A stretch of DNA of 64,000 bases from an uncultured Allobosea sp. (GTDB taxonomy: Bacteria; Pseudomonadota; Alphaproteobacteria; Rhizobiales; Beijerinckiaceae), in contig NZ_CAMFKW010000002.1 of assembly GCF_945957345.1 (NCBI RefSeq), forward strand, positions 1-64,000, in the 5' to 3' direction. Within the stretch, counting starts at the first letter, position 1. Each line of letters opens with the position of its first letter. The notes under the pieces are model-generated. The model saw only the letters and a list, made by a program, of their open reading frames with translations. It ran no database searches and was not told the origin of the DNA. The translations under genes were made by a program, and so were the position numbers. Shown in pieces: positions 1-64,000 of the stretch.

Positions 1-1144
1 GCGAGGTCGCGCCGAAGGTCGAGGCCTCGCCGCCATAGGCGCGCGCCGCGATGTCTGAGGTCGCCTCGCGGGCGAGCGAGGCGATGGCCCGCACGGCGGC
101 GAGCTTCATCGCCTCGTTGATCGTCGTCGCCTGCACGTCCAGCGCGCCGCGGAAGATATAGGGGAAGCAGAGGACGTTGTTGACCTGGTTCGGATAGTCC
201 GAGCGGCCGGTGCAGATCATCGCGTCGGGGCGGACAGTGAGCGCGTCTTCCGGCGTGATCTCGGGATTGGGGTTCGCGAGCGCCAGGATCAATGGCTTCG
301 GCGCCATCTGCTTGGCCATCTCGGGCTTGAGCACGCCGGCGGCGGAGAGGCCGAGGAAGATGTCGGCGCCGCCGATGACGTCGCTGAGCGTGCGGGCGTC
401 GGTCTCCTGCGCATAGACCTCCTTCCAGCGGTCCATCAGCGTGTTGCGGCCCTTGTAGACCACGCCGTCGATATCGCTGAGCCAGATGTTCTGGCGCTGC
501 GCGCCGAGCTCGACCAGCAGGTTGGTGCACGCCAGCGCCGCCGCGCCCGCGCCGGAGACGACGATCTTGACGTCGGCGATCTTCTTGCCCGCGAGGTCGA
601 GTCCGTTGAGGACGGCCGCGCCGACGATGATCGCCGTGCCGTGCTGGTCGTCGTGGAAGACCGGAATCTGCATCCGGGCCTTGAGCTGCTCCTCGATCTC
701 GAAGCATTCCGGGCCTTTGATGTCCTCGAGATTGATGCCGCCGAAGGTCGGCTCCAGCGCCGCGACGACCTCGACGAATTTCTCGATGTTCTTCTGTTCG
801 ACCTCGATGTCGAAGCAATCGATGCCGGCGAATTTCTTGAAGAGGACGGCCTTGCCCTCCATCACCGGCTTCGAGGCGAGCGGGCCGATATCCCCGAGGC
901 CGAGCACGGCCGTGCCGTTGGTAATGACGGCGACGAGGTTCTGGCGCGAGGTCAGCTCGGCGGCTTCGGAGGGATCGTCGACGATCGCCTCGCAAGCCGC
1001 GGCGACGCCCGGCGAATAGGCGAGCGCCAGGTCGCGCTGGTTGCCGAGCGGCTTGGTCGCCTGGATCTCGAGCTTACCCGGGCGGGGCTGGCGGTGATAG
1101 ACGAGCGCGCCCGAGCGCAGATCGTTCGAGAGAGTGCTTTTCAT
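1..1144 (-). CDS. Malic enzyme (NADP-type), N-terminal ~381 residues, cut by window edge
   Basis: Malic enzyme oxidatively decarboxylates malate to pyruvate in the cytoplasm, linking the TCA cycle to pyruvate and acetyl-CoA. The ATG at 1144 opens a protein beginning [16 protein letters not shown] carries the catalytic Tyr region, and [14 protein letters not shown] carries the Lys region. The metal-binding stretch reads [14 protein letters not shown] and is followed by [10 protein letters not shown] Rossmann dinucleotide site (VSGAGAAAL) then leads into [13 protein letters not shown]. The frame is open to base 1, so the C-terminus is missing. Rhizobial malic enzymes often carry a C-terminal phosphotransacetylase-like domain; whether this one does cannot be seen. 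The 217 bases upstream of the start hold no gene and probably contain its promoter. Confidence 0.93.
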
Positions 1145-1361
1145 CGCGCGCCTTCATCCCCGCAGTCGGAATGTTGCTGGTCGCGCGAAAGCCCCCATGC
1201 CGTCAAGCCGTCGACACCGCTAGCAGTTTCGCCGGAGCGGAAAGGGTGGCGCAGGCGCGAACTTGAATCAATTTGGCAAGATGCTGAATCGGCATGCGAG
1301 AAATTGCACGCAAGCGCCGGAAACGATTCGACAAATCTCCGGCGCCAGATCAGCTTACGAT

Positions 1362-1598
1362 TCAGAACGCCTTGAAGGTGATGATCGTGTGGGTGTCGGC
1401 GATCTCGGGGATCGACTGCACCTTCTGCGCGACGAAATGGCCGATATCGACATCGGCCCCGACATGGAACTTGGCCAGGATGTCGTAATTGCCGGCGGTC
1501 GAGTAGATCTCGGAGGCGATCTCGCGATCGGCCAGTTCGCTGGCGACCTCGTAGGTCTTGCCGAGCTTGCATTTGATCTCGACGAAGAAGGTCTGCAT
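1362..1598 (-). CDS. Stand-alone Lrp/AsnC-type ligand-binding (RAM) domain protein
   Basis: This 78-residue protein (start MQTFFVEIKC) matches only the C-terminal effector-binding RAM domain of Lrp/AsnC regulators. It has the pattern YDILAKFHV followed by IPEIADTHTIITFKAF, and no helix-turn-helix. Such single-domain proteins assemble as decamer rings in known cases and bind amino acids or partner with full-length regulators. A longer reading frame continues upstream, but that part is the shadow of the neighbouring hydrolase; the ATG at 1598 sits just after a stop-free spacer. It lies 53 bases downstream of the hydrolase at 1652-2476 on the same strand and may be co-transcribed with it. Its ligand is unknown. 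Confidence 0.85.
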   Translation of the reverse strand: MQTFFVEIKCKLGKTYEVASELADREIASEIYSTAGNYDILAKFHVGADVDIGHFVAQKVQSIPEIADTHTIITFKAF

Positions 1599-1651
1599 CG
1601 CGCACTCCGAAACTTTGATGCCGTCTGGATAGAATCCTGGATGGGGTGAGA

Positions 1652-2476
1652 TCAAGCGCCGGCGAGCGCGGCGATCCGGCGGGTCATCGCATTCTCGGGA
1701 TCGGTCAGCCCCGCGATCACCGTGAAATGGTTGGCGTAAGGGATCGCTTCGTAACGTGTCGTCACACCTTCCAGCCCCCAGACATCGACGAGACGGCGGC
1801 TCTGCTTGTGATACTCGTCGCTCTCGACACCGCCGACCACGGCATCCATGGTCAACCGCGACGGTGCCGGCCAGAACAGCGGGCTTTCCAGCTCCGCGGC
1901 AGCGAGGTCGAGATTCAGCGCGTTGTTGATGCTGGTCTCGGTCAGCGGCTTCAGGTTGTAGAGGCCGGAAATGCCATAGGCGGCCGGCACGAGCTGGTCC
2001 GGCAGGTCGGGATCGACATTCTTCCAGTCGGTGGCGAGCGCGCAGGCGCTGAGATGGCCGCCGGCAGAGTGCCCCGTCGCGACCACGGGCAGGCCGAAGC
2101 GCCGCCAGAGCGCCGCGGCCGCCTGCTGCAATTCCCAGACGATATGGCCGAGATGGACCTGCGGGCAGAGATCGTAGCCGACGACTGCGACCGGCAGGCC
2201 GAGCCGGTTCAGCCCGCGCGCCATATGCGAGAAATAGCTGCGGTCGAGCGCCTGCCAGTAGCCGCCATGGATGAACATGACCAGCGCATTGCCGCGGATC
2301 GAATCGGGCTTGAACAGGTCGTAGGCTTGGCGCGCGCCCTCGCCATAGGAGACGTCCAGCTCGCACAGGGACTCGGCGCGATAGGCGGCGGCATCGGTCT
2401 GCCAGCCGGCGATGATGCCGGGATGTTCCGGCACGCGAGCGCGGTTGTTGTATTCGGTTTCGTAGTCGGGCGACAT
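1652..2476 (-). CDS. Alpha/beta hydrolase, arylformamidase (kynurenine formamidase)-like
   Basis: A 274-residue cytoplasmic alpha/beta hydrolase starting MSPDYETEYNNR. The oxyanion motif HGGYWQ, the nucleophile elbow GHSAGGH and a late His in YANHFTVI give the full catalytic set. The Y-N-N-R N-terminus and HGGYW motif are typical of the AFMID-like group, which hydrolyses N-formylkynurenine, although esterases share them. No other kynurenine-pathway gene is visible nearby, so substrate is inference. The reading frame runs far upstream, to about 3670, but that extension is antisense to the asparaginase gene. The ATG at 2476 is the first start outside that gene. Confidence 0.82.
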   Translation of the reverse strand: MSPDYETEYNNRARVPEHPGIIAGWQTDAAAYRAESLCELDVSYGEGARQAYDLFKPDSIRGNALVMFIHGGYWQALDRSYFSHMARGLNRLGLPVAVVGYDLCPQVHLGHIVWELQQAAAALWRRFGLPVVATGHSAGGHLSACALATDWKNVDPDLPDQLVPAAYGISGLYNLKPLTETSINNALNLDLAAAELESPLFWPAPSRLTMDAVVGGVESDEYHKQSRRLVDVWGLEGVTTRYEAIPYANHFTVIAGLTDPENAMTRRIAALAGA

Positions 2477-2617
2477 CGATCGTCCATCGCTGAAGGGCGC
2501 GTTTGGCTGGGCCGCACCGTGGCAGCCCGGCGCGCTTCGCGCCAGCGCTTTTGACAGGACCCCGTGTCGGCGCCAAAAGGCGGCAAGCTCGCAGCAGGCG
2601 GGCAATTGGAGGTCGCC

Positions 2618-3616
2618 ATGGAAAACCCTGTGCTTGCCGAGGTCACGCGCGGCAATGTCGTCGAATCCCGCCATCGCGGCGCGGCGATCGTCGTCGATGC
2701 CGATGGCGGCGTGGTGTTTTCCGCCGGCGATGTCGAGCGCCCGGTCTTCCCGCGCTCGGCCGTCAAGGCGATCCAGGGGCTGCCCTTGATCGAGAGCGGC
2801 GCCGCCGATCGCTACGGGCTGACCGAGGCCGAGATCGCGCTCGCCGTCTCCTCGCATTCCGGCGAGCCGCTCCATGCCGAGACCTCGCTCGCGATGCTGC
2901 GTAAGGCCGGCCGCGATGCCGGTTGCCTGGAATGCGGCGCGCATTGGCCCTCGAATGAGCTCGTCTCGCGCGCCCTGGCCAAGTCGGGTGCCGAGCCGAG
3001 CGCCCTGAACAACAACTGCTCGGGCAAGCATGCCGGCTTCGTCTGCCTGTCCTGCAACATGGACGAGGATCCCAAGGGCTATGTGAAGGCGAGCCATCCC
3101 GTGCAGCAGGCCGTGCGCGGCGCTTTGGAAGCCGTGACCGGCGCCGCCCATAGCGCCGATCGTATGGGCACCGACGGCTGCTCGATCCCGTCCTACGCCG
3201 TGCCGCTTTCGGCGCTGGCGCTGGGCTTCGCCCGGCTCGGCACCGGCCGGGGCTTCGGGCCGGAGCGGGCGAAGGCTGCGGCGCGCATCCGGGCAGCCGC
3301 GGCGGCCCATCCCTTCATGGTCGCCGGCACGGGCCGTTACGACACGCGGCTGATGGACCTGCTCGGCGCGCGCGCCTTCACCAAGACCGGGGCCGAGGGT
3401 GTCTATTGCGCCGCGCTGCCGGAGCTGGGCTACGGCATCGCCTTGAAATGCGATGACGGCGCCGGCCGTGCCGCCGAGATCGCGCTCGGCGCTTTGATCG
3501 CCCGCTTCCTGCCGATGGACGAGGCCACGCAGGCCGCCTTCGCGCCGCTGCGCGAAACCGTGCTGAAGAATTGGAACGGCATCGAGGTCGGCCGCATCCG
3601 CGCGCCCGCGGCCTGA
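2618..3616 (+). CDS. L-asparaginase, Rhizobium etli type (Asparaginase_II family)
   Basis: This 332-residue enzyme should hydrolyse asparagine to aspartate and ammonia. It belongs to the third asparaginase class typified by the inducible R. etli enzyme, unrelated to the E. coli types. Visible signatures are RSAVK (Ser47 and Lys50, a Ser-x-x-Lys pair), NNNCSGKHAG and GTDGCSIP. The last two carry the Cys, Lys and Cys residues that bind zinc in the R. etli structure. The start is ATG 2618 (MENPVLAEV), preceded by the ribosome binding site TTGGAGG; an upstream in-frame ATG at 2564 has no such site. It diverges from the arylformamidase-like gene, leaving 141 bases for both promoters. Confidence 0.93.
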   Translation: MENPVLAEVTRGNVVESRHRGAAIVVDADGGVVFSAGDVERPVFPRSAVKAIQGLPLIESGAADRYGLTEAEIALAVSSHSGEPLHAETSLAMLRKAGRDAGCLECGAHWPSNELVSRALAKSGAEPSALNNNCSGKHAGFVCLSCNMDEDPKGYVKASHPVQQAVRGALEAVTGAAHSADRMGTDGCSIPSYAVPLSALALGFARLGTGRGFGPERAKAAARIRAAAAAHPFMVAGTGRYDTRLMDLLGARAFTKTGAEGVYCAALPELGYGIALKCDDGAGRAAEIALGALIARFLPMDEATQAAFAPLRETVLKNWNGIEVGRIRAPAA

Positions 3617-3623
3617 GACTGGC

Positions 3624-4994
3624 TCAGCGCACCGCGTTGTTGGCGACCACGACCCCCGATGCCTTGGCATCGGGGGTCTTCGTCAGGTCGCCGGTGACGG
3701 GCTTGCCATATTCGGTGCCGATGACCGCGCCGTCGCGGGCCTCGGCGATGACGTTGTTGGCGATCAGCGCGTTGCGCTCCTTCGGCACGAGCGAGACCGA
3801 GATGCCGATCCCGGCCTTGCGGATGATGTTGCCGGTAGCGGCGAGGTTGCGCATGCCCCAGGACCAGCCGAGCGCGATGCCGGCATCGCTGACATCCTCG
3901 ACGATATTGCCAGTCACCGCCGCTTCCGCCTCGACATGGATGCCGAAGCCGCCGACCGGGTCCTTGGTGTAGGGCATGCTGGCCCGCTTCGCCCTGCGGA
4001 TGATGTTGTTGGCGCAGACCGCGATCCGCCCACCCTGGTCGAGATTGGTCATCGTGGCGCCGGCCGCGCAGTCCTCGACGAGGTTATTGGCGATGATGGC
4101 GCCTTCGAAGGCGAACTCGCTGTAGAGACCGACCTCGCCGCAGCGCCGCCCCTGATTGCCGAGCATCTGCACGCCCGAGCCGGAATTGTTGCGGATGAAG
4201 GTCATCGCGCAGTCGCGCAGCTGGTTGCCCTCGATGATGACGCCGCCGGCGCGGAAGGCGCTGATGCCGTTGCCGTTCTGGCCGCTGCCGCCGCCATCGG
4301 CGCGGATGCGCAGGACATGGTTGTTGCGCACGATCGAGCCGTCGTCGCCCGGCTGGCTGCGCCAGATCTGGATGCCGTTATTGCCGCAATCCTCGACGCG
4401 GTTTTGTTCGATGGAGAGCCCCTTCGAATCGATCGAGAACAGCGCCGCATCCCGCATGTTGCGGAAGCGGCTCGCCGTGATTCGCCCACCGCAGCGATCG
4501 AGCGTCAGCCCGACCGAGCCGGCCTTGGCGAAGGCGCATTCCGAAATCGTGATCTCGCCGACATTCTCTGCCGCCAGCAAGCCGCTGCGCTGGGCCGCGG
4601 GAATGTCGAGCCCGTCGAAACCCAGGCCGGACAGTGCGGCCCGGCCAATATTGCGGGCGATCAGGACGGACTGGCCGCTAGCCGTGACGAGATGGGTTTC
4701 GCCGGGCACGCCGACGATCCGCGCATTCTCGGGCAGGGCGACGCCGCCGATCCGATAGCGGCCGGGCGGCAGCAGCAGTGGAGCCCCGCGCTCGGCGGCC
4801 TGCTTCAGAGCTGCCTGCAGCTGTCGCGACTGATCCTCGGTGGCGCCCGGGCGCAGTCCCAACTGGCCTGCGTCGAGCCCGAGATGGCCCAGCGGGCCGG
4901 CCGCCGTCCCGCGCGATTGGGCATGGGCAGGCAGAACGGCAGAGACCGTGCCGAAAAGGCCCATCGCCAGCACGCCGCGTCGGGAAAGCTCCAT
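3624..4994 (-). CDS. Tat-exported right-handed beta-helix repeat protein (TIGR03808-like)
   Basis: A 456-residue protein whose N-terminus, MELSRRGVLAMGLFG, is a twin-arginine signal followed by cleavage near AHAQ, so it is exported folded to the periplasm. The rest is a run of about 22-residue N-rich turns (GNxIxxC, NNGIQIW, ANNLVEDC, ANNIIRRA, ANNAVR) typical of a parallel beta-helix. Overall it matches the alphaproteobacterial family of twin-arginine repeat proteins of unknown function. Beta-helices of this kind are often polysaccharide-active, but no catalytic set is identifiable, so no reaction is assigned. It starts 85 bases downstream of meaB on the same strand. A longer upstream in-frame extension lacks the Tat signal at its N-terminus and was rejected. 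Confidence 0.82.
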   Translation of the reverse strand: MELSRRGVLAMGLFGTVSAVLPAHAQSRGTAAGPLGHLGLDAGQLGLRPGATEDQSRQLQAALKQAAERGAPLLLPPGRYRIGGVALPENARIVGVPGETHLVTASGQSVLIARNIGRAALSGLGFDGLDIPAAQRSGLLAAENVGEITISECAFAKAGSVGLTLDRCGGRITASRFRNMRDAALFSIDSKGLSIEQNRVEDCGNNGIQIWRSQPGDDGSIVRNNHVLRIRADGGGSGQNGNGISAFRAGGVIIEGNQLRDCAMTFIRNNSGSGVQMLGNQGRRCGEVGLYSEFAFEGAIIANNLVEDCAAGATMTNLDQGGRIAVCANNIIRRAKRASMPYTKDPVGGFGIHVEAEAAVTGNIVEDVSDAGIALGWSWGMRNLAATGNIIRKAGIGISVSLVPKERNALIANNVIAEARDGAVIGTEYGKPVTGDLTKTPDAKASGVVVANNAVR

Positions 4995-5079
4995 GGAAAC
5001 TCCTGTTCCATCTGCCCGGATCAAGCCGCATGCCAGCGTGACTTGTGTCGATCTGGAACCGCGCTGCCCGGTGCAGGTG

Positions 5080-6066
5080 CTATAATCCAAGCGCCCGCGC
5101 GATCTCGTCGGCGGCTGCCGTCGGGGGCAGGCGCCCGGCGGCGACGGCGGCTTCAAGCTCCGGCGTGCGGGCCTTGAGCGCGGAATCGTGCCGGAGCTTG
5201 GCCTGCAGCCGGTCCTGCACCATCGCCCACATCCATTTCACGTCCTGCTTGCGGCGCTTCTCGGCGATCAGGCCCTTGGCCTCGAAGCGGGCATGGTGCC
5301 CTTCGATCTTGGACCAGAGGGCATCGAGGCCGAGCCCGGTCAGCCCCGAGATCGTCACGACCGGCGTGCTCCACAGCGGCGAGGCCGGCGCCAGGATGTG
5401 CAGTGCGGCCTTGTATTGAGCCGCAGCCGCGCGCGCAGGCGTCGCGCCGTCGCCATCGGCCTTGTTCACCGCGATCATGTCGGCGAGCTCGATGATGCCC
5501 TTCTTGATGCCCTGCAATTCGTCGCCGGCATTGGCCAGCATCAGCACGAGGAAGAAATCGGTGAGGTCGGCGACCGCCGTCTCCGACTGGCCGACGCCGA
5601 CCGTCTCGACCAGGATCACGTCGAAGCCGGCGGCCTCGCAGAGCAGCATGGTCTCGCGCGTCTTGGCAGCGACGCCGCCGAGCGTGCCAGAGGAGGGGGA
5701 GGGGCGGATATAGGCGTTGGCGTCGACGGCGAGCCGGGCCATTCGCGTCTTGTCGCCGAGGATCGAGCCGCCGGTGCGGGTGGAGGAAGGATCGACCGCC
5801 AGCACCGCGACCTTGTGTCCCTTGTCCGTCAAATAGGTGCCGAGCGCATCGATCGTGGTCGACTTGCCGACGCCGGGCACGCCGGTGATGCCGACCCGGA
5901 TCGCGCGGCCGGTATGGGGCAAAAGCCGCTGGATCAGAGCCTGCGCCTGCACGCGATGGTCGGCGCGGCGTGATTCCGCCAGCGTGATCGCGCGTGCCAG
6001 AGCCGCCCGCTCGCCGGCGAGGATGGCATCGCCGAGCGGATCGGCTGGAGAGCTGCTGTCGACCAT
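5080..6066 (-). CDS. meaB: Methylmalonyl-CoA mutase-associated GTPase MeaB
   Basis: MeaB is the G-protein chaperone that loads and protects adenosylcobalamin in methylmalonyl-CoA mutase. The 328-residue sequence has a P-loop, GVPGVGKS (residues 62-69), switch sequence [18 protein letters not shown], Walker B region [12 protein letters not shown] and NKAD base recognition. The N-terminal helix [18 protein letters not shown] and the length closely match the Methylobacterium protein as I recall it. Start ATG 6066 (MVDSSS) gives the family length; an in-frame ATG at 6129 would add 21 residues. Its client mutase subunits (mutA, mutB) lie about 10 kb downstream rather than adjacent. It diverges from the lipoprotein gene at 6185. 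Confidence 0.95.
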
Positions 6067-6184
6067 CGTGCCAGTTAGCAAGTCGCATGAGCGGGCGACA
6101 AGGCGTTCCGCGCGCTTCACTTGCTTCATCACTGTGTCATGCGCGCCTCTTGTGAATCCGCAGCGGCGATGAGACGACTCGGCG

Positions 6185-7348
6185 ATGATGAGCGTGGCGA
6201 TGCGGTTTCGTGCTTTCTGTTTGGCGCTGTTTCTGCCTCTGGCGCTCGTGGCCTGCGGCACGCCGCGTGTTCTGGAACTGAGCGAGGCGCCGAAGGCGGA
6301 CATCGCTGGAACCGTCCAGATCTATGTCGCGACGACGCGCGAGGTCTCGGCGCAGCCGGTCTATTTCAGCGGGGAGCGTGGGCCGAAGCTCTCCTTCGCA
6401 CGCCTCGACATCACCGTGCCGCGCGCCCACAAGCCCGGCAATCTGGAACTGCCCGATTCGGGACCGGGCGACCCCGCCAAGCATTTCACCGCGACCTATA
6501 TCCAGAGGCTCGATCTCGCGCCGGTCGTCTCCGACGTGCGCAAGGAGCTGATGCAGCGCCCGGCGTCCCAGCGCGACGTGCTGGTCTTCGTCCACGGCTA
6601 CAACACGAATTTCGCCGATGCGGTCTATCGCTTCGCCCAGATCGTCTACGATTCCGGCTTCAAGGGCGTGCCGGTGTTGTTCTCCTGGCCCTCGCGGGGG
6701 CAGCTCCTGGCCTATCCCTATGATCGCGAAAGCGCTTTCTATTCGCGTGATTTCCTCGAGCTGAACCTGCGCGCCATCGCCCGCGATCTCGGCACCTCGC
6801 GCATGGATATCCTGGCCCATTCAATGGGTACGCTACTGACGCTCGAGACGCTCCGCCAGGCCGCGATCCGTGGCGATGGCAGTTTCGGTGGCAAGCTGCG
6901 CGACGTCATGCTCGCTGCCCCGGACGTCGATCTCGACGTGTTCAAGACGCAGATGCGCGCGATCCGGCGGCCGATAACGGTCTTCGTCTCGGCCGATGAC
7001 CGGGCGCTCGACTTCTCCCGGCGCTTCGCCGGCGACAAGACGCGGTTGGGCGCGGTGTCGAGCAAGGACACCGAAACGATCGCGGAGCTGGAAAAGCTCG
7101 GCGTAAGGCTGATCGACCTGTCCGAGGTCTCCTCCGGCGACAGCCTCAACCACGCCAAATTCGCGTCCTCGCCTAAGGTGGTGCAGCTCATCGGCCAAAG
7201 GCTGCAGCAGGACAGGGGCATCGGCTTCTCGGGGCCGCAATTCGGCGACCGGGTCGGCGATATCGCCGGCGGGGTTATCGGCACGGTCGGTTCGACCGTC
7301 GGGCTCGTCGTCACCGCGCCGATCCAGATCATCTCCGGCGGCAAGTGA
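6185..7348 (+). CDS. Lipoprotein alpha/beta hydrolase, DUF900 family (copy 1)
   Basis: A 387-residue exported protein with signal peptide and lipobox LVACG (Cys about residue 24), so likely membrane-anchored. The hydrolase core has [20 protein letters not shown], nucleophile AHSMGT and [10 protein letters not shown] with the acid, and a late SLNHAKF His. These are signatures of the DUF900 (COG4782) esterase/lipase-like family, whose substrates are not established. A C-terminal Gly/Val-rich tail (about residues 350-387: [14 protein letters not shown]) may be a membrane-associating segment. It is the first of three consecutive exported alpha/beta hydrolases on this strand and is paralogous to the next gene. 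Confidence 0.88.
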
Positions 7349-7470
7349 TGTCGCCTGGATGCAACGCCTGCGTCGCTGCACAACGACGCGAGCGTGCTTG
7401 CCCCATTCTGGCCGCGTTGGCCTGCCTTTAGAGGTCCGGCCGCCAGCGCGGCCTCTCAAATTCTGACCGG

Positions 7471-8487
7471 ATGCCTGTCTCCATGCCCGTTACAAGGCGC
7501 GCCTTCTCATGCAGCTCGCTGGCTCTTGCCGCGTTCCTGCCGCTTGGCCTTGCCGCTTGCGCTCAGAGCGAGGCGAGCGTGTCCCCCTTCCAGGAGCCGG
7601 AGCGCGCCGACAGCTCCGCGCTCGGCAAGGACCCGCGGCTGCTCGTCATGACGACGCGCCAGTCGACCGGCAACGCCGCGCCCTATTTCAGCACCGATCG
7701 CGGTCCCCTGACCTTCGCCGTCGCGCAATTGTCGCCGCCGGGACGCGGTATCTCGGGGCGTGTGTCATCGGCCGTCAGCGGCGATTGGGCCGTGCTCGGG
7801 GTCTCGCGCGAAACCACGAGCGACGCGGTGCGGGCCTTTTCCGACGCCGTGAACGGGCGCGACGTGCTGCTCTTCATCCATGGTTTCAACGAGACTTTCG
7901 AGACCGCCGCGCGCAGCGCCGGCCAGCTCTCCCATTCCCTGGAGTTCCAGGGCCGCACCGCCCTGTTCACTTGGCCCTCCGGCGGCAAGCTCTTCGACTA
8001 CGCCTATGATCGCGAGAGCGCGCTCTGGTCGCGCGACGGCTTCGTCCAGTCGCTGCAGGCGCTCGTCGCCAATCCGACGGTGGGCCGCATTCACATCGTC
8101 GCGCACTCCATGGGCACCTTCCTGACGCTCGAAGGCCTGCGCGAACTGCGTGATTCCCAGGACGTCTATGCCCGCATCGGTTCGGTGGTGCTGGCCTCGC
8201 CCGATGTCGATATCGACGCTTTCGAGCAGACCGTGAAGCGGCTTGGGACCCTGGCCCAGCGCATGACCGTCATCATCGATCCCGGCGATCGGGCGCTGGC
8301 CGTCTCCGCCCGTATCGCGGGCGGCGTCGCGCGCGCCGGCGCGGCGGACCGCTCGCGGCTGGAGGCCTTGGGCGTCAGGGTCGCCGACACCTCCGGCCGG
8401 GGCTGGAGCATGCTGCGTCACGACCTCTTCCTGTCCAATAGCGAGGTCACGCAGGTGGTGCGCCGCGCCATGGATCGCGGCGGCTAG
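7471..8487 (+). CDS. Lipoprotein alpha/beta hydrolase, DUF900 family (copy 2)
   Basis: A 338-residue paralogue of the preceding gene. The N-terminus MPVSMPVTRRAFSCSS carries two arginines ahead of a hydrophobic stretch ending in lipobox LAACA, suggesting an exported, possibly Tat-routed lipoprotein. Shared motifs are FIHGFN, FTWPSGGK, YDRESALWSRD, nucleophile AHSMGT and ASPDVDIDAF, with final His in LRHDLF. It lacks the Gly/Val-rich tail of copy 1. The 122-base gap from copy 1 contains a modest GC hairpin (7431-7456). ATG 7483 is an alternative start. Substrate unknown. Confidence 0.88.
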   Translation: MPVSMPVTRRAFSCSSLALAAFLPLGLAACAQSEASVSPFQEPERADSSALGKDPRLLVMTTRQSTGNAAPYFSTDRGPLTFAVAQLSPPGRGISGRVSSAVSGDWAVLGVSRETTSDAVRAFSDAVNGRDVLLFIHGFNETFETAARSAGQLSHSLEFQGRTALFTWPSGGKLFDYAYDRESALWSRDGFVQSLQALVANPTVGRIHIVAHSMGTFLTLEGLRELRDSQDVYARIGSVVLASPDVDIDAFEQTVKRLGTLAQRMTVIIDPGDRALAVSARIAGGVARAGAADRSRLEALGVRVADTSGRGWSMLRHDLFLSNSEVTQVVRRAMDRGG

Positions 8488-8558
8488 GCCATGGCGCGCG
8501 GACCTCGCTGAAAGGTGCTATCTGCTTTTCGGTCGGGTGCGAGAACGGAGCGGGCGGA

Positions 8559-9443
8559 ATGACGCGACTGAGCAGGGCATTGTTGGTCACCGCACTGGCG
8601 CTCGGCTTCGGCCTTTCCGCCGCATCGGCCGAGACACCGGCGCTTTTCGCCCAGACCGGGGCGGCCGAGAGCAGCTACACCGATCTGCTGCCGGCCACGA
8701 TCGCGGTTTCGAGCTACGCGCCGCCGGCCTGCGCGGCCAAGCCCTGTCCATTGTTGATCGCGGTTCATGGCATGGGCCGCAACGCGAAAGGTGCGCGCGA
8801 CGCCTGGAAAGCTGCGGCCGATCAGGCGGGCTTTCTCGTCCTGGCGCCGCGCTTCGACAGCGACCAGTTTCCCAGCCGCCTGTTCCAGCAGGGCGGCGTG
8901 CGCGGTGAGCCGGACAAAGCGAAATGGACCTTCGGCCTGATCGAGCGGCTGTTCGATGCCGCCCGTGCCAGCGGCCGCGTTTCCGGCGACACCTATACGC
9001 TTTTCGGGCACTCCGCCGGAGCCCAGTTCGTGCATCGCATGCTGCTGCTGATGCCGGAGGCGCGCATCGCGACGGCGGCGGTCGGCAACGCCGGCTACTA
9101 CACGCTGCCGGCTCTGCAGGGCGAGCGGGCCTATCCTTATTCGCTCAAGGGTACGCCTGCCACCGACGCCACGCTGGCCCGTGCCTTCGCCAAGCCGATG
9201 CTGGTCATGCTTGGCGATCAGGACATCGATCCCAATCACCATCAGCTCAACAAATCCCGCGGCGCCGAAGAGCAGGGCGCGACCCGCTTCGCACGCGGGC
9301 AGCATTTCATGGCCGCAGCCAAGGACGAGGCGCGTCGCCTCGGCGTGCCGCTCCACTGGCGTGAAATCGATGTGCCCGGCGTGGCGCATCAGCAGAGCCG
9401 CATGGCCAAGGCTGCTGCGGCGGAGCTGTTCGGCGCCCGTTGA
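8559..9443 (+). CDS. Secreted alpha/beta hydrolase (PHB-depolymerase/LpqC-like)
   Basis: A 294-residue protein with a Sec signal peptide (cleavage near ASAE, residue 25) and an alpha/beta hydrolase domain. AVHGMGRNA gives the oxyanion region, GHSAGAQ the nucleophile elbow, LGDQD the acid and PGVAHQQ the catalytic His. The architecture resembles secreted feruloyl-esterase or polyhydroxybutyrate-depolymerase-like hydrolases, but substrate cannot be read from sequence. It is the third exported hydrolase in a row and is not a close paralogue of the two lipoproteins. It converges with the Lrp regulator gene, with 6 bases between stop codons. Confidence 0.83.
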   Translation: MTRLSRALLVTALALGFGLSAASAETPALFAQTGAAESSYTDLLPATIAVSSYAPPACAAKPCPLLIAVHGMGRNAKGARDAWKAAADQAGFLVLAPRFDSDQFPSRLFQQGGVRGEPDKAKWTFGLIERLFDAARASGRVSGDTYTLFGHSAGAQFVHRMLLLMPEARIATAAVGNAGYYTLPALQGERAYPYSLKGTPATDATLARAFAKPMLVMLGDQDIDPNHHQLNKSRGAEEQGATRFARGQHFMAAAKDEARRLGVPLHWREIDVPGVAHQQSRMAKAAAAELFGAR

Positions 9444-9449
9444 GCGCTG

Positions 9450-9929
9450 TTAAACCGCCGGCAGGCCGGAGCGCTTCTTGATCGTCGCCAGCGCGAAATT
9501 GGATTCGACCGACTGGATGCATTTCAGTCGTGTCGCCTTCTGCTTCAGGAAGCGCTCATAGCCCTCGATGCCGTCGGTGACGACGCGCAGCAGGTAATCC
9601 TGCGAGCCGGTCATCAGGTAGCACTCGGCCACCTCGCTCCAGGTTTCGACCGCCTTCTCGAACTCGGCGATCTGCTCCTGATTCTGCTGCGTCAGCCTGA
9701 CCGAGACGAAGACGCTGAAGGGCAGGCCATAGGCCTTGGGGTCGACGACGGCGGTATAGCCCTGGATGACGCCAGTCTCTTCCAGCCGCTTCAGGCGCCT
9801 GAGGCAGGGCGTCGGCGACAGCCCGACCCGTTGCGAGAGGTCCTGGTTGGTGATGCGCCCGTCCTCGCGCAGCACGGCGAGAATCCGGCGGTCGATGCTG
9901 TCGAGCACGATATGCTCCATCCCTGTCAA
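9450..9929 (-). CDS. Lrp/AsnC family transcriptional regulator
   Basis: A 159-residue regulator with an N-terminal AsnC-type helix-turn-helix (LDSIDRRILAVLREDGRI then LSQRVGLSPTPCLRRLKRLE) and a C-terminal RAM effector domain (YLMTGSQDYLLRVV). It is divergent from the PLP-enzyme gene at 10054. The 124-base gap contains an 18-base inverted repeat just upstream of this start. By analogy with MdeR and mdeA of Pseudomonas, it probably controls the neighbouring enzyme in response to a sulfur amino acid; this is inference. ATG 9920 (MEHIVLD) is an alternative start giving the more usual length. Confidence 0.93.
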   Translation of the reverse strand: MTGMEHIVLDSIDRRILAVLREDGRITNQDLSQRVGLSPTPCLRRLKRLEETGVIQGYTAVVDPKAYGLPFSVFVSVRLTQQNQEQIAEFEKAVETWSEVAECYLMTGSQDYLLRVVTDGIEGYERFLKQKATRLKCIQSVESNFALATIKKRSGLPAV

Positions 9930-9932
9930 AAT

Positions 9933-9950
9933 TGAGCAGAAAGCTGCTCA
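9933..9950. promoter_or_regulatory. Inverted repeat, candidate Lrp-type operator
   Basis: TGAGCAG and CTGCTCA are perfect 7-base arms separated by AAAG. The repeat lies 4 bases upstream of the Lrp-family start at 9929 and 104 bases upstream of the PLP-enzyme start, a plausible position for autoregulation. Binding is inferred from position only. Confidence 0.45.
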
Positions 9951-10053
9951 TAGCAGATTAGGATGATGCTGATCGGCCAAGCAATGGCGCGCTGAAGGGA
10001 ATAATCTGGTGCCAGAAAACGGCCTGCGTCGCAGGATCGCAAGGGAGACGGCC

Positions 10054-11337
10054 ATGAGCGCAGACAACTACCACAAGGACCGGATCGCCAACCGCAAGCT
10101 CCATCCCGAGACGCTGATGATGGGCTTCGGCTATTCGCCGGCCATGTCGGAAGGCTCGCTCAAGCCGCCGGTCTTCCTGACCTCGACCTTCGTTTTCGAG
10201 AACGCCCAGCAGGGCAAGGATTTCTTCGACTTCACCTCCGGCCGGCGCCAGCCCAAGCCCGGCGAGAAGCCCGGTCTCGTCTATTCGCGCTTCAACCATC
10301 CCAACATGGAGATCCTCGAAGATCGCCTGGCGATCTGGGATGAGGCCGAGAAATGCGCCGTCTTCGCCTCGGGCATGGCCGCGATCGCGACGACATGCTT
10401 CGCCTTCCTGCGGCCCGGCGACACGATCCTGCATTCCCGCCCGCTCTATGGCGGCACCGAGACGCTACTAAAGAACCAGATGGGCGCTTTCGGCGTCACG
10501 CCCTTCGGCTTCACCGACGGGCTCGACGTTGCGCAGATGCGTCAGGTCGCGAAGGACGCGGCTGCAAAGGGCCGCGTCGCGATGATCCTGGTCGAGACCC
10601 CCGCCAACCCGACAAACGGCCTCGTCGATCTCGCGGCCTGTAAGATGATCGCCGACGAACTGGAGAAGTCGCAGGGCCATCGCCCTCCCGTTGTCGTCGA
10701 CAACACGATGCTCGGCCCGAAATACCAGAAGCCTCTGAAGCAGGGTGCCGATCTCTCGCTACTCTCGCTGACCAAATATGTCGGCGGCCATTCCGACCTC
10801 GTCGGCGGCTCGATCAGCGGCTCCGAGGCGCTGGTGCGGCAGGTCAAGGCCTGGCGCGGCTCGCTGGGGACGCAGCTCGACCCGAATTCCTGCTGGATGC
10901 TGATGCGCTCGCTGGAAACGCTCGACATCCGCATGAGTCGCGCCAACGAGAACGCCAAGCTGGTGGCGGAATACCTCGAAAGCCACCCGAAGGTCGCCAA
11001 GGTCCATTATCTCGGCAATCTCAAGGACGGCGACCCGCGCAAGGCGGTCTTCGACCGCCAGTGCACGGCGGCCGGCTCGACTTTCGCCTTCGACGTCAAG
11101 GGCGGCGAGAAGGAAGCCTTCGCCGTGCTCGACAACCTCCAGATCATGAAGCTCGCAGTCAGCCTCGGCGGTACCGAGACGCTGGTCTCGCATCCCGCGG
11201 CGATGACCCATTCCGGCGTCGCCCGCGAATTGCGCGAGGAAATCGGCCTGACCGATGCCTTGATCCGCATTTCGGTCGGCATCGAGAATATCGAGGACCT
11301 GATCTCGGATCTGGCCCAGGCCTTCGAGGCGGTTTGA
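10054..11337 (+). CDS. Cystathionine gamma-synthase/methionine gamma-lyase family PLP enzyme
   Basis: A 427-residue cytosolic Cys/Met-metabolism PLP enzyme. YSRFNHPNMEILE binds the cofactor phosphate of the neighbouring subunit, FASGMAA contacts PLP, DNTMLGP carries the Asp, and SLTKYVGGHSD contains the Schiff-base Lys. The C-terminal SLGGTETLVSHPA and HSGVARE match the family. Sequence alone does not separate gamma-lyase from gamma-synthase or sulfhydrylase. The divergent Lrp regulator favours a catabolic methionine gamma-lyase-type role. Start ATG 10054 (MSADNYHKD) follows AAGGGAGA; an upstream ATG lacks this site. Confidence 0.9.
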   Translation: MSADNYHKDRIANRKLHPETLMMGFGYSPAMSEGSLKPPVFLTSTFVFENAQQGKDFFDFTSGRRQPKPGEKPGLVYSRFNHPNMEILEDRLAIWDEAEKCAVFASGMAAIATTCFAFLRPGDTILHSRPLYGGTETLLKNQMGAFGVTPFGFTDGLDVAQMRQVAKDAAAKGRVAMILVETPANPTNGLVDLAACKMIADELEKSQGHRPPVVVDNTMLGPKYQKPLKQGADLSLLSLTKYVGGHSDLVGGSISGSEALVRQVKAWRGSLGTQLDPNSCWMLMRSLETLDIRMSRANENAKLVAEYLESHPKVAKVHYLGNLKDGDPRKAVFDRQCTAAGSTFAFDVKGGEKEAFAVLDNLQIMKLAVSLGGTETLVSHPAAMTHSGVARELREEIGLTDALIRISVGIENIEDLISDLAQAFEAV

Positions 11338-11350
11338 CCGCTTCGGAGCT

Positions 11351-12088
11351 CTAAACCCCGACCCGTCCCCAGCCCGGCAGCTTCAGCGCCGGGCTGCGCA
11401 GGTCGAACCCGGCGACGAGGCCGAGCAGGTTGATCTCGATGCCTTCGACCCAGCCGACCGTCACACCGGCAAGCCCGTAGAGCGAGGCCTGGATGCCGGT
11501 GCGGCTGGCCGTCAGCCCGGCGAACAGGCCGTCGGCGCGCCAGTCCTTGCCGAGCGCGGTCGGCGGCAGCGCCTGATGCAGCTCCGGCACCTCGGCCAGG
11601 ACATGCTGGACGAAGCTGTTCGAGTTAGGTCCCGGCCAGGCGAGGTAGCTGCCGGGGCTGGAATAGGCGTAATCGGCCACGGCTGCCCTAATGCGCGGGA
11701 TGAGCTGCTCGGCTGCCTCGCCGCGGATTTCGACGACCGGCTCCGGCGTGTTGCCGAACCAGCGGCCATCGGCCTCGCGATGATTGACCCTGACCGGCGT
11801 GCCCCAGCCGACGACGTCGAAGCGGGTATAGGCGCTGGCGCCGCGCTCCTTCACCACGATCCAGGAGTGATGCGCGAAGATGCCGCGCCAGCGCCCGACG
11901 CGCGCGGCGAAGACATGCACCGTCGCTTCCGGCTCCAGCGACGCCGCCGGCAGGAGCTTCGCGCTCGTCCAGTCGGCGCGCTGCCAGTCCGGCGCATGCG
12001 TCTGCCAGATCCACCAGCCCGCATGACTTGCGAGTGGCAGCAGGAATGCGATCGCGAAAAACAGCAGGAAGCGGCGGAAGATGCGCAT
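11351..12088 (-). CDS. DUF3750 domain membrane-anchored protein
   Basis: A 245-residue protein with one N-terminal membrane segment (FLLFFAIAFLLPLASHAGWW) and a domain of the DUF3750 type. Recognisable stretches are HHSWIVVKE, RFDVVGWG, YAYSSPGSYLAWPGPNSNSF and GLEV-like GLVAGFDLRSPALKLPG. The H, N and S residues look conserved and catalytic-like, but the family has no assigned function that I know of. The start ATG 12088 (MRIFRRFLLF) places the membrane segment at the N-terminus; longer in-frame starts read through GC-rich spacer. It converges with the PLP-enzyme gene (13 bases between) and diverges from the polyamine operon. Confidence 0.8.
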   Translation of the reverse strand: MRIFRRFLLFFAIAFLLPLASHAGWWIWQTHAPDWQRADWTSAKLLPAASLEPEATVHVFAARVGRWRGIFAHHSWIVVKERGASAYTRFDVVGWGTPVRVNHREADGRWFGNTPEPVVEIRGEAAEQLIPRIRAAVADYAYSSPGSYLAWPGPNSNSFVQHVLAEVPELHQALPPTALGKDWRADGLFAGLTASRTGIQASLYGLAGVTVGWVEGIEINLLGLVAGFDLRSPALKLPGWGRVGV

Positions 12089-12254
12089 CGGTACGGTATG
12101 TGCATCACGGCGCAGGCCGGCAAGAACCCGGCGCATCACGCTTGCGTCAGGCGCGCCTTGCCTGTGCGCGGGCATCCGGTCGCGCCCGATCGCGGTTGAT
12201 GCCGGGGGGAAAGCTGGTAGCGTGCGCGCCGTCTGAGCTTGATGGAGGGGCAGA

Positions 12255-13364
12255 TTGGGTAAGACGACGCGACTGGCCGGGGCTCTTGCCGCCTGTGCTA
12301 TCGGACTGGGGCTTCTCGCCGCGCCAGCGGCCGCGCAGGACAAGCAACTGCGCATCTTCAACTGGTCCGACTATGTCGATCCTGAGGTGCTCGACGCCTT
12401 CAAGAAGGAAACCGGCATCACCGTCGTCTACGACACGTTCGACCAGATGGAGACGGTCGAGACCAAGCTTCTCGCCGGCAAGACCGGCTACGACCTGATC
12501 GTCGTCACCGCCTCCTTCCTGCCGCGCCATATCCCGCTGGGCATCTACCAGCCGGTCGACAAGGACAAGGCGCCGAACCTCAAGAATCTCTGGCCGGAAA
12601 TCCAGACACGGCTGTCGAAATACGATCCCGGCAACAAATACGCCGTGAACTACATGTGGGGCACCACGGGGATCGGTTACAATACCGCCAAGATCAAGGA
12701 GCGTCTCGGCCCCGACGCGGTGATCGATAGCTGGAAGATCGTCTTCGAGCCGGAGACGCTGAAGAAGCTCTCCAATTGCGGCGTCCATGTGCTCGACGCG
12801 GTCGAGGAGATGTTCCCGGCGGCTTTGCGCTATCTCGGGCTCGATCCCGACTCGAAGAACGAGGCCGATCTCAACAAGGCCGGCGAACTCCTGCGCAAGA
12901 TCCGCCCGCATATCCAGAAGTTCCACTCCTCGGAATACATCAACGCCCTTGCGAACGGCGATATCTGCCTCGCCGTCGGCTATTCCGGTGACATCCTGCA
13001 GGCCAAGAAACGCGCCGAGGAGGCCAAGAACGGCGTCCAGATCGCCTATTCCATCCCCAAGGAAGGCGCGTTGATGTGGTTCGATTCCTTCGTCATTCCG
13101 AAGGATGCGGCCAATGTCGATGCGGCGATGAAGTTCATCGACTTCGTCAACCGGCCGGAGATGGCGGCGAAAAACTCGGACTTCATCCAGTATGCCAACG
13201 GCAATCTCGCCTCGAAGCCGTTCCTCTCGGCGGCGGTGCGCGACAATCCCGGCATCTACCCCTCGGATGCGGTGATGGGACGGCTCTATACGATCACGCC
13301 CTATGACCAGAAGTCCCAGCGGTTGGTGAACCGGCTCTGGACGCGCGTGAAGACCGGCAAGTGA
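12255..13364 (+). CDS. potF: Polyamine ABC transporter periplasmic binding protein (PotF-like)
   Basis: A 369-residue periplasmic binding protein. The signal peptide ends near PAAAQD, followed by the family hallmark LRIFNWSDYVDPEVL, FKKETGI and YDLIVV. NYMWGTTGIGYN and GYSGDILQA line the polyamine site in PotF and PotD. It is the first gene of a four-gene putrescine/spermidine uptake operon (potFGHI order). The start is TTG at 12255, five bases after GGAGGGG; the ATG at 12242 opens a six-codon dead end, so TTG is the credible start. Its TGA overlaps the GTG of potG. Confidence 0.93.
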   Translation: MGKTTRLAGALAACAIGLGLLAAPAAAQDKQLRIFNWSDYVDPEVLDAFKKETGITVVYDTFDQMETVETKLLAGKTGYDLIVVTASFLPRHIPLGIYQPVDKDKAPNLKNLWPEIQTRLSKYDPGNKYAVNYMWGTTGIGYNTAKIKERLGPDAVIDSWKIVFEPETLKKLSNCGVHVLDAVEEMFPAALRYLGLDPDSKNEADLNKAGELLRKIRPHIQKFHSSEYINALANGDICLAVGYSGDILQAKKRAEEAKNGVQIAYSIPKEGALMWFDSFVIPKDAANVDAAMKFIDFVNRPEMAAKNSDFIQYANGNLASKPFLSAAVRDNPGIYPSDAVMGRLYTITPYDQKSQRLVNRLWTRVKTGK

Positions 13365-14560
13365 CCGGCTTCGGACAGGTCGCGGGCACCATGAAGAAGA
13401 CCTCGCCCGGCAGCGTGCGCCGGGCCTTTCAACCCTGGAACGATCCGGCGGCCAAGCCGCTGGTCGAGTTCCGGGGCGTGACCAAGCGTTTTGGCGAGGT
13501 CACGGCGGTGGACGATCTCTCGCTCGCGCTCTACCCGCGTGAGTTTTTCGCTCTGCTCGGGCCATCCGGCTGCGGCAAGACCACGCTGATGCGCATGCTC
13601 GCCGGCTTCGAGAGGCCCGATGCCGGCGCGATCCTGCTCGACGGGCAGGACATCACTGGCATTCCGCCGCATCTGCGGCCGATCAACATGATGTTCCAGT
13701 CCTATGCGCTGTTCCCGCATCTCAGCGTGGCCAGCAACATCGCTTATGGGTTGAAGCGGGAAGGGCTGCCGCGCGCCGAGATCGAGCGGCGCGTCGAGGA
13801 GATGCTGGCGCTGGTCAAGCTCTCCGGTCTTGGCGGCCGCAAGCCACATCAGCTCTCTGGCGGCCAACGCCAGCGCGTCGCGCTCGCCCGTTCGCTGGCC
13901 AAGCGGCCGAAGCTGCTGCTGCTCGACGAGCCGATGGCGGCGCTCGACAAGAAGCTGCGCGAGCAGACCCAGTTCGAGCTGATGGACCTGCAAAGCGAGC
14001 TCGGCCTGACTTTCATGGTCGTCACCCACGATCAGGACGAGGCGATGACCATGGCCGACCGCATGGCTGTGATGGATCACGGCAAGCTCGTCCAGATCGG
14101 CCCGCCCGACGTGATCTATGAGGCGCCCGCCAATCGCCACGTTGCGGAGTTCGTCGGCGACATCAATATCTTCGAGGGCCGGATCGTGGCGGTCGAGGGC
14201 GAGCTGGTCCGGGCCGAGACGCCGCATGTCGGCACCGTCGAGCTCGACGAGGAGGCGCCGGCCCTGAAGCCGGGCGAGCCGCTCGTCGTCGGCATCAGGC
14301 CGGAGAAGATCGAGATCGGCCATGATGAGCCCGCGCAGGCGGTCAACAAGGTTACCGGCGAGATCTGGGATATCGGCTATCTCGGCGACTTCACCATGAT
14401 CCAGGTGATGCTGGGTGGGCAAGACGAACAGGGAAAAGGCGGCCCGCTCGTCAAGGTGGCGCTCGCCAATCGCACGCGCCGGCTGGCCCGGCCCTTCGCC
14501 TGGGATGACAAGGTCTGGCTCTCCTGGGATATCGAGGCCGGCGTGGTGCTGCCGCCATGA
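13361..14560 (+). CDS. potG: Polyamine ABC transporter ATP-binding protein (PotG/PotA-like)
   Basis: A 399-residue ATPase that energises polyamine import. It has Walker A GPSGCGKTT (67-75), Q-loop FQSYALFPH, signature LSGGQRQR, Walker B LLLLDEPMAALD and switch His in VTHDQDEAM. A C-terminal TOBE domain (about 290-399: VGIRPEKIEI and DIGYLGDFT) follows. The GTG at 13361 overlaps the potF stop (GTGA); ATG 13391 (MKKTSPG) is an equally plausible start, 10 codons in. Its stop overlaps the potH ATG, indicating translational coupling. Confidence 0.94.
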   Translation: MTGFGQVAGTMKKTSPGSVRRAFQPWNDPAAKPLVEFRGVTKRFGEVTAVDDLSLALYPREFFALLGPSGCGKTTLMRMLAGFERPDAGAILLDGQDITGIPPHLRPINMMFQSYALFPHLSVASNIAYGLKREGLPRAEIERRVEEMLALVKLSGLGGRKPHQLSGGQRQRVALARSLAKRPKLLLLDEPMAALDKKLREQTQFELMDLQSELGLTFMVVTHDQDEAMTMADRMAVMDHGKLVQIGPPDVIYEAPANRHVAEFVGDINIFEGRIVAVEGELVRAETPHVGTVELDEEAPALKPGEPLVVGIRPEKIEIGHDEPAQAVNKVTGEIWDIGYLGDFTMIQVMLGGQDEQGKGGPLVKVALANRTRRLARPFAWDDKVWLSWDIEAGVVLPP

Positions 14561-15459
14561 ACGCGGTCGCTTCGTTGCAGCGGTTGCGCCGGCTCGTCGT
14601 GGCCGTGCCTTATCTCTGGTTGGCGCTGTTCTTCCTCGCGCCGTTCGCCGTTGTGCTGCGCATGGCCTTCTCGCAGGCCGCGACGGCCCTGCCGCCCTAT
14701 GCGCCGCATTGGGAGGGCTTGGCGCAACTCGGCGACTTTCTGTCCCAGCTCGACATCGCGAATTTCAGCCTGCTCGGCGACGATCCGCTCTACTGGCAAA
14801 GCTATCTCTACTCCCTGCGCATTGCGGCGCTGACGACTGTCTTCGCGCTCGCGATCGGCTATCCGCTCGCCTATGCGATGGCATCAGTGCCGGCTCGCTG
14901 TCGCGGCCTGCTGCTCGTTTTCGTCATCCTGCCGTTCTGGACCTCCTTCCTGATCCGCGTCTACGCCTGGATCGGCATCCTGAGGCCGGAAGGATTGCTC
15001 GATGCGGTGCTCGCCTTCCTCGGTTTCGAGGGCGAGCCCTTGCGCCTGCTCAACACCGAGACGGCGGTGCTGCTTGGCATGGTCTATTCCTACCTGCCCT
15101 TCATGGTGCTGCCGCTTTTCGCGACGCTGGAGAAGCTTGATCGCGGCCTGCTGGAGGCGGCCTCCGATCTCGGCGCCACGCCAATCACGGCTTTCCTCAC
15201 GGTGACGCTGCCGCTCTCGCTGCCAGGCATCTTCGCAGGCTCGGCGCTGGTCTTCATCCCGGCGGTCGGCGAGTTCGTCATCCCCGATCTGCTTGGCGGC
15301 CCCGATACCGTCATGATCGGCAAGGTGCTCTGGAACGAGTTTTTCTCGAACCGCGATTGGCCGTTGGCTTCGGCGGTGGCGGTCGTGCTCCTCTTCGTGC
15401 TGGTGCTTCCGCTTGTCCTGCTTCAGCGGGCTCGCCTGAGCCGGGAGATCGCGGCATGA
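14557..15459 (+). CDS. potH: Polyamine ABC transporter permease (PotH-like)
   Basis: A 300-residue inner-membrane permease with about six membrane segments, beginning with VAVPYLWLALFFLAPFAVVL. The EAA loop (LLEAASDLGATPITAFLTV, followed by LP) couples to the ATPase. FVILPFWTSFLIRVYAW and FIPAVGEFVIPDLLGG match PotB/PotH permeases. The ATG overlaps the potG stop (ATGA), and the gene ends in an ATGA overlap with potI. Confidence 0.95.
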   Translation: MNAVASLQRLRRLVVAVPYLWLALFFLAPFAVVLRMAFSQAATALPPYAPHWEGLAQLGDFLSQLDIANFSLLGDDPLYWQSYLYSLRIAALTTVFALAIGYPLAYAMASVPARCRGLLLVFVILPFWTSFLIRVYAWIGILRPEGLLDAVLAFLGFEGEPLRLLNTETAVLLGMVYSYLPFMVLPLFATLEKLDRGLLEAASDLGATPITAFLTVTLPLSLPGIFAGSALVFIPAVGEFVIPDLLGGPDTVMIGKVLWNEFFSNRDWPLASAVAVVLLFVLVLPLVLLQRARLSREIAA

Positions 15460-16244
15460 GCCGGCTCGGCCCCGGATTGATCCTGGCGCTGATCGTCGGC
15501 TTCGCCTTCCTCTACCTGCCGATACTGACGTTGATCGCCTATTCCTTCAACGCCTCGCGGCTGGTGACGGTCTGGGGCGGTTTCTCGACGCATTGGTACG
15601 GCGCGTTGATGCAGAACGGGCCGCTGCTTGATGCCGCCTGGCTCTCGATCCGGCTTGGTTTCGTTTCAGCGACGCTGGCGACGATCCTCGGCACGCTGGC
15701 CGCGCTCGCGCTCGCCCGTCACGGGCGCTTCCGCGGGCGCATGCTGTTCTCAGGCATGGTGCTGGCGCCGCTCGTCATGCCTGAGGTCGTCACCGGCCTG
15801 TCATTGCTGCTGCTTTTCGTCGCCGCCGATGTCGAGCGCGGCTTCTGGACGGTGACGATCGCCCACGCGACCTTCAGCCTCGGCTTTGCCTGCATCGTCG
15901 TGCAGTCACGGCTCACCGGTTTCGATCGCTCGCTGGAGGAGGCTGCTCAGGATCTCGGCGCGACGCCTTTCGTCACCTTCTGGACCGTGACACTGCCCCT
16001 GATCTGGCCGGCGGTGGCGGCGGCCTGGATGTTGGCCTTCACGCTCTCGCTCGACGACCTCGTCATCGCGAGCTTCACGACGGGGCCTGGGGCGACGACG
16101 CTGCCGATGCGGCTCTATTCGGCGGTCAAGCTCGGCGTCTCGCCCGAGATCAACGCCGCCTGCACGATCATGATCGGCGCGGTCGCTGTCGTCGTGATCG
16201 CGGCTTCATTGCTTTTGAAGCGCGAGCAACTGACCGGCAGTTAA
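15456..16244 (+). CDS. potI: Polyamine ABC transporter permease (PotI-like)
   Basis: The second permease, 262 residues, with about six membrane segments starting LILALIVGFAFLYLPILTL and the YSFNASR motif typical of PotC/PotI. Its EAA loop is SLEEAAQDLGATPFVTFWTV, and FTLSLDDLVIASF is the family signature. The start is the ATG overlapping the potH stop. The operon ends here: a 10-base-pair hairpin follows within 40 bases of the stop. Confidence 0.95.
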   Translation: MSRLGPGLILALIVGFAFLYLPILTLIAYSFNASRLVTVWGGFSTHWYGALMQNGPLLDAAWLSIRLGFVSATLATILGTLAALALARHGRFRGRMLFSGMVLAPLVMPEVVTGLSLLLLFVAADVERGFWTVTIAHATFSLGFACIVVQSRLTGFDRSLEEAAQDLGATPFVTFWTVTLPLIWPAVAAAWMLAFTLSLDDLVIASFTTGPGATTLPMRLYSAVKLGVSPEINAACTIMIGAVAVVVIAASLLLKREQLTGS

Positions 16245-16249
16245 ACGGC

Positions 16250-16281
16250 GGCTGAACGGCGCCCTCAAAGCCCGTTCAGCC
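16250..16281 (+). terminator. Hairpin after the pot operon
   Basis: Perfect arms GGCTGAACGG and CCGTTCAGCC enclose a 12-base loop, starting 6 bases after the potI stop. There is no following T-run, so it may be a weak or Rho-assisted terminator or an mRNA 3' end stabiliser. Confidence 0.5.
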
Positions 16282-16341
16282 ACGTCATGCGAATGTCCGA
16301 TCCGTGGCAGGGCGAACCCTGCGGGAACAGGACATGAGACC

Positions 16342-16611
16342 ATGTTTGGCAATCGCGCCCGGATCGGTTTGGCAGCGCTCGCGCTCAGCGGTGCCGTTCT
16401 CGCAGTCTCGGCCTTCGCCGGGGCAGGCGAAGCCCAGGCCTTCGGCGGCTACGAGCGCTCCTATGATGGCCCAGCCTATGGCTATGGCTGGCGTCCGGCG
16501 CCGCCCGCCGTCTACGGCTTCTGGGGGCAGCGCCGCTGGCATCGCTATTATGACGGTTACGGCATGCGGCCGCCTCCGCCGCGCTACGGCTATGGTTACG
16601 GCTGGCGGTAA
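16342..16611 (+). CDS. Small secreted Gly/Tyr/Pro/Arg-rich protein
   Basis: An 89-residue protein with a clear Sec signal peptide (LAALALSGAVLAVSAFAG, cleavage near AQA or earlier). The mature part of about 55 residues is dominated by Tyr, Gly, Trp, Arg and Pro, with YGYGWR-type repeats at residues about 45-50 and 83-89. Similar short tyrosine/glycine-rich exported proteins are common in Hyphomicrobiales, but no function is known to me. It sits between the pot operon and the convergent mutase operon and is followed by a strong terminator, so it looks like a stand-alone transcript. Confidence 0.72.
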   Translation: MFGNRARIGLAALALSGAVLAVSAFAGAGEAQAFGGYERSYDGPAYGYGWRPAPPAVYGFWGQRRWHRYYDGYGMRPPPPRYGYGYGWR

Positions 16612-16638
16612 GTGTCGCCACGTCGGTCGTGACCATGG

Positions 16639-16673
16639 GGCGGGCGCTGTCGGCTGGCAGCGCCCGCCTTCTT

Positions 16674-16674
<1 letters not shown>
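16639..16674 (+). terminator. Rho-independent terminator of the small secreted protein gene
   Basis: An 11-base-pair perfect stem (GGCGGGCGCTG with CAGCGCCCGCC) with an 8-base loop is followed by TTCTTT. It ends exactly at the convergent mutB stop codon, and its stem can also slow transcripts arriving from the mutase operon. Confidence 0.85.
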
Positions 16675-18835
<2,161 letters not shown>

Positions 18836-18839
<4 letters not shown>

Positions 18840-19660
18840 GACTGGCTCCCGTCGGTCCTGTCCCACCAATGATGGAAATGATGCACCGGTCCGTGGCCGT
18901 GGCCAACCTCGACCTGATCGGCTGAGGAGATGGCTGCCGAGATATAGGTCTTGGCGTGGCCGACGGCCTCTGGCAGCGCCAATCCCTTGGCGAGATTGGC
19001 GGCGATGGCGGAAGAGAGTGTGCAGCCGGTGCCATGGGTGTTGCGCGTCGCGAGGCGCGGTGCGTTGAAGCGCTGGCGGGCGCCGCCCGCGAGCAGCAGG
19101 AGGTCGCTGCTGATCTCCCCGGTGCCGTGGCCGCCCTTGACCAGCACATTGGCTGCGCCCAGCGCCACGAGCTTCTCGGCCTGCTCGTCCATCGCCTCAT
19201 CGGTCTCGGCCATGCTCGTGCCGAGCAAGGCGGCGGCTTCCGGCAGGTTCGGCGTGATCAGGGTCGCCAGCGGGAAGAGATGGGTGCGGATCGCCTCGAC
19301 AGCCGCGGTTTCGAGCAGGCGCGCGCCGGAGGCGGCGATCATGACGGGATCGAGCACGACATTCTTCGCGCCGTGGCGCTTCAGCCCGGCCGCGACGGTC
19401 TCGATCAGCTCGGCCGTCGCCAGCATGCCGATCTTGACGGCATTGATGTCGAGATCCTCGAACACGGCGTCCATCTGCTGGGCGACGAAATCGCGCGGCA
19501 CGGCATGAATGGCGCTGACGCCTCTGGTGTTCTGTGCGGTCAGCGCGACGATGACGCTGGCACCATAGACCTGATGCGCCGCGAAGGTCTTGAGATCGGC
19601 CTGGATGCCGGCGCCGCCGCTCGAATCCGAACCGGCGATGGTGAGGGCGATGGCAGTCAA
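18836..19660 (-). CDS. thiD: Hydroxymethylpyrimidine/phosphomethylpyrimidine kinase ThiD
   Basis: ThiD phosphorylates HMP and HMP-P in thiamine biosynthesis. The 274-residue ribokinase-fold protein has [18 protein letters not shown] (substrate binding), [32 protein letters not shown], and the catalytic anion hole [15 protein letters not shown]. The C-terminus is His/Trp-rich ([15 protein letters not shown]). The start codon is TTG at 19660 (TTG ACT GCC), preceded by GGAGA; no ATG or GTG fits. It is embedded between the two mutase subunit genes: 14 bases from mutA and overlapping mutB by 4. No other thiamine gene is in the window. Confidence 0.95.
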
Positions 19661-19674
19661 ACTCTTGTCTCCGG

Positions 19675-21648
19675 TCAGGCGCCTGCGATGGCCTGCGCTT
19701 GCGCGAGCATCGCGATCACATCACAGCCCATATAGATGAACGAGGTCACGCCGGCCTTGTTCAAGGCTTCTGTCTCGGCCGGGCGACCGGCGAGCCAGAC
19801 GGTGGCGCCAGCCTTGGCGAGCGCCTCGGCAGCCGCTGCGCCTTCGGCGGCATAGGCCGCGTCCGAGCCGCACAGGCAGGCGAGCTTCGCGCCCGAGGCA
19901 CGGAACGCTCCGACGAGAACATCGAGATCGGTCGCGCTGTCCTTGGCGAAGCCGTCGCCGCTTGGCGCAGCGAGCCCACCGGCCTCGAACAGGTTGCGGG
20001 CGAAGCCGGCGCGCGCGGTGAAATCGGCGATCGGACCAAGCGTCGCCAGGAAGACGACCGGGCGCTGCGACTGGGCGTCGGCCTTGTCGCGCAAAGCCTC
20101 GAACGGTTCAGCGAGCCGGAGCGAGGGCAGGGGCTCGGCGCGCAAGCCCGTGGCGGGCGCCGCCAGCGCATCGGCCCGGCCGGCGCCGTCAACGAAGGAG
20201 CGGATGATCTCGCCCTGGTTGCGCTCGGCTAGGCTGCCTTGCACGCGCCTTCCGTCTAGTTTAACCGGCGCGACGGCGAGGACGGCCGCTTTCTCCTCGC
20301 GGATATTCGGGAATTCGCTGGTGCCGGTGATCGGCTCGCGCCGCGTCGCCACGGCTTTGGCGCGGGCGGCGCGTTGCTCTGCGAGCGTCTTCTGGAGATG
20401 GCCCTCGACCATGGCTGCGACAATGCCGGAGAGATCGCCGCTGCGCTGCCGTTCGATCTCCTGAAAGGCCTGCCAGCCATGCTCGCAGAGCGTCTGCGTC
20501 AGCGTCTCGAAACCGCCGGCACCGGCTGCGGGGTCGGCGACGCGCCAGAGATTGCTCTCCTCGAGCAGGATGAGCTGGGTGTTGCGAGCGACGCGGCGCG
20601 CGAAGCCATCGGGCAGGCCGAGCGCGGCGGTGAAAGGCTGGACGGCGATCGAATCGGCGCCGCCGACCCCGGCTGCGAACGCTGCGACGGTGCCGCGCAG
20701 CAGGTTGACGTTGGGATCGCGCTTCGTCAGCGAGCGCCAGGCCGTCTCGGCATGGATGCGGGCCGGCTTCGGTGACAGGCCGCAGGCCTGCTGGATGCGG
20801 TTCCAGAGCAGGCGCGCGGCGCGGAATTTCGCCACTGTCAAGAATTCGTCGGTATCGGCGACCAGCGTGAAGGCCAGCGCATCGCGCGCCTCGGAAAGGC
20901 TCATCCCCTGCGCCTCGAGCGTGCGCAGATAGGCAACCGCCGTGGCGAGCACCGTGCCGAGTTCCCGCGCCTCGCTCGCGCCGGCTTCGTGATAGGGGCG
21001 GCTGTCGACCTCGATGAAGGGCCCGGTGAAGCCGCGCTCCTTCAGTGTGCGGATCGTCGCCGCGAGCCGGCGGCCGAGCTCTGGCCAGGGGGCTGCGAGC
21101 GTGCCGCGGCCGGCGAAGACGCCGATCGGATCGAGGCCGAATGAGACCGAGAGTTCGCTCGGCGCGTGTCCGCGCTTCTGGATCAGGGCGGCGAGCAGGA
21201 GGGCATTGATGCGGCCCTGCGGGGCAGGGTCGAGCCGCAGGCGGATCAGGTCCAGCATCACGCCCTGGAGCGCGGCATCAAGCGTCGCGACATCGTCGGC
21301 GAGGAGGCCGTAGCCGCGTGCCGCCTGCGCGCCTGCGAAGCTGATGGTTAGGGTGTCGGCTCCCCCCTCGAGATCGGCGAGAGCGAGCGTCCGTGCCTCG
21401 CCCGGCTGCGGATGGTCGAGGCGGGCCGCGACATGCCAGCGCCCGATCTCTGCGCGCAGCGCCCGCGCAGGTGCTGCGGCGGCGGGATAGAGCGGCTCGA
21501 TGCGGATGCCGTCGGCGGTGCGGCCGACGAGCTTCTTCTCGAAATCGGCGCCCTTCAGGACCTTGTCGACCGCCGCGCGCCACGCGTCATGCGATGGCGC
21601 CGCGAAAGCGTCGAGATAGGGAAGGTCGGATGGGGCAGCCGAGTTCAT
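19675..21648 (-). CDS. mutA: Methylmalonyl-CoA mutase small subunit
   Basis: The 657-residue beta subunit of heterodimeric methylmalonyl-CoA mutase is homologous to MutB but non-catalytic. Mutase-barrel features are present ([64 protein letters not shown]). In the C-terminal B12-like domain, the DxHxxG position reads IADFTARAG, so the cobalt-ligating His is absent, as expected of a structural subunit. It opens the operon; its promoter lies in 21649-21755, downstream of the terminator of the preceding small gene. Confidence 0.94.
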
Positions 21649-21755
21649 GCGCGCCTAAGCTCCTCTTCCGCACAATGTGCAGCCGTGGAGCGCTGATTGC
21701 CATGGGTGCGCGCGCACCGCTATCCCTACTTCGTCGCAAAGCAGGTGCGAGAATA

Positions 21756-21797
21756 CAAAAACGCCGCGGCGCTATCCTGAGACAGCATCGCGGCGTT
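21756..21797 (-). terminator. Rho-independent terminator of the 21815-22201 gene
   Basis: Read on the minus strand, AACGCCGCG pairs perfectly with CGCGGCGTT (9 base pairs, about 20-base loop) and is followed by TTTTG. It lies 18 bases after the stop of the small gene at 21815 and insulates it from the mutase operon. Confidence 0.85.
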
Positions 21798-21814
21798 CGG
21801 GGATTCTGCTGAGA

Positions 21815-22201
21815 TCAGACGAACTGGCCGAGGCCGGGAATCGCGCCGACGATGGCGCCCATCGCGTCCTCACCGGCCTTTTCGCGGCCGACGGCGAACA
21901 TTTCCTTCGAGACGCTCTGGATCTGGCCCATCGAGAGGCCGGCGCTCATGAGCTGTCCACCGAGCGCCATCACGCCGCCGCCACCGCCCATCAGGCCACC
22001 GATCGCGCCGAGCATGCCGCCCTTGGCGCCGCCTTCGGCATCGGCGAGCGCCTGCGCGCCCGGCAGCGCCGCCATCAATTGGCTGATCTCGGCAGCCGGA
22101 CCTTCCTTCTGCAGGAAGGCGAGGATGATGCCGACACCCTTGCGGGCGAGCTCTTCATTGATGCCGGCGGCAGCCGCCACGCGCGTGAGCAATTCTTCCA
22201 T
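21815..22201 (-). CDS. Small Gly/Ala-rich protein, DUF2267/DUF2780-like
   Basis: A 128-residue protein. The first half is helical with a charged character (MEELLTRVAAAAGINEELARKGVGIILAFLQKEGP). The central glycine-rich stretch (MLGAIGGLMGGGGGVMALGG, about residues 61-80) could be a flexible or membrane-inserting segment. The C-terminus (VGREKAGEDAMGAIVGAIPG) ends in a hydrophobic tail. The N-terminal pattern resembles small helical domains grouped as DUF2267 or DUF2780; I cannot choose with certainty. ATG 22201 is preferred to the in-frame TTG at 22210. It has its own terminator and is divergent from the HerA-like gene. Confidence 0.65.
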   Translation of the reverse strand: MEELLTRVAAAAGINEELARKGVGIILAFLQKEGPAAEISQLMAALPGAQALADAEGGAKGGMLGAIGGLMGGGGGVMALGGQLMSAGLSMGQIQSVSKEMFAVGREKAGEDAMGAIVGAIPGLGQFV

Positions 22202-22359
22202 GGTACCCAAACCCCTCGCCAGAATGGCTTCGCCACGAAGCCTTCGAAAAATAGTTTACATGTTTACGATCTGATTTCCAACGGCCCCGGGCTTCCGCCT
22301 TCTGCGTCGTTTGGTTACACCCTTGCCGGACCGGCACGAAACCTGATGGGCGAATTTCA

Positions 22360-23904
22360 ATGGCGGATGATGGCGCGATTCTGATCGGCAAGAGCGGCAA
22401 GCCTGAAAACCTTCTGCTCAAGCTCGCCAATCGCCATGGGCTGGTGACTGGCGCGACCGGCACCGGCAAGACGGTGACGTTGCAGGTGATGGCGGAAGGC
22501 TTCGCCCGCAACGGCGTCCCGGTCTTCGCGGCCGACATCAAGGGCGACCTTTCTGGCATCGTCGCCCCCGGCGATTCCAAGCCGCCCTTCGTCAACCGGG
22601 CCAAGGAACTCGGCCTGAAATACGAGCCCGACCAGTTCTCGACTGTCTTCTGGGACGTGTTCGGTGAGCAGGGCCATCCGGTTCGCGCCACCATCTCCGA
22701 GATGGGTCCGTTGCTGCTGGCCCGTCTGCTCGACCTCAACGACACGCAGGAAGGCGTGCTCAACATCGCCTTCCGCATCGCCGACGAGCAGAAGCTGCTG
22801 CTGCTCGACCTCAAGGACCTGCGCGCGATCCTGACATTCATTGCCGAGAACGCGCAGGAATTGACCACCAAATACGGCAACGTCACCTCGGCGACGGTCG
22901 GCACGATCCAGCGCGCCTTGCTCGTGCTGGAGAACCAGAAGGGCGATCTCTTCTTCGGCGAGCCGGCGCTCGACATCAACGACCTGATGAAGACGGATCG
23001 CGACGGCCGCGGCATCGTCAATATCCTGGCCGCTGACAAGCTGATGAACAATCCGCGGCTCTACGCCACCTTCCTGCTCTGGCTGCTCTCGGAGCTGTTC
23101 GAGCAGCTTCCCGAGGTCGGCGATCTCGACAAGCCGAAGCTCGTCTTCTTCTTCGACGAGGCGCATCTGCTGTTCAATGGCGCGCCCAAGGCGCTGCTGA
23201 CGGCGGTCGAGCAGGTCGTTCGCCTGATCCGCTCGAAGGGCGTCGGTGTCTATTTCGTCACGCAGAACCCGCTCGATATCCCCGACACGGTGCTGGCCCA
23301 GCTCGGCAACCGCGTCCAGCACGCGCTGCGCGCCTTCACGCCGCGCGACCAGAAGGCGGTGCGCGCCGCCGCCGAGACCTTCCGCCAGAACCCGAAGATC
23401 AACACGGAGGAGGCGATCAGCCAGCTCGCCGTCGGCGAGGCGCTGATCTCGATGCTCGAAGGCAAGGGCTCGCCCGAGATGGTCGAGCGCGCGCTGATCG
23501 CGCCGCCGATGGCGCAGGTCGGTCCCTGCACCCCGCAGCAGCGCCAGCAGGCGATCAACACCTCGCCCGAAAAGGGCAAGTACGACACCATGATCGACCG
23601 CGAGTCGGCCTATGAAGTGCTGCTGAAGCGCAAGAACCTCAACCCGGACGGCTCGCCGATCGAGGCCTCTGCGGACGGCGGTGCTGGCGGCGGCATCCTC
23701 GACACGATCGGCGGCTGGCTCGGCGGCGGCGCTCCGCAGCAGCGCCCGAAGACGGGGCCGGGCTCGCGCGGCGGCCCGCTGCCGCAGAGCATGACCGAGA
23801 AGATCATCACCTCGGCCGCCCGCTCGGCCGCGACCTCGATCGGCCGACAGGTCGGCACGGCGATCCTGCGCGGGATTCTGGGGTCGATGTCGGGGAAACG
23901 GTAA
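22360..23904 (+). CDS. HerA-like helicase/ATPase (DUF853 family)
   Basis: A 514-residue FtsK/HerA-superfamily ATPase. Walker A is TGATGTGKTVTLQ (about residues 30-42), Walker B is KLVFFFDEAHLLF, and the sensor/arginine region is VYFVTQNPLDIPDTVLAQLG followed by NRVQHALRAFTPRDQKA. The C-terminal 90 residues are Gly/Pro/Ser-rich with a basic end. This is the bacterial DUF853 helicase-like family, common in Proteobacteria, with no defined cellular role. No NurA nuclease or SIR2 partner is adjacent, so there is no support for a defence role here. Ends before a two-hairpin repeat region. Confidence 0.88.
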   Translation: MADDGAILIGKSGKPENLLLKLANRHGLVTGATGTGKTVTLQVMAEGFARNGVPVFAADIKGDLSGIVAPGDSKPPFVNRAKELGLKYEPDQFSTVFWDVFGEQGHPVRATISEMGPLLLARLLDLNDTQEGVLNIAFRIADEQKLLLLDLKDLRAILTFIAENAQELTTKYGNVTSATVGTIQRALLVLENQKGDLFFGEPALDINDLMKTDRDGRGIVNILAADKLMNNPRLYATFLLWLLSELFEQLPEVGDLDKPKLVFFFDEAHLLFNGAPKALLTAVEQVVRLIRSKGVGVYFVTQNPLDIPDTVLAQLGNRVQHALRAFTPRDQKAVRAAAETFRQNPKINTEEAISQLAVGEALISMLEGKGSPEMVERALIAPPMAQVGPCTPQQRQQAINTSPEKGKYDTMIDRESAYEVLLKRKNLNPDGSPIEASADGGAGGGILDTIGGWLGGGAPQQRPKTGPGSRGGPLPQSMTEKIITSAARSAATSIGRQVGTAILRGILGSMSGKR

Positions 23905-23916
23905 GCGTTGTCCGTC

Positions 23917-24001
23917 ATGGTCGGGCTTGTCCCGACCATCCATGTCTTCCTTCATCGAATGCGGTGTTTAAAACGTGGATGCTCGCCACGAGGGCGAGCA
24001 T
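23917..24001. repeat. Pair of REP-like palindromes between convergent genes
   Basis: Hairpin 1 (23917-23939) is ATGGTCGGG, CTTGT, CCCGACCAT; hairpin 2 (23979-24001) is ATGCTCGCC, ACGAG, GGCGAGCAT. Both have perfect 9-base-pair stems with 5-base loops, spaced 39 bases apart, with flanks GTC and GTGG. This composite resembles dispersed intergenic palindromes common in Hyphomicrobiales genomes (from memory). Located between the convergent HerA-like and mntH genes, where it could also end both transcripts. The rest of 24002-24081 holds nothing recognisable. Confidence 0.65.
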
Positions 24002-24081
24002 GACGGTTGGCATGGTGTCGCCAGCTCCAGTGCCTGGCTTTGGTGCTGCCTGAATTGGTGGTGCCTACCTGAAGGCGCGTC

Positions 24082-25425
24082 CTACGCCCCCGTCGCGAAG
24101 TCGTAGATCAACTTCATGTTCAGCACGATGATGATCGCGGCGATGAAGCCTGCGGTCAGGCTGAGCCAGCGGGGGGCGACGAGCGCGCCCATCTTGTCCT
24201 TCGAGGCCGTGAACATCACCAGCGGAACCACCGCGAAGGGCAGTTGCAGGCTGAGCACGACCTGGCTCAGGATCAGCAGCTTCGCCGTCTGGCTCTCGCC
24301 ATAGATCAGCGTGACCGCTATCGCCGGGACGATCGCGACGAGGCGCGTCACCAGTCGCCGCATCCAGGCCGGCAGGCGGATGCGCAGGAAGCCCTCCATC
24401 ACGATCTGGCCGGCCATGGTCGCGGTCACCGTCGAGTTCAGGCCGCAGCAGAGCAGGGCGATCGCGAAGAGCGAGGGCGCGATCGAGGCGCCGAGCAGCG
24501 GCTGCAACAGCTCCTGTGCCTTGCCGAGCTCGGCGACGTCGTGGTGCCCGGCCTTGTAGAAGGTCGCAGCGGCCAAGATCAGGATCGAGGCGTTGATCAG
24601 CAGCGCGAAGCACAGCGCGACGGTGGAGTCGATTGTCGCGAATTTCAGCGCCTCGCGCTTCTCCGGCAGCGTCTCGCCATAGGCGCGGGTCTGCACGATG
24701 CCGGAATGCAGATAGAGGTTATGCGGCATCACCGTCGCGCCGATGATGCCGAGTGCGATGTAGAGCATGTTCGGGTTGGTCACGATTTCCGTCGTCGGCG
24801 CGAAGCCGCGGATGACCTCGCCCCAGTTCGGATCGGCCAGCGCAATCTGGATGCCGAAGCACAGCGCGATGACGCCGAGCAGCGTGATGATGAAGGCCTC
24901 GATCCAGCGGAAGCCGCGCGTCTGCAGCCAGAGGATAACGAAGACGTCGAAGGCGGTGATCAGCACGCCGATCTCCAGCGGGATGCCGAAGAGCAGGTTG
25001 AGGCCGATCGCGGTGCCGATCACTTCGGCGAGGTCGGTGGCGCAGATCGCGAGCTCGGCCAATAGCCAGAGCGGCCAGGCCATATAGGGCGGATAGGCAT
25101 CGCGGCAGGCCTGGGCGAGATCGCGGCCGGTGGCGATGGCGAGGCGCGCGCAAAGCGACTGCAGGATGATCGCCATCAGGTTGGAGACCAGCGCGACGAC
25201 GAGAAGCGTGTAGCCGTACTGGGCGCCGCCGGCGAGCGAGGTCGCCCAATTGCCGGGGTCCATATAGCCGACGGCGACCAGATAGCCCGGGCCGAAGAAG
25301 GCGAGGAACTTGCGCCAGCTCGACGACGTCGGCGTGACCGCGACCGTCCGGAAGACGTCGGTCAGGGAAGGCTCGCCGCGCGATCGCAGCCAGATGGACG
25401 TGGATTCCGGCGAGCCTTGGGACAT
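24082..25425 (-). CDS. mntH: Nramp-family Mn2+/H+ transporter MntH
   Basis: A 447-residue inner-membrane proton-coupled manganese/divalent metal importer with about 11 membrane segments. The metal-binding motif in TM1 is YMDPGNWAT and that in TM6 is [12 protein letters not shown], and the [18 protein letters not shown] stretch matches Nramp proteins. Start ATG 25425 (MSQGSPEST); the frame extends 28 codons upstream, but that would run across the operator-like repeats. Regulation is suggested by two inverted repeats immediately upstream, one resembling a Mur box of the Fur-family manganese regulator used in rhizobia. Confidence 0.96.
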
Positions 25426-25439
25426 GAAAAGAGCCTTGC

Positions 25440-25454
25440 TGCAACTTGGTTGCA
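25440..25454 (-). promoter_or_regulatory. Inverted repeat near mntH start (possible second metal-regulator site)
   Basis: TGCAAC and GTTGCA are perfect 6-base arms around TTG, 15 bases upstream of the mntH ATG. Its TTGCAA core resembles the stronger palindrome at 25490-25512. It could be a second operator or part of a ribosome-site hairpin; assignment is by resemblance only. Confidence 0.4.
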
Positions 25455-25489
25455 ATAAGGGGTATCGACTCGTGGCGGGGCTGTCAACG

Positions 25490-25512
25490 TAATTGCAAAC
25501 GATTGGCAATTA
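25490..25512 (-). promoter_or_regulatory. Mur-box-like palindrome upstream of mntH
   Basis: A 23-base near-perfect palindrome has outer arms TAATTGC and GCAATTA plus inner matching positions (AA and TT, CG centre), 65 bases upstream of the mntH start. The TTGCAAA/ATTGCAA character matches manganese-responsive Mur sites upstream of mntH or sitA in Rhizobium relatives. It also lies 71 bases from the divergent M20 peptidase gene. Mur repression in high manganese is inferred. Confidence 0.6.
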
Positions 25513-25582
25513 GGATTGGTGAGGAGGTGCGGGCCTGCCCGGCATGCGCGAATAGAGGCTGACGCCCGCTGCGGCGCTTGCC

Positions 25583-27001
25583 ATGATGGCGTCACCTGAA
25601 TCGCATCCGATGGCTGCCATGACCAAGCTTCCCGCCATTCTCGCCCGTCTCGATGATGGGCTCGACGCCTCGCTCGACCGTCTTTCCACCTGGCTTGAAA
25701 TCCCCTCGATCGGCACCGACCCGGCCTTCAATGTGCAGACCCGCGCCGCTGCCGAATGGCTGCGGGCCGATCTGGAAGGGCTCGGTTTCAAGGCGGAGCT
25801 GCGCGAGACCGGCGGGCACCCGGTCGTCCTCGCCCATCGCCCCAAGCCCGGCGCGCCGCATGCGCTGTTCTACGGCCATTACGACGTTCAGCCCGTCGAT
25901 CCCGTCAGCCTCTGGGACACCGACCCGTTCAAGCCGGTCGTCCGCGAGCTGGAGCCTGGGCGCAAAGTCATCTCGGCGCGCGGCGCCTGCGACGACAAGG
26001 GCCAGGTGATGACCTTCGTCGAGGCGGTGCGCGCGACGCTCGCTGAGACCGGCGATCTGCCGATCGGCCTGACGATCCTCGTCGAGGGCGAGGAGGAGTC
26101 CGGCTCGGTCAACCTGCCTGGCTATATCAAGGCCAATGCCGCCGAGCTGAAGGCCGATTATGCGCTCGTCTGCGACACCGGCATGTGGGATCGCGAGACC
26201 CCGCTGATCACCTCGACGCTCCGTGGCATGGTCTATCAGGAGGTGACGCTGACGGCGGCCGACCGCGACCTGCATTCCGGCCTGTTTGGCGGCGCTGCCG
26301 CGAACCCGATTCACATCCTCGCCCGCATTCTCGGCGAGATCCACGATGAAACGGGCCGCATCACCATCCCCGGTTTCTACGAGGGCGTGCACGAGCCGAC
26401 CAATGCCCAGAAGGCGGAATGGGCCGATCTCAACCTGACCGAGAAGGACTTCCTCGGCCAGGTCGGCTTGAAGCACTCCATCGGCGAAAAGGGCCGGATG
26501 CTGATCGAGCAGATCCAGTCGCGCCCGACCTGCGACGTCAACGGCATCTGGGGCGGCTATACCGGCGAGGGCAGCAAGACGGTCATTCCAGGCCAGGCTT
26601 CGGCCAAGGTCTCGTTCCGCCTCGTCGGCGACCAGGACCCGGCGAAGATCGCCGCGGCCTTCCATCAATTCATCCGCGAGCGCCTGCCGGAGGATGTGAC
26701 GGCCGAGTTCATCAGCCATTCCGGTTCGCCGGCCTTGGCGGTCCCTGTGGACTCGCCGATGCTCCAGAAGGCGCGCGTCGCGCTCGCCGATGAATGGGGC
26801 GGCCGCGTCGTCTCGATCGGCAGCGGCGGCTCGATTCCCGTCGGCGGCGATTTCAAGCGCACGCTCGGCATCGACACGCTCTTCGTCGGCTTCGGCCTCG
26901 ACGACGACCGGGTCCATTCGCCCAACGAGAAATACGACCTGTCTTCCTTCCACAAGGGCCAGCGCTCCTGGGCCCGCATCTTGCAGGCTCTCGGTTCATG
27001 A
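25583..27001 (+). CDS. M20-family metallopeptidase (dipeptidase type)
   Basis: A zinc-dependent exopeptidase of up to 472 residues. Metal ligands appear in [11 protein letters not shown] (His, Asp), GACDDKGQ (Asp), VEGEEESGS (Glu-Glu: general base and ligand), VCDTGMWD (Asp) and [10 protein letters not shown] (terminal His). The insert dimerisation domain carries [12 protein letters not shown]. It most resembles the CPG2/CNDP-like M20 dipeptidases, probably cytoplasmic as no signal peptide is visible. Starts at ATG 25583, 25610 and 25619 are all possible, and 25619 (MTKLPAIL) best matches the domain boundary. Its stop overlaps the next ATG. Confidence 0.93.
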
Positions 27002-27579
27002 AATCTGTCTGCGTCTTCTGCGGCTCCAATCCCGGCAATGACCCCGTCTATGCGGCGGGCGCGCGCGCCATGGGCGCCGAGATCGCCCGGCGCGGCCTGA
27101 CGCTGGTCTATGGCGGCGGTGCGGTCGGCCTGATGGGCATCGTCGCCAATGCGGCGATGGAGGCAGGCGGCGAGGTCCACGGCGTCATTCCCCAGGCGCT
27201 GAAGGACAAGGAGGTCGGCCATGTCGGGCTGACCCGGCTCGAGGTCGTCGACACCATGCACACGCGCAAGGCGCGCATGGCCGAGCTCTCGGACGGTTTC
27301 ATCGCCATGCCCGGCGGCATCGGCACCTTCGAGGAACTGTTCGAGATTTGGACCTGGGGCCAGCTCGGCATTCACGCCAAGCCGCTCGGCCTGCTCAATG
27401 TCGCGGGCTTCTACGATCCGCTGGCGACCTTCCTCGACCGCACCGTCGAGGCCGGCTTCCTCAAGCAGAACCACCGGGCGATGGCGATGACCGATACGGA
27501 GCCAGCGACGCTGCTCGACCGCATGCAGAACTATGTGCCGGCTGCGACCTACAAGTGGATCGAGAAGGAGCAGGCCTGA
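26998..27579 (+). CDS. LOG-family protein (TIGR00730; cytokinin riboside monophosphate phosphoribohydrolase-like)
   Basis: A 193-residue Rossmann-fold protein with both LOG hallmarks: GGGAVGLMG (about residues 40-48) and PGGIGTFEE (about 103-111), plus an N-terminal FCGSNPG. LOG proteins release the ribose phosphate from nucleoside 5'-monophosphates, including cytokinin precursors. In most bacteria the physiological substrate is uncertain. The ATG overlaps the M20 peptidase stop (ATGA), so the two are translationally coupled. The GTA region starts after it. Confidence 0.94.
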
Positions 27580-27622
27580 CACCGGTCAGGCGATGCATCT
27601 CAGGATTGTAGGAATTTTGTCC

Positions 27623-27651
27623 TTGACATCGTGGCGCTGATCCGGTAGACA
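27623..27651 (+). promoter_or_regulatory. Sigma70-like promoter upstream of the GTA cluster
   Basis: TTGACA at 27623-27628 and TAGACA at 27646-27651 are separated by 17 bases. Transcription would begin near 27658, just ahead of the terminator at 27682-27713 and 88 bases before the first GTA gene. No CtrA-type TTAA-N7-TTAA site is visible in 27580-27738. Confidence 0.55.
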
Positions 27652-27681
27652 TCAGGAACGCTCACGAAATCTGCCCGAACG

Positions 27682-27713
27682 AAGCCGCCGCGCTCTCCAG
27701 CCGGCGGCTTTTT
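27682..27713 (+). terminator. Intrinsic terminator in the GTA leader (possible attenuator)
   Basis: AAGCCGCCG pairs with CGGCGGCTT (9 base pairs, 11-base loop) and is followed by an unbroken TTTTT. It is 103 bases after the LOG gene stop but lies downstream of the promoter-like sequence. It could therefore terminate the upstream operon, end a roughly 55-base small RNA, or act as an attenuator for the GTA genes. Confidence 0.75.
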
Positions 27714-27738
27714 CGTGCCCGTCATCGGGAAGGACGCG

Positions 27739-28140
27739 ATGGCCGAAGAGGAAAACGCAACGCCGCAACCGGCTGCCGAGCCGAAGTCGAAACGGAGGGT
27801 GATCTCGCGCAAGGCGGTGGTGGGCCAGCTCTGGCGTGCCGCCAAGCGCCAGATCGACACGCACGAGGAACATCTCGCCGACCTGCCGAAAGGCGCGACC
27901 GCCAGCGAAGCCGACGCCAAGGCGCTGGCGGTTCTCGCCCGCACCGTGCGTGAGCTGGTCGCTATCGAGGAGCCCCAGACCACGAGGAAGGACAAGCGTT
28001 CGGATGACCCTTCCGCTGCCGACGATCTGCGACATGTCGCACAGCTCCGTCAGGATCTTGCTCGACGTCTTGAAGCCCTTGCCGCTCAGGACGCGGGTGA
28101 GAATTCTCAAGAAGCTGATGCCGACGGCGATGCCGGATGA
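27739..28140 (+). CDS. GTA g1-like protein, probable small terminase
   Basis: First gene of the cluster, 133 residues. It is charged and helical (RKAVVGQLWRAAKRQIDTHE followed by EHLADLP; ALAVLARTVRELVAIEE), with no transmembrane segment. Its position directly ahead of the large terminase matches g1 of RcGTA, reported as the small terminase. ATG 27739 follows GGGAAGGA. Codons end mostly in G or C up to about 28003, after which this frame loses that bias while the overlapping terL frame gains it. The last 45 residues may therefore be a non-functional tail running through the terL start. Confidence 0.7.
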   Translation: MAEEENATPQPAAEPKSKRRVISRKAVVGQLWRAAKRQIDTHEEHLADLPKGATASEADAKALAVLARTVRELVAIEEPQTTRKDKRSDDPSAADDLRHVAQLRQDLARRLEALAAQDAGENSQEADADGDAG

Positions 28141-29380
28141 CGTCGAGCTCATTTGCAGTACCTGGGAGATCTGGGCACGGGCCGATCAACTGCCGCCCGA
28201 ACCACTGAAGCCGATCTGGCTCGTTCTTGGAGGGCGAGGGGCCGGCAAGACCCGAACCGGCGCCGAATGGGTCAAGGGCATGGCTCTGGGCCATCCCCCT
28301 TTCGCGGATGCGCCGACGGAGCGGATCGCCCTCGTTGGCGAAACGCAGGCGCAGGTCCGCGACGTGATGATCGAAGGCGTATCCGGATTGCTCTCGATCC
28401 ATACACGCTGGGAGCGGCCGATATGGCAGCCCTCGCTGCGCCGCCTGCAATGGACGACTGGCGCGATCGCACAGGTCTTCACGGCAGAAGATCCGGAAGC
28501 ATTGCGCGGGCCGCAATTCGGCGCGGCCTGGTCCGACGAACTGGCGAAATGGCCGAACCTCGGGGAGTGCTGGGACATGCTGCAATTCGGACTGCGTCTC
28601 GGCGACAACCCGCGCCAGGTCGTGACGACCACACCGCGCCCGCTGCCGTTGGTGAAGCGCCTGCTGGCCGAGCCGTATGTCGCGGTGAGCCGGGCGCGGA
28701 CGCAGGACAACCGCTACAACCTCGCCGCCGAGTTCGTCCGCATGGTGACGCAGGCTTATGGCGGGACGCGGCTCGGCCGGCAGGAGCTCGACGGCGAGAT
28801 TGTCGAGGAGAGCCCGGACGCGCTCTGGACACGGGCCATGATCGAGGCCGCCCGCGAGCGCGAGACACCCGCGCTGGCACGGATCGCGGTCGCGGTCGAT
28901 CCGCCCGCCACCTCCTCGCAACGGGCCGACCGATGCGGGCTCGTCGTCGCCGGCGTCGACCATGGCGGTATCGGCCATGTGCTGGAGGACGCGACATTGG
29001 CCGGCGCCCGGCCGCAGGAATGGGCGGAGAGGGCGGTCGCGCTCTATCGGCGCCATGAGGCGGATGCGCTGGTCGTCGAGGTCAACCAGGGCGGCGAGAT
29101 GGTCGAAAGCATCATCCGCGAGGTCGATGTCGGCGTGCCCGTGGTCTCCGTGCGGGCGACGCGCGGCAAGTATCTGCGCGCAGAGCCGGTCGCCGCGCTC
29201 TATGCGCAAGGCCGCGTGCGCCATGCCGGGGCCTTTCCCGCGCTTGAGGACGAAATGTGCGCCTTCGGCCCGCGCGGCCTCGAAACTGGCCGTTCGCCGG
29301 ACCGGCTCGACGCACTCGTCTGGGCGCTGACCCATCTGATGCTGGCGCCGAAGGCCCGGCCGCGGGTGCGGGGAATGTAG
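28004..29380 (+). CDS. GTA large terminase / DNA packaging ATPase (g2)
   Basis: The packaging motor, 458 residues. WARADQLPPEP precedes Walker A LGGRGAGKTRTGAEW, then Walker B AWSDELAKW and coupling motif TTTPRP. The RNase-H-like nuclease carries AVDPP, VVEVNQGGEM and RLDALVWA acidic residues. RcGTA-type terminases fill heads with host DNA by a headful mechanism without sequence-specific sites. ATG 28004 follows AGGAAGGA and is where strong GC3 bias begins in this frame; it overlaps g1 by 137 bases. A start at 28130, nearer the motifs, would drop about 42 residues of clearly coding sequence. Confidence 0.93.
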   Translation: MTLPLPTICDMSHSSVRILLDVLKPLPLRTRVRILKKLMPTAMPDDVELICSTWEIWARADQLPPEPLKPIWLVLGGRGAGKTRTGAEWVKGMALGHPPFADAPTERIALVGETQAQVRDVMIEGVSGLLSIHTRWERPIWQPSLRRLQWTTGAIAQVFTAEDPEALRGPQFGAAWSDELAKWPNLGECWDMLQFGLRLGDNPRQVVTTTPRPLPLVKRLLAEPYVAVSRARTQDNRYNLAAEFVRMVTQAYGGTRLGRQELDGEIVEESPDALWTRAMIEAARERETPALARIAVAVDPPATSSQRADRCGLVVAGVDHGGIGHVLEDATLAGARPQEWAERAVALYRRHEADALVVEVNQGGEMVESIIREVDVGVPVVSVRATRGKYLRAEPVAALYAQGRVRHAGAFPALEDEMCAFGPRGLETGRSPDRLDALVWALTHLMLAPKARPRVRGM

Positions 29381-29516
29381 CTCGGCCGTCATTCTCGGGC
29401 GGCGAGAAGCGCCGATTCGGGAATCTCGGGACGAGAAGACACTGATTTCCGAGATGCCCGCGGCTCAAGCCCGAGCAAAACGGCTCGTCGTTTCACGCTC
29501 CAACAGCGAGACATCC

Positions 29517-30698
29517 ATGTTCGATTTTCTTCGCAGCCTGCGCGGCCGAGCCGCGCCGGGCCAGAAGCGCTCGCGCGTCGGGCCGCTGATCGCGCTGCAC
29601 GAGGCGGGGCGCGCCGTCTGGACGCCCCGCGATTATGTCGCGCTCTCGCGGGAGGGCTATGAGCGCAATCCGGTCGTGCATCGCTGCATCCGCCTGATCG
29701 CGGAGGCGGCGGCGCAGACTCCGCTCATCGCCAAGGTCGGCGCGCGCGAGATACCGGAGCATCCGGCGCTCGCCCTGATCGAGAGGCCCAATCCGCGCCA
29801 GGGCGGCATCGCCTTCCGCGAGATGCTCGTCGGCCACCTCATGGTCGCCGGCAACGCCTATGTCGAGGCAGTGAGCGTCGGACGCGAGCCGCGCGAACTC
29901 TATGCGCTACGGCCCGACCGGATGCGTGTGGTGCCCGGCCGCGACGGCTGGCCGGAGGCCTATGACTACACGGTCGGCGGCGACACGGTTCGCTTCCGGC
30001 AGGACGAGGGTGGCCTGCCGCCGATCCTGCATCTGACGCTGTTCCACCCCGTCGACGACCATTACGGGCTGTCGCCGATCGAGGCGGCGGCGGTCTCGCT
30101 CGACATCCACAATGCCGCCGGCAGCTGGCACAAGGCCCTGCTCGACAACGCCGCGCGACCCTCCGGCGCCCTGGTCTATGACGGACCGGAAGGCGCGACC
30201 CTGACCGAGGCGCAGTTCGAGCGGCTGAAGCAGGAGCTGGAGGACTCCTTCCAGGGGGCCCGCAATGCCGGCCGCCCGCTGCTGCTCGAAGGCGGACTGG
30301 ACTGGAAGCCGCTCTCGCTGACACCGGCCGAGCTGGACTTCGTCGCGGCCAAGGGCGTCGCGGCCCGCGAGATCGCGCTCGCCTTCGGCGTGCCGCCGCT
30401 GGTGCTCGGCCTGCCGGGGGACAATACCCACGCCAATTTCGCCGAGGCCAATCGCGCGCTCTGGCGCCAGACGGTCATTCCGCTGGTGCGCCGCACCGCG
30501 CAGTCCCTGGCGCAATGGCTTGGGCCCGCCTTTGGCGACGAGTTGGTGCTCGAGCCCGATCTCGACGCCATCGAGGCGCTGGCCGAGGAGCGGGAATCGC
30601 TCTGGCGCCGGCTCGGTGCCGCGACGTTCCTAGACGAGGACGAGAAGCGCGAGGCCGTCGGCTATGGCCGGCGCGCCTTCGGGAAGGAGGCCTCATGA
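29517..30698 (+). CDS. GTA portal protein (g3, HK97-type)
   Basis: A 393-residue portal that forms the ring at the capsid vertex for DNA entry and tail attachment. Recognised by RNPVVHRCIRLIAEAAAQTP, GNAYVEAV, LYALRPDRM and VPPLVLGLPGDNTHANFAEA, which recur in HK97-family portals. Start ATG 29517 (MFDFLRSLRG). The 136 bases between terminase stop and portal start contain no supported gene. Its TGA overlaps the ATG of the next small gene. Confidence 0.94.
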   Translation: MFDFLRSLRGRAAPGQKRSRVGPLIALHEAGRAVWTPRDYVALSREGYERNPVVHRCIRLIAEAAAQTPLIAKVGAREIPEHPALALIERPNPRQGGIAFREMLVGHLMVAGNAYVEAVSVGREPRELYALRPDRMRVVPGRDGWPEAYDYTVGGDTVRFRQDEGGLPPILHLTLFHPVDDHYGLSPIEAAAVSLDIHNAAGSWHKALLDNAARPSGALVYDGPEGATLTEAQFERLKQELEDSFQGARNAGRPLLLEGGLDWKPLSLTPAELDFVAAKGVAAREIALAFGVPPLVLGLPGDNTHANFAEANRALWRQTVIPLVRRTAQSLAQWLGPAFGDELVLEPDLDAIEALAEERESLWRRLGAATFLDEDEKREAVGYGRRAFGKEAS

Positions 30699-30895
30699 AC
30701 ATGCTCGAACAGGTCGTCGCGGCCTTCGTCGGCCGTGCCGATGTCGGCCATCTCGGCCTTTTGCTCTGGGCGGCGAGCGCCTCGGGGCTGGCCTGGCTCG
30801 TCCTGCGCGAGCTGACCGCCGCCAACCGACGTTTCGACGATTTCGTCCGCGAGCTCAACCGCTTCAACGCACGCCACGAAGGGGACCCCTCATGA
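30695..30895 (+). CDS. GTA g3.5-like small membrane protein
   Basis: A 66-residue protein with one hydrophobic segment (VGHLGLLLWAASASGLAWLVL, about residues 17-37) followed by a charged helix (RELTAANRRFDDFVRELNRF). Position between portal and prohead protease corresponds to RcGTA g3.5, whose function I do not know. The start overlaps the portal stop (ATGA), and its own stop overlaps the next start the same way. Confidence 0.75.
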   Translation: MNMLEQVVAAFVGRADVGHLGLLLWAASASGLAWLVLRELTAANRRFDDFVRELNRFNARHEGDPS

Positions 30896-31071
30896 AAGGC
30901 AGAAACGGTGCGGCCAAGCCGCCGCCCAAGGCTCCCGCGCCAGCCCGTGCGGGGAGGGCGCCGCGCGGCGGCGCGCCCGTCGAGACCTTCAGCCGCTTTG
31001 TCCGTCAGCTCGCCAAGCTTGAGAGCGAGCGGACGAAGGGCGGCCGGGACGGCGCGGAGGGCGATCGATGA
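30892..31071 (+). CDS. Small basic GTA-cluster protein of unknown function
   Basis: A 59-residue Pro/Ala/Arg-rich N-terminus (KPPPKAPAPARAGRAPRGG) precedes a short helical end (ETFSRFVRQLAKLESERTKG). It is held in frame by ATGA overlaps at both ends, with g3.5 upstream and the prohead protease downstream, which supports translation. I do not recognise a counterpart in the R. capsulatus cluster. It could be a scaffold-like or capsid-associated peptide, but this is speculative. Confidence 0.6.
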   Translation: MKGRNGAAKPPPKAPAPARAGRAPRGGAPVETFSRFVRQLAKLESERTKGGRDGAEGDR

Positions 31072-31577
31072 CGCGGTTGAGCCCGGCCCGCGCCTCGTTC
31101 GAAGCCAAGTTGCTGCCGGTCCAGCCGTCCCGGATCGGGCTCGACGGCGTCTTCGAGGGCTATGCCAGCCTCTTTCGCATTCCCGATCTCGGCAAGGATA
31201 TCGTTGAGCCCGGCGCCTTCCGCGAGAGCCTGCAGCGGCGCGGGCCGGGCGGCGTGAAGATGCTCTGGCAGCATGATCCGGCCGAGCCGATCGGCCGCTG
31301 GTCGAGCCTGATCGAGGACAGCCGCGGCCTGTTCGTGCGCGGCCGGCTGTCTCTGGCCGTCGCCCGTGCCCGCGAAATCCATGCGCTGATGCGGGATGGC
31401 GCGATCGACGGGCTGTCGATCGGCTTTCGCCACGAGAAGGCCCGCACCGAACCGCGAACCGGCCTGCGCCGGCTCGAACGCATCGATCTTTGGGAGGTCT
31501 CGGTCGTGACCTTCCCGATGCTGCCCCAGGCCCGGATCGCCGCCGTCAAGGCGACCTGGCCCTCCGCTTTCATCTGA
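31068..31577 (+). CDS. GTA prohead protease (g4, HK97 type)
   Basis: A 169-residue HK97-family prohead serine protease that trims the capsid protein during maturation. GVFEGYASLFRIPDLGKDIV and FRESL match the family. The catalytic region is VKMLWQHDPAEPIG (His) and the Ser is in GLSIGFRH; ERIDLWEVSVVTFPM closes the domain. Start overlaps the preceding stop. It lies 22 bases upstream of the capsid gene, which has the ribosome site CAGGAGAG. Confidence 0.93.
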   Translation: MTRLSPARASFEAKLLPVQPSRIGLDGVFEGYASLFRIPDLGKDIVEPGAFRESLQRRGPGGVKMLWQHDPAEPIGRWSSLIEDSRGLFVRGRLSLAVARAREIHALMRDGAIDGLSIGFRHEKARTEPRTGLRRLERIDLWEVSVVTFPMLPQARIAAVKATWPSAFI

Positions 31578-31599
31578 CCCATCACCCCCAGGAGAGACC

Positions 31600-32844
31600 A
31601 TGAACCACCTCAATACCGCGCCTGAAACCAAGGCTGCCGGCGCTGATCTCGCGCTGGCCTTCGAGGATCTGCGCTACACGTTGGAAAACTACCGCACCAC
31701 CAACGAGGAGCGCCTTGCCGGGCTGGAGGCGCGCCAGGGCGCCGACCCGCTGACCGAGGAGAAGCTCGTCCGCATGGATGCGGCGCTCGACGACACCATG
31801 CGCCGGATCGACCGGCTGACGCTGGAGCGCGCCCGCCCGGCGCTGGGGCATGACGGCCCGCGCGATCCGCTGACGGCCGAGCACAAGGCGGCCTTCGGAG
31901 CCTATGTCCGCACCGGTGAAGCCGGCGGCCTGAAGCGACTGGAGGCCAAGGCGCTCTCCGCCGGATCCGGCCCGGATGGCGGCTATCTCGCGCCGGCGAC
32001 CGTCGAGGGCGAGATCCTGCGTCGCCTGGCCAATGTCTCGCCGATCCGCTCGCTGGCCACGGTTCGCACGATCTCGTCGGGCACCTACAAGAAGGCGTTC
32101 TCGACCACCGGTCCGGCCTCTGGCTGGGTGGCCGAGACGGCGGCCCGGCCGCAAGGGTCTTCGCCGACTCTGGCCGAGCTCTCCTTCCCGGCCATGGAGC
32201 TCTACGCCATGCCGGCGGCGACCCAGACCCTGCTCGACGATGCCATCGTCGATATCGATCAGTGGATCGCCGAGGAGGTCGAGAGCGTCTTCGCCGAGCA
32301 GGAGGGCGCGGCCTTCGTCAATGGCGATGGCGTCGACAAGCCCAAAGGCTTCCTGGCCTATCCCACGGTCGCGGATGCCAGCTGGAGCTGGGGCAATATC
32401 GGCGTGCTCAACACCGGCGTCGCCGGGGCCTTTCCCGCTTCGAATCCCTCCGATGTGCTGGTCGATCTCGTCTATGCGCTGAAAGCAGGCTTCCGCCAGA
32501 ACGCTTCCTTCGTGATGAACCGGAAGACGCAAGGAGCGATCCGCAAGTTCAAGGACGCCACCGGCAACTATCTCTGGCAGCCCCCGGCCTCGGCCGGTGC
32601 TCCGGCGACGCTTCTCGGCTTCCCGCTGGTCGAAGCGGAGGACATGCCGAACATCGCCAACAATGCCGTCTCGATCGCCTTCGGCGATTTCCGGCGCGGC
32701 TATCTCGTCGTCGACCGGGCGGGCGTCCGCATCTTGCGCGATCCCTATTCGGCCAAGCCCTATGTGCTGTTCTACACGACCAAGCGCGTCGGCGGCGGTG
32801 TCCAGGATTTTGCCGCGATCAAGGGGCTGAAATTCGCCGTTTGA
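31600..32844 (+). CDS. GTA major capsid protein (g5, HK97 fold)
   Basis: The 414-residue major head protein. Residues 1-110 form a charged, helical delta-domain-like region (LAFEDLRYTLENYRTTNEER). The mature domain begins around SAGSGPDGGYLAPATVEGEI and continues with RSLATVRTI, GWVAETAARPQ, EQEGAAFVNGDG, SFVMNRKTQGAIRKFKDATG and GDFRRGYLVVDR, all typical of HK97 capsids. The g4 protease presumably removes the N-terminal region. The gene ends 6 bases before the stop codon of an opposing serine protease gene, so the usual continuation into g6 is interrupted here. Confidence 0.96.
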   Translation: MNHLNTAPETKAAGADLALAFEDLRYTLENYRTTNEERLAGLEARQGADPLTEEKLVRMDAALDDTMRRIDRLTLERARPALGHDGPRDPLTAEHKAAFGAYVRTGEAGGLKRLEAKALSAGSGPDGGYLAPATVEGEILRRLANVSPIRSLATVRTISSGTYKKAFSTTGPASGWVAETAARPQGSSPTLAELSFPAMELYAMPAATQTLLDDAIVDIDQWIAEEVESVFAEQEGAAFVNGDGVDKPKGFLAYPTVADASWSWGNIGVLNTGVAGAFPASNPSDVLVDLVYALKAGFRQNASFVMNRKTQGAIRKFKDATGNYLWQPPASAGAPATLLGFPLVEAEDMPNIANNAVSIAFGDFRRGYLVVDRAGVRILRDPYSAKPYVLFYTTKRVGGGVQDFAAIKGLKFAV

Positions 32845-32850
32845 TTTCAC

Positions 32851-33696
32851 TCAGCGCGAGAACCACCAGCTGAAGGCCGCGCGCGGCTCGGCCGCCTGCT
32901 CCGGCGGCGCTTCGCTGCCGATAGCCCGCAGCCGCGCGCTGCCTTCGGTGATCCAGCTACGATATTCGCTGACCGGCGTGATCGCGGTGAAGCCGCCGCA
33001 GATCAGGCGAGCCTGCGTCTTCAGCGGGCCGCTCGACCAACTCACGATGCCGACGAGATCACGCGAGCGGGTGCCGCTGCCGCGCAGCACCGGTCCGCCG
33101 GAATCGCCGCGGCAGGCGCCGGCGCCGGGCGTCTCGCCGCGGTTCTCAGCATCGACGGCGACCTTGACCGTGTTCTGCGTGGTGTAGTTGCCGGCGTTGA
33201 CGAGTTGCGTCTCGCGCAGGCGTCGCGCTGTCTTCTTGTTGTTCTCCGCCGACAGCCCGTAGCCGGCCATGGTGATGGTCTCGCCCTGCCAGAGGCCACT
33301 GCCGAGCGTCAAAGGCTCGATGTCGCCAGGCAACGGTTGGGCCAGGCGCAGCAGCGCAAGGTCGGTGCCGGGTTGGGTGCGCGGCGTCGTGCCGGGCACG
33401 AAGCTCGGGTGTGGCAGCACCGCGACCACCATCTGGCGGCGTGCTCGGAAGCGGGTGTCGAGGCTGACGACGCTGATCGAGCCGCCGCCCATCAGGCAAT
33501 GCGCCGCGGTGAGCACGATCTCGGGCGCGATCACCGCGCCCGAGCAGAGCTCGCCGCGGCTGGTTTCGACCCGGACGGTCGAAGCGCGAGCGCCGAGGGC
33601 ATCACGGGAATCGACACCACCAACCACGGCCCACGCCGGACAAGTGGCGCTGATGGCCAGGAAACACGCAAGGGCGAGCGACGAGCGAGAGATCAT
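32851..33696 (-). CDS. Secreted trypsin-like serine protease 1, inside the GTA cluster
   Basis: A 281-residue S1-family protease. Signal peptide MISRSSLALACFLAISA ends near AWA, and the mature N-terminus would be VVGGVDSRD, the activating N-terminus of chymotrypsin-fold enzymes. The triad is complete: LTAAHC (His), GTDLALLRL (Asp), CRGDSGGP (Ser), with paired cysteines around the His loop. A C-terminal extension of about 40 residues (EAPPEQAAEPRAAFSWWFSR) follows the domain. Small residues line the specificity region (IVSWSSG), and there is no clear trypsin Asp189, so specificity is open. ATG 33708 is an alternative start. It lies antisense between capsid g5 and adaptor g6 and 60 bases downstream of a second such gene. 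Confidence 0.9.
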   Translation of the reverse strand: MISRSSLALACFLAISATCPAWAVVGGVDSRDALGARASTVRVETSRGELCSGAVIAPEIVLTAAHCLMGGGSISVVSLDTRFRARRQMVVAVLPHPSFVPGTTPRTQPGTDLALLRLAQPLPGDIEPLTLGSGLWQGETITMAGYGLSAENNKKTARRLRETQLVNAGNYTTQNTVKVAVDAENRGETPGAGACRGDSGGPVLRGSGTRSRDLVGIVSWSSGPLKTQARLICGGFTAITPVSEYRSWITEGSARLRAIGSEAPPEQAAEPRAAFSWWFSR

Positions 33697-33756
33697 GAAA
33701 CGAACCAATGGACCGGCCGATCAATCTAGGCTGTGGCGCGCAACAGTCCAGCCCCG

Positions 33757-34533
33757 TCAGCGGCGGCGAGTCCAGCGGGCGCTTTCGCCCCATTGCGACA
33801 GGGTGGAATCGATCCAGCCGCGTTGCGGAGCGACCAGGACACCCTGGCTGAGCAGGCCGCATTGGCGCCCGGAGGGGCCTGTCGACCAGCTCGTGACCGC
33901 GACGATGCCGTCATCGCCGAAGATCGGACCGCCGGAATCGCCCTGGCAGGCACCTGCGCCCGGTCGCTTGCCGCCACCGGCTCCGTCGGCGGCCCATAGC
34001 AGGATGCGTCCGGGGCCGTAAGGCTCGACGGCCGTCAGCGCTGCCGAGCGATAGGTGCCGGTGCTGCGCGCCTCGCCTTCGCGGGAGACGCCGTAGCCGG
34101 CAAGCGTGACGCTGCTGCCGGCGCGCGGCAACGAGCCGTCGACAAGATCGGCGGCGCTGAACCGGCCGGGCAGAGGCTCGGGCAAGCGGATCAGGGCGAG
34201 GTCGATCGTGCGGCGGCGACTGCGGATCGCGCCAGCGTCGAATTCCGGATGCATAGCGACCGTTGATGGCACGACGAGGACAGGCTCGCCGCCGTCGCGC
34301 CAGTGAACACGCAACTCAGCGCCACCGGCCGCGCAATGGGCGGCGGTCAGGATGGCGCGCGCCGACAGGACGATCCCGGTACAGACCCCGCCGCGGGCAT
34401 TGAGCACCATCAGGGTCGAGCCGGCCGACGGCCCGCCTTCCTGCCCGGCCACGACGGCCCGCGCCGGGAGGCTCCCGAAGCTTGCGGCGGCGCAGGCGAG
34501 GCCGATGGCGGCGATCCGGTTGGCGATATGCAT
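33757..34533 (-). CDS. Secreted trypsin-like serine protease 2, inside the GTA cluster
   Basis: A 258-residue S1-family protease related to its downstream neighbour. The signal peptide (RIAAIGLACAAASFGSLPARA) would leave VVAGQEGGPS as the N-terminus. The triad is in LTAAHC, TIDLALIRL and CQGDSGGP, with GYGVSREGEA and AVTSWSTGPSGRQCG in the binding region. ATG 34533 follows GGAGAGGAG. It is divergent from GTA g6 (113 bases between), so both promoters must lie there or g6-g15 must be read through from upstream. With protease 1 it forms a likely two-gene operon. Confidence 0.9.
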   Translation of the reverse strand: MHIANRIAAIGLACAAASFGSLPARAVVAGQEGGPSAGSTLMVLNARGGVCTGIVLSARAILTAAHCAAGGAELRVHWRDGGEPVLVVPSTVAMHPEFDAGAIRSRRRTIDLALIRLPEPLPGRFSAADLVDGSLPRAGSSVTLAGYGVSREGEARSTGTYRSAALTAVEPYGPGRILLWAADGAGGGKRPGAGACQGDSGGPIFGDDGIVAVTSWSTGPSGRQCGLLSQGVLVAPQRGWIDSTLSQWGESARWTRRR

Positions 34534-34646
34534 CGGGTGCTCCTCTCCGAGAGAGCGCTGATAGCGCGCCCGGCGCCGCAGATGAACCCTCTCGACTGCG
34601 GCTTCGCGGTCGAACCCACGCAATCCAACGAATGAAGGGGGCGCTC

Positions 34647-35216
34647 ATGACGCCGCTTGCCCTGGGCCCGCCGGCGATGGAGCCGGTGACACTCGCCGAG
34701 ACCCGCCAGTTCCTGCGCCTTGACCAGACCGATGAGGACGCCTTGCTGGCCACCCTGATCACCGCCGCCCGGCTGATGATCGAGGCGGCGTCGGGGCGCT
34801 GCCTGATCGAACAGTCCTGGCGCATCGTGCTCGACCGCTGGCCGTCGAGTGGCGAAATCCGCCTGCCGTTCTCGCCGCTGCTGCGGATCGACGCGGCGCG
34901 TGTTTATGACGTGCTGGGTTCCGCTCAGACCGTCGCGGCCGCCTCTTTGACACCGGACAAGACCGCCGATCCGCCGGTCATCCGCCTGACGGGCGAGGTG
35001 CCCGAGACCGGCCGTGCCCATGGCGCGATCGAGATCGATGTCGCCACCGGCTTCGGAGCAACGGCTGCGGCCGTGCCCGCGCCGCTGCGGCAGGCCGTGC
35101 TGCGCCTCGCCGCCCGCTGGTTCGAGCAGCGCGGCGATGTCGCCGGGCGCGATGCACAGGCCTTGCCGGCCGCGATCGCCGCGCTGGTCGCCCCGTTTCG
35201 TCGCGGGAGGCTCTGA
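34647..35216 (+). CDS. GTA head-tail connector/adaptor (g6)
   Basis: A 189-residue HK97 gp6 / phiE125 gp8-like connector that stacks under the portal. Signatures are PVTLAETRQFLRLDQTDEDA, LLATLITAARLMIEAASGRC, SWRIVLDRWP, LPFSPLLRI and RQAVLRLAARWFEQRGD. ATG 34647 follows AAGGGGG, preferred to ATG 34632. First gene of the second half of the GTA cluster, resuming sense transcription after the antisense proteases. Confidence 0.93.
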   Translation: MTPLALGPPAMEPVTLAETRQFLRLDQTDEDALLATLITAARLMIEAASGRCLIEQSWRIVLDRWPSSGEIRLPFSPLLRIDAARVYDVLGSAQTVAAASLTPDKTADPPVIRLTGEVPETGRAHGAIEIDVATGFGATAAAVPAPLRQAVLRLAARWFEQRGDVAGRDAQALPAAIAALVAPFRRGRL

Positions 35217-35552
35217 ATGGCACAGGAACCTGCCGCCATCGGCCGGCTCAGGCGCCGGCTCGTGCTGGAGGCGCCGGTTTCGTCGCCCGATGGACTCGGC
35301 GGCGCGACGCAGGCCTTCGAGGCCGTAGCTGCGCTCTGGGCTCAGGTCGAATGGATCTCCGGCACCGAGGCCTGGCGCCAGGGCCGGCCGGAGCAGTCCC
35401 GCAACTATCGCATCACCATGCGCTGGCGCGATGACGCCGATGCCGGCCGGCGGCTGCGCGACGGCGATCGTCTGTTCGACATCCGCTCTGCCGCCGACCC
35501 CGATGGCGCGCGTAGGCGCCTGATCTGCCTCGTCGAGGAGGTGACGCCATGA
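35217..35552 (+). CDS. GTA head closure protein (g7)
   Basis: A 111-residue head-closure/stopper protein of the SPP1 gp16 / HK97 gp10-like class. IGRLRRRLVLEAPVSSPDGL, AALWAQVEWISGTEAWRQG and YRITMRWRDD match the family. The ATG begins immediately after the g6 stop, and the gene ends overlapping g8. Confidence 0.92.
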   Translation: MAQEPAAIGRLRRRLVLEAPVSSPDGLGGATQAFEAVAALWAQVEWISGTEAWRQGRPEQSRNYRITMRWRDDADAGRRLRDGDRLFDIRSAADPDGARRRLICLVEEVTP

Positions 35553-35959
35553 GCGATGCCGTCCTGGCCCTTCGCGCTGCTGTGCAGGCACGCCTCATCG
35601 CGGATTCGGCTCTCACTGCGCTGATCGGCCCCGACCGCGTCTTCGACGAGGCCCCGCGCGCTGCCCGCGGGCTCTATGTCGTCCATGGCGAGGTCGAAGC
35701 CCGCGACTGGTCGACCGGCAGCGACCGTGGCTGCGAGCAGGAACTCGCGCTCGTCGTCTGGGCCGCGCAGAGCGGCTCTTCGCGCCAGGCGCTGGAGGCG
35801 GCTAGCCTGATCGTCGCGGCGCTCGATCAGGTCGATCTCGCCCTGGACGGGCACGCGCTCGTCAATCTGCGCTGGCTGTCGAGCCGGCTCGCCCGCGAGA
35901 CGCGCAACGGATTGCCTCAGGTGACGATCCGCTTCCGCTCCGTCACCGAAACGCTCTAG
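35549..35959 (+). CDS. GTA tail completion/terminator protein (g8, DUF3168)
   Basis: A 136-residue DUF3168 protein expected to join head connector and tail tube. LRAAVQARLIADSALTALIG, RVFDEAPR, QELALVVWA and VNLRWLSSRLARETRNGLPQ match this family. The start overlaps the g7 stop by four bases. Confidence 0.93.
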   Translation: MSDAVLALRAAVQARLIADSALTALIGPDRVFDEAPRAARGLYVVHGEVEARDWSTGSDRGCEQELALVVWAAQSGSSRQALEAASLIVAALDQVDLALDGHALVNLRWLSSRLARETRNGLPQVTIRFRSVTETL

Positions 35960-35979
35960 CTGAACAAAGGAGAAGCCGC

Positions 35980-36390
35980 ATGGCGGCACAGAAGGGCAAG
36001 GACCTGCTGCTCAAGGCAGGGGATGGTGCCGGCGGCTTCGTCACGGTCGCCGGCCTGAGGGCGCGGCAGATCGCGTTCAACGCCGAGACCGTGGACGTGA
36101 CGCATTCGGAATCGGCAGGGCGTTGGCGCGAATTGCTGGCGGGTGCCGGCGTGCGCCGCGCCAGCATCAGCGGTGCCGGCATCTTCAAGGACGAGGCCTC
36201 GGACGCGCTCGTCCGCCAAAGCTTCTTCGACGGGGTGATCCGCGACTGGCAGATCGTCGTCCCGGATTTCGGCACGATCGCAGGGCCGTTCCAGCTCACG
36301 GGCCTGGAATATCGCGGCGACCATGCCGGCGAGGTCACCTTCGACCTGTCGCTGGAATCCGCCGGGCTGCTGGCCTTCGCGGCGCTTTGA
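35980..36390 (+). CDS. GTA major tail tube protein (g9, TP901-1 type)
   Basis: A 136-residue tail tube protein with AAQKGKDLLLKAGDGAGGFV, AGLRARQIAFNAETVDVTH, GVRRASISGAGIFKDEASD, GTIAGPFQLTGLEYRGDH and a final FDLSLESAG. These features are typical of the GTA/TP901-1 major tail protein. It follows AAGGAGAAG at a good distance. A short, single-domain tube protein fits the RcGTA particle. Confidence 0.94.
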   Translation: MAAQKGKDLLLKAGDGAGGFVTVAGLRARQIAFNAETVDVTHSESAGRWRELLAGAGVRRASISGAGIFKDEASDALVRQSFFDGVIRDWQIVVPDFGTIAGPFQLTGLEYRGDHAGEVTFDLSLESAGLLAFAAL

Positions 36391-36400
36391 GGAGGCGGCC

Positions 36401-36745
36401 ATGGTCAATCGTCATCGCGGCGAGACCGCGCTCATGGTCTCCGGCGAAACCCTGCCGATGCGTCTCACCCTCGGCGCGCTCGCCGAGCTGGAGCATGCCT
36501 TCGCTGTCGACAGCCTGCCGGCGCTGGGCGAGCGCTTCGTCGAGGGCAGGCTGTCCGCCCGCGACATCATCCGCATCATCGCCGCAGGACTGCGCGGAGC
36601 GGGCCGGGCGATCCGCGACGAGGATGTCGCGGAACTCTCCTTCGACGGCGGCTTGAGCGGCGCGATCAAGGCGGCGATCACGCTGCTTGAGGCGACCTTC
36701 GGTGAGGGTGGGGACGCAGCCCGCCCTCCGCAACCGCCGGCGTAG
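36401..36745 (+). CDS. GTA gp10 family protein, tail assembly chaperone-like (g10)
   Basis: A 114-residue GTA_gp10-family protein. NRHRGETALMVSGETLPMRL, TLGALAELEHAF and RDIIRIIAAGLRGAG are the family signature. In phages the corresponding position carries the tail assembly chaperone that coats the tape measure. ATG 36401 follows GGAGG. Its stop at 36743-36745 overlaps the open frame of g10.1, discussed there. Confidence 0.93.
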   Translation: MVNRHRGETALMVSGETLPMRLTLGALAELEHAFAVDSLPALGERFVEGRLSARDIIRIIAAGLRGAGRAIRDEDVAELSFDGGLSGAIKAAITLLEATFGEGGDAARPPQPPA

Positions 36746-36774
36746 CTGCGCCGGCGGGTTTTCCCTGGGACGAG

Positions 36775-36942
36775 GTGATGGCCTTCGGGCTCGGGCGGCT
36801 GGCCTGGCCGCCCGATCGTTTTTGGGCAGCGACGCCGCGCGAGATCGCGGCGGCGCTGCGGGCCCATCAGGACCGGTCCCGTGGTTCAGCCCCGGAGCGT
36901 CCGGCGCTGGCGGCGCTGATGGACGCCTTTCCAGACGCCTGA
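36775..36942 (+). CDS. GTA g10.1 / rcc01693-type tail assembly chaperone, start uncertain
   Basis: From GTG 36775 this encodes 55 residues: LGRLAWPPDRFWAATPREIA, then a linker and ALAALMDAFPDA. This is the rcc01693 phage tail assembly chaperone pattern. The recognisable family N-terminus (GFPWDEVMAFG) begins upstream, at about 36757. No ATG, GTG or TTG lies in frame between the preceding in-frame stop (36703-36705) and 36775. Either translation starts at GTG 36775 or ATG 36778 and loses the FPW segment, or the segment is translated by -1 frameshifting from g10. The encoded frame is intact. Confidence 0.78.
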   Translation: MMAFGLGRLAWPPDRFWAATPREIAAALRAHQDRSRGSAPERPALAALMDAFPDA

Positions 36943-36978
36943 GGCGGCACTTCCAACCAATCGATCGAGGTGATGGTC

Positions 36979-37578
36979 ATGACGGACAATGACGGTATCG
37001 AGTCGGGAGGACGCCTCTCCGACCTGAGGACGATGGACCGGTTGACGCAGTCGCTGAGCCGGTCGTCGGAGAGCTTCGGCAAGTCGATCGTCAGCGCCTT
37101 CTCGCGCGGCGTCGTCGAGGGCAAGCGCTTCGAGGATGTTCTGCGCAGCGTCGGTCGCTCGATGACCGACAGCCTGCTCAAGACGGCGCTGAAGCCGCTG
37201 CAGACCGGCTTGTCGAGCTTGCTCAGCACCGGCGTCAAGAGCCTCAGCGGCCTGTTCGGCGGCATCGGCCTGGGCGGCTCTGGAGGTGGAGGCATTTCGG
37301 TCGCGCCCTTCGCCGAGGGCGGCATCGTCTCCTCGCCCTCCTATTTTCCGACCGGACGCGGACTCGGCCTCATGGGCGAACGCGGCGCGGAGGCGATCAT
37401 GCCACTCGCTCGCGGGCCGGACGGGCGCCTCGGCGTGCGGGCCGGCGGAGGACAGGGGCGGCCGCTCAACGTCGTCGTGCAGGTCTCGACCCCCGATGCC
37501 GACAGCTTCCGCCGCTCGGAGGCCCAGGTCTCCGCGGCAATCGCCCGCGCCGTCGCGCGTGGCCGGCGGGCTCTCTGA
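36979..37578 (+). CDS. GTA short tape-measure-like tail protein (g11)
   Basis: A 199-residue tail protein in the position of RcGTA g11 (tape measure). The N-terminal half is amphipathic helix (LTQSLSRSSESFGKSIVSAF, VLRSVGRSMTDSLLKTAL). Next comes a hydrophobic, glycine-rich segment (GLFGGIGLGGSGGGG). The C-terminal motif PFAEGGIVSSPSYFPT, then GLMGERGAEAIMPL, is the conserved end of GTA and lambda-type tape measures. Its short length fits a short GTA tail. ATG 36979 is preferred; GTG 36970 and ATG 36973 are in frame. Confidence 0.9.
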   Translation: MTDNDGIESGGRLSDLRTMDRLTQSLSRSSESFGKSIVSAFSRGVVEGKRFEDVLRSVGRSMTDSLLKTALKPLQTGLSSLLSTGVKSLSGLFGGIGLGGSGGGGISVAPFAEGGIVSSPSYFPTGRGLGLMGERGAEAIMPLARGPDGRLGVRAGGGQGRPLNVVVQVSTPDADSFRRSEAQVSAAIARAVARGRRAL

Positions 37579-37590
37579 GGGAGGGGAAGC

Positions 37591-38229
37591 ATGCCGGATT
37601 TCCATGAGGTCCGCTTTCCGCTCGATGTCGCACGTGGTGCGAGGGGCGGGCCGGAGCGTCAGACCCAGATCGTGACGCTCGCTTCCGGGCGCGAGGTCCG
37701 CAACAGCCGCTGGGCGCATTCGCGCCGCCGCTACGATGCCGGGCTCGGCATCCGCAATCTTGACGCTCTGGCGGCGGTCGTGAGCTTCTTCGAGGAGCGT
37801 CGCGGTCGCCTCCACGGTTTTCGCTGGCGCGACCAGCTCGACTGGAAGAGCTGCCGGCCCTCGCAGGAGCCGGCTCCAACCGACCAGGTGATCGGGGTCG
37901 GCGACGGTGTCGCGGCGAGCTTTCAGCTCTGCAAGACCTACGGAACAGGCGCGTCCGCCTATAGTCGCGAGATCAGCAAGCCTTGCGATGGCACGGTCAG
38001 GATCGCCATGGACGGGGTCGAACTGGCCGGCACCGCCTTCTCCTGCAACCTCTCGACCGGGCAGGTCACTTTCGCAGTCGGATCGATCCCACCGGCTGCT
38101 GCCGTCCTGACCGCCGGCTTCGCCTTCGACGTGCCCGTCCGTTTCGACACAGACGCGATCGAGGTCGATCTCTCCGCCTTCGCGGCCGGCGAGATTCCGC
38201 GCGTTCCCGTGGTCGAGATCATCCCGTGA
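37591..38229 (+). CDS. GTA distal tail protein (g12, DUF2460/TIGR02217)
   Basis: A 212-residue DUF2460 protein forming the distal tail ring in GTA particles. FHEVRFPLDVARGARGGPER, ASGREVRNSRWAHSRRRYD, FFEERRGRLHGFRWRDQLDW and VPVRFDTDAIEVDLSAFAAG are distinctive. It starts 12 bases after g11. Confidence 0.96.
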   Translation: MPDFHEVRFPLDVARGARGGPERQTQIVTLASGREVRNSRWAHSRRRYDAGLGIRNLDALAAVVSFFEERRGRLHGFRWRDQLDWKSCRPSQEPAPTDQVIGVGDGVAASFQLCKTYGTGASAYSREISKPCDGTVRIAMDGVELAGTAFSCNLSTGQVTFAVGSIPPAAAVLTAGFAFDVPVRFDTDAIEVDLSAFAAGEIPRVPVVEIIP

Positions 38230-38238
38230 GGCTCGCCC

Positions 38239-39120
38239 ATGCGTGACATTCCCTCCGGTCTTGCCGCCCATATCGAGACGGCTGCGACGACCCTCTGCCA
38301 TTGCTGGAGCTTGACGCGCCGGGACGGACTCGTGCTCGGCTTCACCGATCACGATCGCAAGCTGTCCTTCGACAGCATCGATTTCGCCGCGACGACCGGC
38401 CTCGAAGCGGCGGAAAGCGCGGCGGAACTCGGCTTCGCTATCGGCGGAGGCGAGGTCGCCGGCGCCTTCGCCGCCCTCGGCCTGAACGAGGCCGATCTCG
38501 CGCGGGGGCTCTATGACGATGCGCGTGTTCGCGTCTGGCTCGTCAATTGGGCGGATCCTTCTCAGCGGGTTCTGCAGGAGGAGGGCTTCGTCGGCGAGAT
38601 CAAGCGCGGGGAAGCAAGCTTCACCGCCGAAATCCGCAGCTTCGCCAAAGCCTTCGACGAGGAGCGCGGACGGCTCTACATGCGCTCCTGCTCGGCCGAT
38701 CTCGGCGACGCGCGCTGCGGTGTCGCCCTGGTCGCGGCGGAAGCCGAGGTTGCCGAGAGCGATGGTCGCCTCTCGCTGTCGGCGGAAGGCGTGGACTCCT
38801 ATGCTGATGGCCACTTCACCGGCGGCCGGCTGATCTTCACCAGCGGCGCGAATGCCGGCTTCGCCACCGAGGTGAAGCGGCATGGCCGCGAGGGGGCGCA
38901 GGCGCTGTTCCAGCTCTGGCAGGCGCCGGCTGCGGCGATCGTGGCTGGCGACGGCTTCCGGGTCACGCCGGGTTGCGACAAGAGCTTTGCGACCTGCCGC
39001 GCCAAATTCGCCAATGGTGTGAATTTCCGCGGCTTCCCGCACATGCCGACGACCGATTTCATCATCGGCGGTGTCCGGCCCGGCGACGGGGTGCTCGATG
39101 GCGGGAGCCTGTTCCGATGA
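38239..39120 (+). CDS. GTA tail hub protein (g13, DUF2163)
   Basis: A 293-residue DUF2163 protein of the GTA tail hub. IPSGLAAHIETAATTLCHCW, LGFTDHDRKLSFDSIDFAAT, DDARVRVWLVNWADPSQRVL, YMRSCSADLGDARCGV, and FATCRAKFANGVNFRGFPHM are hallmarks. Several cysteines are conserved and bind a metal cluster in related proteins. The gene ends overlapping g14. Confidence 0.96.
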   Translation: MRDIPSGLAAHIETAATTLCHCWSLTRRDGLVLGFTDHDRKLSFDSIDFAATTGLEAAESAAELGFAIGGGEVAGAFAALGLNEADLARGLYDDARVRVWLVNWADPSQRVLQEEGFVGEIKRGEASFTAEIRSFAKAFDEERGRLYMRSCSADLGDARCGVALVAAEAEVAESDGRLSLSAEGVDSYADGHFTGGRLIFTSGANAGFATEVKRHGREGAQALFQLWQAPAAAIVAGDGFRVTPGCDKSFATCRAKFANGVNFRGFPHMPTTDFIIGGVRPGDGVLDGGSLFR

Positions 39121-39548
39121 GGCGCGACGAGATCGTCGATGCCGCACGGCTCTGGCTGGGCACGCCCTATCATCATCAGGCTTCGCTGCGCGGTGTCGGC
39201 TGCGATTGCCTCGGGCTGGTGCGCGGCGTCTGGCGCGATCTTTGCGGCGACGAGCCCGAAGCGCCGCCGCCTTATTCGCCGAGCTGGGCCGAAAGCCTGC
39301 GGCAGGAGACGCTGGCCTTGGCAGCGCAACGGCATCTGCAGCCGTTGGCGACGGCAGAAGCGCGAGCGGGCGACGTGCTGCTCTTCCGCTGGCGCGAGCA
39401 TCTGCCGGCCAAGCACTGCGCGATCCTCGCAAGCCCTGATCGCATCATCCATGCCCATGACGGCGCCGCCGTCGCCGAGGTCGCCTTTACCCCTTGGTGG
39501 CGGCGCCATCTCAGCCATGCCTTTTCCTTCCCCGGAGTGACCGACTGA
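39117..39548 (+). CDS. GTA NlpC/P60 cell-wall peptidase (g14)
   Basis: A 143-residue NlpC/P60 peptidase of the GTA type, presumably helping the particle breach the recipient peptidoglycan. The catalytic Cys is in GVGCDCLGLVRGVW and the His in LPAKHCAIL, with RIIHAHDG following. Start ATG 39117 overlaps the g13 stop; the stop overlaps the g15 start (TGATG). Confidence 0.95.
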   Translation: MRRDEIVDAARLWLGTPYHHQASLRGVGCDCLGLVRGVWRDLCGDEPEAPPPYSPSWAESLRQETLALAAQRHLQPLATAEARAGDVLLFRWREHLPAKHCAILASPDRIIHAHDGAAVAEVAFTPWWRRHLSHAFSFPGVTD

Positions 39549-42500
39549 TGGCGACGCTTCTTCTCCAGGTTGCCGGCGCCGCGCTCGGATCGGCCCTGGG
39601 CGGGCCGGTCGGCGGCGCGATCGGCCAGGCGTTGGGCGGTCTCGCCGGCGCTACCATCGATCAGGCTTGGATGGGCGGCGCCGGTGGCGGGAACAAGGTC
39701 GTCGACGGCCCGCGCCTCAAGGAGATCAACGGCCTCGCCGCGACGGAGGGCGCTGCGATCCCGCGCCTTTACGGCCGCGCACGGCTCGGCGGCCAATTGA
39801 TCTGGGCGACGCGCTTCGAGGAGGAGGTCTCTGTCTCGATCACGCGTACCAAGAGCGGCGGCAAGGGCGGGCGCGCGAAGAAGACCTACGAGACGACCTA
39901 CAGCTACCATGCCAATCTCGCGATCGGCCTCTGCGAAGGGCCGATTGCCTTCATCAGGCGCATCTGGGTCGATGGGCGCGAACTCGACGTCCAGACCGTG
40001 CAGATGCGCGTCCATCACGGCTACGAGACGCAGCAGCCCGATCCGTTGATCGCGGCGAAGGAGGCGGGCGAGGCTCCGGCCTATCGCGGGCTCGCCTATG
40101 TCGTGTTCGAGCGCTTTCCGCTGGCCGATTACGGCAATCGCGTGCCGCAATTCGATTTCGAGGTCGTGCGCGCCGTCGAGGGGCTGGGTGGCATGATCCG
40201 CGCGGTCGCGTTGACGCCGGGCGCCGGCGAGTTCGTCTACGACATTCGCCCGGTCAGCCACGAGCCCGAGGCCGGCGTCACAGAAAGCCTGACGCGCCAC
40301 CAGCTCTATGGCGGCAGCGATGCCGATACCGCGCTCGGCCATCTCGTGGCGCTTTGTCCCAACCTGCGCCGCGTCTCGCTGGTCGTGTCCTGGTTCGGCG
40401 ACGACCTGCGTGCCGGAGCCTGCACCGTGGCTCCCCGCATCGAGATCCCGCACAAGCCGACGGTCGGAGCGGAATGGTCGGTCGCCGGGCTGTCGCGCTC
40501 TTCGGCCCGCGTCGTCAGCCAGGTCGATGGCCGGCCTGCTTTCGGCGGCACGCCCTCAGACGAGAGCGTCGTCGCGCTGATCCGGCGCCTGCGCTTCGAT
40601 TACGGGCTGGAGGTCGTGCTCTATCCCTTCCTGATGATGGATATCCCGGCCGGAAATGCGCTGCCGGATCCCTATTCGGATGCGGCCAGCCAGCCGCGCT
40701 ATCCCTGGCGCGGGCGGGTCACCTGCGATCCCGCGCCCGGCGAGCCGGGAAGCCCCGAAGGCAGCGCCGCCCTCGCTACGCAGATCGCCTCCTTCGTCGG
40801 CACGGTCGTTCCCGCTGATATGACGATGGCCGGCGCGAGCGTAAGCTGCGCCAAGCCGGACGAATGGTCCTATCGGCGCCTCGTCATGCATTGCGCCGCG
40901 CTGGCCCAGGCTGCCGGGGGCGTGGAGGGCTTCGTCATCGGTTCCGAGATGGTCGGGTTGACGCATCTGCGCGGCGTGGGGGGCTATCCGATGGTCGATC
41001 AGCTCGCGACCATTGCGCAGGACGTGAAGACGATACTGCCGGGGTCGGTACTGACCTACGCCGCAGACTGGACCGAGTATGGCGCGGATGTCCGTGACGA
41101 TGGGGAGACCATCGATTTCCCGCTCGATCAGCTCTGGGCCTCGCCCGCCATCGGTGCGATTGGCATCGATTTTTATCCGCCATTGTCGGACTGGCGTGAT
41201 TCCGGCGATCATGCCGATGCCGCGGTCGCGCGCGGTCCGGCCGATCTCGCCTATCTGCGCCAGCGCCTGACCGCTGGCGAAGCCTATGACTGGTACTACG
41301 CCGACGAGGCCGACAGAGCCGCGCAGGCGCGCCTGCCGATCACGGACGGCGCCCATGGCAAGCCCTGGATCTACCGGCCGAAGGACCTTTGGGGCTGGTG
41401 GAGTCAGGCCCATATCCGCCGTGTTGGCGGCGTCGAGACCAGCGCGACCCCGTTCGTCCCCGGCGCGAAGCCGATCTGGCTGACCGAGATCGGCGTGCCC
41501 GCCGCCGACAAGGGCGCCAATGCGCCCAACATGTTCCCCGATCCGAAATCGGACGAGGGCGGCTTTCCCCCGTTTTCGAGTGGAGCGCGCGACGATCTCG
41601 TTCAGGCGCGGGCGCTGGAGGCGATCATCTCCGGCTTCGATCCCGCACGCGCGGGGTTCGATGTCGCTCGAAATCCGGTTCATCCAGTCAGCGGCATCCG
41701 CATGGTCGATCCCAACAGGATCTTCGTCTGGAACTGGGATACGCGGCCTTTTCCCGCCTTTCCCGACCTTTCCGGCATCTGGGCCGACGGGGCGAATTTC
41801 GAAACCGGTCACTGGCTGAACGGGCGCCTCGAAGGCACGCCTGTCGATCGGTTGGTGACGAAGCTCCTGGCTGATTTCGGGCTGCCGCCGGCCGATCGGA
41901 CGGTGGTCGATGGCTTCGTCGACGGCTATGTGCTGGACCGTCCGATGTCGGCCCGGCAGGCATTGGAGCCTCTCGCCCAGAGCTTCGGCTTCGACGCGGT
42001 CATGAGCGCCGGTGCCCTGCGCTTCGAGGGCAGGGGCGGCAAGGTCTCGCGCCTGCTCGGCCCGGACGATCTGGTTCCGGATCGCGACGGCGAGCCCTTC
42101 ACGCTCAGGCGCAGCCAGGAGACGGAACTGCCGCTCGAATTGCGCCTCGGCTTCAGCGACAGCGAGGCCGATTACCGCAACGCCGCCGCGCGCTCGCGCC
42201 GGCTGGCCGGTGCGGCCCGGCGCGAGGTCGCGGTCGAAACCGCGATCGTGACGCGCTCCGCCGAAGGGCGACGCCTGGCCGATCAGCGCCTTCAGGAGGC
42301 CTGGGCCGGGCGTGAGACGCTGGAATGTGAGCTCTCGCCGCGCTGCATCGCGATCGAGCCCGGCGATGTCCTGTCCGTCCCGATCGAGGCCGGCAACCGC
42401 CTGTTCCGCGTCACCCGCATTGCCGACGGCCCGACGCGGCGGATCAGCGCGCGCGCCGTCGAGCCGGCGATCTATGTCTCGGCCGGAGCGACCGGCGGCC

Positions 42501-43468
42501 CGCGCCCGCCACGGACGCCTCCGGCCTTGCCCGGGCGACCGCTGGCCGTGCCGCTCGCCCTGCCGATCGTCACCGTTCAGCCGCCGCCCTTGCTGTCGCT
42601 CGCCGCCTTCGCTGCGCCCTGGCCGGGCGCGCTGGCGATCTGGCGCGCCGACGGGGCAGGACTGTTTGAGCTCGACGGTTTCGTCGAGGCGCCGTCGATC
42701 GTCGGCGAGACCTTGACCGCGCTGCCGCCGGGGCCGCTCTGGCGGACGGACCACCGCGCCGTGCTGGAGGTTCGGCTGCGCGGCGGCGTTTTGTCCTCCG
42801 TTTCGCCGGAAGCGGCGCTTGCCGGGGCGAACGCGCTCGCCTTGGTCGGGGCTGATGGCGTGGTCGAGATCGTCACGGTGTCTCAGGTCGAGCTCATCGG
42901 ACCGCAGCGCTTCCGCCTGTCCGGGCTGATCCGCGGGATTGGCGGCAGCGAGGCCGCGGCGGCGCGCCTTCTGCCGGCCGGCGCCCGCGTCGTGGTGCTG
43001 GATGGTGCCGCGGTCGCGTTGACCGCCGATCTCGCCGATCTCGGCCGGGTGCGGCGCTATCGCGTCGGCCCGGCCCGCGACGATGTCGGCGATGCGACGA
43101 TGGTGGAGCTCGAAGCCTCGATCGCGGGAGAGCCGCTCTTTCCGCTGTCTCCCGTCAGACCGAAAGCACGGCGAACCGGAGATGGTATGGTCCTGAGTTG
43201 GTCCCGGCGCACACGAATCGACGGCGATTCCTGGGAGCTGGTAGAGGTGCCGCTGGGGGAGGAGAACGAGCGCTACGAGCTCGGCATTCTCGACGGCGAG
43301 GATGTGCTCCGTACCGAAATCGTGAACGCGCCCGGATGGGTCTATCCGGCCGCGCAGGAGTACGCGGATTTCGGCGCGCTCCAGCCGGATATCGCGCTCT
43401 CGCTCCGTCAGCTCAGCGCCACGGTCGGGCGCGGGCGCGAATGGCGTGGACGGATCTCCGTGCGCTGA
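39548..43468 (+). CDS. GTA tail-tip host-specificity protein (g15, GTA TIM-barrel, phage-tail_3)
   Basis: The 1306-residue megatron of the tail tip. The Gly-rich N-terminus (AALGSALGGPVGGAIGQALG) and the baseplate region are followed by a GTA TIM-barrel domain (about residues 400-720). Recognisable stretches are GVEGFVIGSEMVGLTHLRG, YAADWTEYGADVRDDGETID, KPIWLTEIGVPAADKGANAP and FVWNWDTRPFPAFPDLSGIW. A phage-tail_3 domain (HWLNGRLEGTPVDRLV, then PMSARQALEPLAQSFGFDA) comes next, and C-terminal rcc01698-type domains end in YPAAQEYADFG. In RcGTA this protein bears receptor-binding and membrane-interacting functions. It is the last GTA gene; no lysis, integrase or regulator gene follows. Confidence 0.96.
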   Translation: MATLLLQVAGAALGSALGGPVGGAIGQALGGLAGATIDQAWMGGAGGGNKVVDGPRLKEINGLAATEGAAIPRLYGRARLGGQLIWATRFEEEVSVSITRTKSGGKGGRAKKTYETTYSYHANLAIGLCEGPIAFIRRIWVDGRELDVQTVQMRVHHGYETQQPDPLIAAKEAGEAPAYRGLAYVVFERFPLADYGNRVPQFDFEVVRAVEGLGGMIRAVALTPGAGEFVYDIRPVSHEPEAGVTESLTRHQLYGGSDADTALGHLVALCPNLRRVSLVVSWFGDDLRAGACTVAPRIEIPHKPTVGAEWSVAGLSRSSARVVSQVDGRPAFGGTPSDESVVALIRRLRFDYGLEVVLYPFLMMDIPAGNALPDPYSDAASQPRYPWRGRVTCDPAPGEPGSPEGSAALATQIASFVGTVVPADMTMAGASVSCAKPDEWSYRRLVMHCAALAQAAGGVEGFVIGSEMVGLTHLRGVGGYPMVDQLATIAQDVKTILPGSVLTYAADWTEYGADVRDDGETIDFPLDQLWASPAIGAIGIDFYPPLSDWRDSGDHADAAVARGPADLAYLRQRLTAGEAYDWYYADEADRAAQARLPITDGAHGKPWIYRPKDLWGWWSQAHIRRVGGVETSATPFVPGAKPIWLTEIGVPAADKGANAPNMFPDPKSDEGGFPPFSSGARDDLVQARALEAIISGFDPARAGFDVARNPVHPVSGIRMVDPNRIFVWNWDTRPFPAFPDLSGIWADGANFETGHWLNGRLEGTPVDRLVTKLLADFGLPPADRTVVDGFVDGYVLDRPMSARQALEPLAQSFGFDAVMSAGALRFEGRGGKVSRLLGPDDLVPDRDGEPFTLRRSQETELPLELRLGFSDSEADYRNAAARSRRLAGAARREVAVETAIVTRSAEGRRLADQRLQEAWAGRETLECELSPRCIAIEPGDVLSVPIEAGNRLFRVTRIADGPTRRISARAVEPAIYVSAGATGGPRPPRTPPALPGRPLAVPLALPIVTVQPPPLLSLAAFAAPWPGALAIWRADGAGLFELDGFVEAPSIVGETLTALPPGPLWRTDHRAVLEVRLRGGVLSSVSPEAALAGANALALVGADGVVEIVTVSQVELIGPQRFRLSGLIRGIGGSEAAAARLLPAGARVVVLDGAAVALTADLADLGRVRRYRVGPARDDVGDATMVELEASIAGEPLFPLSPVRPKARRTGDGMVLSWSRRTRIDGDSWELVEVPLGEENERYELGILDGEDVLRTEIVNAPGWVYPAAQEYADFGALQPDIALSLRQLSATVGRGREWRGRISVR

Positions 43469-43531
43469 TCTACTGTGAGTTGTGTATGAGGCGATGCATT
43501 CATGGCGCATTCAGGCGGGTGGGATTAGCCC

Positions 43532-43855
43532 ATGTCGATGATGCCGGTCGAACCGATCCTTGCTCTTGCGCTCATCGCCTCCCAGCCGATGCCGGTCATC
43601 CGCGTCGACGATGCGTCGCCGATCTCCTGCCTGTCTTCCGAGGAAACGCGCGATGCCGTCGCCGAAGGGCGCGTCATGCAGCCGGCCGAGGCCTCGCGCC
43701 ATGCCCGCCACGCCGCGCCGGGTGAGGTCGTCCGCATCAGGCTCTGTCGACAGGGCGATGATTTCGTCTATGTGGTGACGACGCTGAAGCGTGACGGCCG
43801 CGTCGCGAGGGTGACGCTGGAAGGACAATCCGGCAAGATCGCCACCATCCGCTGA
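43532..43855 (+). CDS. Small exported PepSY-like protein, FeuN-like candidate
   Basis: A 107-residue protein with a short N-terminal hydrophobic segment (EPILALALIASQPMP) that may be a signal peptide and two cysteines (about residues 33 and 72). The C-terminal FVYVVTTLKRDGRVARVTLE followed by GQSGKI resembles a PepSY repeat. It lies 38 bases upstream of a FeuP-like regulator and its kinase on the same strand. In Sinorhizobium the small periplasmic protein FeuN is encoded at this position and restrains FeuQ; location and size suggest the same role, but sequence identity to FeuN was not checked. It follows the GTA g15 gene by 63 bases. Confidence 0.72.
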   Translation: MSMMPVEPILALALIASQPMPVIRVDDASPISCLSSEETRDAVAEGRVMQPAEASRHARHAAPGEVVRIRLCRQGDDFVYVVTTLKRDGRVARVTLEGQSGKIATIR

Positions 43856-43893
43856 CGGCCGTCGCGGCTACCCCCAACTGGAGCGACCCTACC

Positions 43894-44562
43894 GTGAGAT
43901 TGCTCGTCGTCGAGGACGACAAGGACCTCAACCGCCAGATCGTGACCGCGCTGGAGAATGCCGGTTATGCCGTCGACAAGGCTCTCGACGGCGAGGAGGG
44001 GCTCTATCTCGGCGAGACCGAGCCCTATGATGCGGTGATTCTCGATCTCGGCCTGCCGAAGGTCGACGGCGTTGCGGTGCTGCAAGGTTGGCGCCGCGCC
44101 GGCAAGACCATGCCGGTGCTGATCCTGACGGCGCGCGACCGCTGGAGCGACAAGGTCTCCGGCTTCGACGCAGGTGCCGACGACTATGTCGTCAAGCCCT
44201 TCCATATCGAGGAATTGCTGGCCCGTGTCCGGGCGCTGCTGCGCCGCGCTGCCGGGCATGCCACCTCGGAACTGGTCTGCGGTCCCGTCCGGCTCGATAC
44301 CCGCGCGAGCCGCGTCGTCGTCGACGGCAACCCGGTCAAGCTCACCTCGCACGAATACCGCCTGCTCTCTTACCTGATGCACCATCAGGGCCGCGTAGTG
44401 TCGCGGACCGAGCTGGTCGAGCATCTCTACGACCAGGATTTCGACCGCGATTCGAATACGATCGAAGTCTTCGTCGGCCGACTCCGCAAGAAGCTCGGCG
44501 TCGACATTATCGAGACCGTCCGGGGCCTCGGCTATATCGCCGCCGCTCCGGAAAAGGTCTGA
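43894..44562 (+). CDS. feuP: OmpR/PhoP-family response regulator, FeuP-like
   Basis: A 222-residue two-component regulator. The receiver has VVEDD acidic pocket, phospho-Asp in LDLGLPKVDG and Lys in VVKPFHIEELL. The C-terminal winged helix has LTSHEYRLLSYLMHHQGRVV and TIEVFVGRLRKKLG. GTG start at 43894 follows the GAGCGA region. It is coupled to the kinase at 44572 (9 bases). Rhizobial FeuPQ responds to osmotic/envelope conditions and has been linked to iron uptake; the name here rests on context ahead of ccmI. Confidence 0.9.
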   Translation: MRLLVVEDDKDLNRQIVTALENAGYAVDKALDGEEGLYLGETEPYDAVILDLGLPKVDGVAVLQGWRRAGKTMPVLILTARDRWSDKVSGFDAGADDYVVKPFHIEELLARVRALLRRAAGHATSELVCGPVRLDTRASRVVVDGNPVKLTSHEYRLLSYLMHHQGRVVSRTELVEHLYDQDFDRDSNTIEVFVGRLRKKLGVDIIETVRGLGYIAAAPEKV

Positions 44563-44571
44563 TCGCGGGCG

Positions 44572-45951
44572 ATGCCGCTCAAGTCCCATCGCTATTCGCT
44601 GGGAACGCGGCTGTTCTTCTCGGCGGCGTTCTGCTGCGTGCTGATCCTGGTGCTGGCCGGCGTCGGCCTCACCACCTTCTATCGCCGCTCGGCCGAGCGC
44701 GGTTTCGACGAGCGGCTCTCGGTCTACATCAAGCAGCTTGTCGCCGACCTCGCCGCCCCGCCCGAGACCGAGCGCCAGACGGTCGGCGATCTCGGTGAGC
44801 CGCGCTTCGATCTGCCCCTGACCGGCTGGTATTGGCAGATCACCCGCCTCGACGGAGAGCGGCCGAATGTCCGCGCCTCGCGCTCGCTGGTCGGCGGGCA
44901 ATTGCCCAAGCTACTCGACCAGCAGATCGCGCCGAACAGCCGGGGCTTGCGTGAAAGCTATGTCTCCGGCCCCGATGATCGCCGCCTGCGCATCCTGGAG
45001 CGCGAGATCGATGTCGGCGAGGACGGGCGCTTCACCGTCGCGGTCGCGGCGCCCGCCGACGAGATCGAGGGCGATATCCAGGATTTCCGCTTCGCGCTGG
45101 CGATGACCTTCCTGCTGCTCGGTATCGCCTTGGTCGCCTCGACGCTCGTGCAGGTCCGCTTCGGCCTGCGCCCGCTGGTGCGTTTGCGCTCCGCCGTTGG
45201 CGCCGTCCGGACAGGCGAGAATTCGCGGATCATCGGCCAGTATCCGCCCGATCTTGCGCCGCTCGCGAGCGAGCTCAATCAGCTGATCGACGCCAATCAC
45301 GAGATCCTCGACCGCGCACGCACTCAGGTCGGCAACCTCGCGCATGCGCTCAAGACACCGCTCAGCGTGATGATGAACGAGGCCGGCACGAGCGGCGACG
45401 GCCAGTTGCCCCAGACCGTCCGCGCGCAGGCGGCGATCATGCGCGATCAGGTCCAGTATTATCTCGACCGGGCCCGGGCTGCAGCTCTGTCGGGCGCGCT
45501 GGGCGGTGTGACCGAGATCGCGCCCTCGCTCGACGCGCTGCTGCGAACTTTCACCAAGATCTCGCAGGGCAGGGGCATCTCCGGCTCCCACACGATCTCG
45601 CCGAGCTTGCGCTTCCGAGGGGAGAAGCAGGATCTGGAGGAAATGCTGGGCAATCTCCTGGACAATGCCTTCAAATGGGCGAATGCGACGGTCGAGGTTT
45701 CGCTGGCGAGCGAGAAAGCGGGCGATACCGAGCGGATTGCTCTATTGATCGACGATGACGGCCCCGGCTTACCGGAGGAAGCGATGGCGGAGGTTCTCAA
45801 GCGCGGCCGCAGGCTCGACGAGACCACGCCGGGCTCCGGCCTCGGCCTCTCCATCGTCGTCGATCTCGCCAAGCTCTATGGCGGTGGTCTGACTTTGCAT
45901 CGCTCGCCGCTGGGCGGATTGAGGGCGCGGCTGGAACTCCCTTCGGTTTAG
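44572..45951 (+). CDS. feuQ: Membrane sensor histidine kinase, FeuQ/PhoQ-like
   Basis: A 459-residue kinase. TM1 (LFFSAAFCCVLILVLAGVGL) and TM2 (FALAMTFLLLGIALVASTLV) bracket a periplasmic sensor of about 140 residues. The DHp domain phospho-His is in NLAHALKTPLSVMMNEA. The ATPase domain has LLDNAFKWA, DDDGPGLP and GSGLGLSIV. The regulator gene immediately upstream is its likely partner; the small exported protein ahead of the pair may bind its periplasmic domain. Confidence 0.9.
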   Translation: MPLKSHRYSLGTRLFFSAAFCCVLILVLAGVGLTTFYRRSAERGFDERLSVYIKQLVADLAAPPETERQTVGDLGEPRFDLPLTGWYWQITRLDGERPNVRASRSLVGGQLPKLLDQQIAPNSRGLRESYVSGPDDRRLRILEREIDVGEDGRFTVAVAAPADEIEGDIQDFRFALAMTFLLLGIALVASTLVQVRFGLRPLVRLRSAVGAVRTGENSRIIGQYPPDLAPLASELNQLIDANHEILDRARTQVGNLAHALKTPLSVMMNEAGTSGDGQLPQTVRAQAAIMRDQVQYYLDRARAAALSGALGGVTEIAPSLDALLRTFTKISQGRGISGSHTISPSLRFRGEKQDLEEMLGNLLDNAFKWANATVEVSLASEKAGDTERIALLIDDDGPGLPEEAMAEVLKRGRRLDETTPGSGLGLSIVVDLAKLYGGGLTLHRSPLGGLRARLELPSV

Positions 45952-46018
45952 ACGAATTCTGTGCCGCGTGACCCTTTGTCACCATGAACCTGAGCGGATG
46001 ATTGGCTAAGAACGCCGC

Positions 46019-47122
46019 ATGATGATCTGGGCCATCTTTGCAGCCATGACGGGAGCGGCGGTCTTCGCCTTGCTCTGGCCGCTGAGCCATGGCCGGGCGC
46101 AGGGCTTCGCCGACGTGGCCGATGCCCGCAGCCTCTATCGCTCCCAGCTCAAGGAGATAGACCGCGATCTTGCGCGCAAGCTGATCGGCGATGAGGAGGC
46201 GCAGGCCGCCCGCACCGAGGCGGCGCGGCGCCTTCTGCGCGCCGCCGGCGATGACACCGGCCCGGCCGGTGAAACCGAGCCCTCGTTGCGTCGTCGAAGG
46301 GCGAGCTCGGCCTTGATGCTCTCGGTCGTTCCGCTTCTGGCTTTGCTGATCTACGGGCTCTACGGCTCTCCCGGCCAGCCCGATCAGCCGCTGGCCGCGC
46401 GATTGGAGAGGGCAGGTCCGCAGCAGGATTTCGCTCTCGTGCTCGCGCGTATGGAAGCGCATCTCGCTGCCAATCCCGGTGATGCCAAGGGCTGGTCGCT
46501 GCTCGCGCCGATCTATTTGCGCCAAGGCCGCTATGATGAGGCCGCGAAAGCCTTCGCTGCCGCTGTCCGCTCCGGCAAGCCTGATCCGGAACTCTATGCC
46601 GGGCTGGGCGAGGCCCGCATCATGGAAGCTGGGGGGGTCGTGACGGCCGCTGCGCGCGAGGCCTTGGCCGAATCCGTCAAGCTCGACCCGAAAAGTCCGC
46701 GCGCCCGCTATTATCTCGCGCTCGCCAAGGAGCAGGACGGCGATGGTGAAGGCGCGCAGGCCGCGCTGACCCAGCTTCTGGCCGAGGCGCCCGCAGGTGC
46801 CGACTGGGCCGGTGCCGTCCGCGCCCGGCTGGAGCGCATGCAGGCCGATGCCGGCCGCAAGGCGGTGGCAGCGCTTCCCGAAGCCGAACGTCAGGTGGCG
46901 ATCAAGGGGATGGTCGATGGCCTTGCCGAACGTTTGAGCGCTGGCGGTGGTACCTTGCCCGAATGGAGCCGTTTGATCCGTGCCCGCGTTGTCCTGGGCG
47001 ACAAGCCCGCGGCGCTGCAGGCGATGAAGACCGCGCGCGAGCGGCTGGCCGGGGACAAGGATGCGCTTGCGGCGATCGAAGCGCTCGCCGATGAATTGGC
47101 CTTGAAGGAGGCCGCGCCATGA
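46019..47122 (+). CDS. ccmI: Cytochrome c maturation protein CcmI (CycH)
   Basis: A 367-residue inner-membrane protein that holds apocytochrome c for heme attachment. Two membrane segments ([19 protein letters not shown] at the N-terminus and [20 protein letters not shown] near residue 105) flank a leucine-zipper-like cytoplasmic loop. A periplasmic TPR domain ([54 protein letters not shown]) follows. First of four genes in cycHJKL order; the stop overlaps the ccmE start. Confidence 0.94.
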
Positions 47123-47634
47123 CGATTGCCCAGCCAACGCGGCCGCTCCCGGCAAAGCGCCGCTTCACCCGCAAGCAGCGCAGGCTGACCCTGATCGCGG
47201 CGGCTGGCGCGGTGCTGTGCCTGGCGGCAGGCCTCGTCCTCTTCGCGATGCGCGACACCATCGTGTTCTTCTACGGCCCGACCGAGATCACCGAGAAGGG
47301 CGTGCAGCCCGGCACGCGCATGCGCCTTGGCGGCCTGGTCGAAACCGGCTCGGTCCAGCGCAATGGCGGCCAGCGCGTCACCTTCGCCGTCACCGATGGC
47401 AAGAGCTCGATCAAGGTCGGCTATGACGGCCTGCTGCCCGATCTCTTCCGGGAAGGGCAGGGCGTCGTGACCGAAGGCATCTTCGAGGGCGCCGGGCGCT
47501 TCAAGGCGGATTCGGTGCTGGCGAAGCATGACGAGACCTATATGCCGCGCGAGGTCGCCGATACCTTGAAGAAGCAGGGGCATTGGCAGCCTGGCAGTGC
47601 CGGCGCGCCCGCAACCACGCCGGCAAAGCCGTGA
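47119..47634 (+). CDS. ccmE: Heme chaperone CcmE (CycJ)
   Basis: A 171-residue periplasmic heme chaperone anchored by [22 protein letters not shown]. Beta-barrel residues [11 protein letters not shown] and VKVGYDG-like [20 protein letters not shown] precede the covalent heme-binding motif [11 protein letters not shown] (His). It receives heme from the CcmC complex and hands it to CcmF. Start overlaps the ccmI stop (ATGA). Confidence 0.95.
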
Positions 47635-47641
47635 GCCTGAT

Positions 47642-49618
47642 ATGATCGTCGAGATCGGCCATTACGCACTGGCGCTCGCGCTCGGCGTTTCCGTGATTCA
47701 GGCGGTGGTGCCGTTCTGGGGCGTGTTCCGGCAGGACCGGACGCTGGCCTCGGTCGGCAGCAGCGCCGCGCTGGTTTCATTCGGGCTGGTCGCCTTGTCC
47801 TTCGCAGCTCTGGTTGCGTCCTATGTTCGCTCCGATTTCTCGGTCGCGAACGTTGTGGCGAATTCCCATTCGGCGCAGCCGCTGATCTACAAGTTCACCT
47901 CCGTCTGGGGCAACCACGAAGGCTCGATGCTGCTCTGGGTGCTGATCCTGACGCTGTTCGGGGCGTTGGTCGCGCTTTCGCGACACTCGCTGCCGCCACG
48001 CCTGAGGGCCGGCGCGCTCGCCGCGCAGGGGCTTGTTGCGGTCGCCTTCCTCGCTTTCACCCTGCTGACGTCGAACCCGTTCCAGCGGCTTGCCCCCGTG
48101 CCGGCCGAGGGGCAGGATCTCAACCCGATCCTGCAGGACCTCGGGCTCGCGATCCATCCGCCGCTGCTTTATATCGGCTATGTCGGCTTCTCGATCACCT
48201 ATGCCTTTGCCGTCGCCGCCTTGATCGATGGGCGCATCGACGCGATGTGGGCGCGCGCGGTGCGGCCCTGGACGCTGCTGGCCTGGACCTTCCTGACGCT
48301 CGGTATCGCGATGGGGTCCTACTGGGCCTATTACGAGCTCGGCTGGGGCGGTTGGTGGTTCTGGGATCCGGTCGAGAACGCCTCCTTCATGCCCTGGCTC
48401 GCGGGCACGGCCCTGATCCACTCGACGGTGGTGATGGAGAAGCGCGACGCGCTCAAGGTCTGGACGATCCTGCTCGCGATCCTGACCTTCTCGCTCTCGC
48501 TGCTCGGCACCTTCATCGTCCGCTCGGGCGTGCTGACCTCGGTGCATTCCTTCGCCACCGACCCGGCACGCGGCCTCTTCATCCTCTTCATCCTGATCTT
48601 CTTCGTCGGCGGTTCGCTCGCGCTCTTCGCCTGGCGCGCTCCCCTGCTGCGGCAGGGCGGGTTGTTCGCGCCGGTGTCGCGAGAGAGCGCGCTCGTCGTC
48701 AACAACGTCTTCCTGGCGACGGCCTGCGCCACGGTCTTCGTCGGAACGCTCTATCCGTTGCTGCTGGAGATGCTGACCGGCGACAAGATTTCGGTCGGCG
48801 CGCCCTTCTACAACGCGACCTTCGTGCCAGTGATGGTGCCGCTGCTGCTGCTGCTGCCGATCGGCCAGTCGCTCGCCTGGAAACGCGGCGACCTGCTCGG
48901 CGCGGCGCAGCGCAACGCCATGGCCTTCGGGCTCGCGGTGCTGGCGGCGTTGGCATTGCTGTTCTTCATGCGCGGCGGGCCGGTCATGGCGCCGCTCGCT
49001 GTCGGTCTCGGTGTCTTCCTCGTTCTCGGTGCCGGCTTCGATCTCGGCGAGCGCATCGTGACGCGCGCCAGTGGCTGGCGGGCGATGCTGTCGCGGGCAC
49101 GAGGCCTGCCGCGTTCTGCCTGGGGCACGGCTTTGGCCCATGCCGGCATCGGCCTCAGCATCATCGGCATCGCAGCCCAGGCCTGGAGCAGCGAGGCCAT
49201 CGCCGTCCTGAAACCGGGCGAGCGCCTGACCAGCGGGCGCTACACCATCGTCCTTGAAGGGATGTCGCCGCGCACCGGGCCGAATTTCCGGGCCGAGGTC
49301 GCCCGCTTCCAGCTCTTCTCCGGAGACCGCGAGCTCACCCTGGTCGAAGCCTCCAAGCGCGTCTACACGGCCCGCGCGATGCCGACGACGGAAGCCGGCA
49401 TCCGCACGGACGGCCTGAGCCAGGCCTATGTCAGCCTCGGCGAGGCGCAGGATGGCGGCGTTGCGGTGCGCCTCTACGACAAGCCTTTGATCCTGCTGAT
49501 CTGGATCGGCTCGCTCGTCATGGCGTTTGGCGGCGGGCTCTCGCTGACCGATCGGCGCTTCCGGCTGGCGGCGCCGAAGCGTGCCGCGCCGGTCGCGGCC
49601 GCGCAGCCGGCGGAATAG
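47642..49618 (+). CDS. ccmF: Cytochrome c heme lyase subunit CcmF (CycK)
   Basis: A 658-residue polytopic protein with about 15 membrane segments. The tryptophan-rich WWD heme-handling domain reads GWGGWWFWDPVENASFMPW (about residues 235-253), with conserved SNPF and periplasmic His in GSMLLW-type loops (WGNHEGSMLLWV, HSTVVME, SVHSFATDP). It works with CcmH and CcmI to attach heme to apocytochrome c. Starts 8 bases after ccmE. Confidence 0.96.
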   Translation: MIVEIGHYALALALGVSVIQAVVPFWGVFRQDRTLASVGSSAALVSFGLVALSFAALVASYVRSDFSVANVVANSHSAQPLIYKFTSVWGNHEGSMLLWVLILTLFGALVALSRHSLPPRLRAGALAAQGLVAVAFLAFTLLTSNPFQRLAPVPAEGQDLNPILQDLGLAIHPPLLYIGYVGFSITYAFAVAALIDGRIDAMWARAVRPWTLLAWTFLTLGIAMGSYWAYYELGWGGWWFWDPVENASFMPWLAGTALIHSTVVMEKRDALKVWTILLAILTFSLSLLGTFIVRSGVLTSVHSFATDPARGLFILFILIFFVGGSLALFAWRAPLLRQGGLFAPVSRESALVVNNVFLATACATVFVGTLYPLLLEMLTGDKISVGAPFYNATFVPVMVPLLLLLPIGQSLAWKRGDLLGAAQRNAMAFGLAVLAALALLFFMRGGPVMAPLAVGLGVFLVLGAGFDLGERIVTRASGWRAMLSRARGLPRSAWGTALAHAGIGLSIIGIAAQAWSSEAIAVLKPGERLTSGRYTIVLEGMSPRTGPNFRAEVARFQLFSGDRELTLVEASKRVYTARAMPTTEAGIRTDGLSQAYVSLGEAQDGGVAVRLYDKPLILLIWIGSLVMAFGGGLSLTDRRFRLAAPKRAAPVAAAQPAE

Positions 49619-49622
49619 GCCG

Positions 49623-50099
49623 ATGCGGCGGATCGCACTCATCCTCGGCCTGATGCTGCTCGCGGTGCCCGCTGCCCATGCCGTGCAGCCCGACGAGATC
49701 CTGCCCAACCCGGCGCTGGAGCAGCGCGCGCGCGCGATCTCAGGCGGATTGCGCTGCCTCGTCTGCCAGAACCAGTCGATCGACGATTCGGATGCGCCGC
49801 TCGCCCGCGATCTGCGCCTTCTCGTCCGGGAGCGCCTCGTCGCTGGCGACGACGACAAGGCCGTGGTCGATTTCGTCGTCGCCCGCTACGGCGATTTCGT
49901 GCTGCTGCGCCCGCCCTTCAACGCGCATACGCTGCTGCTCTGGGGCGCGCCCTTCGTCATTCTTCTGCTTGCGGTCGCTTTTCTCTGGCGGCGTGCGCGC
50001 CAGCGCATGGTCGAAACGGCCGCGCCGAATGCGCTGTCGGCCGAGGAGAAGGCGAGGCTCGCCGCACTTCTCGGGCCGGAAGACAAGTCTAGCGGCTGA
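49623..50099 (+). CDS. ccmH: Cytochrome c maturation thiol protein CcmH (CycL)
   Basis: A 158-residue protein with signal peptide (LILGLMLLAVPAAHA), redox motif LRCLVCQNQSIDDS (CxxC), and a C-terminal membrane anchor (LLLWGAPFVILLLAVAFLW). It reduces the apocytochrome CxxCH cysteines. It lies 5 bases downstream of ccmF, completing ccmI-E-F-H; ccmA, B, C, D and G are not in this window. The gene overlaps the convergent neighbour by 11 bases. Confidence 0.94.
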   Translation: MRRIALILGLMLLAVPAAHAVQPDEILPNPALEQRARAISGGLRCLVCQNQSIDDSDAPLARDLRLLVRERLVAGDDDKAVVDFVVARYGDFVLLRPPFNAHTLLLWGAPFVILLLAVAFLWRRARQRMVETAAPNALSAEEKARLAALLGPEDKSSG

Positions 50100-50613
50100 T
50101 CCCGCAGCGCTGGAACAATTCCTGCGAGTAGGTGTGCAGCGATGCGTCGGGGATCGCATATTTCACCATGCCGCGGGGGGCGGGCTGCGGCGAGGCATAG
50201 ACGGCATAGACCCGTGCGAAGCAGGTCGCCTCTCGGCCGCTGTAGCCGCGCTGGGCTGCCACCCGCATGCCCGCGCCATGCAGGCCGCCCCGTGGGCGGG
50301 GCGCGCCCGGCACGGCGAAGCGCTGAGCCTCGCGCCGTGCCGCGATATCCTCCAGCCGATCGATTCCGCAACGGGAGCGTTGCTCCGCATTGTAGGCGGG
50401 CGTCGAAGGGGCATACCAGCCGCGCCTGCCACCGGATTTCTCGATGACGATGGCATGTTTCGCGAAGACGCGCGCATAGCACGCGGCATTGTCGTATCCC
50501 CGCGACTGGGCAACCCGAAGCCCCGCGCTATAGGCAGAGCCTTGCTGGGCCACGGCCGGCCCGCTCAGGCAGGCTGCGACAAACGACATTCCCCAGATCA
50601 AGCGCATCGGCAT
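50089..50613 (-). CDS. Secreted protein with two internal Cys-containing repeats, function unknown
   Basis: A 174-residue exported protein; signal peptide LIWGMSFVAACLSGPAVAQ. The mature part is two related units. Unit 1 (about 31-86) has GLRVAQSRGYDNAACYARVF and ends RSRCGID; unit 2 (about 116-174) has GMRVAAQRGYSGREATCFAR and ends FQRCGIS. Each has two cysteines that may form a disulfide. I recognise no family. It is convergent with ccmH, and its start is divergent from the HtrA protease gene (179 bases between). Alternative start ATG 50607. Confidence 0.72.
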   Translation of the reverse strand: MPMRLIWGMSFVAACLSGPAVAQQGSAYSAGLRVAQSRGYDNAACYARVFAKHAIVIEKSGGRRGWYAPSTPAYNAEQRSRCGIDRLEDIAARREAQRFAVPGAPRPRGGLHGAGMRVAAQRGYSGREATCFARVYAVYASPQPAPRGMVKYAIPDASLHTYSQELFQRCGISR

Positions 50614-50792
50614 CGTCCCCAGCTCTGACGTAGGGGCACAGACAGGCCGTTCGTCGTCAAGGCGTGCAGGATTGGCCTTAGGTCGAACCTTACGAAACCG
50701 TCATCTTCAGGCCAAAGCCGCGTAAGGCGGCAAAGGTCATGGTCCTCCTCACGAGCAGGGCAAAGCACCCTGTCGCTCCACGAGGTTCCGCC

Positions 50793-51971
50793 ATGACGAC
50801 ACAATCTGAAAATCGCAAATCCATCCTGAAGCGCGGCGCCCTTCTCGCCGGCACCGCCATTCTGGGCATCGGCCTCGCCGCCGGCATCGCCGACAGCGCC
50901 CTGATGCAGAACCACAGCGCCTTCGCCCAGCCCATCCAGCTCTCGGGCGCCCAGACCTCGCTGCCTTCCTTCGCCGACCTCGTCGACAAGGTGAAGCCCG
51001 CCGTCGTCTCGGTCCGCGTCAAGACGCAGGTCGCCGCCGACAAGGACGGCCAGAGCCTGGACGATCTGCCGCCGGAACTGCGCCGCTTCTTCCGTGATTT
51101 CGGCGGCGAGGACGGTGGCCGCCAGAGCAAGCCGAAGCCGCAGATCGGCATGGCCCAGGGCTCGGGCTTCTTCGTCAGCCAGGACGGCTATGTCGTGACC
51201 AATAACCACGTCGTCGAGCATGCGGTCGAGGTCCAGCTCGTGACCGACGCCGGCAAGACGCTCGACGCCAAGGTCGTCGGCACCGACCCGCGTACCGATC
51301 TCGCCCTGCTCAAGGTCAAGGACGCCGGCAATTACCCCTACGTCCAGCTCGCAGATGCCAAGGCGCGCATCGGTGACTGGGTGCTCGCGATCGGCAATCC
51401 CTTCGGTCTGGGTGGCACGGTTACGGCCGGCATCGTCTCGGCGCAGGGACGCGATATCGGCTCCGGCCCCTATGACGACTTCATCCAGATCGATGCGCCG
51501 ATCAACCGCGGCAATTCGGGTGGCCCGACCTTCAACCAGAATGGCGAAGTCGTCGGCGTCAACACTGCGATCTACTCGCCGTCGGGCGGCAATGTCGGCA
51601 TCGCCTTCGCGATCCCCGCTTCCACCGTCAAGCAAGTGGTCGAGTCGCTGAAGAAGGATGGCACGGTGGCGCGCGGCTTCATCGGCGTGCAGATCCAGCC
51701 GGTCACCGGTGAGATGGCCGATGCCATCGGCCTGAAGGAAGCCAAGGGCGCGCTGGTCGCCGAGGCGCAGGGCAATGGCCCGGCCGCCAAGGCCGGCATC
51801 CGCCGCGGCGACACCATCACCGCCGTCAACGGCGAGGCGATCAAGGACGCCCGCGAGCTCTCGCGCAAGATCGCGACCTTCGCGCCGGGTACCAAGACCA
51901 CGATCACCGTCTTCCGCGAAGGCAAGTCGCGTGACGTGACCTTCGAGGTCGGCCGCCAGCCGGCCGCTTGA
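50793..51971 (+). CDS. degP: HtrA/DegP-type periplasmic serine endoprotease, single PDZ
   Basis: A 392-residue envelope protease. It has an N-terminal signal or anchor (LLAGTAILGIGLAAGIADSA). The trypsin-like domain carries VTNNHVVEHA (His), DPRTDLALLKVK (Asp) and INRGNSGGPTFN (Ser). One PDZ domain follows (GFIGVQIQPVTGEM to the C-terminus). DegP proteins usually have two PDZ domains and about 480 residues, so this one is DegS/DegQ-short-like. Start ATG 50793 (MTTQSENRK); an earlier in-frame ATG at 50739 would bury the signal. The two-component system downstream is separated by a strong terminator. Confidence 0.92.
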   Translation: MTTQSENRKSILKRGALLAGTAILGIGLAAGIADSALMQNHSAFAQPIQLSGAQTSLPSFADLVDKVKPAVVSVRVKTQVAADKDGQSLDDLPPELRRFFRDFGGEDGGRQSKPKPQIGMAQGSGFFVSQDGYVVTNNHVVEHAVEVQLVTDAGKTLDAKVVGTDPRTDLALLKVKDAGNYPYVQLADAKARIGDWVLAIGNPFGLGGTVTAGIVSAQGRDIGSGPYDDFIQIDAPINRGNSGGPTFNQNGEVVGVNTAIYSPSGGNVGIAFAIPASTVKQVVESLKKDGTVARGFIGVQIQPVTGEMADAIGLKEAKGALVAEAQGNGPAAKAGIRRGDTITAVNGEAIKDARELSRKIATFAPGTKTTITVFREGKSRDVTFEVGRQPAA

Positions 51972-51979
51972 TCGGGATT

Positions 51980-52025
51980 GCATCGGGCTTCCCCGGAAAG
52001 CGGGTTTCGCTTTCCGGTCCGATGC
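51980..52025. repeat. Long imperfect palindrome after degP
   Basis: Inner arms CCGGAAAGCG (51993-52002) and CGCTTTCCGG (52008-52017) and outer arms GCATCGG (51980-51986) and CCGATGC (52019-52025) form one extended hairpin 9 bases after the degP stop. It resembles dispersed palindromes seen in Hyphomicrobiales intergenic regions (from memory) and may stabilise or end the degP transcript. Confidence 0.55.
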
Positions 52026-52082
52026 TGAAGCAGGGTCCCTCGGTTTCCTGTCGCCCCAGCCCAGGGATCTTGCCGTCGCGGC

Positions 52083-52119
52083 GGCAGGCCGGATGTGTAT
52101 CCTCCGGCCTGCCGTTTTT
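52083..52119 (+). terminator. Rho-independent terminator between degP and the two-component operon
   Basis: An 11-base-pair perfect stem (GGCAGGCCGGA with TCCGGCCTGCC) with a 9-base loop is followed by G and TTTTT. It lies 112 bases past the degP stop and 26 bases before the response regulator start, so regulator transcription must begin very close to its start codon or read through. Confidence 0.88.
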
Positions 52120-52144
52120 GCGTTTATTGAGATAGGGTTCGCCA

Positions 52145-52828
52145 ATGCGACTCCTCATTGTTGAAGATGATGCCGAGGCTGCGGCCTATCTGACCAAGGC
52201 GCTCCGCGAGGTCGGCCATGTCGCCGACCACGCCGCGGACGGGCTGGAAGGCTATGCCATGGCCGAGGGCGGCGGTTATGACGTGCTGGTCGTCGACCGC
52301 ATGCTGCCCCGCCTGGACGGGCTGTCGCTGATACGCTCGCTGCGCGAGCAGAAGGACGAGACACCGGCCTTGATCCTGTCCGCGCTCGCCCAGGTCGATG
52401 ACCGGGTGAAAGGCCTGCGCGCCGGCGGCGACGATTACCTGCCCAAGCCCTATGCCTTCTCCGAGCTGCTCGCCCGCGTCGAGGTGCTGGCGCGCCGCCG
52501 TGGCGCTCCGGCTTCGGAGCCCACCACCTATCGCGTCGGCGAGCTGGTGCTCGATCGGCTGGCTCATCGCGTCACCCGCGAGGGGCAGGAGGTCGTGCTG
52601 CAGCCGCGGGAGTTCCGCCTGCTCGAATATCTGATGAAGCATGCCGGACAGGTCGTGACCCGCACCATGCTGCTGGAGAACGTCTGGGATTATCACTTCG
52701 ACCCCCAGACCAATGTCATCGACGTGCATGTCAGCCGCCTGCGCGCCAAGGTCGACAAGGGCTTCGAGCCGCCGATGATCCACACCATCCGCGGCGCCGG
52801 ATACATGGTCCGTGACAACGCGTGCTGA
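52145..52828 (+). CDS. OmpR-family response regulator
   Basis: A 227-residue regulator. Receiver has IVEDDAEAA, phospho-Asp in VVDRMLPRLDG and Lys in LPKPYAFSELL; the winged helix has LQPREFRLLEYLMKHAGQVV and NVIDVHVSRLRAKVD. It overlaps the kinase gene by 17 bases. The pair between degP and glnE resembles the conserved arrangement in rhizobial chromosomes, but its signal is unknown. Confidence 0.94.
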   Translation: MRLLIVEDDAEAAAYLTKALREVGHVADHAADGLEGYAMAEGGGYDVLVVDRMLPRLDGLSLIRSLREQKDETPALILSALAQVDDRVKGLRAGGDDYLPKPYAFSELLARVEVLARRRGAPASEPTTYRVGELVLDRLAHRVTREGQEVVLQPREFRLLEYLMKHAGQVVTRTMLLENVWDYHFDPQTNVIDVHVSRLRAKVDKGFEPPMIHTIRGAGYMVRDNAC

Positions 52829-54314
52829 CGTCTCCCCGCCGCCGCGCCAGCGCTTCCTGCCGACGCTATTCCGCACGACGGCCTTCAAGCTGACGGCGGC
52901 CTATCTCGTCATCTTCGCGCTCTTCGCCGCCTTCGTGCTCGGCTATGTCGCCTGGAACGCGCAGCGCCTGCTGACCGACCAGATCCGCTCGACCATCGAC
53001 GCCGAAATTCAAGGGCTCGCCGAGCAGGCGCGCCAGGGCGGCATCCGCCGGTTGGTCAATATCGTCGAGCGTCGCTCGCGGGGGCCGGGCGCTTCGCTCT
53101 ATCTCGTGACGACGCCGGTCGGCGAGCGCGTCGCCGGCAATGTCGAGGCGATTCCGCCGGGCACGCTCGACAAGCCCGGCGAGAGCGAGATCGAATATTC
53201 GCGCACGGCCGAAGGCATCGATACGCCGAGTCGCGCCATCGTCCGCGTTTTCGTGTTGCCGGCCGGTTTCCGTCTGCTGGTCGGGCGGGATCTCGAGGAG
53301 CGCGACCGGCTCGGTGCGGTGATCCGCCGGGCGATCGGCTGGTCGCTGGCCCTGATCTTCATCCTTGGCTGTTTCGCCAGCTGGTTCGTGGCGCGGCGCG
53401 TGCTGAAGCGCATCGACGGCATGAGCGATACCGCGCATGGCATCATGGAGGGCGACCTCAAGGGTCGGCTCGCCATCACCGGCACCGGCGACGAACTCGA
53501 CCGGCTCGCGCTCAATCTCAACGCGATGCTCGACCGCATCGGAGAATTGATGGCCGGCATGCAGCAGGTCACCGACAACATCGCCCATGATCTCAAGACA
53601 CCGCTGACCCGCCTGCGCAATCGCGCCGAGGAGGCTCTGCGCACCGCACAGTCGCCGGATGAGCTGAGGGGCGCGCTCGACGGCGCGATCGAGGAGGCGG
53701 ACAACCTGATCCGCGTCTTCAATGCGCTCCTGATGATCGCGCGGCTGGAGGCCGGCCGCATCAGCGAGAACATGAGCGAACTCGACATCTCCGAGATCGT
53801 CTCCGGCCTTGCCGAGCTCTACGAGCCGCTGGCCGAGGAGGCCGGACTTTCGCTGACCTGCGAGGTCGCTCCTGGCCTGAAAATCCCAGGCAATCGCGAA
53901 CTGATCGGGCAGGCGCTCAACAACCTGATCGACAATGCCCTGAAATACGGTGCCCCGGAGCGGGGTGGCGATGGCGCGGTGATCGTTGCCGCCCGGCAGG
54001 TCGGCGATCAGGTCGAGCTTTCCGTCGCCGATCACGGCCCCGGCATCCCGGAGACAGATCGCGGGCGCGTGCTCGACCGTTTCGTCAGGCTCGACACCAG
54101 CCGCAGCAAGCCGGGCTTCGGTCTCGGCCTGTCTTTGGTGGCTGGCGTGGTGCGTCTGCATGGCGGCCAGCTCAGGCTGGAGGACAATGCGCCGGGCCTG
54201 CGCGTCGTCATCCTCCTGCCGGCCAATAGCCCCAAGCCTGTGGACACGCCGGCCCTCGCCGAGCCTGCCGCCTCGACAGCGGCGCCAAACCCTGCTGGCC
54301 TGCCCAGCCACTGA
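52812..54314 (+). CDS. Membrane sensor histidine kinase
   Basis: A 500-residue kinase with two membrane segments (TAAYLVIFALFAAFVLGYVA and GWSLALIFILGCFASWFVAR) around a periplasmic domain of about 130 residues. A HAMP domain, phospho-His in NIAHDLKTPLTRLRNRAEEA, and ATPase motifs LIDNALKYG, DHGPGIP and GFGLGLSLV follow. The C-terminal tail is Pro/Ala-rich. GTG 52812 is the start, inside the regulator gene. It is followed 16 bases later by glnE. Partner of the upstream regulator by position. Confidence 0.92.
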   Translation: MTTRADVSPPPRQRFLPTLFRTTAFKLTAAYLVIFALFAAFVLGYVAWNAQRLLTDQIRSTIDAEIQGLAEQARQGGIRRLVNIVERRSRGPGASLYLVTTPVGERVAGNVEAIPPGTLDKPGESEIEYSRTAEGIDTPSRAIVRVFVLPAGFRLLVGRDLEERDRLGAVIRRAIGWSLALIFILGCFASWFVARRVLKRIDGMSDTAHGIMEGDLKGRLAITGTGDELDRLALNLNAMLDRIGELMAGMQQVTDNIAHDLKTPLTRLRNRAEEALRTAQSPDELRGALDGAIEEADNLIRVFNALLMIARLEAGRISENMSELDISEIVSGLAELYEPLAEEAGLSLTCEVAPGLKIPGNRELIGQALNNLIDNALKYGAPERGGDGAVIVAARQVGDQVELSVADHGPGIPETDRGRVLDRFVRLDTSRSKPGFGLGLSLVAGVVRLHGGQLRLEDNAPGLRVVILLPANSPKPVDTPALAEPAASTAAPNPAGLPSH

Positions 54315-54330
54315 GGCAGGACGAAGAACG

Positions 54331-57285
54331 ATGGCGGAACGGCTCTGTGACAGGCTCTCGGCGGCGCCGGTTCTGCCGGCGAAGGCCAAGGCCGAGGCGC
54401 TGCTGAAGCGCGAGCTGATCGAGCGCCTCCATGACGAGGAAGCGGCTGCGGCGCTCAAGGCGCATCTGGCGGAGCATCCGCTGAGCGCTGCGCTCGTGGC
54501 CGGCATCCTCGCCCATTCCCCCTTCCTGACGCAGATCATGCGCTTCGATCCCGTCGGGTTGCTCGCCGCCCTGACAGAAGCGCCGGAGGCTCGTCGCGAC
54601 GCCCTGCTCGCCGGCATCGCGGCTTTTGCCGGAACAGGTTGTGAAACTGCCGACCTGATGCGGGAGCTGCGCCGCTTCCGCCGCTCGATGGCGCTTCTGA
54701 TCGCGCTTGCCGATATCGGCGGTGCCTGGGATGTCGAGACCGTGACCGGCGCGCTGACCGCGACCGCCGATATGGCAACGCGCCTCGCCACCAACCATGT
54801 CCTGCGTCAGGCCGCCGATCTCGGCCGGATCAATCTCCTCGATCCCGCCGATCCGGGCCTCGGTTCCGGCCTCGTCGTGCTGGCGCTCGGCAAGCATGGC
54901 GCGAGCGAGTTGAACTATTCTTCCGATATCGACATCGTCGTCTTCTTCGATCCCGAAGCGGCGGAGGCGGCTGGCGTCGGTGAGCCCACGAGCTTCTTCG
55001 TCAAGCTGACCCAACAGATCGCGCGGATCATCCAGGAGCGTACGCCGGATGGCTACGTCTTCCGCGTCGATCTGCGGCTGCGGCCGGACCCGGCCTCGAC
55101 CCATGTCGCGGTCTCGCTGCCCTCGGCCTATTCTTATTACGAGACGGTCGGCCAGAACTGGGAACGCGCCGCCATGATCAAGGCGCGGCCGATCGCAGGC
55201 GATATCGAGGTCGGCCGGCGCTTCCTTGGGGATCTCGCGCCCTTCATCTGGCGCAAGTATTTCGACTTCGCCACCATCGCCGACATCCACGCGATGAAGC
55301 GCCAGATCCAGACCGTGAAGGGCCACGAGACCATTGCGGTGGCCGGTCATAACGTGAAGCTTGGCCGTGGCGGCATCCGCGAGATCGAGTTCTTCGTCCA
55401 GACACAGCAGCTGGTCTTCGGCGGTCGCCGTCCGGCCCTGCGCGGCCCGCGCACGCTGGACATGCTCGGCGAATTGACGACGGAAGGCTGGATCACGTCG
55501 CAGGCGCGCGACGAGCTCTCCGAATCCTATCGTTGGCTGCGCACCATCGAGCACCGCCTGCAGATGCAGGCCGACGAGCAGACGCAGACCCTGCCCAAAA
55601 CGGCGGGCGATCTCGAAGCCTTCGCCCGCTTCTGCGGCTATCCCTCGACAGCCGCCTTCGGCAAGGCGCTGACGGCGCATGCGAAGCGTGTCGAAGGGCA
55701 TTACGCCCTTCTGTTCGAGGAGGGGCCGAGCCTCGCCTCCGAGGCGGGCACGTTGAGCTTCACGGGCTCCGAGGCCGATCCCGAGACGATCGAGACGCTG
55801 GGCAAGCTCGGCTTCCGCGATGGGACGACCGCGGCGGAGACCGTGCGCGGCTGGCATTTCGGCCGCCGGCCCGCCGTCACCAGCGCCCGCGCCCGCGAGG
55901 TGCTGACGGAGCTGACTCCGGCCTTGCTCGTCGCGCTCGGCCGCACCGCCGATCCCGATGGCGCGCTTGCCCATCTCGACAATGCCTTCGTCCGCATGCC
56001 GGCGGCGGTCGAACTGCTGACGCTGCTGCGCTCGCATGACTCGCTGCTGACGCTCTTCGCCGAAATCCTCGGCAGCGCGCCGCGCCTTGCCAAGGTCGCG
56101 GCCCTGCATCCGCATGTGCTCGACGGCGTCATCGATCCCGCCTTCGGGCAGGCGGTGCTCGATGTCGCGGCGCTGGAGCGCCGCATCCGCAACTATGTCG
56201 GCTCGCCGCCGCCGAGCGTCGAGGACGGGCTCGACCGCCTGCGCGACGCGGCCCGGCAGGAGAATTTCCTGGTCGGGGCGCGGCTGCTCTCCGGCGTCTA
56301 TCCGGCGCAAGGGGCGGGACAGGCCTATTGTGCGGTGGCCGAGGCTTGCCTGCGCGTCGCTTTCGCCGACACGCGCCGCTCCTTCACGGAAGACCATGGC
56401 GTGATCGAAGGGGCGCAGACTGTCGTGCTCGGCCTCGGCCGGCTCGGCGCGGGCGAGCTCACGCCCTCATCCGATCTCGACCTGATCCTGCTTTACGACC
56501 GGCCGGAGGACGCCGGCCCGAGTGACGGCGCCAAGAGCCTCGATCCCGTCACCTGGCATGTCCGCTTCACCCAGCGTCTCGTCGCGGCGCTGACCGTGCC
56601 GACACGACGCGGCACACTTTATCAGGTCGACATGCGCCTGCGCCCGACCGGCAACAAGAGCCCGGCCGCGACCCAGTTCGCCGGCTTCGAGGCCTATCAT
56701 CAGGGCGAGGCCGAGATCTGGGAGGAGATGGCGCTGACCCGCGCGCGCGTCGTCGCCGGCGATGCCGAGTTGGCGAAGCGGGCGGAAGCCTCGATCCGCG
56801 CGATCCTCGCGCGCAAACGCGAGCCGGCCAAGGTCGCGGCGGCCGTCGCCGAGATGCGCGCGCTGATCGCCAAGGAGAAGGGCGAGAAGGACCCCTGGGA
56901 CCTGAAGCTCGCGGCCGGCGGCATCACCGATCTCGATTTTCTCGCCCAGTTCCTGTTGCTGGCCTACGCCAGCGAGCATCCCGGCCTGATCGTCAACGAC
57001 ACGGCCTCCGTCTTCACGGCGGCAAAGGCTGCAGGATTGTTGTCGCAAGGGGATGCCTCGGCCTTGCTGGAGGCGCATCGCCTGATTGGCGACGTCCAGC
57101 TCTGGCAACGCTTCACCGTGGAAGAGGCTTTCGATCCCAAGGCCGTGCCGCCCCGGGTACTGCGCCGGATCGCGACCGCGGTCGGCCGGCCCGATGCGAA
57201 GGTTCTGAAGGCGGAGCTGGACGAGGTCCGCTCCGGCGTACGGGCGATCTTCACCCGCATCCTGGCGAAGGCGAAGGCTGGTTGA
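54331..57285 (+). CDS. glnE: Bifunctional glutamine synthetase adenylyltransferase/deadenylylase GlnE
   Basis: A 984-residue enzyme that adenylylates and deadenylylates glutamine synthetase under control of PII and glutamine. Two nucleotidyltransferase domains are visible: the N-terminal deadenylylating one with ELNYSSDIDIVVFFD and the C-terminal adenylylating one with ELTPSSDLDLILLYD. Each is followed by a helical GlnD/GlnE linker (GRGGIREIEFFVQTQQLVFG; LKLAAGGITDLDFLAQFLLL). Start ATG 54331. It converges with the PleC-like kinase gene, with only 3 bases between stop codons and no terminator hairpin. Confidence 0.96.
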   Translation: MAERLCDRLSAAPVLPAKAKAEALLKRELIERLHDEEAAAALKAHLAEHPLSAALVAGILAHSPFLTQIMRFDPVGLLAALTEAPEARRDALLAGIAAFAGTGCETADLMRELRRFRRSMALLIALADIGGAWDVETVTGALTATADMATRLATNHVLRQAADLGRINLLDPADPGLGSGLVVLALGKHGASELNYSSDIDIVVFFDPEAAEAAGVGEPTSFFVKLTQQIARIIQERTPDGYVFRVDLRLRPDPASTHVAVSLPSAYSYYETVGQNWERAAMIKARPIAGDIEVGRRFLGDLAPFIWRKYFDFATIADIHAMKRQIQTVKGHETIAVAGHNVKLGRGGIREIEFFVQTQQLVFGGRRPALRGPRTLDMLGELTTEGWITSQARDELSESYRWLRTIEHRLQMQADEQTQTLPKTAGDLEAFARFCGYPSTAAFGKALTAHAKRVEGHYALLFEEGPSLASEAGTLSFTGSEADPETIETLGKLGFRDGTTAAETVRGWHFGRRPAVTSARAREVLTELTPALLVALGRTADPDGALAHLDNAFVRMPAAVELLTLLRSHDSLLTLFAEILGSAPRLAKVAALHPHVLDGVIDPAFGQAVLDVAALERRIRNYVGSPPPSVEDGLDRLRDAARQENFLVGARLLSGVYPAQGAGQAYCAVAEACLRVAFADTRRSFTEDHGVIEGAQTVVLGLGRLGAGELTPSSDLDLILLYDRPEDAGPSDGAKSLDPVTWHVRFTQRLVAALTVPTRRGTLYQVDMRLRPTGNKSPAATQFAGFEAYHQGEAEIWEEMALTRARVVAGDAELAKRAEASIRAILARKREPAKVAAAVAEMRALIAKEKGEKDPWDLKLAAGGITDLDFLAQFLLLAYASEHPGLIVNDTASVFTAAKAAGLLSQGDASALLEAHRLIGDVQLWQRFTVEEAFDPKAVPPRVLRRIATAVGRPDAKVLKAELDEVRSGVRAIFTRILAKAKAG

Positions 57286-57288
57286 GCC

Positions 57289-59583
57289 TCACGCCGCCTG
57301 CGCGGTGACGCGGCTGGCGCCGCCGTCGAGCGGCAGGTGGACCATGACGATGGTGCCGGCGCCCATCGCCGAGCGGAGCCGAAGCGAGCCGCCATGCAGC
57401 TCGGTGAGCGAGCGGGCGATGGCGAGACCGAGCCCCGAGCCCTTGTAGCTGCGCACCAGATCGCCCTCGACCTGCTCGAACGGCCGGCCGACGCGGTCGA
57501 GCTTCTCCTTGGGGATGCCGATGCCGGTATCCTCGATGAAGATGTTGAGCGCGCCGGGAACATGGCGGGTGCGGACCGCGATCCGCCCGCCTTCCGGGGT
57601 GAACTTGGCGGCGTTGTCCAGGAGATTGCCGAGGATTTGGTAGAGCGCGTGCGGATCGGCCTCGATATGGGTGTCGAGCGGGCCTTCGATGGCGAGCACG
57701 AGCTGCTTGCGCTCCACTTCCGGCTGGACTTTTTGCAACGCCTGGTCGAGCACCGGACCGAGTGCGATTTCGGCCTTTTCCAGCCGCATCCGGCCGGATT
57801 CGATGCGGGACATGTCGAGGATGTCGTCGATGATCCCGAGCAGGTAGCCGCCGCTGGTGCGGATGTCGCGGACATAGTCGGTGTACTTCTCGCCGAGCGG
57901 GCCGAACAGGCCGTTCTCCATGATCTCGGAGAAGCCGATGATGGCGTTGAGCGGCGTGCGCAGCTCATGGCTCATATTGGCGAGGAACTCGGACTTGGCG
58001 CGGTTGGCGCTCTCGGCGACGGCCTTCTGGTCCAGGTAGCGCTCGGCCAGTTCGGCGAGCTGCTGGGCCTGGGCCTCGAGCTTCTGGCGCGAGGCCTTGA
58101 GATCGGTGACATGCATCAGGAGCTGGTGCTCGGACTGGGTCAGCCGCTCTTCCTGCTGCTTGAGCTTGGTGATGTCGGTGCCGACCGAGACCGAGCCGCC
58201 ATCCTTGGTGCGGCGGCCGTTGATCTGCAGCCAGCGGCCATCGGAGAGGCGGGCCTCGTAGGAGGCGCCGGAGGTGCCGCGCTGGACCCGCATCGGCTCG
58301 CGGTCGATCTGCGGCTGGGCGGAGCGCTCCATGATCTCGTCATAGGAGGCGCCGGATTGCAGGGCCTCGGCGGGGAGCTGATGAAGCTGCTGGTACTTGG
58401 CGTTGCAGAGCACGAGGCGATTGTCGGCATCCCACAGCACGAAGGCTTCCGAGATCGCCTCGACGGCGTCGCGCAGGCGGGCATCGGCGGTGGCGGTGCG
58501 CTCGGCCATGCGGCGCTGCTCGGAGATGTCGACGACGATGCCGACGAGATGGCGCGAGCGGGTGCGGCGGTCGATCACCAGCTCGGCGCGGGCCTTGAGC
58601 CAGATCCACTCGCCGGTGGCGGAGCGGACGCGGAACTCGCGGTCGAGATGGTCGGCCTCGCCGCGGCTGACCGCGTCGGCGAGCGCATAGAGGTCGACAT
58701 CCTCCCGGTTGATGAAGCTCGAAACCTCGCCGAACGACATGTACTCGCCGGCGCGATCGTAGCCGAGCAGCGCATACATCGAGTCCGACCAGTAGATCCG
58801 GCCGCGAGCGAGGTCCCAGTCCCATAGGCCGCAATGGCCGCGGTTGAGGGCCGTGTCGATGCGCTCGCGCACGCAGTCGCAATCCTGGTCGGCGGCGCTC
58901 GCCCGCTTCGACTGGAACATGAAGGCGAGCGTGGTGACGCAGAGCACGAGACCGGCGGCGCCGAACAGCAGGATCAGGCCGGAGCGGCGAAGCTGCCAGG
59001 TGGAGAGCGCCTGCGAGATCGGCTGCAGCACGGCGACCTGCCCGAGCGGGGCGGCAAGATTGCGCACGCTGGCGAAGACATCGGCGCCGTTCGGCAGGGT
59101 GATGCGCATCACGCCTGCGCGGTCGCCGAACACGGTGAGCGGCTGTGTCTGGCCCAGGAAGTCGACGAGCGTGCGCTGGGTCTGGCCGATCACCGGCTCG
59201 CTGGCGATGACGCGGCCATCGGCGCCGCTGACATGGACGAAGCGACCATGCGCGGCAAGGTGGCGGGTGGTCAGGGCGGCGAGGACGGCCGCCGGTTCGC
59301 GGCCTGCCAACGTCGCGGCATCGAGCTCGCGGGCGACCAGCGCCGAGACGAGGTCCATGTCGCCGGCCGCGTCAGCGAGGGCATCCTCGCGCATAGCCGA
59401 GGACTGCATCAGCGCGCCGGCGCCGAGCAGGATCAGGAAGAGCCCGACAAACGCGGGGATAACGGTGCGAAAGGCGGGTTCGAAGCTTTCGAACCGATGA
59501 TACAACGGGTGCGTCAGCGACCGCGCTACACCCAGAATCGTATCGGCGCGCACAGGTGCGCAGCCCGCGTTGGCACGCGACAT
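57289..59583 (-). CDS. pleC: PAS-domain membrane histidine kinase, PleC-like
   Basis: A 764-residue kinase. TM1 (FVGLFLILLGAGALM, about 45-60) and TM2 (SGLILLFGAAGLVLCVTTLA, about 202-221) enclose a periplasmic domain. Two PAS domains follow (about 240-360 with WDWDLARGRIYWSDSMYALL; about 375-480 with AISEAFVLWDADNRLVLCNA), then a coiled coil. The HisKA domain reads NMSHELRTPLNAIIGFSEIM and the ATPase LLDNAAKFT, DTGIGIP, GSGLGLAIA. The DHp sequence (ENGLFGPLGEKYTDYVRDI) is of the PleC/DivJ type. In Sinorhizobium the PleC gene lies beside glnE, as here. The PleC name is inferred from context and DHp similarity. Confidence 0.82.
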   Translation of the reverse strand: MSRANAGCAPVRADTILGVARSLTHPLYHRFESFEPAFRTVIPAFVGLFLILLGAGALMQSSAMREDALADAAGDMDLVSALVARELDAATLAGREPAAVLAALTTRHLAAHGRFVHVSGADGRVIASEPVIGQTQRTLVDFLGQTQPLTVFGDRAGVMRITLPNGADVFASVRNLAAPLGQVAVLQPISQALSTWQLRRSGLILLFGAAGLVLCVTTLAFMFQSKRASAADQDCDCVRERIDTALNRGHCGLWDWDLARGRIYWSDSMYALLGYDRAGEYMSFGEVSSFINREDVDLYALADAVSRGEADHLDREFRVRSATGEWIWLKARAELVIDRRTRSRHLVGIVVDISEQRRMAERTATADARLRDAVEAISEAFVLWDADNRLVLCNAKYQQLHQLPAEALQSGASYDEIMERSAQPQIDREPMRVQRGTSGASYEARLSDGRWLQINGRRTKDGGSVSVGTDITKLKQQEERLTQSEHQLLMHVTDLKASRQKLEAQAQQLAELAERYLDQKAVAESANRAKSEFLANMSHELRTPLNAIIGFSEIMENGLFGPLGEKYTDYVRDIRTSGGYLLGIIDDILDMSRIESGRMRLEKAEIALGPVLDQALQKVQPEVERKQLVLAIEGPLDTHIEADPHALYQILGNLLDNAAKFTPEGGRIAVRTRHVPGALNIFIEDTGIGIPKEKLDRVGRPFEQVEGDLVRSYKGSGLGLAIARSLTELHGGSLRLRSAMGAGTIVMVHLPLDGGASRVTAQAA

Positions 59584-59801
59584 GCCCGGTCCCCCTTCGG
59601 AACATTACCGTCAGTAAGATCGGGAGACGTGCCGCATCCCCGCGAATCACTGTCAGTTGAATCCGAGCGCCTCCGTTTGTCTAGCCCTGAGTTGAGTCAG
59701 GAGTGTCGAATTCTCCTTTAGGTTGTAGTGCTTATCGCGATGAATCCTGCGCGGGTAATGAAACGTTAATCTTTTGGACAGGTCGGCGTTAACCATTCCG
59801 G

Positions 59802-59823
59802 AGAGCGCTCAGGCGAGCGCTCT
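59802..59823 (-). terminator. Hairpin overlapping the pepN stop codon
   Basis: AGAGCGCTC and GAGCGCTCT are perfect 9-base arms around a four-base loop that includes part of the pepN stop. No T-run follows on the minus strand. It may be a weak terminator or 3'-end stabiliser. The remaining 59584-59801 probably holds the kinase promoter. Confidence 0.45.
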
Positions 59824-62454
59824 TTCGGCGATGTCGGCGACGTCCCGCGACAGGTTCGGCAGGCGCGCGACAGTGCTCAAAGCCTCCTGCGCGAGGCGCT
59901 TGCGGCCGGGTTCCAGCATGCGCCAGCTCTTGAATGAGCCGAGCAGGCGCGAGGCGACCTGCGGGTTGGTCTTGTCGAGCGCGACGACGATATCGGCGAC
60001 GAATTCGTAGCCCGCGCCATCGGCCCGGTTGAACTGGGTGAGGTTCGCCGCGAAGCCACCGATCAGCGCCCGCACCCGGTTGGGATTGCCGAGCGAGAAG
60101 GCCGGGTGCTGCATCAGCTTCTTGACCCGCTCCAGCGTGCCGGGCTCGGCGATCAGCGCCTGGGCCATCAGCCACTTGTCGAGCACCAGAGGCTCGCTTG
60201 CATAGGTCTGGGCAAAGCGCGCGATCAGCGCCTCGCGGCGTTCGCCGGGGATGAGTGTCATGGCTGCCAGCGCCGCAAGCCTGTCGGTCAGGTTGTCGCC
60301 GGCCGCGAACTGCTCTTCGCAAAGATCGGCAGCGTCTCCCGGAGCGGCAAGCGCCGCAAGCCCCAGCAGTTCGTTGCGTAGCGCCCGCCGCCCGGCCGAG
60401 GCCGCATCGGGACGATAGGCGCCGCTTGCCGCGAGAGCCCCGCGCAGGCCCGGCAGATCGCCGAGCAATGCCTTGCCGATCGCGCTCGACAGTTTGCGAT
60501 GAGCGGCGAAGATCGCATCGGGATCGACATCCCCGCCGATCTCGCGGGCGATGTCGGCAGGCGCCGGCAGCCGCAGGACCTGTGCGGCGAAGGCCGGGTC
60601 GGACAGGGCATCGGCCGTGAGGAAGCCTCGCAGCGCGTCGCCGAGCTTGCTGGCCGTCGCTGTCAGCGCATTGGCATCGGCGCCGGGCTTGCCGGCGGCC
60701 ACGAGCACGCGCGTCGCGACGCTCTGGAGAGATTGCCAGCGATTGAAGGAATCGCTGTCGGCCGAGAACAGCCGCAGCAGGTCGCTGTCGGACAGGTCGA
60801 GATCAAGCCGCGCCGGGGCCGAGAAGCCGCGCATCAGCGAGGGGATCGGCGCTTCCGCGACATCCTCGAAGGTCACCGACAGCGACGGCTGGTCGAGCAC
60901 GACGAGCCCATCGCCTGCATAGGCGTTCGAGGCCGTCTTCAGCGGCAGGTCGCCCTTCGCGCCGACGAGGCCGAGCTTGATGGGCAGCACGACAGGGTGC
61001 TTCTCCGTCTGACCGGGCGTCGGTGGCGTGCTCTGCGCCAGGTCGAGCGTGTAGCGCTTCGCCGCGGCATCATAGCGCCCGGAGGCAACGATGGTCGGTG
61101 TGCCCGCCTGTTCGTACCACCTGGCGAAATGGTCGAGGTTCTGGCCGGAGGTTTCGGCGAAGCAGGCGAGGAACTCCTCGATCGTTGCCGCCGTGCCGTC
61201 GCAGCGTTCGAAATAGAGGTCCATGCCGCGCTTGAAGGCGTCGTCGCCGATCAGGACCTTGAGCATGCGGATGACTTCCGCGCCCTTCTCGTAGACGGTC
61301 GGCGTGTAGAAGTTGTTGATTTCCTTATAGGCGCGCGGCCGGACGGGATGGGCGAGGGGACCGGCATCCTCCGAGAACTGGGTCGAGCGCAGCGTGCGGA
61401 CATCGGCGATGCGCTTCACCGGGCGCGAGCGCTCGTCCGAGGAGAATTCCTGGTCGCGGAAGACGGTGAGGCCTTCCTTCAGGCAGAGCTGGAACCAGTC
61501 GCGGCAGGTGATGCGGTTGCCGGTCCAGTTGTGGAAATACTCATGCGCGATGATCGCCTCGATCGAGGCGTAGTCGCCGTCGGTCGCGGTTTGCGGATCG
61601 GCCAGAACGTATTTGTCGTTGAAGATGTTGAGACCCTTGTTCTCCATCGCCCCCATGTTGAAGTCGGACACGGCGACGACATTGAACACGTCGAGATCGT
61701 AGTTGCGGCCGAAGACCTGCTCGTCCCAGCGCATGCAACGCACCAGCGAATCCAGCGCCCAGCCGGCGCGGTCGGCCTTGCCGGGCTCGACATAGACGGC
61801 GAGCTCAACCTTGTGGCCATCAGCGGTGAGATAGTCCTGCCGGACATGGTCGAGCGCGCCGCCGACCAGCGCGAAGAGATAGGCCGGCTTGGGATGCGGA
61901 TCGTGCCAGACGGCGAAATGCCGATCGCCGCCGGGCAGTTCGGCGGCCGCGACGAGGTTGCCGTTGGAGAGCAGCACCGGCGCGTCCGCCTTCGCGGCCT
62001 CGAGCCTGACGGTATAGACGCTCATCACGTCCGGCCGGTCGAGGAAATAGGTGATGCGGCGGAAGCCGTCCGCCTCGCATTGCGTGCAATAGACCTTCGA
62101 CGAACGGTAGAGCCCCATCAGCTTGGTGTTGGCGGAGGGGTCGAGTTCGGTCTCGATCGTCAGGGTGAAATCGTGCGGCGGCGGATTCGGGAACGTCAGC
62201 GCCTGTGGCGTTACGGTATAGGCGCCGGCGTCGAGCGGCTTGCCGTCGATGGCGAGCGATTTCAGCACCAGTTCGTCGCCGTCGAGCTTCAGCGGCGCGC
62301 CGGGCTGCCCCTCCGGATTGGGGCGTAGCGCCAGCAGGGCGCGGACCCGCGTCTTCTGCGGATGCAGGCTGACATCGAGATCGACCGTGTCGATCAGCCA
62401 GTCGCTGGGGCGGTAATCCTCGAGGCGGATCAGCGGGGCGTCTTCGGTACGCAT
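59809..62454 (-). CDS. pepN: Aminopeptidase N (M1 zinc metallopeptidase)
   Basis: An 881-residue cytosolic M1 aminopeptidase. GAMEN (MGAMENKGLNIF) binds the substrate N-terminus; the zinc site is IAHEYFHNWTGN followed by CLKEGLTVFRD (HExxH plus Glu). N-terminal beta domain (SLHPQKTRVRALLALRPN) and C-terminal helical domain (EPLVLDKWLMAQA, NPNRVRALIGGF) complete the E. coli PepN type. Start ATG 62454 (MRTEDAPLIRLEDY). It is transcribed in the same direction as the flanking CDF and PleC-like genes. Confidence 0.96.
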   Translation of the reverse strand: MRTEDAPLIRLEDYRPSDWLIDTVDLDVSLHPQKTRVRALLALRPNPEGQPGAPLKLDGDELVLKSLAIDGKPLDAGAYTVTPQALTFPNPPPHDFTLTIETELDPSANTKLMGLYRSSKVYCTQCEADGFRRITYFLDRPDVMSVYTVRLEAAKADAPVLLSNGNLVAAAELPGGDRHFAVWHDPHPKPAYLFALVGGALDHVRQDYLTADGHKVELAVYVEPGKADRAGWALDSLVRCMRWDEQVFGRNYDLDVFNVVAVSDFNMGAMENKGLNIFNDKYVLADPQTATDGDYASIEAIIAHEYFHNWTGNRITCRDWFQLCLKEGLTVFRDQEFSSDERSRPVKRIADVRTLRSTQFSEDAGPLAHPVRPRAYKEINNFYTPTVYEKGAEVIRMLKVLIGDDAFKRGMDLYFERCDGTAATIEEFLACFAETSGQNLDHFARWYEQAGTPTIVASGRYDAAAKRYTLDLAQSTPPTPGQTEKHPVVLPIKLGLVGAKGDLPLKTASNAYAGDGLVVLDQPSLSVTFEDVAEAPIPSLMRGFSAPARLDLDLSDSDLLRLFSADSDSFNRWQSLQSVATRVLVAAGKPGADANALTATASKLGDALRGFLTADALSDPAFAAQVLRLPAPADIAREIGGDVDPDAIFAAHRKLSSAIGKALLGDLPGLRGALAASGAYRPDAASAGRRALRNELLGLAALAAPGDAADLCEEQFAAGDNLTDRLAALAAMTLIPGERREALIARFAQTYASEPLVLDKWLMAQALIAEPGTLERVKKLMQHPAFSLGNPNRVRALIGGFAANLTQFNRADGAGYEFVADIVVALDKTNPQVASRLLGSFKSWRMLEPGRKRLAQEALSTVARLPNLSRDVADIAERALA

Positions 62455-62531
62455 GGAATCCCTGATGGCAAAGGTCAGGGAGCGTATGTAGCCCTTGCCG
62501 GGCGCCGTCGGAAGCCTCGCCGGCTTGGGCC

Positions 62532-63977
62532 TCAGTTGCCGGCCGGAACCGCGGGCTCCGCATGGCTCACGAGCCGGCAGACCTGCGGGCGGGCAAGGCG
62601 CACTGCGCGCTCGATCGCGTCGACCGCATCATGCACGGCGGCGACGTTGAGCGCCGGGTCAACGCGGCAATGGTAGTTGACCACGAGCCCCTTGGCGGTC
62701 TGTCGCACGCGCACGCTGTGGATGTCGTGGATCGGCCCCGCGACCTTCGCAGCCTCGCCCGCGAGCGCCTTGCCGATATCCTCGACGGTTTCCCAGGCGG
62801 CGTTGTGTCCATGGGGCTGGCCGGTCTCCATCGGCTCGATATGGGTCTCGACCTCGGTCTCGCCGCCGAATTCGGCCCGGATCGCGCTTTCCAGTCGGGT
62901 CGCGATCTCATGGGCGTCGCCGAGCGGCAGGCTCTGGTCGACCTCCATGTCCAGGCTGACCGAGAGCTTGTCGCCGATCGAGTGGACGGTGACGTGATGC
63001 ACCGGGATCTTCAGTTTCAGCGCGATCAGCAGCACGCGCTCCAGTGCCGTTTCGTCGTCGACCTGCACGGGATCGGCGGTGATCGTGATCTCGGCCCCGG
63101 GCTCGGCCTTCAGCAGGGCGTCGGCAAGCTGGGCCTTGATCGCGACCACTCGGTCGAGCGGCAGCGTCCGTGAGACGCTGATGCCGATCTCGCCATGGAC
63201 GCGCCCTCCCGCCGGGCGCACGCGCAGCCAGTTGATGCCGACGACGCCGGACACGCCGCGCGCAACCTCGCGCAGGGTCTCGCTGACACCTTCGGGCGCT
63301 GCATCCATCAGCGTATCCAGCACGCGCCGGGCGAGGCGATAGGCCGAGAAGGCGGTATAGGCCGCAATGGCGAAGGCCGCGGCGGTATCGGCGCGCTCGA
63401 AGCCGTACCAGATGCCGACGAGGCCGACGAGCACCAGTGTCGAGCCGATGAAATCGGCCGAGAAATGCGTGGCCTCGCCGGCAAGCGCCTCGCTGCCGGT
63501 CTCCTTGGCGACCTTGGTCAGCGAGCGCCAGCGGATGGCGTCGACGATCATCGAGAGCACGAGCACGCCGATGACGAGCGGCGTCACCTCGACATGCGCG
63601 ATGACATTGGTCCAGAGCCGGTTGCCGGCCTCCCACAGGATCGCGCCGGCGAGCGTGAACAGGATGGCGGTTTCGACCAGCGCGGCGAGCGCCTCGACCT
63701 TGCCGTGACCGTAATGGTGTTCCTCGTCCGCCGGCTTGTCGGAAACCCGCACGGCGAACCATGTGAACAGCGTCGAGCCGACATCGACCAGCCCTTGCAG
63801 GGCGTCGGTGAGCAGGGCGAGCGAGCCGGAAATGATCGCACCGACGATCTTCGCCGCCGTCAGCAGGATCGTCGCCATCACCGAAAGGATCGCGGCGCGC
63901 TGCTTGATCTGCGCGATCTGGGCGGGCGTGGCGCGCACGGCCGATGCCGTCGCCGGCCCGTCTTGCGTTGTCGTCAT
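62532..63977 (-). CDS. Cation diffusion facilitator transporter with extended C-terminus
   Basis: A 481-residue CDF metal/proton antiporter. Six membrane segments are expected; metal-site residues occur in LLTDALQGLVDVGST (TM2) and EATHFSADFIGST (TM5), and HHYGHGKVEALAA lies in the first loop. Typical CDF proteins are about 300 residues. Here the C-terminal cytoplasmic region continues for about 280 residues with what look like two further ferredoxin-like cytoplasmic repeats (LRVRPAGGRVHGEIGISV; VHHVTVHSIGDKLSVSLDME; IHSVRVRQTAKGLVVNYHC). Substrate (Zn, Fe, Co or Mn) cannot be assigned. The last 23 bases of the window are upstream sequence. Confidence 0.9.
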   Translation of the reverse strand: MTTTQDGPATASAVRATPAQIAQIKQRAAILSVMATILLTAAKIVGAIISGSLALLTDALQGLVDVGSTLFTWFAVRVSDKPADEEHHYGHGKVEALAALVETAILFTLAGAILWEAGNRLWTNVIAHVEVTPLVIGVLVLSMIVDAIRWRSLTKVAKETGSEALAGEATHFSADFIGSTLVLVGLVGIWYGFERADTAAAFAIAAYTAFSAYRLARRVLDTLMDAAPEGVSETLREVARGVSGVVGINWLRVRPAGGRVHGEIGISVSRTLPLDRVVAIKAQLADALLKAEPGAEITITADPVQVDDETALERVLLIALKLKIPVHHVTVHSIGDKLSVSLDMEVDQSLPLGDAHEIATRLESAIRAEFGGETEVETHIEPMETGQPHGHNAAWETVEDIGKALAGEAAKVAGPIHDIHSVRVRQTAKGLVVNYHCRVDPALNVAAVHDAVDAIERAVRLARPQVCRLVSHAEPAVPAGN

Positions 63978-64000
63978 GGCGCGTCCTGTTCAGATGGCTT

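Follow-up and report, generated by a model that had tools for sequence, protein, structure and literature searches.

Antisense serine protease genes between the capsid and connector genes of an RcGTA-type cluster and their retention after GTA loss

The window, by which we mean the whole 64-kb stretch of DNA analyzed here, corresponds to the initial 64 kb of contig C2, part of a draft genome of 5.2 Mb. It carries an RcGTA-type cluster on the + strand that extends from g2 (27836) to g15 (43468) and is known here from its genes alone. The terminase, portal, g3.5 and prohead protease genes (g2, g3, g3.5 and g4; 27836..31577) are followed by g5 encoding an HK97-type major capsid protein (31600..32844), g6 encoding a head-tail connector (34647..35216) and g7-g15 (35217..43468), all on the + strand. 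Of these genes, g3.5, g11 and g14, for which there was no Pfam match, were named by position. The terminase, portal, prohead protease, capsid, connector and tail genes, including one for a GTA_TIM protein, are conserved, and the cluster exhibits the g2-g15 order and gene families of the RcGTA-type head-tail cluster, from which it differs by what appears to be an antisense cargo operon splitting g5 from g6. Nine GTA genes located on both sides of this block are under purifying selection (dN/dS 0.029-0.112 in comparison with Bosea sp. 47.2.35, L237), and the GTA of the window therefore does not look dead. The cluster is flanked on the left by an M20 peptidase gene and a LOG-family gene (25583..27579, + strand), which form the same left flank in two GTA-less Bosea genomes (L242 and L246), and on the right by a 107-aa ORF, an OmpR-type response regulator and a histidine kinase (43532..45951, + strand), which may be FeuN/FeuP/FeuQ-like and which are the neighbors of most proteases found without a GTA. 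Within the right flank (43532-51971) the regulator-kinase pair is followed by cytochrome c maturation genes and a Trypsin-family match at 51150-51638, presumably DegP-like judging from its position.

The block between g5 and g6 consists of two genes on the - strand encoding S1 family proteases, PB (P0002; 34533-33757, 258 aa; Pfam Trypsin E 8e-21), which comes first and is the more widespread of the pair, and PA (P0001; 33696-32851, 281 aa; Pfam Trypsin E 4.7e-29). The best named database matches to the window protease belong to Bosea. The PA stop codon is situated 6 bp from the g5 stop codon, tail to tail, while PB and g6 are divergent with 113 bp between their starts. PB lies 60 bp upstream of PA, and with this spacing the two genes probably form one operon. 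The GC content of the block (0.68-0.73) resembles that of the surrounding cluster. A search for direct and inverted repeats revealed no convincing flanking repeat around the block: the longest direct repeat (69 nt, 72%) was found between the two paralogous protease genes themselves, and the short imperfect inverted matches included one 16-nt pair (88%) with arms in g5 and g6 that may be due to chance. The two protease genes fill the block, in which neither an integrase nor a transposase was seen. The preliminary description of this DNA, which had reported two intact secreted proteases antisense between g5 and g6 with no mobility gene or obvious flanking repeats, was thus confirmed in these respects.

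The triad His57, Asp102 and Ser195 as well as Asp194 were invariant in all 149 full-length proteases that had not been picked by motif and in all 259 proteases overall (distinct sequences of more than 180 aa, excluding broken copies such as L164). The cysteines of the pairs C42-C58 and C191-C220 were kept in the 259 proteases save for one substitution and two gaps. Pfam Trypsin covers the domain, profile matching to the PDB returned S1 chains with elastase 1 chains as the best matches, and the AlphaFold2 model of PB (pLDDT 87.8) is mostly beta. In trypsins, which cleave after Arg or Lys, residue 189 at the base of the S1 pocket is Asp. This Asp189 was present in none of the 259 sequences, which contain Gly (229), Ser (17), Ala (9) or another residue (4) at this position, while positions 216 and 226 were often Ser, Ala, Val or Ile. 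By the S1 pocket rules, PA and PB would have an elastase- or chymotrypsin-like pocket and not that of a trypsin, and the earlier label "trypsin-like" consequently holds for the fold but not for the specificity, with Gly instead of Asp as residue 189.

Export is predicted from the hydrophobic N-termini (read by eye) and an AxA site, in which Ala occupies position -3 in 140 and position -1 in 146 of the 149 proteases. Residue 16, which directly follows the predicted signal-peptidase site, was V, I or L in 145 of the 149; in PA of the window the signal peptide is followed by VVGG. Since the AxA site abuts residue 16, signal peptidase would leave exactly the S1-activating N-terminus, and if so, there would be no propeptide and the enzyme would be inactive in the cytoplasm. 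Following export via Sec, the signal peptide would be cut at the conserved A-x-A directly before the [VI]-[VI]-G-G N-terminus, and activation by this cleavage, through the Asp194 salt bridge, would be confined to the space beyond the cytoplasm. The mature enzymes may prefer small or hydrophobic P1 residues and are expected to act on envelope or extracellular proteins. GTA capsids assemble in the cytoplasm, and an enzyme that would be inactive there argues against capsid processing. This role had been suggested for the module, but the signal peptide and the conserved cysteine pairs make it improbable. PA and PB share the triad, both cysteine pairs, GDSGG and an IVGG-like N-terminus with the pancreatic elastase/chymotrypsin S1 peptidases. 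They differ from these in apparently having no propeptide, with the signal peptide abutting residue 16, and in a residue 189 that is mostly Gly and otherwise Ser or Ala.

The distribution of the module was analyzed in a family sample of 119 genomes, which, like the order and class samples below, was drawn evenly and not at random. A search with the capsid protein resulted in matches in 85 of these genomes at E 1e-3, and a search with PA in 94, and 100 fetched loci of 99 genomes were read gene by gene in addition to the window. In 71 of the 119 genomes including the window, the g5-g6 junction holds one or two antisense proteases next to GTA genes, and the arrangement is hence not peculiar to this strain. 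Four of the 71 exhibit only g6 beside the protease: the contig ends within about 1.5 kb in L142 and L147, the cluster of L163 is split and its g5 is found at another place on the same contig, and in L140 g5 is missing from the 6.6 kb retrieved on the relevant side. Six genomes (genus codes g17 and g42) have adjacent g5 and g6 and gave no PA match. A further 23 contain a protease at a site that lacks an intact GTA (a g6 relic remains in one of them, and one, G038, is doubtful), and the remaining 19 have neither GTA nor protease, a category that includes distant capsid matches (G003, G089 and G100; 175-186 bits) assumed to be prophages. The module located next to at least three GTA genes covers 28 genus codes of the family sample. 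Among all loci read there were 140 distinct junctions with both g5 and g6, 115 of which hold a protease, as one copy in 56 and as two copies in 59, and the orientation was antisense in 115 of 115.

In the order sample (199 genomes, 192 of them outside the family; up to 14 candidates were scored per genome, so that weak relatives may be missed) strong protease matches of more than 130 bits were obtained in 17 genomes of three families, f20, f36 and f50. The module follows g5 in five of six f20 genomes (one contig ends before g6), and in the sixth a lone protease gene is found without any GTA gene in its vicinity. The module is located between g5 and g6 in one of six f36 genomes, while the other five of these and all five f50 genomes hold it without nearby GTA genes. 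Weaker matches of up to 113 bits were observed in other families such as f35. The named matches place Ancylobacter, Xanthobacter and Bradyrhizobium in this wider group, the pairing of names with family codes being our inference; the named set was retrieved with a GDSGG-containing pattern and is thus biased for GDSGG, and it overlaps in genomes with the unnamed set. A capsid match was obtained in 139 of the 199 genomes. From the best-scoring of these, 20 junctions of other families were hand-picked, one or two per family, and in all 19 that could be read (18 families; L234 ended before g6) no protease was present at the junction and g6 comes after g5. No protease above 82 bits was detected outside the family in the class sample (240 genomes, 237 outside the family; up to 11 candidates per genome). 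The comparison of the junction in relatives, which had been proposed as a check, therefore gave a two-sided answer: the module is common inside the family, whereas the junctions read in other families have g6 following g5 without it.

A tree of the PB-type proteases (116 rows, with G038 still labeled as a protease without GTA and two f20 rows on very long branches) follows genera, and GTA-embedded copies and those without GTA are mixed in it. Mapping the presence of the GTA onto this tree resulted in at least 16 state changes, seven of which are forced by well supported branches. In the tree of the capsid protein g5 (96 rows, 95 counted) presence of the module needs four changes. The six family genomes that bear a GTA but lack the module constitute one supported clade nested among bearers, a position most simply explained by a single secondary loss. 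Selection was estimated from greedily chosen, non-overlapping pairs with dS of 0.1-0.6, some of which join different genera. The median dN/dS of PB was 0.27 in 27 pairs with GTA (maximum 0.84) and 0.21 in 10 pairs without GTA (maximum 0.60). For PA it was higher without GTA (0.23, 6 pairs) than with GTA (0.11, 18 pairs). The highest values (0.8 with GTA and 1.5 without) are not trustworthy, the latter stemming from one pair of PA without GTA from two families. In nearly all pairs dN/dS stayed below 1 after GTA loss, and the proteases are under purifying selection both with and without a GTA. A passive, recent or neutral insertion, as had been considered for the block, is favored by nothing but the lack of a mobility gene or known function. 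The family-wide distribution over 28 genus codes, the uniform antisense orientation, a tree that follows genera and dN/dS values mostly far below 1 exclude it as a neutral recent event and leave a passive origin with practically no credibility. It had also been considered that the block shuts off g6-g15, which is unlikely in view of the nine constrained GTA genes and of the 71 family genomes that combine the module with GTA genes.

Of the 42 family genomes scored as having no intact GTA, 23 keep a protease, usually beside the genes that flank the GTA elsewhere; we refer to these copies as orphans. In 55 of 58 measurable GTA-bearing genomes (69 were examined, seven with the genes on different contigs and four with no regulator match) the response regulator gene, which follows g15 in the window, shares the strand of g5 and lies 4.7-19.5 kb downstream of it. 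In 15 of the 22 orphans measured (G038 was left out) regulator and protease are encoded on opposite strands at a distance of 0.4-1.9 kb, and five further orphans in which the regulator is distant or on another contig adjoin a CxxC-domain gene, the other GTA flank. Among the genes searched for, the CxxC-domain gene was the closest one upstream of g2 in 12 of the 20 GTA-bearing genomes with a fetched upstream flank, and it flanks many orphans on the side opposite the regulator. Of the remaining loci, L151 has neither of the two GTA flanks and L150 is located at the edge of a contig. The shared flanking genes place the orphans at the site of the GTA itself. In Bosea psychrotolerans (L242) and Bosea sp. 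OK403 (L246) the order is M20 - LOG - PA< PB< - 107-aa ORF - regulator - kinase, with both proteases and the same flanks as in the window and no match to GTA genes between the flanks. The GTA-less state was also found in Methylobacterium platani, M. variabile, M. nonmethylotrophicum and Methylobacterium sp. WSM2598, and on the 1.57-Mb plasmid pMaq22A_1p of Methylobacterium aquaticum (L368) the protease pair and its regulator-kinase neighbors were GTA-less in the 16.7 kb fetched. A functional role for the neighboring two-component genes was considered, as the orphans are transcribed divergently from them, and set aside, since GTA-bearing genomes separate them from the protease by 5-20 kb; the adjacency of orphan protease and regulator is treated as a scar.

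A search for GTA relics in 17 GTA-less loci gave any relic in two of them. In L260 the C-terminal 85 aa of g5 persist beside PA, along with a weak g6 start beside PB; in L158 the N-terminal 52 aa of g6 are left beside PB. L292 contains a partial GTA cluster, and all three loci look like products of GTA decay. When 33 orphan genomes were searched for g12, strong matches were obtained in three, G038, G086 and G108, and those of G086 and G108, which lie elsewhere in the genome, likely represent prophages. In G038 a GTA-type g5 end and g12 share one contig and the orphan-like protease sits beside a CxxC gene on another (C176 and C476; L165); this genome may have its GTA on another contig and was not counted as a clean orphan. 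The orphan protease of G040 (L164) is frameshifted, which indicates that the protease gene can decay once the GTA is gone. The orphan arrangement at one site in two families, including five f50 genomes, could also suggest that the protease was at this chromosomal site first and that GTA genes later came to both sides of it. Under such a scenario the GTA halves would have had to land on both sides repeatedly, and the relics of L260 and L158, the partial cluster of L292 and the nesting of orphans among GTA-embedded copies on the protease tree all speak for the reverse order, which makes a protease-first history very improbable.

Repeated retention of the module after GTA loss implies that the proteases probably serve the cell itself. 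We therefore favor, with a probability of about 0.62, the interpretation of the block as an old moron-like cargo operon in the GTA head-tail cluster of one Hyphomicrobiales group, from which one or two exported elastase/chymotrypsin-like proteases would be made for the cell itself. The proposal that the block is an accessory module is upheld in this broad sense, while its link to GTA function is weakened by a module that repeatedly outlives the GTA and by the GTA clade that does without it. Alternatively, the proteases could be a functional part of the GTA program in genomes with a GTA, acting in the envelope to affect release, re-adsorption (via receptor removal from producers) or recipient competence, and could later have been kept for a second role after GTA loss. 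Consistent with this are the position kept in 71 family genomes, the association of protease and GTA within the family, the antisense lytic transglycosylase gene found beside the protease in L316 and L305, and the requirement of GTA-mediated lysis in Caulobacter for LypA, a protein with a trypsin-like peptidase domain in a different architecture (PMC13236601, accessible portion). The association itself (protease kept in 71 of 77 GTA-bearing versus 23 of 42 other family genomes; Fisher p 3.5e-6, with phylogeny not accounted for) can be explained by physical linkage, with deletions removing both, and could also reflect shared function. Retention of the proteases after repeated GTA loss with no relaxed selection on PB, the GTA-bearing clade without the module and its absence from the 19 junctions read in 18 other families argue against such a role, which we regard as rather unlikely.

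Transcription of PB-PA is expected to start from a promoter in the gap between PB and g6. A candidate (34560..34590, - strand) contains ATAGCGC at 34561 and AACC at 34585 in + strand letters, 24 bp from ATAGCGC to AACC, which reads GGTT-N17-GCGCTAT in the sense of PB. The pair was present in nine of ten aligned loci, with unchanged spacing in eight, among them both GTA-less Bosea; farther out the sequences diverge. We consider this layout as a lead to a promoter that may have outlived GTA deletion. The Bosea alignment alone was used here, since g6 coding sequence dominated the output of a search for dyads in 158 upstream stretches, and a consensus scan found no match to the sigma-70 promoter or terminator consensus. 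In Caulobacter, anti-terminated polymerase reads the 14-kb GTA cluster through a terminator (PMC11150451, accessible portion), and if Bosea behaves similarly, sense transcription from an active GTA may read through the protease block and counteract expression of the proteases. Convergent transcription may then render GTA and protease production partly exclusive in each cell. A further possibility is that the block acts mainly in cis, with antisense transcription or the break of the operon regulating g6-g15 relative to g2-g5. Such an effect would fit the antisense orientation of all 115 protease-bearing junctions and the involvement of anti-termination within the 14-kb Caulobacter cluster (PMC11150451, accessible portion), yet it needs no catalytic conservation, whereas the triad is invariant, and the protease genes outlive the GTA that they would regulate. 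We consider a mainly cis-acting block improbable.

Phage morons, or lysogenic conversion genes, provide the closest concept for the favored cargo interpretation. Morons are extra genes with a promoter and terminator of their own and a base composition unlike that of the phage genome, and they benefit the host independently of the phage. Like these, PA and PB are non-structural genes situated between phage structural genes and apparently serve the host. In contrast, they reside in a domesticated GTA, their tree follows genera, no terminator was found and their base composition does not deviate from that of the cluster. The likeness to LypABC and the CARD-NLR systems is confined to a trypsin-like serine peptidase linked to a GTA; LypA is a CARD-peptidase-ATPase with partners (PMC13236601, accessible portion), while PA and PB, of 281 and 258 aa, are single-domain proteins comprising the peptidase domain only and are predicted to be exported. 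A classification as defense proteases was rejected, as PADLOC gave only weak matches to LmuA (28.1 and 15.3 bits). A trypsin-like serine protease is named among the genes of the "cluster N" alphaproteobacterial phages in the accessible portion of PMC10783043, a similar enzyme in phages of the same class but not located in a GTA. A phage origin was likewise discarded after P0002 found no match in 50,697 phage records. Of 31 IMG/VR loci, 16 (L337-L351 and L366) have GTA genes beside the protease, and the close matches are GTA clusters. The remaining 15 matched only distantly (48-77 bits), and the stretch fetched contained no GTA gene above 30 bits. The 16 loci are filed as viral contigs, which means that GTAs are present in viral collections. 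A protease module inside a GTA is apparently undescribed: no description was found among the titles and abstract openings covered, which stem mainly from open literature. The module is unmentioned in the accessible portions of PMC11409702, PMC9638019, PMC9836097 and PMC10783043, and a term search of PMC7947584 gave no match.

GTAs are usually viewed as stripped-down particle factories, the upkeep of which is explained by gene transfer alone. The results presented here describe a whole GTA group carrying a conserved non-structural operon that seemingly has its own selective value. The GTA-less state with the cargo retained arose repeatedly in nature, even within one genus, and provides ready comparisons for GTA persistence. 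Furthermore, statistics on the presence or absence of GTAs can be driven by a linked gene.

The g5-g6 junction also accommodates other genes. An antisense ORF family is located between g5 and the proteases in six loci (L271, L278, L281, L283, L284 and L286), five of which belong to Methylobacterium, and is ferritin/Dps-like by Pfam in L278. Antisense SLT transglycosylase genes with a SPOR domain lie beside the protease in Xanthobacter agilis (L316:10644-11774) and in a Rhizobiales MAG (L305:10689-11681). L307 has an antisense flavin reductase-like gene and L082 a PemK-like gene on the sense strand. In L225, one of the 19 readable junctions of other families, g5 and g6 are separated by about 1.2 kb of other sequence with a sense-strand 177-aa ORF without Pfam match (L225:2629-3159), which indicates that this junction takes other genes too. 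We interpret the junction as a cargo site; in this group the protease is the best conserved of its occupants and probably also the first to have settled there. A more tentative extension would regard the g5/g6 boundary of Hyphomicrobiales GTAs in general as a domesticated-prophage cargo site, occupied first by the protease operon and later by ferritin/Dps-like, lytic transglycosylase, flavin reductase and PemK-like genes. Selection on the cargo might then shape retention and loss of the GTA locus, as cargo outlives a decaying GTA and linkage may slow its loss; we lean somewhat against this broader version. Between g5 and the antisense proteases, L268 (12041-13147) and L272 (8360-9631) contain a sense-strand ORF in which an SNNHVLA motif occurs; by eye, this motif is reminiscent of another serine protease type, and the ORF of L272 has no Pfam match.
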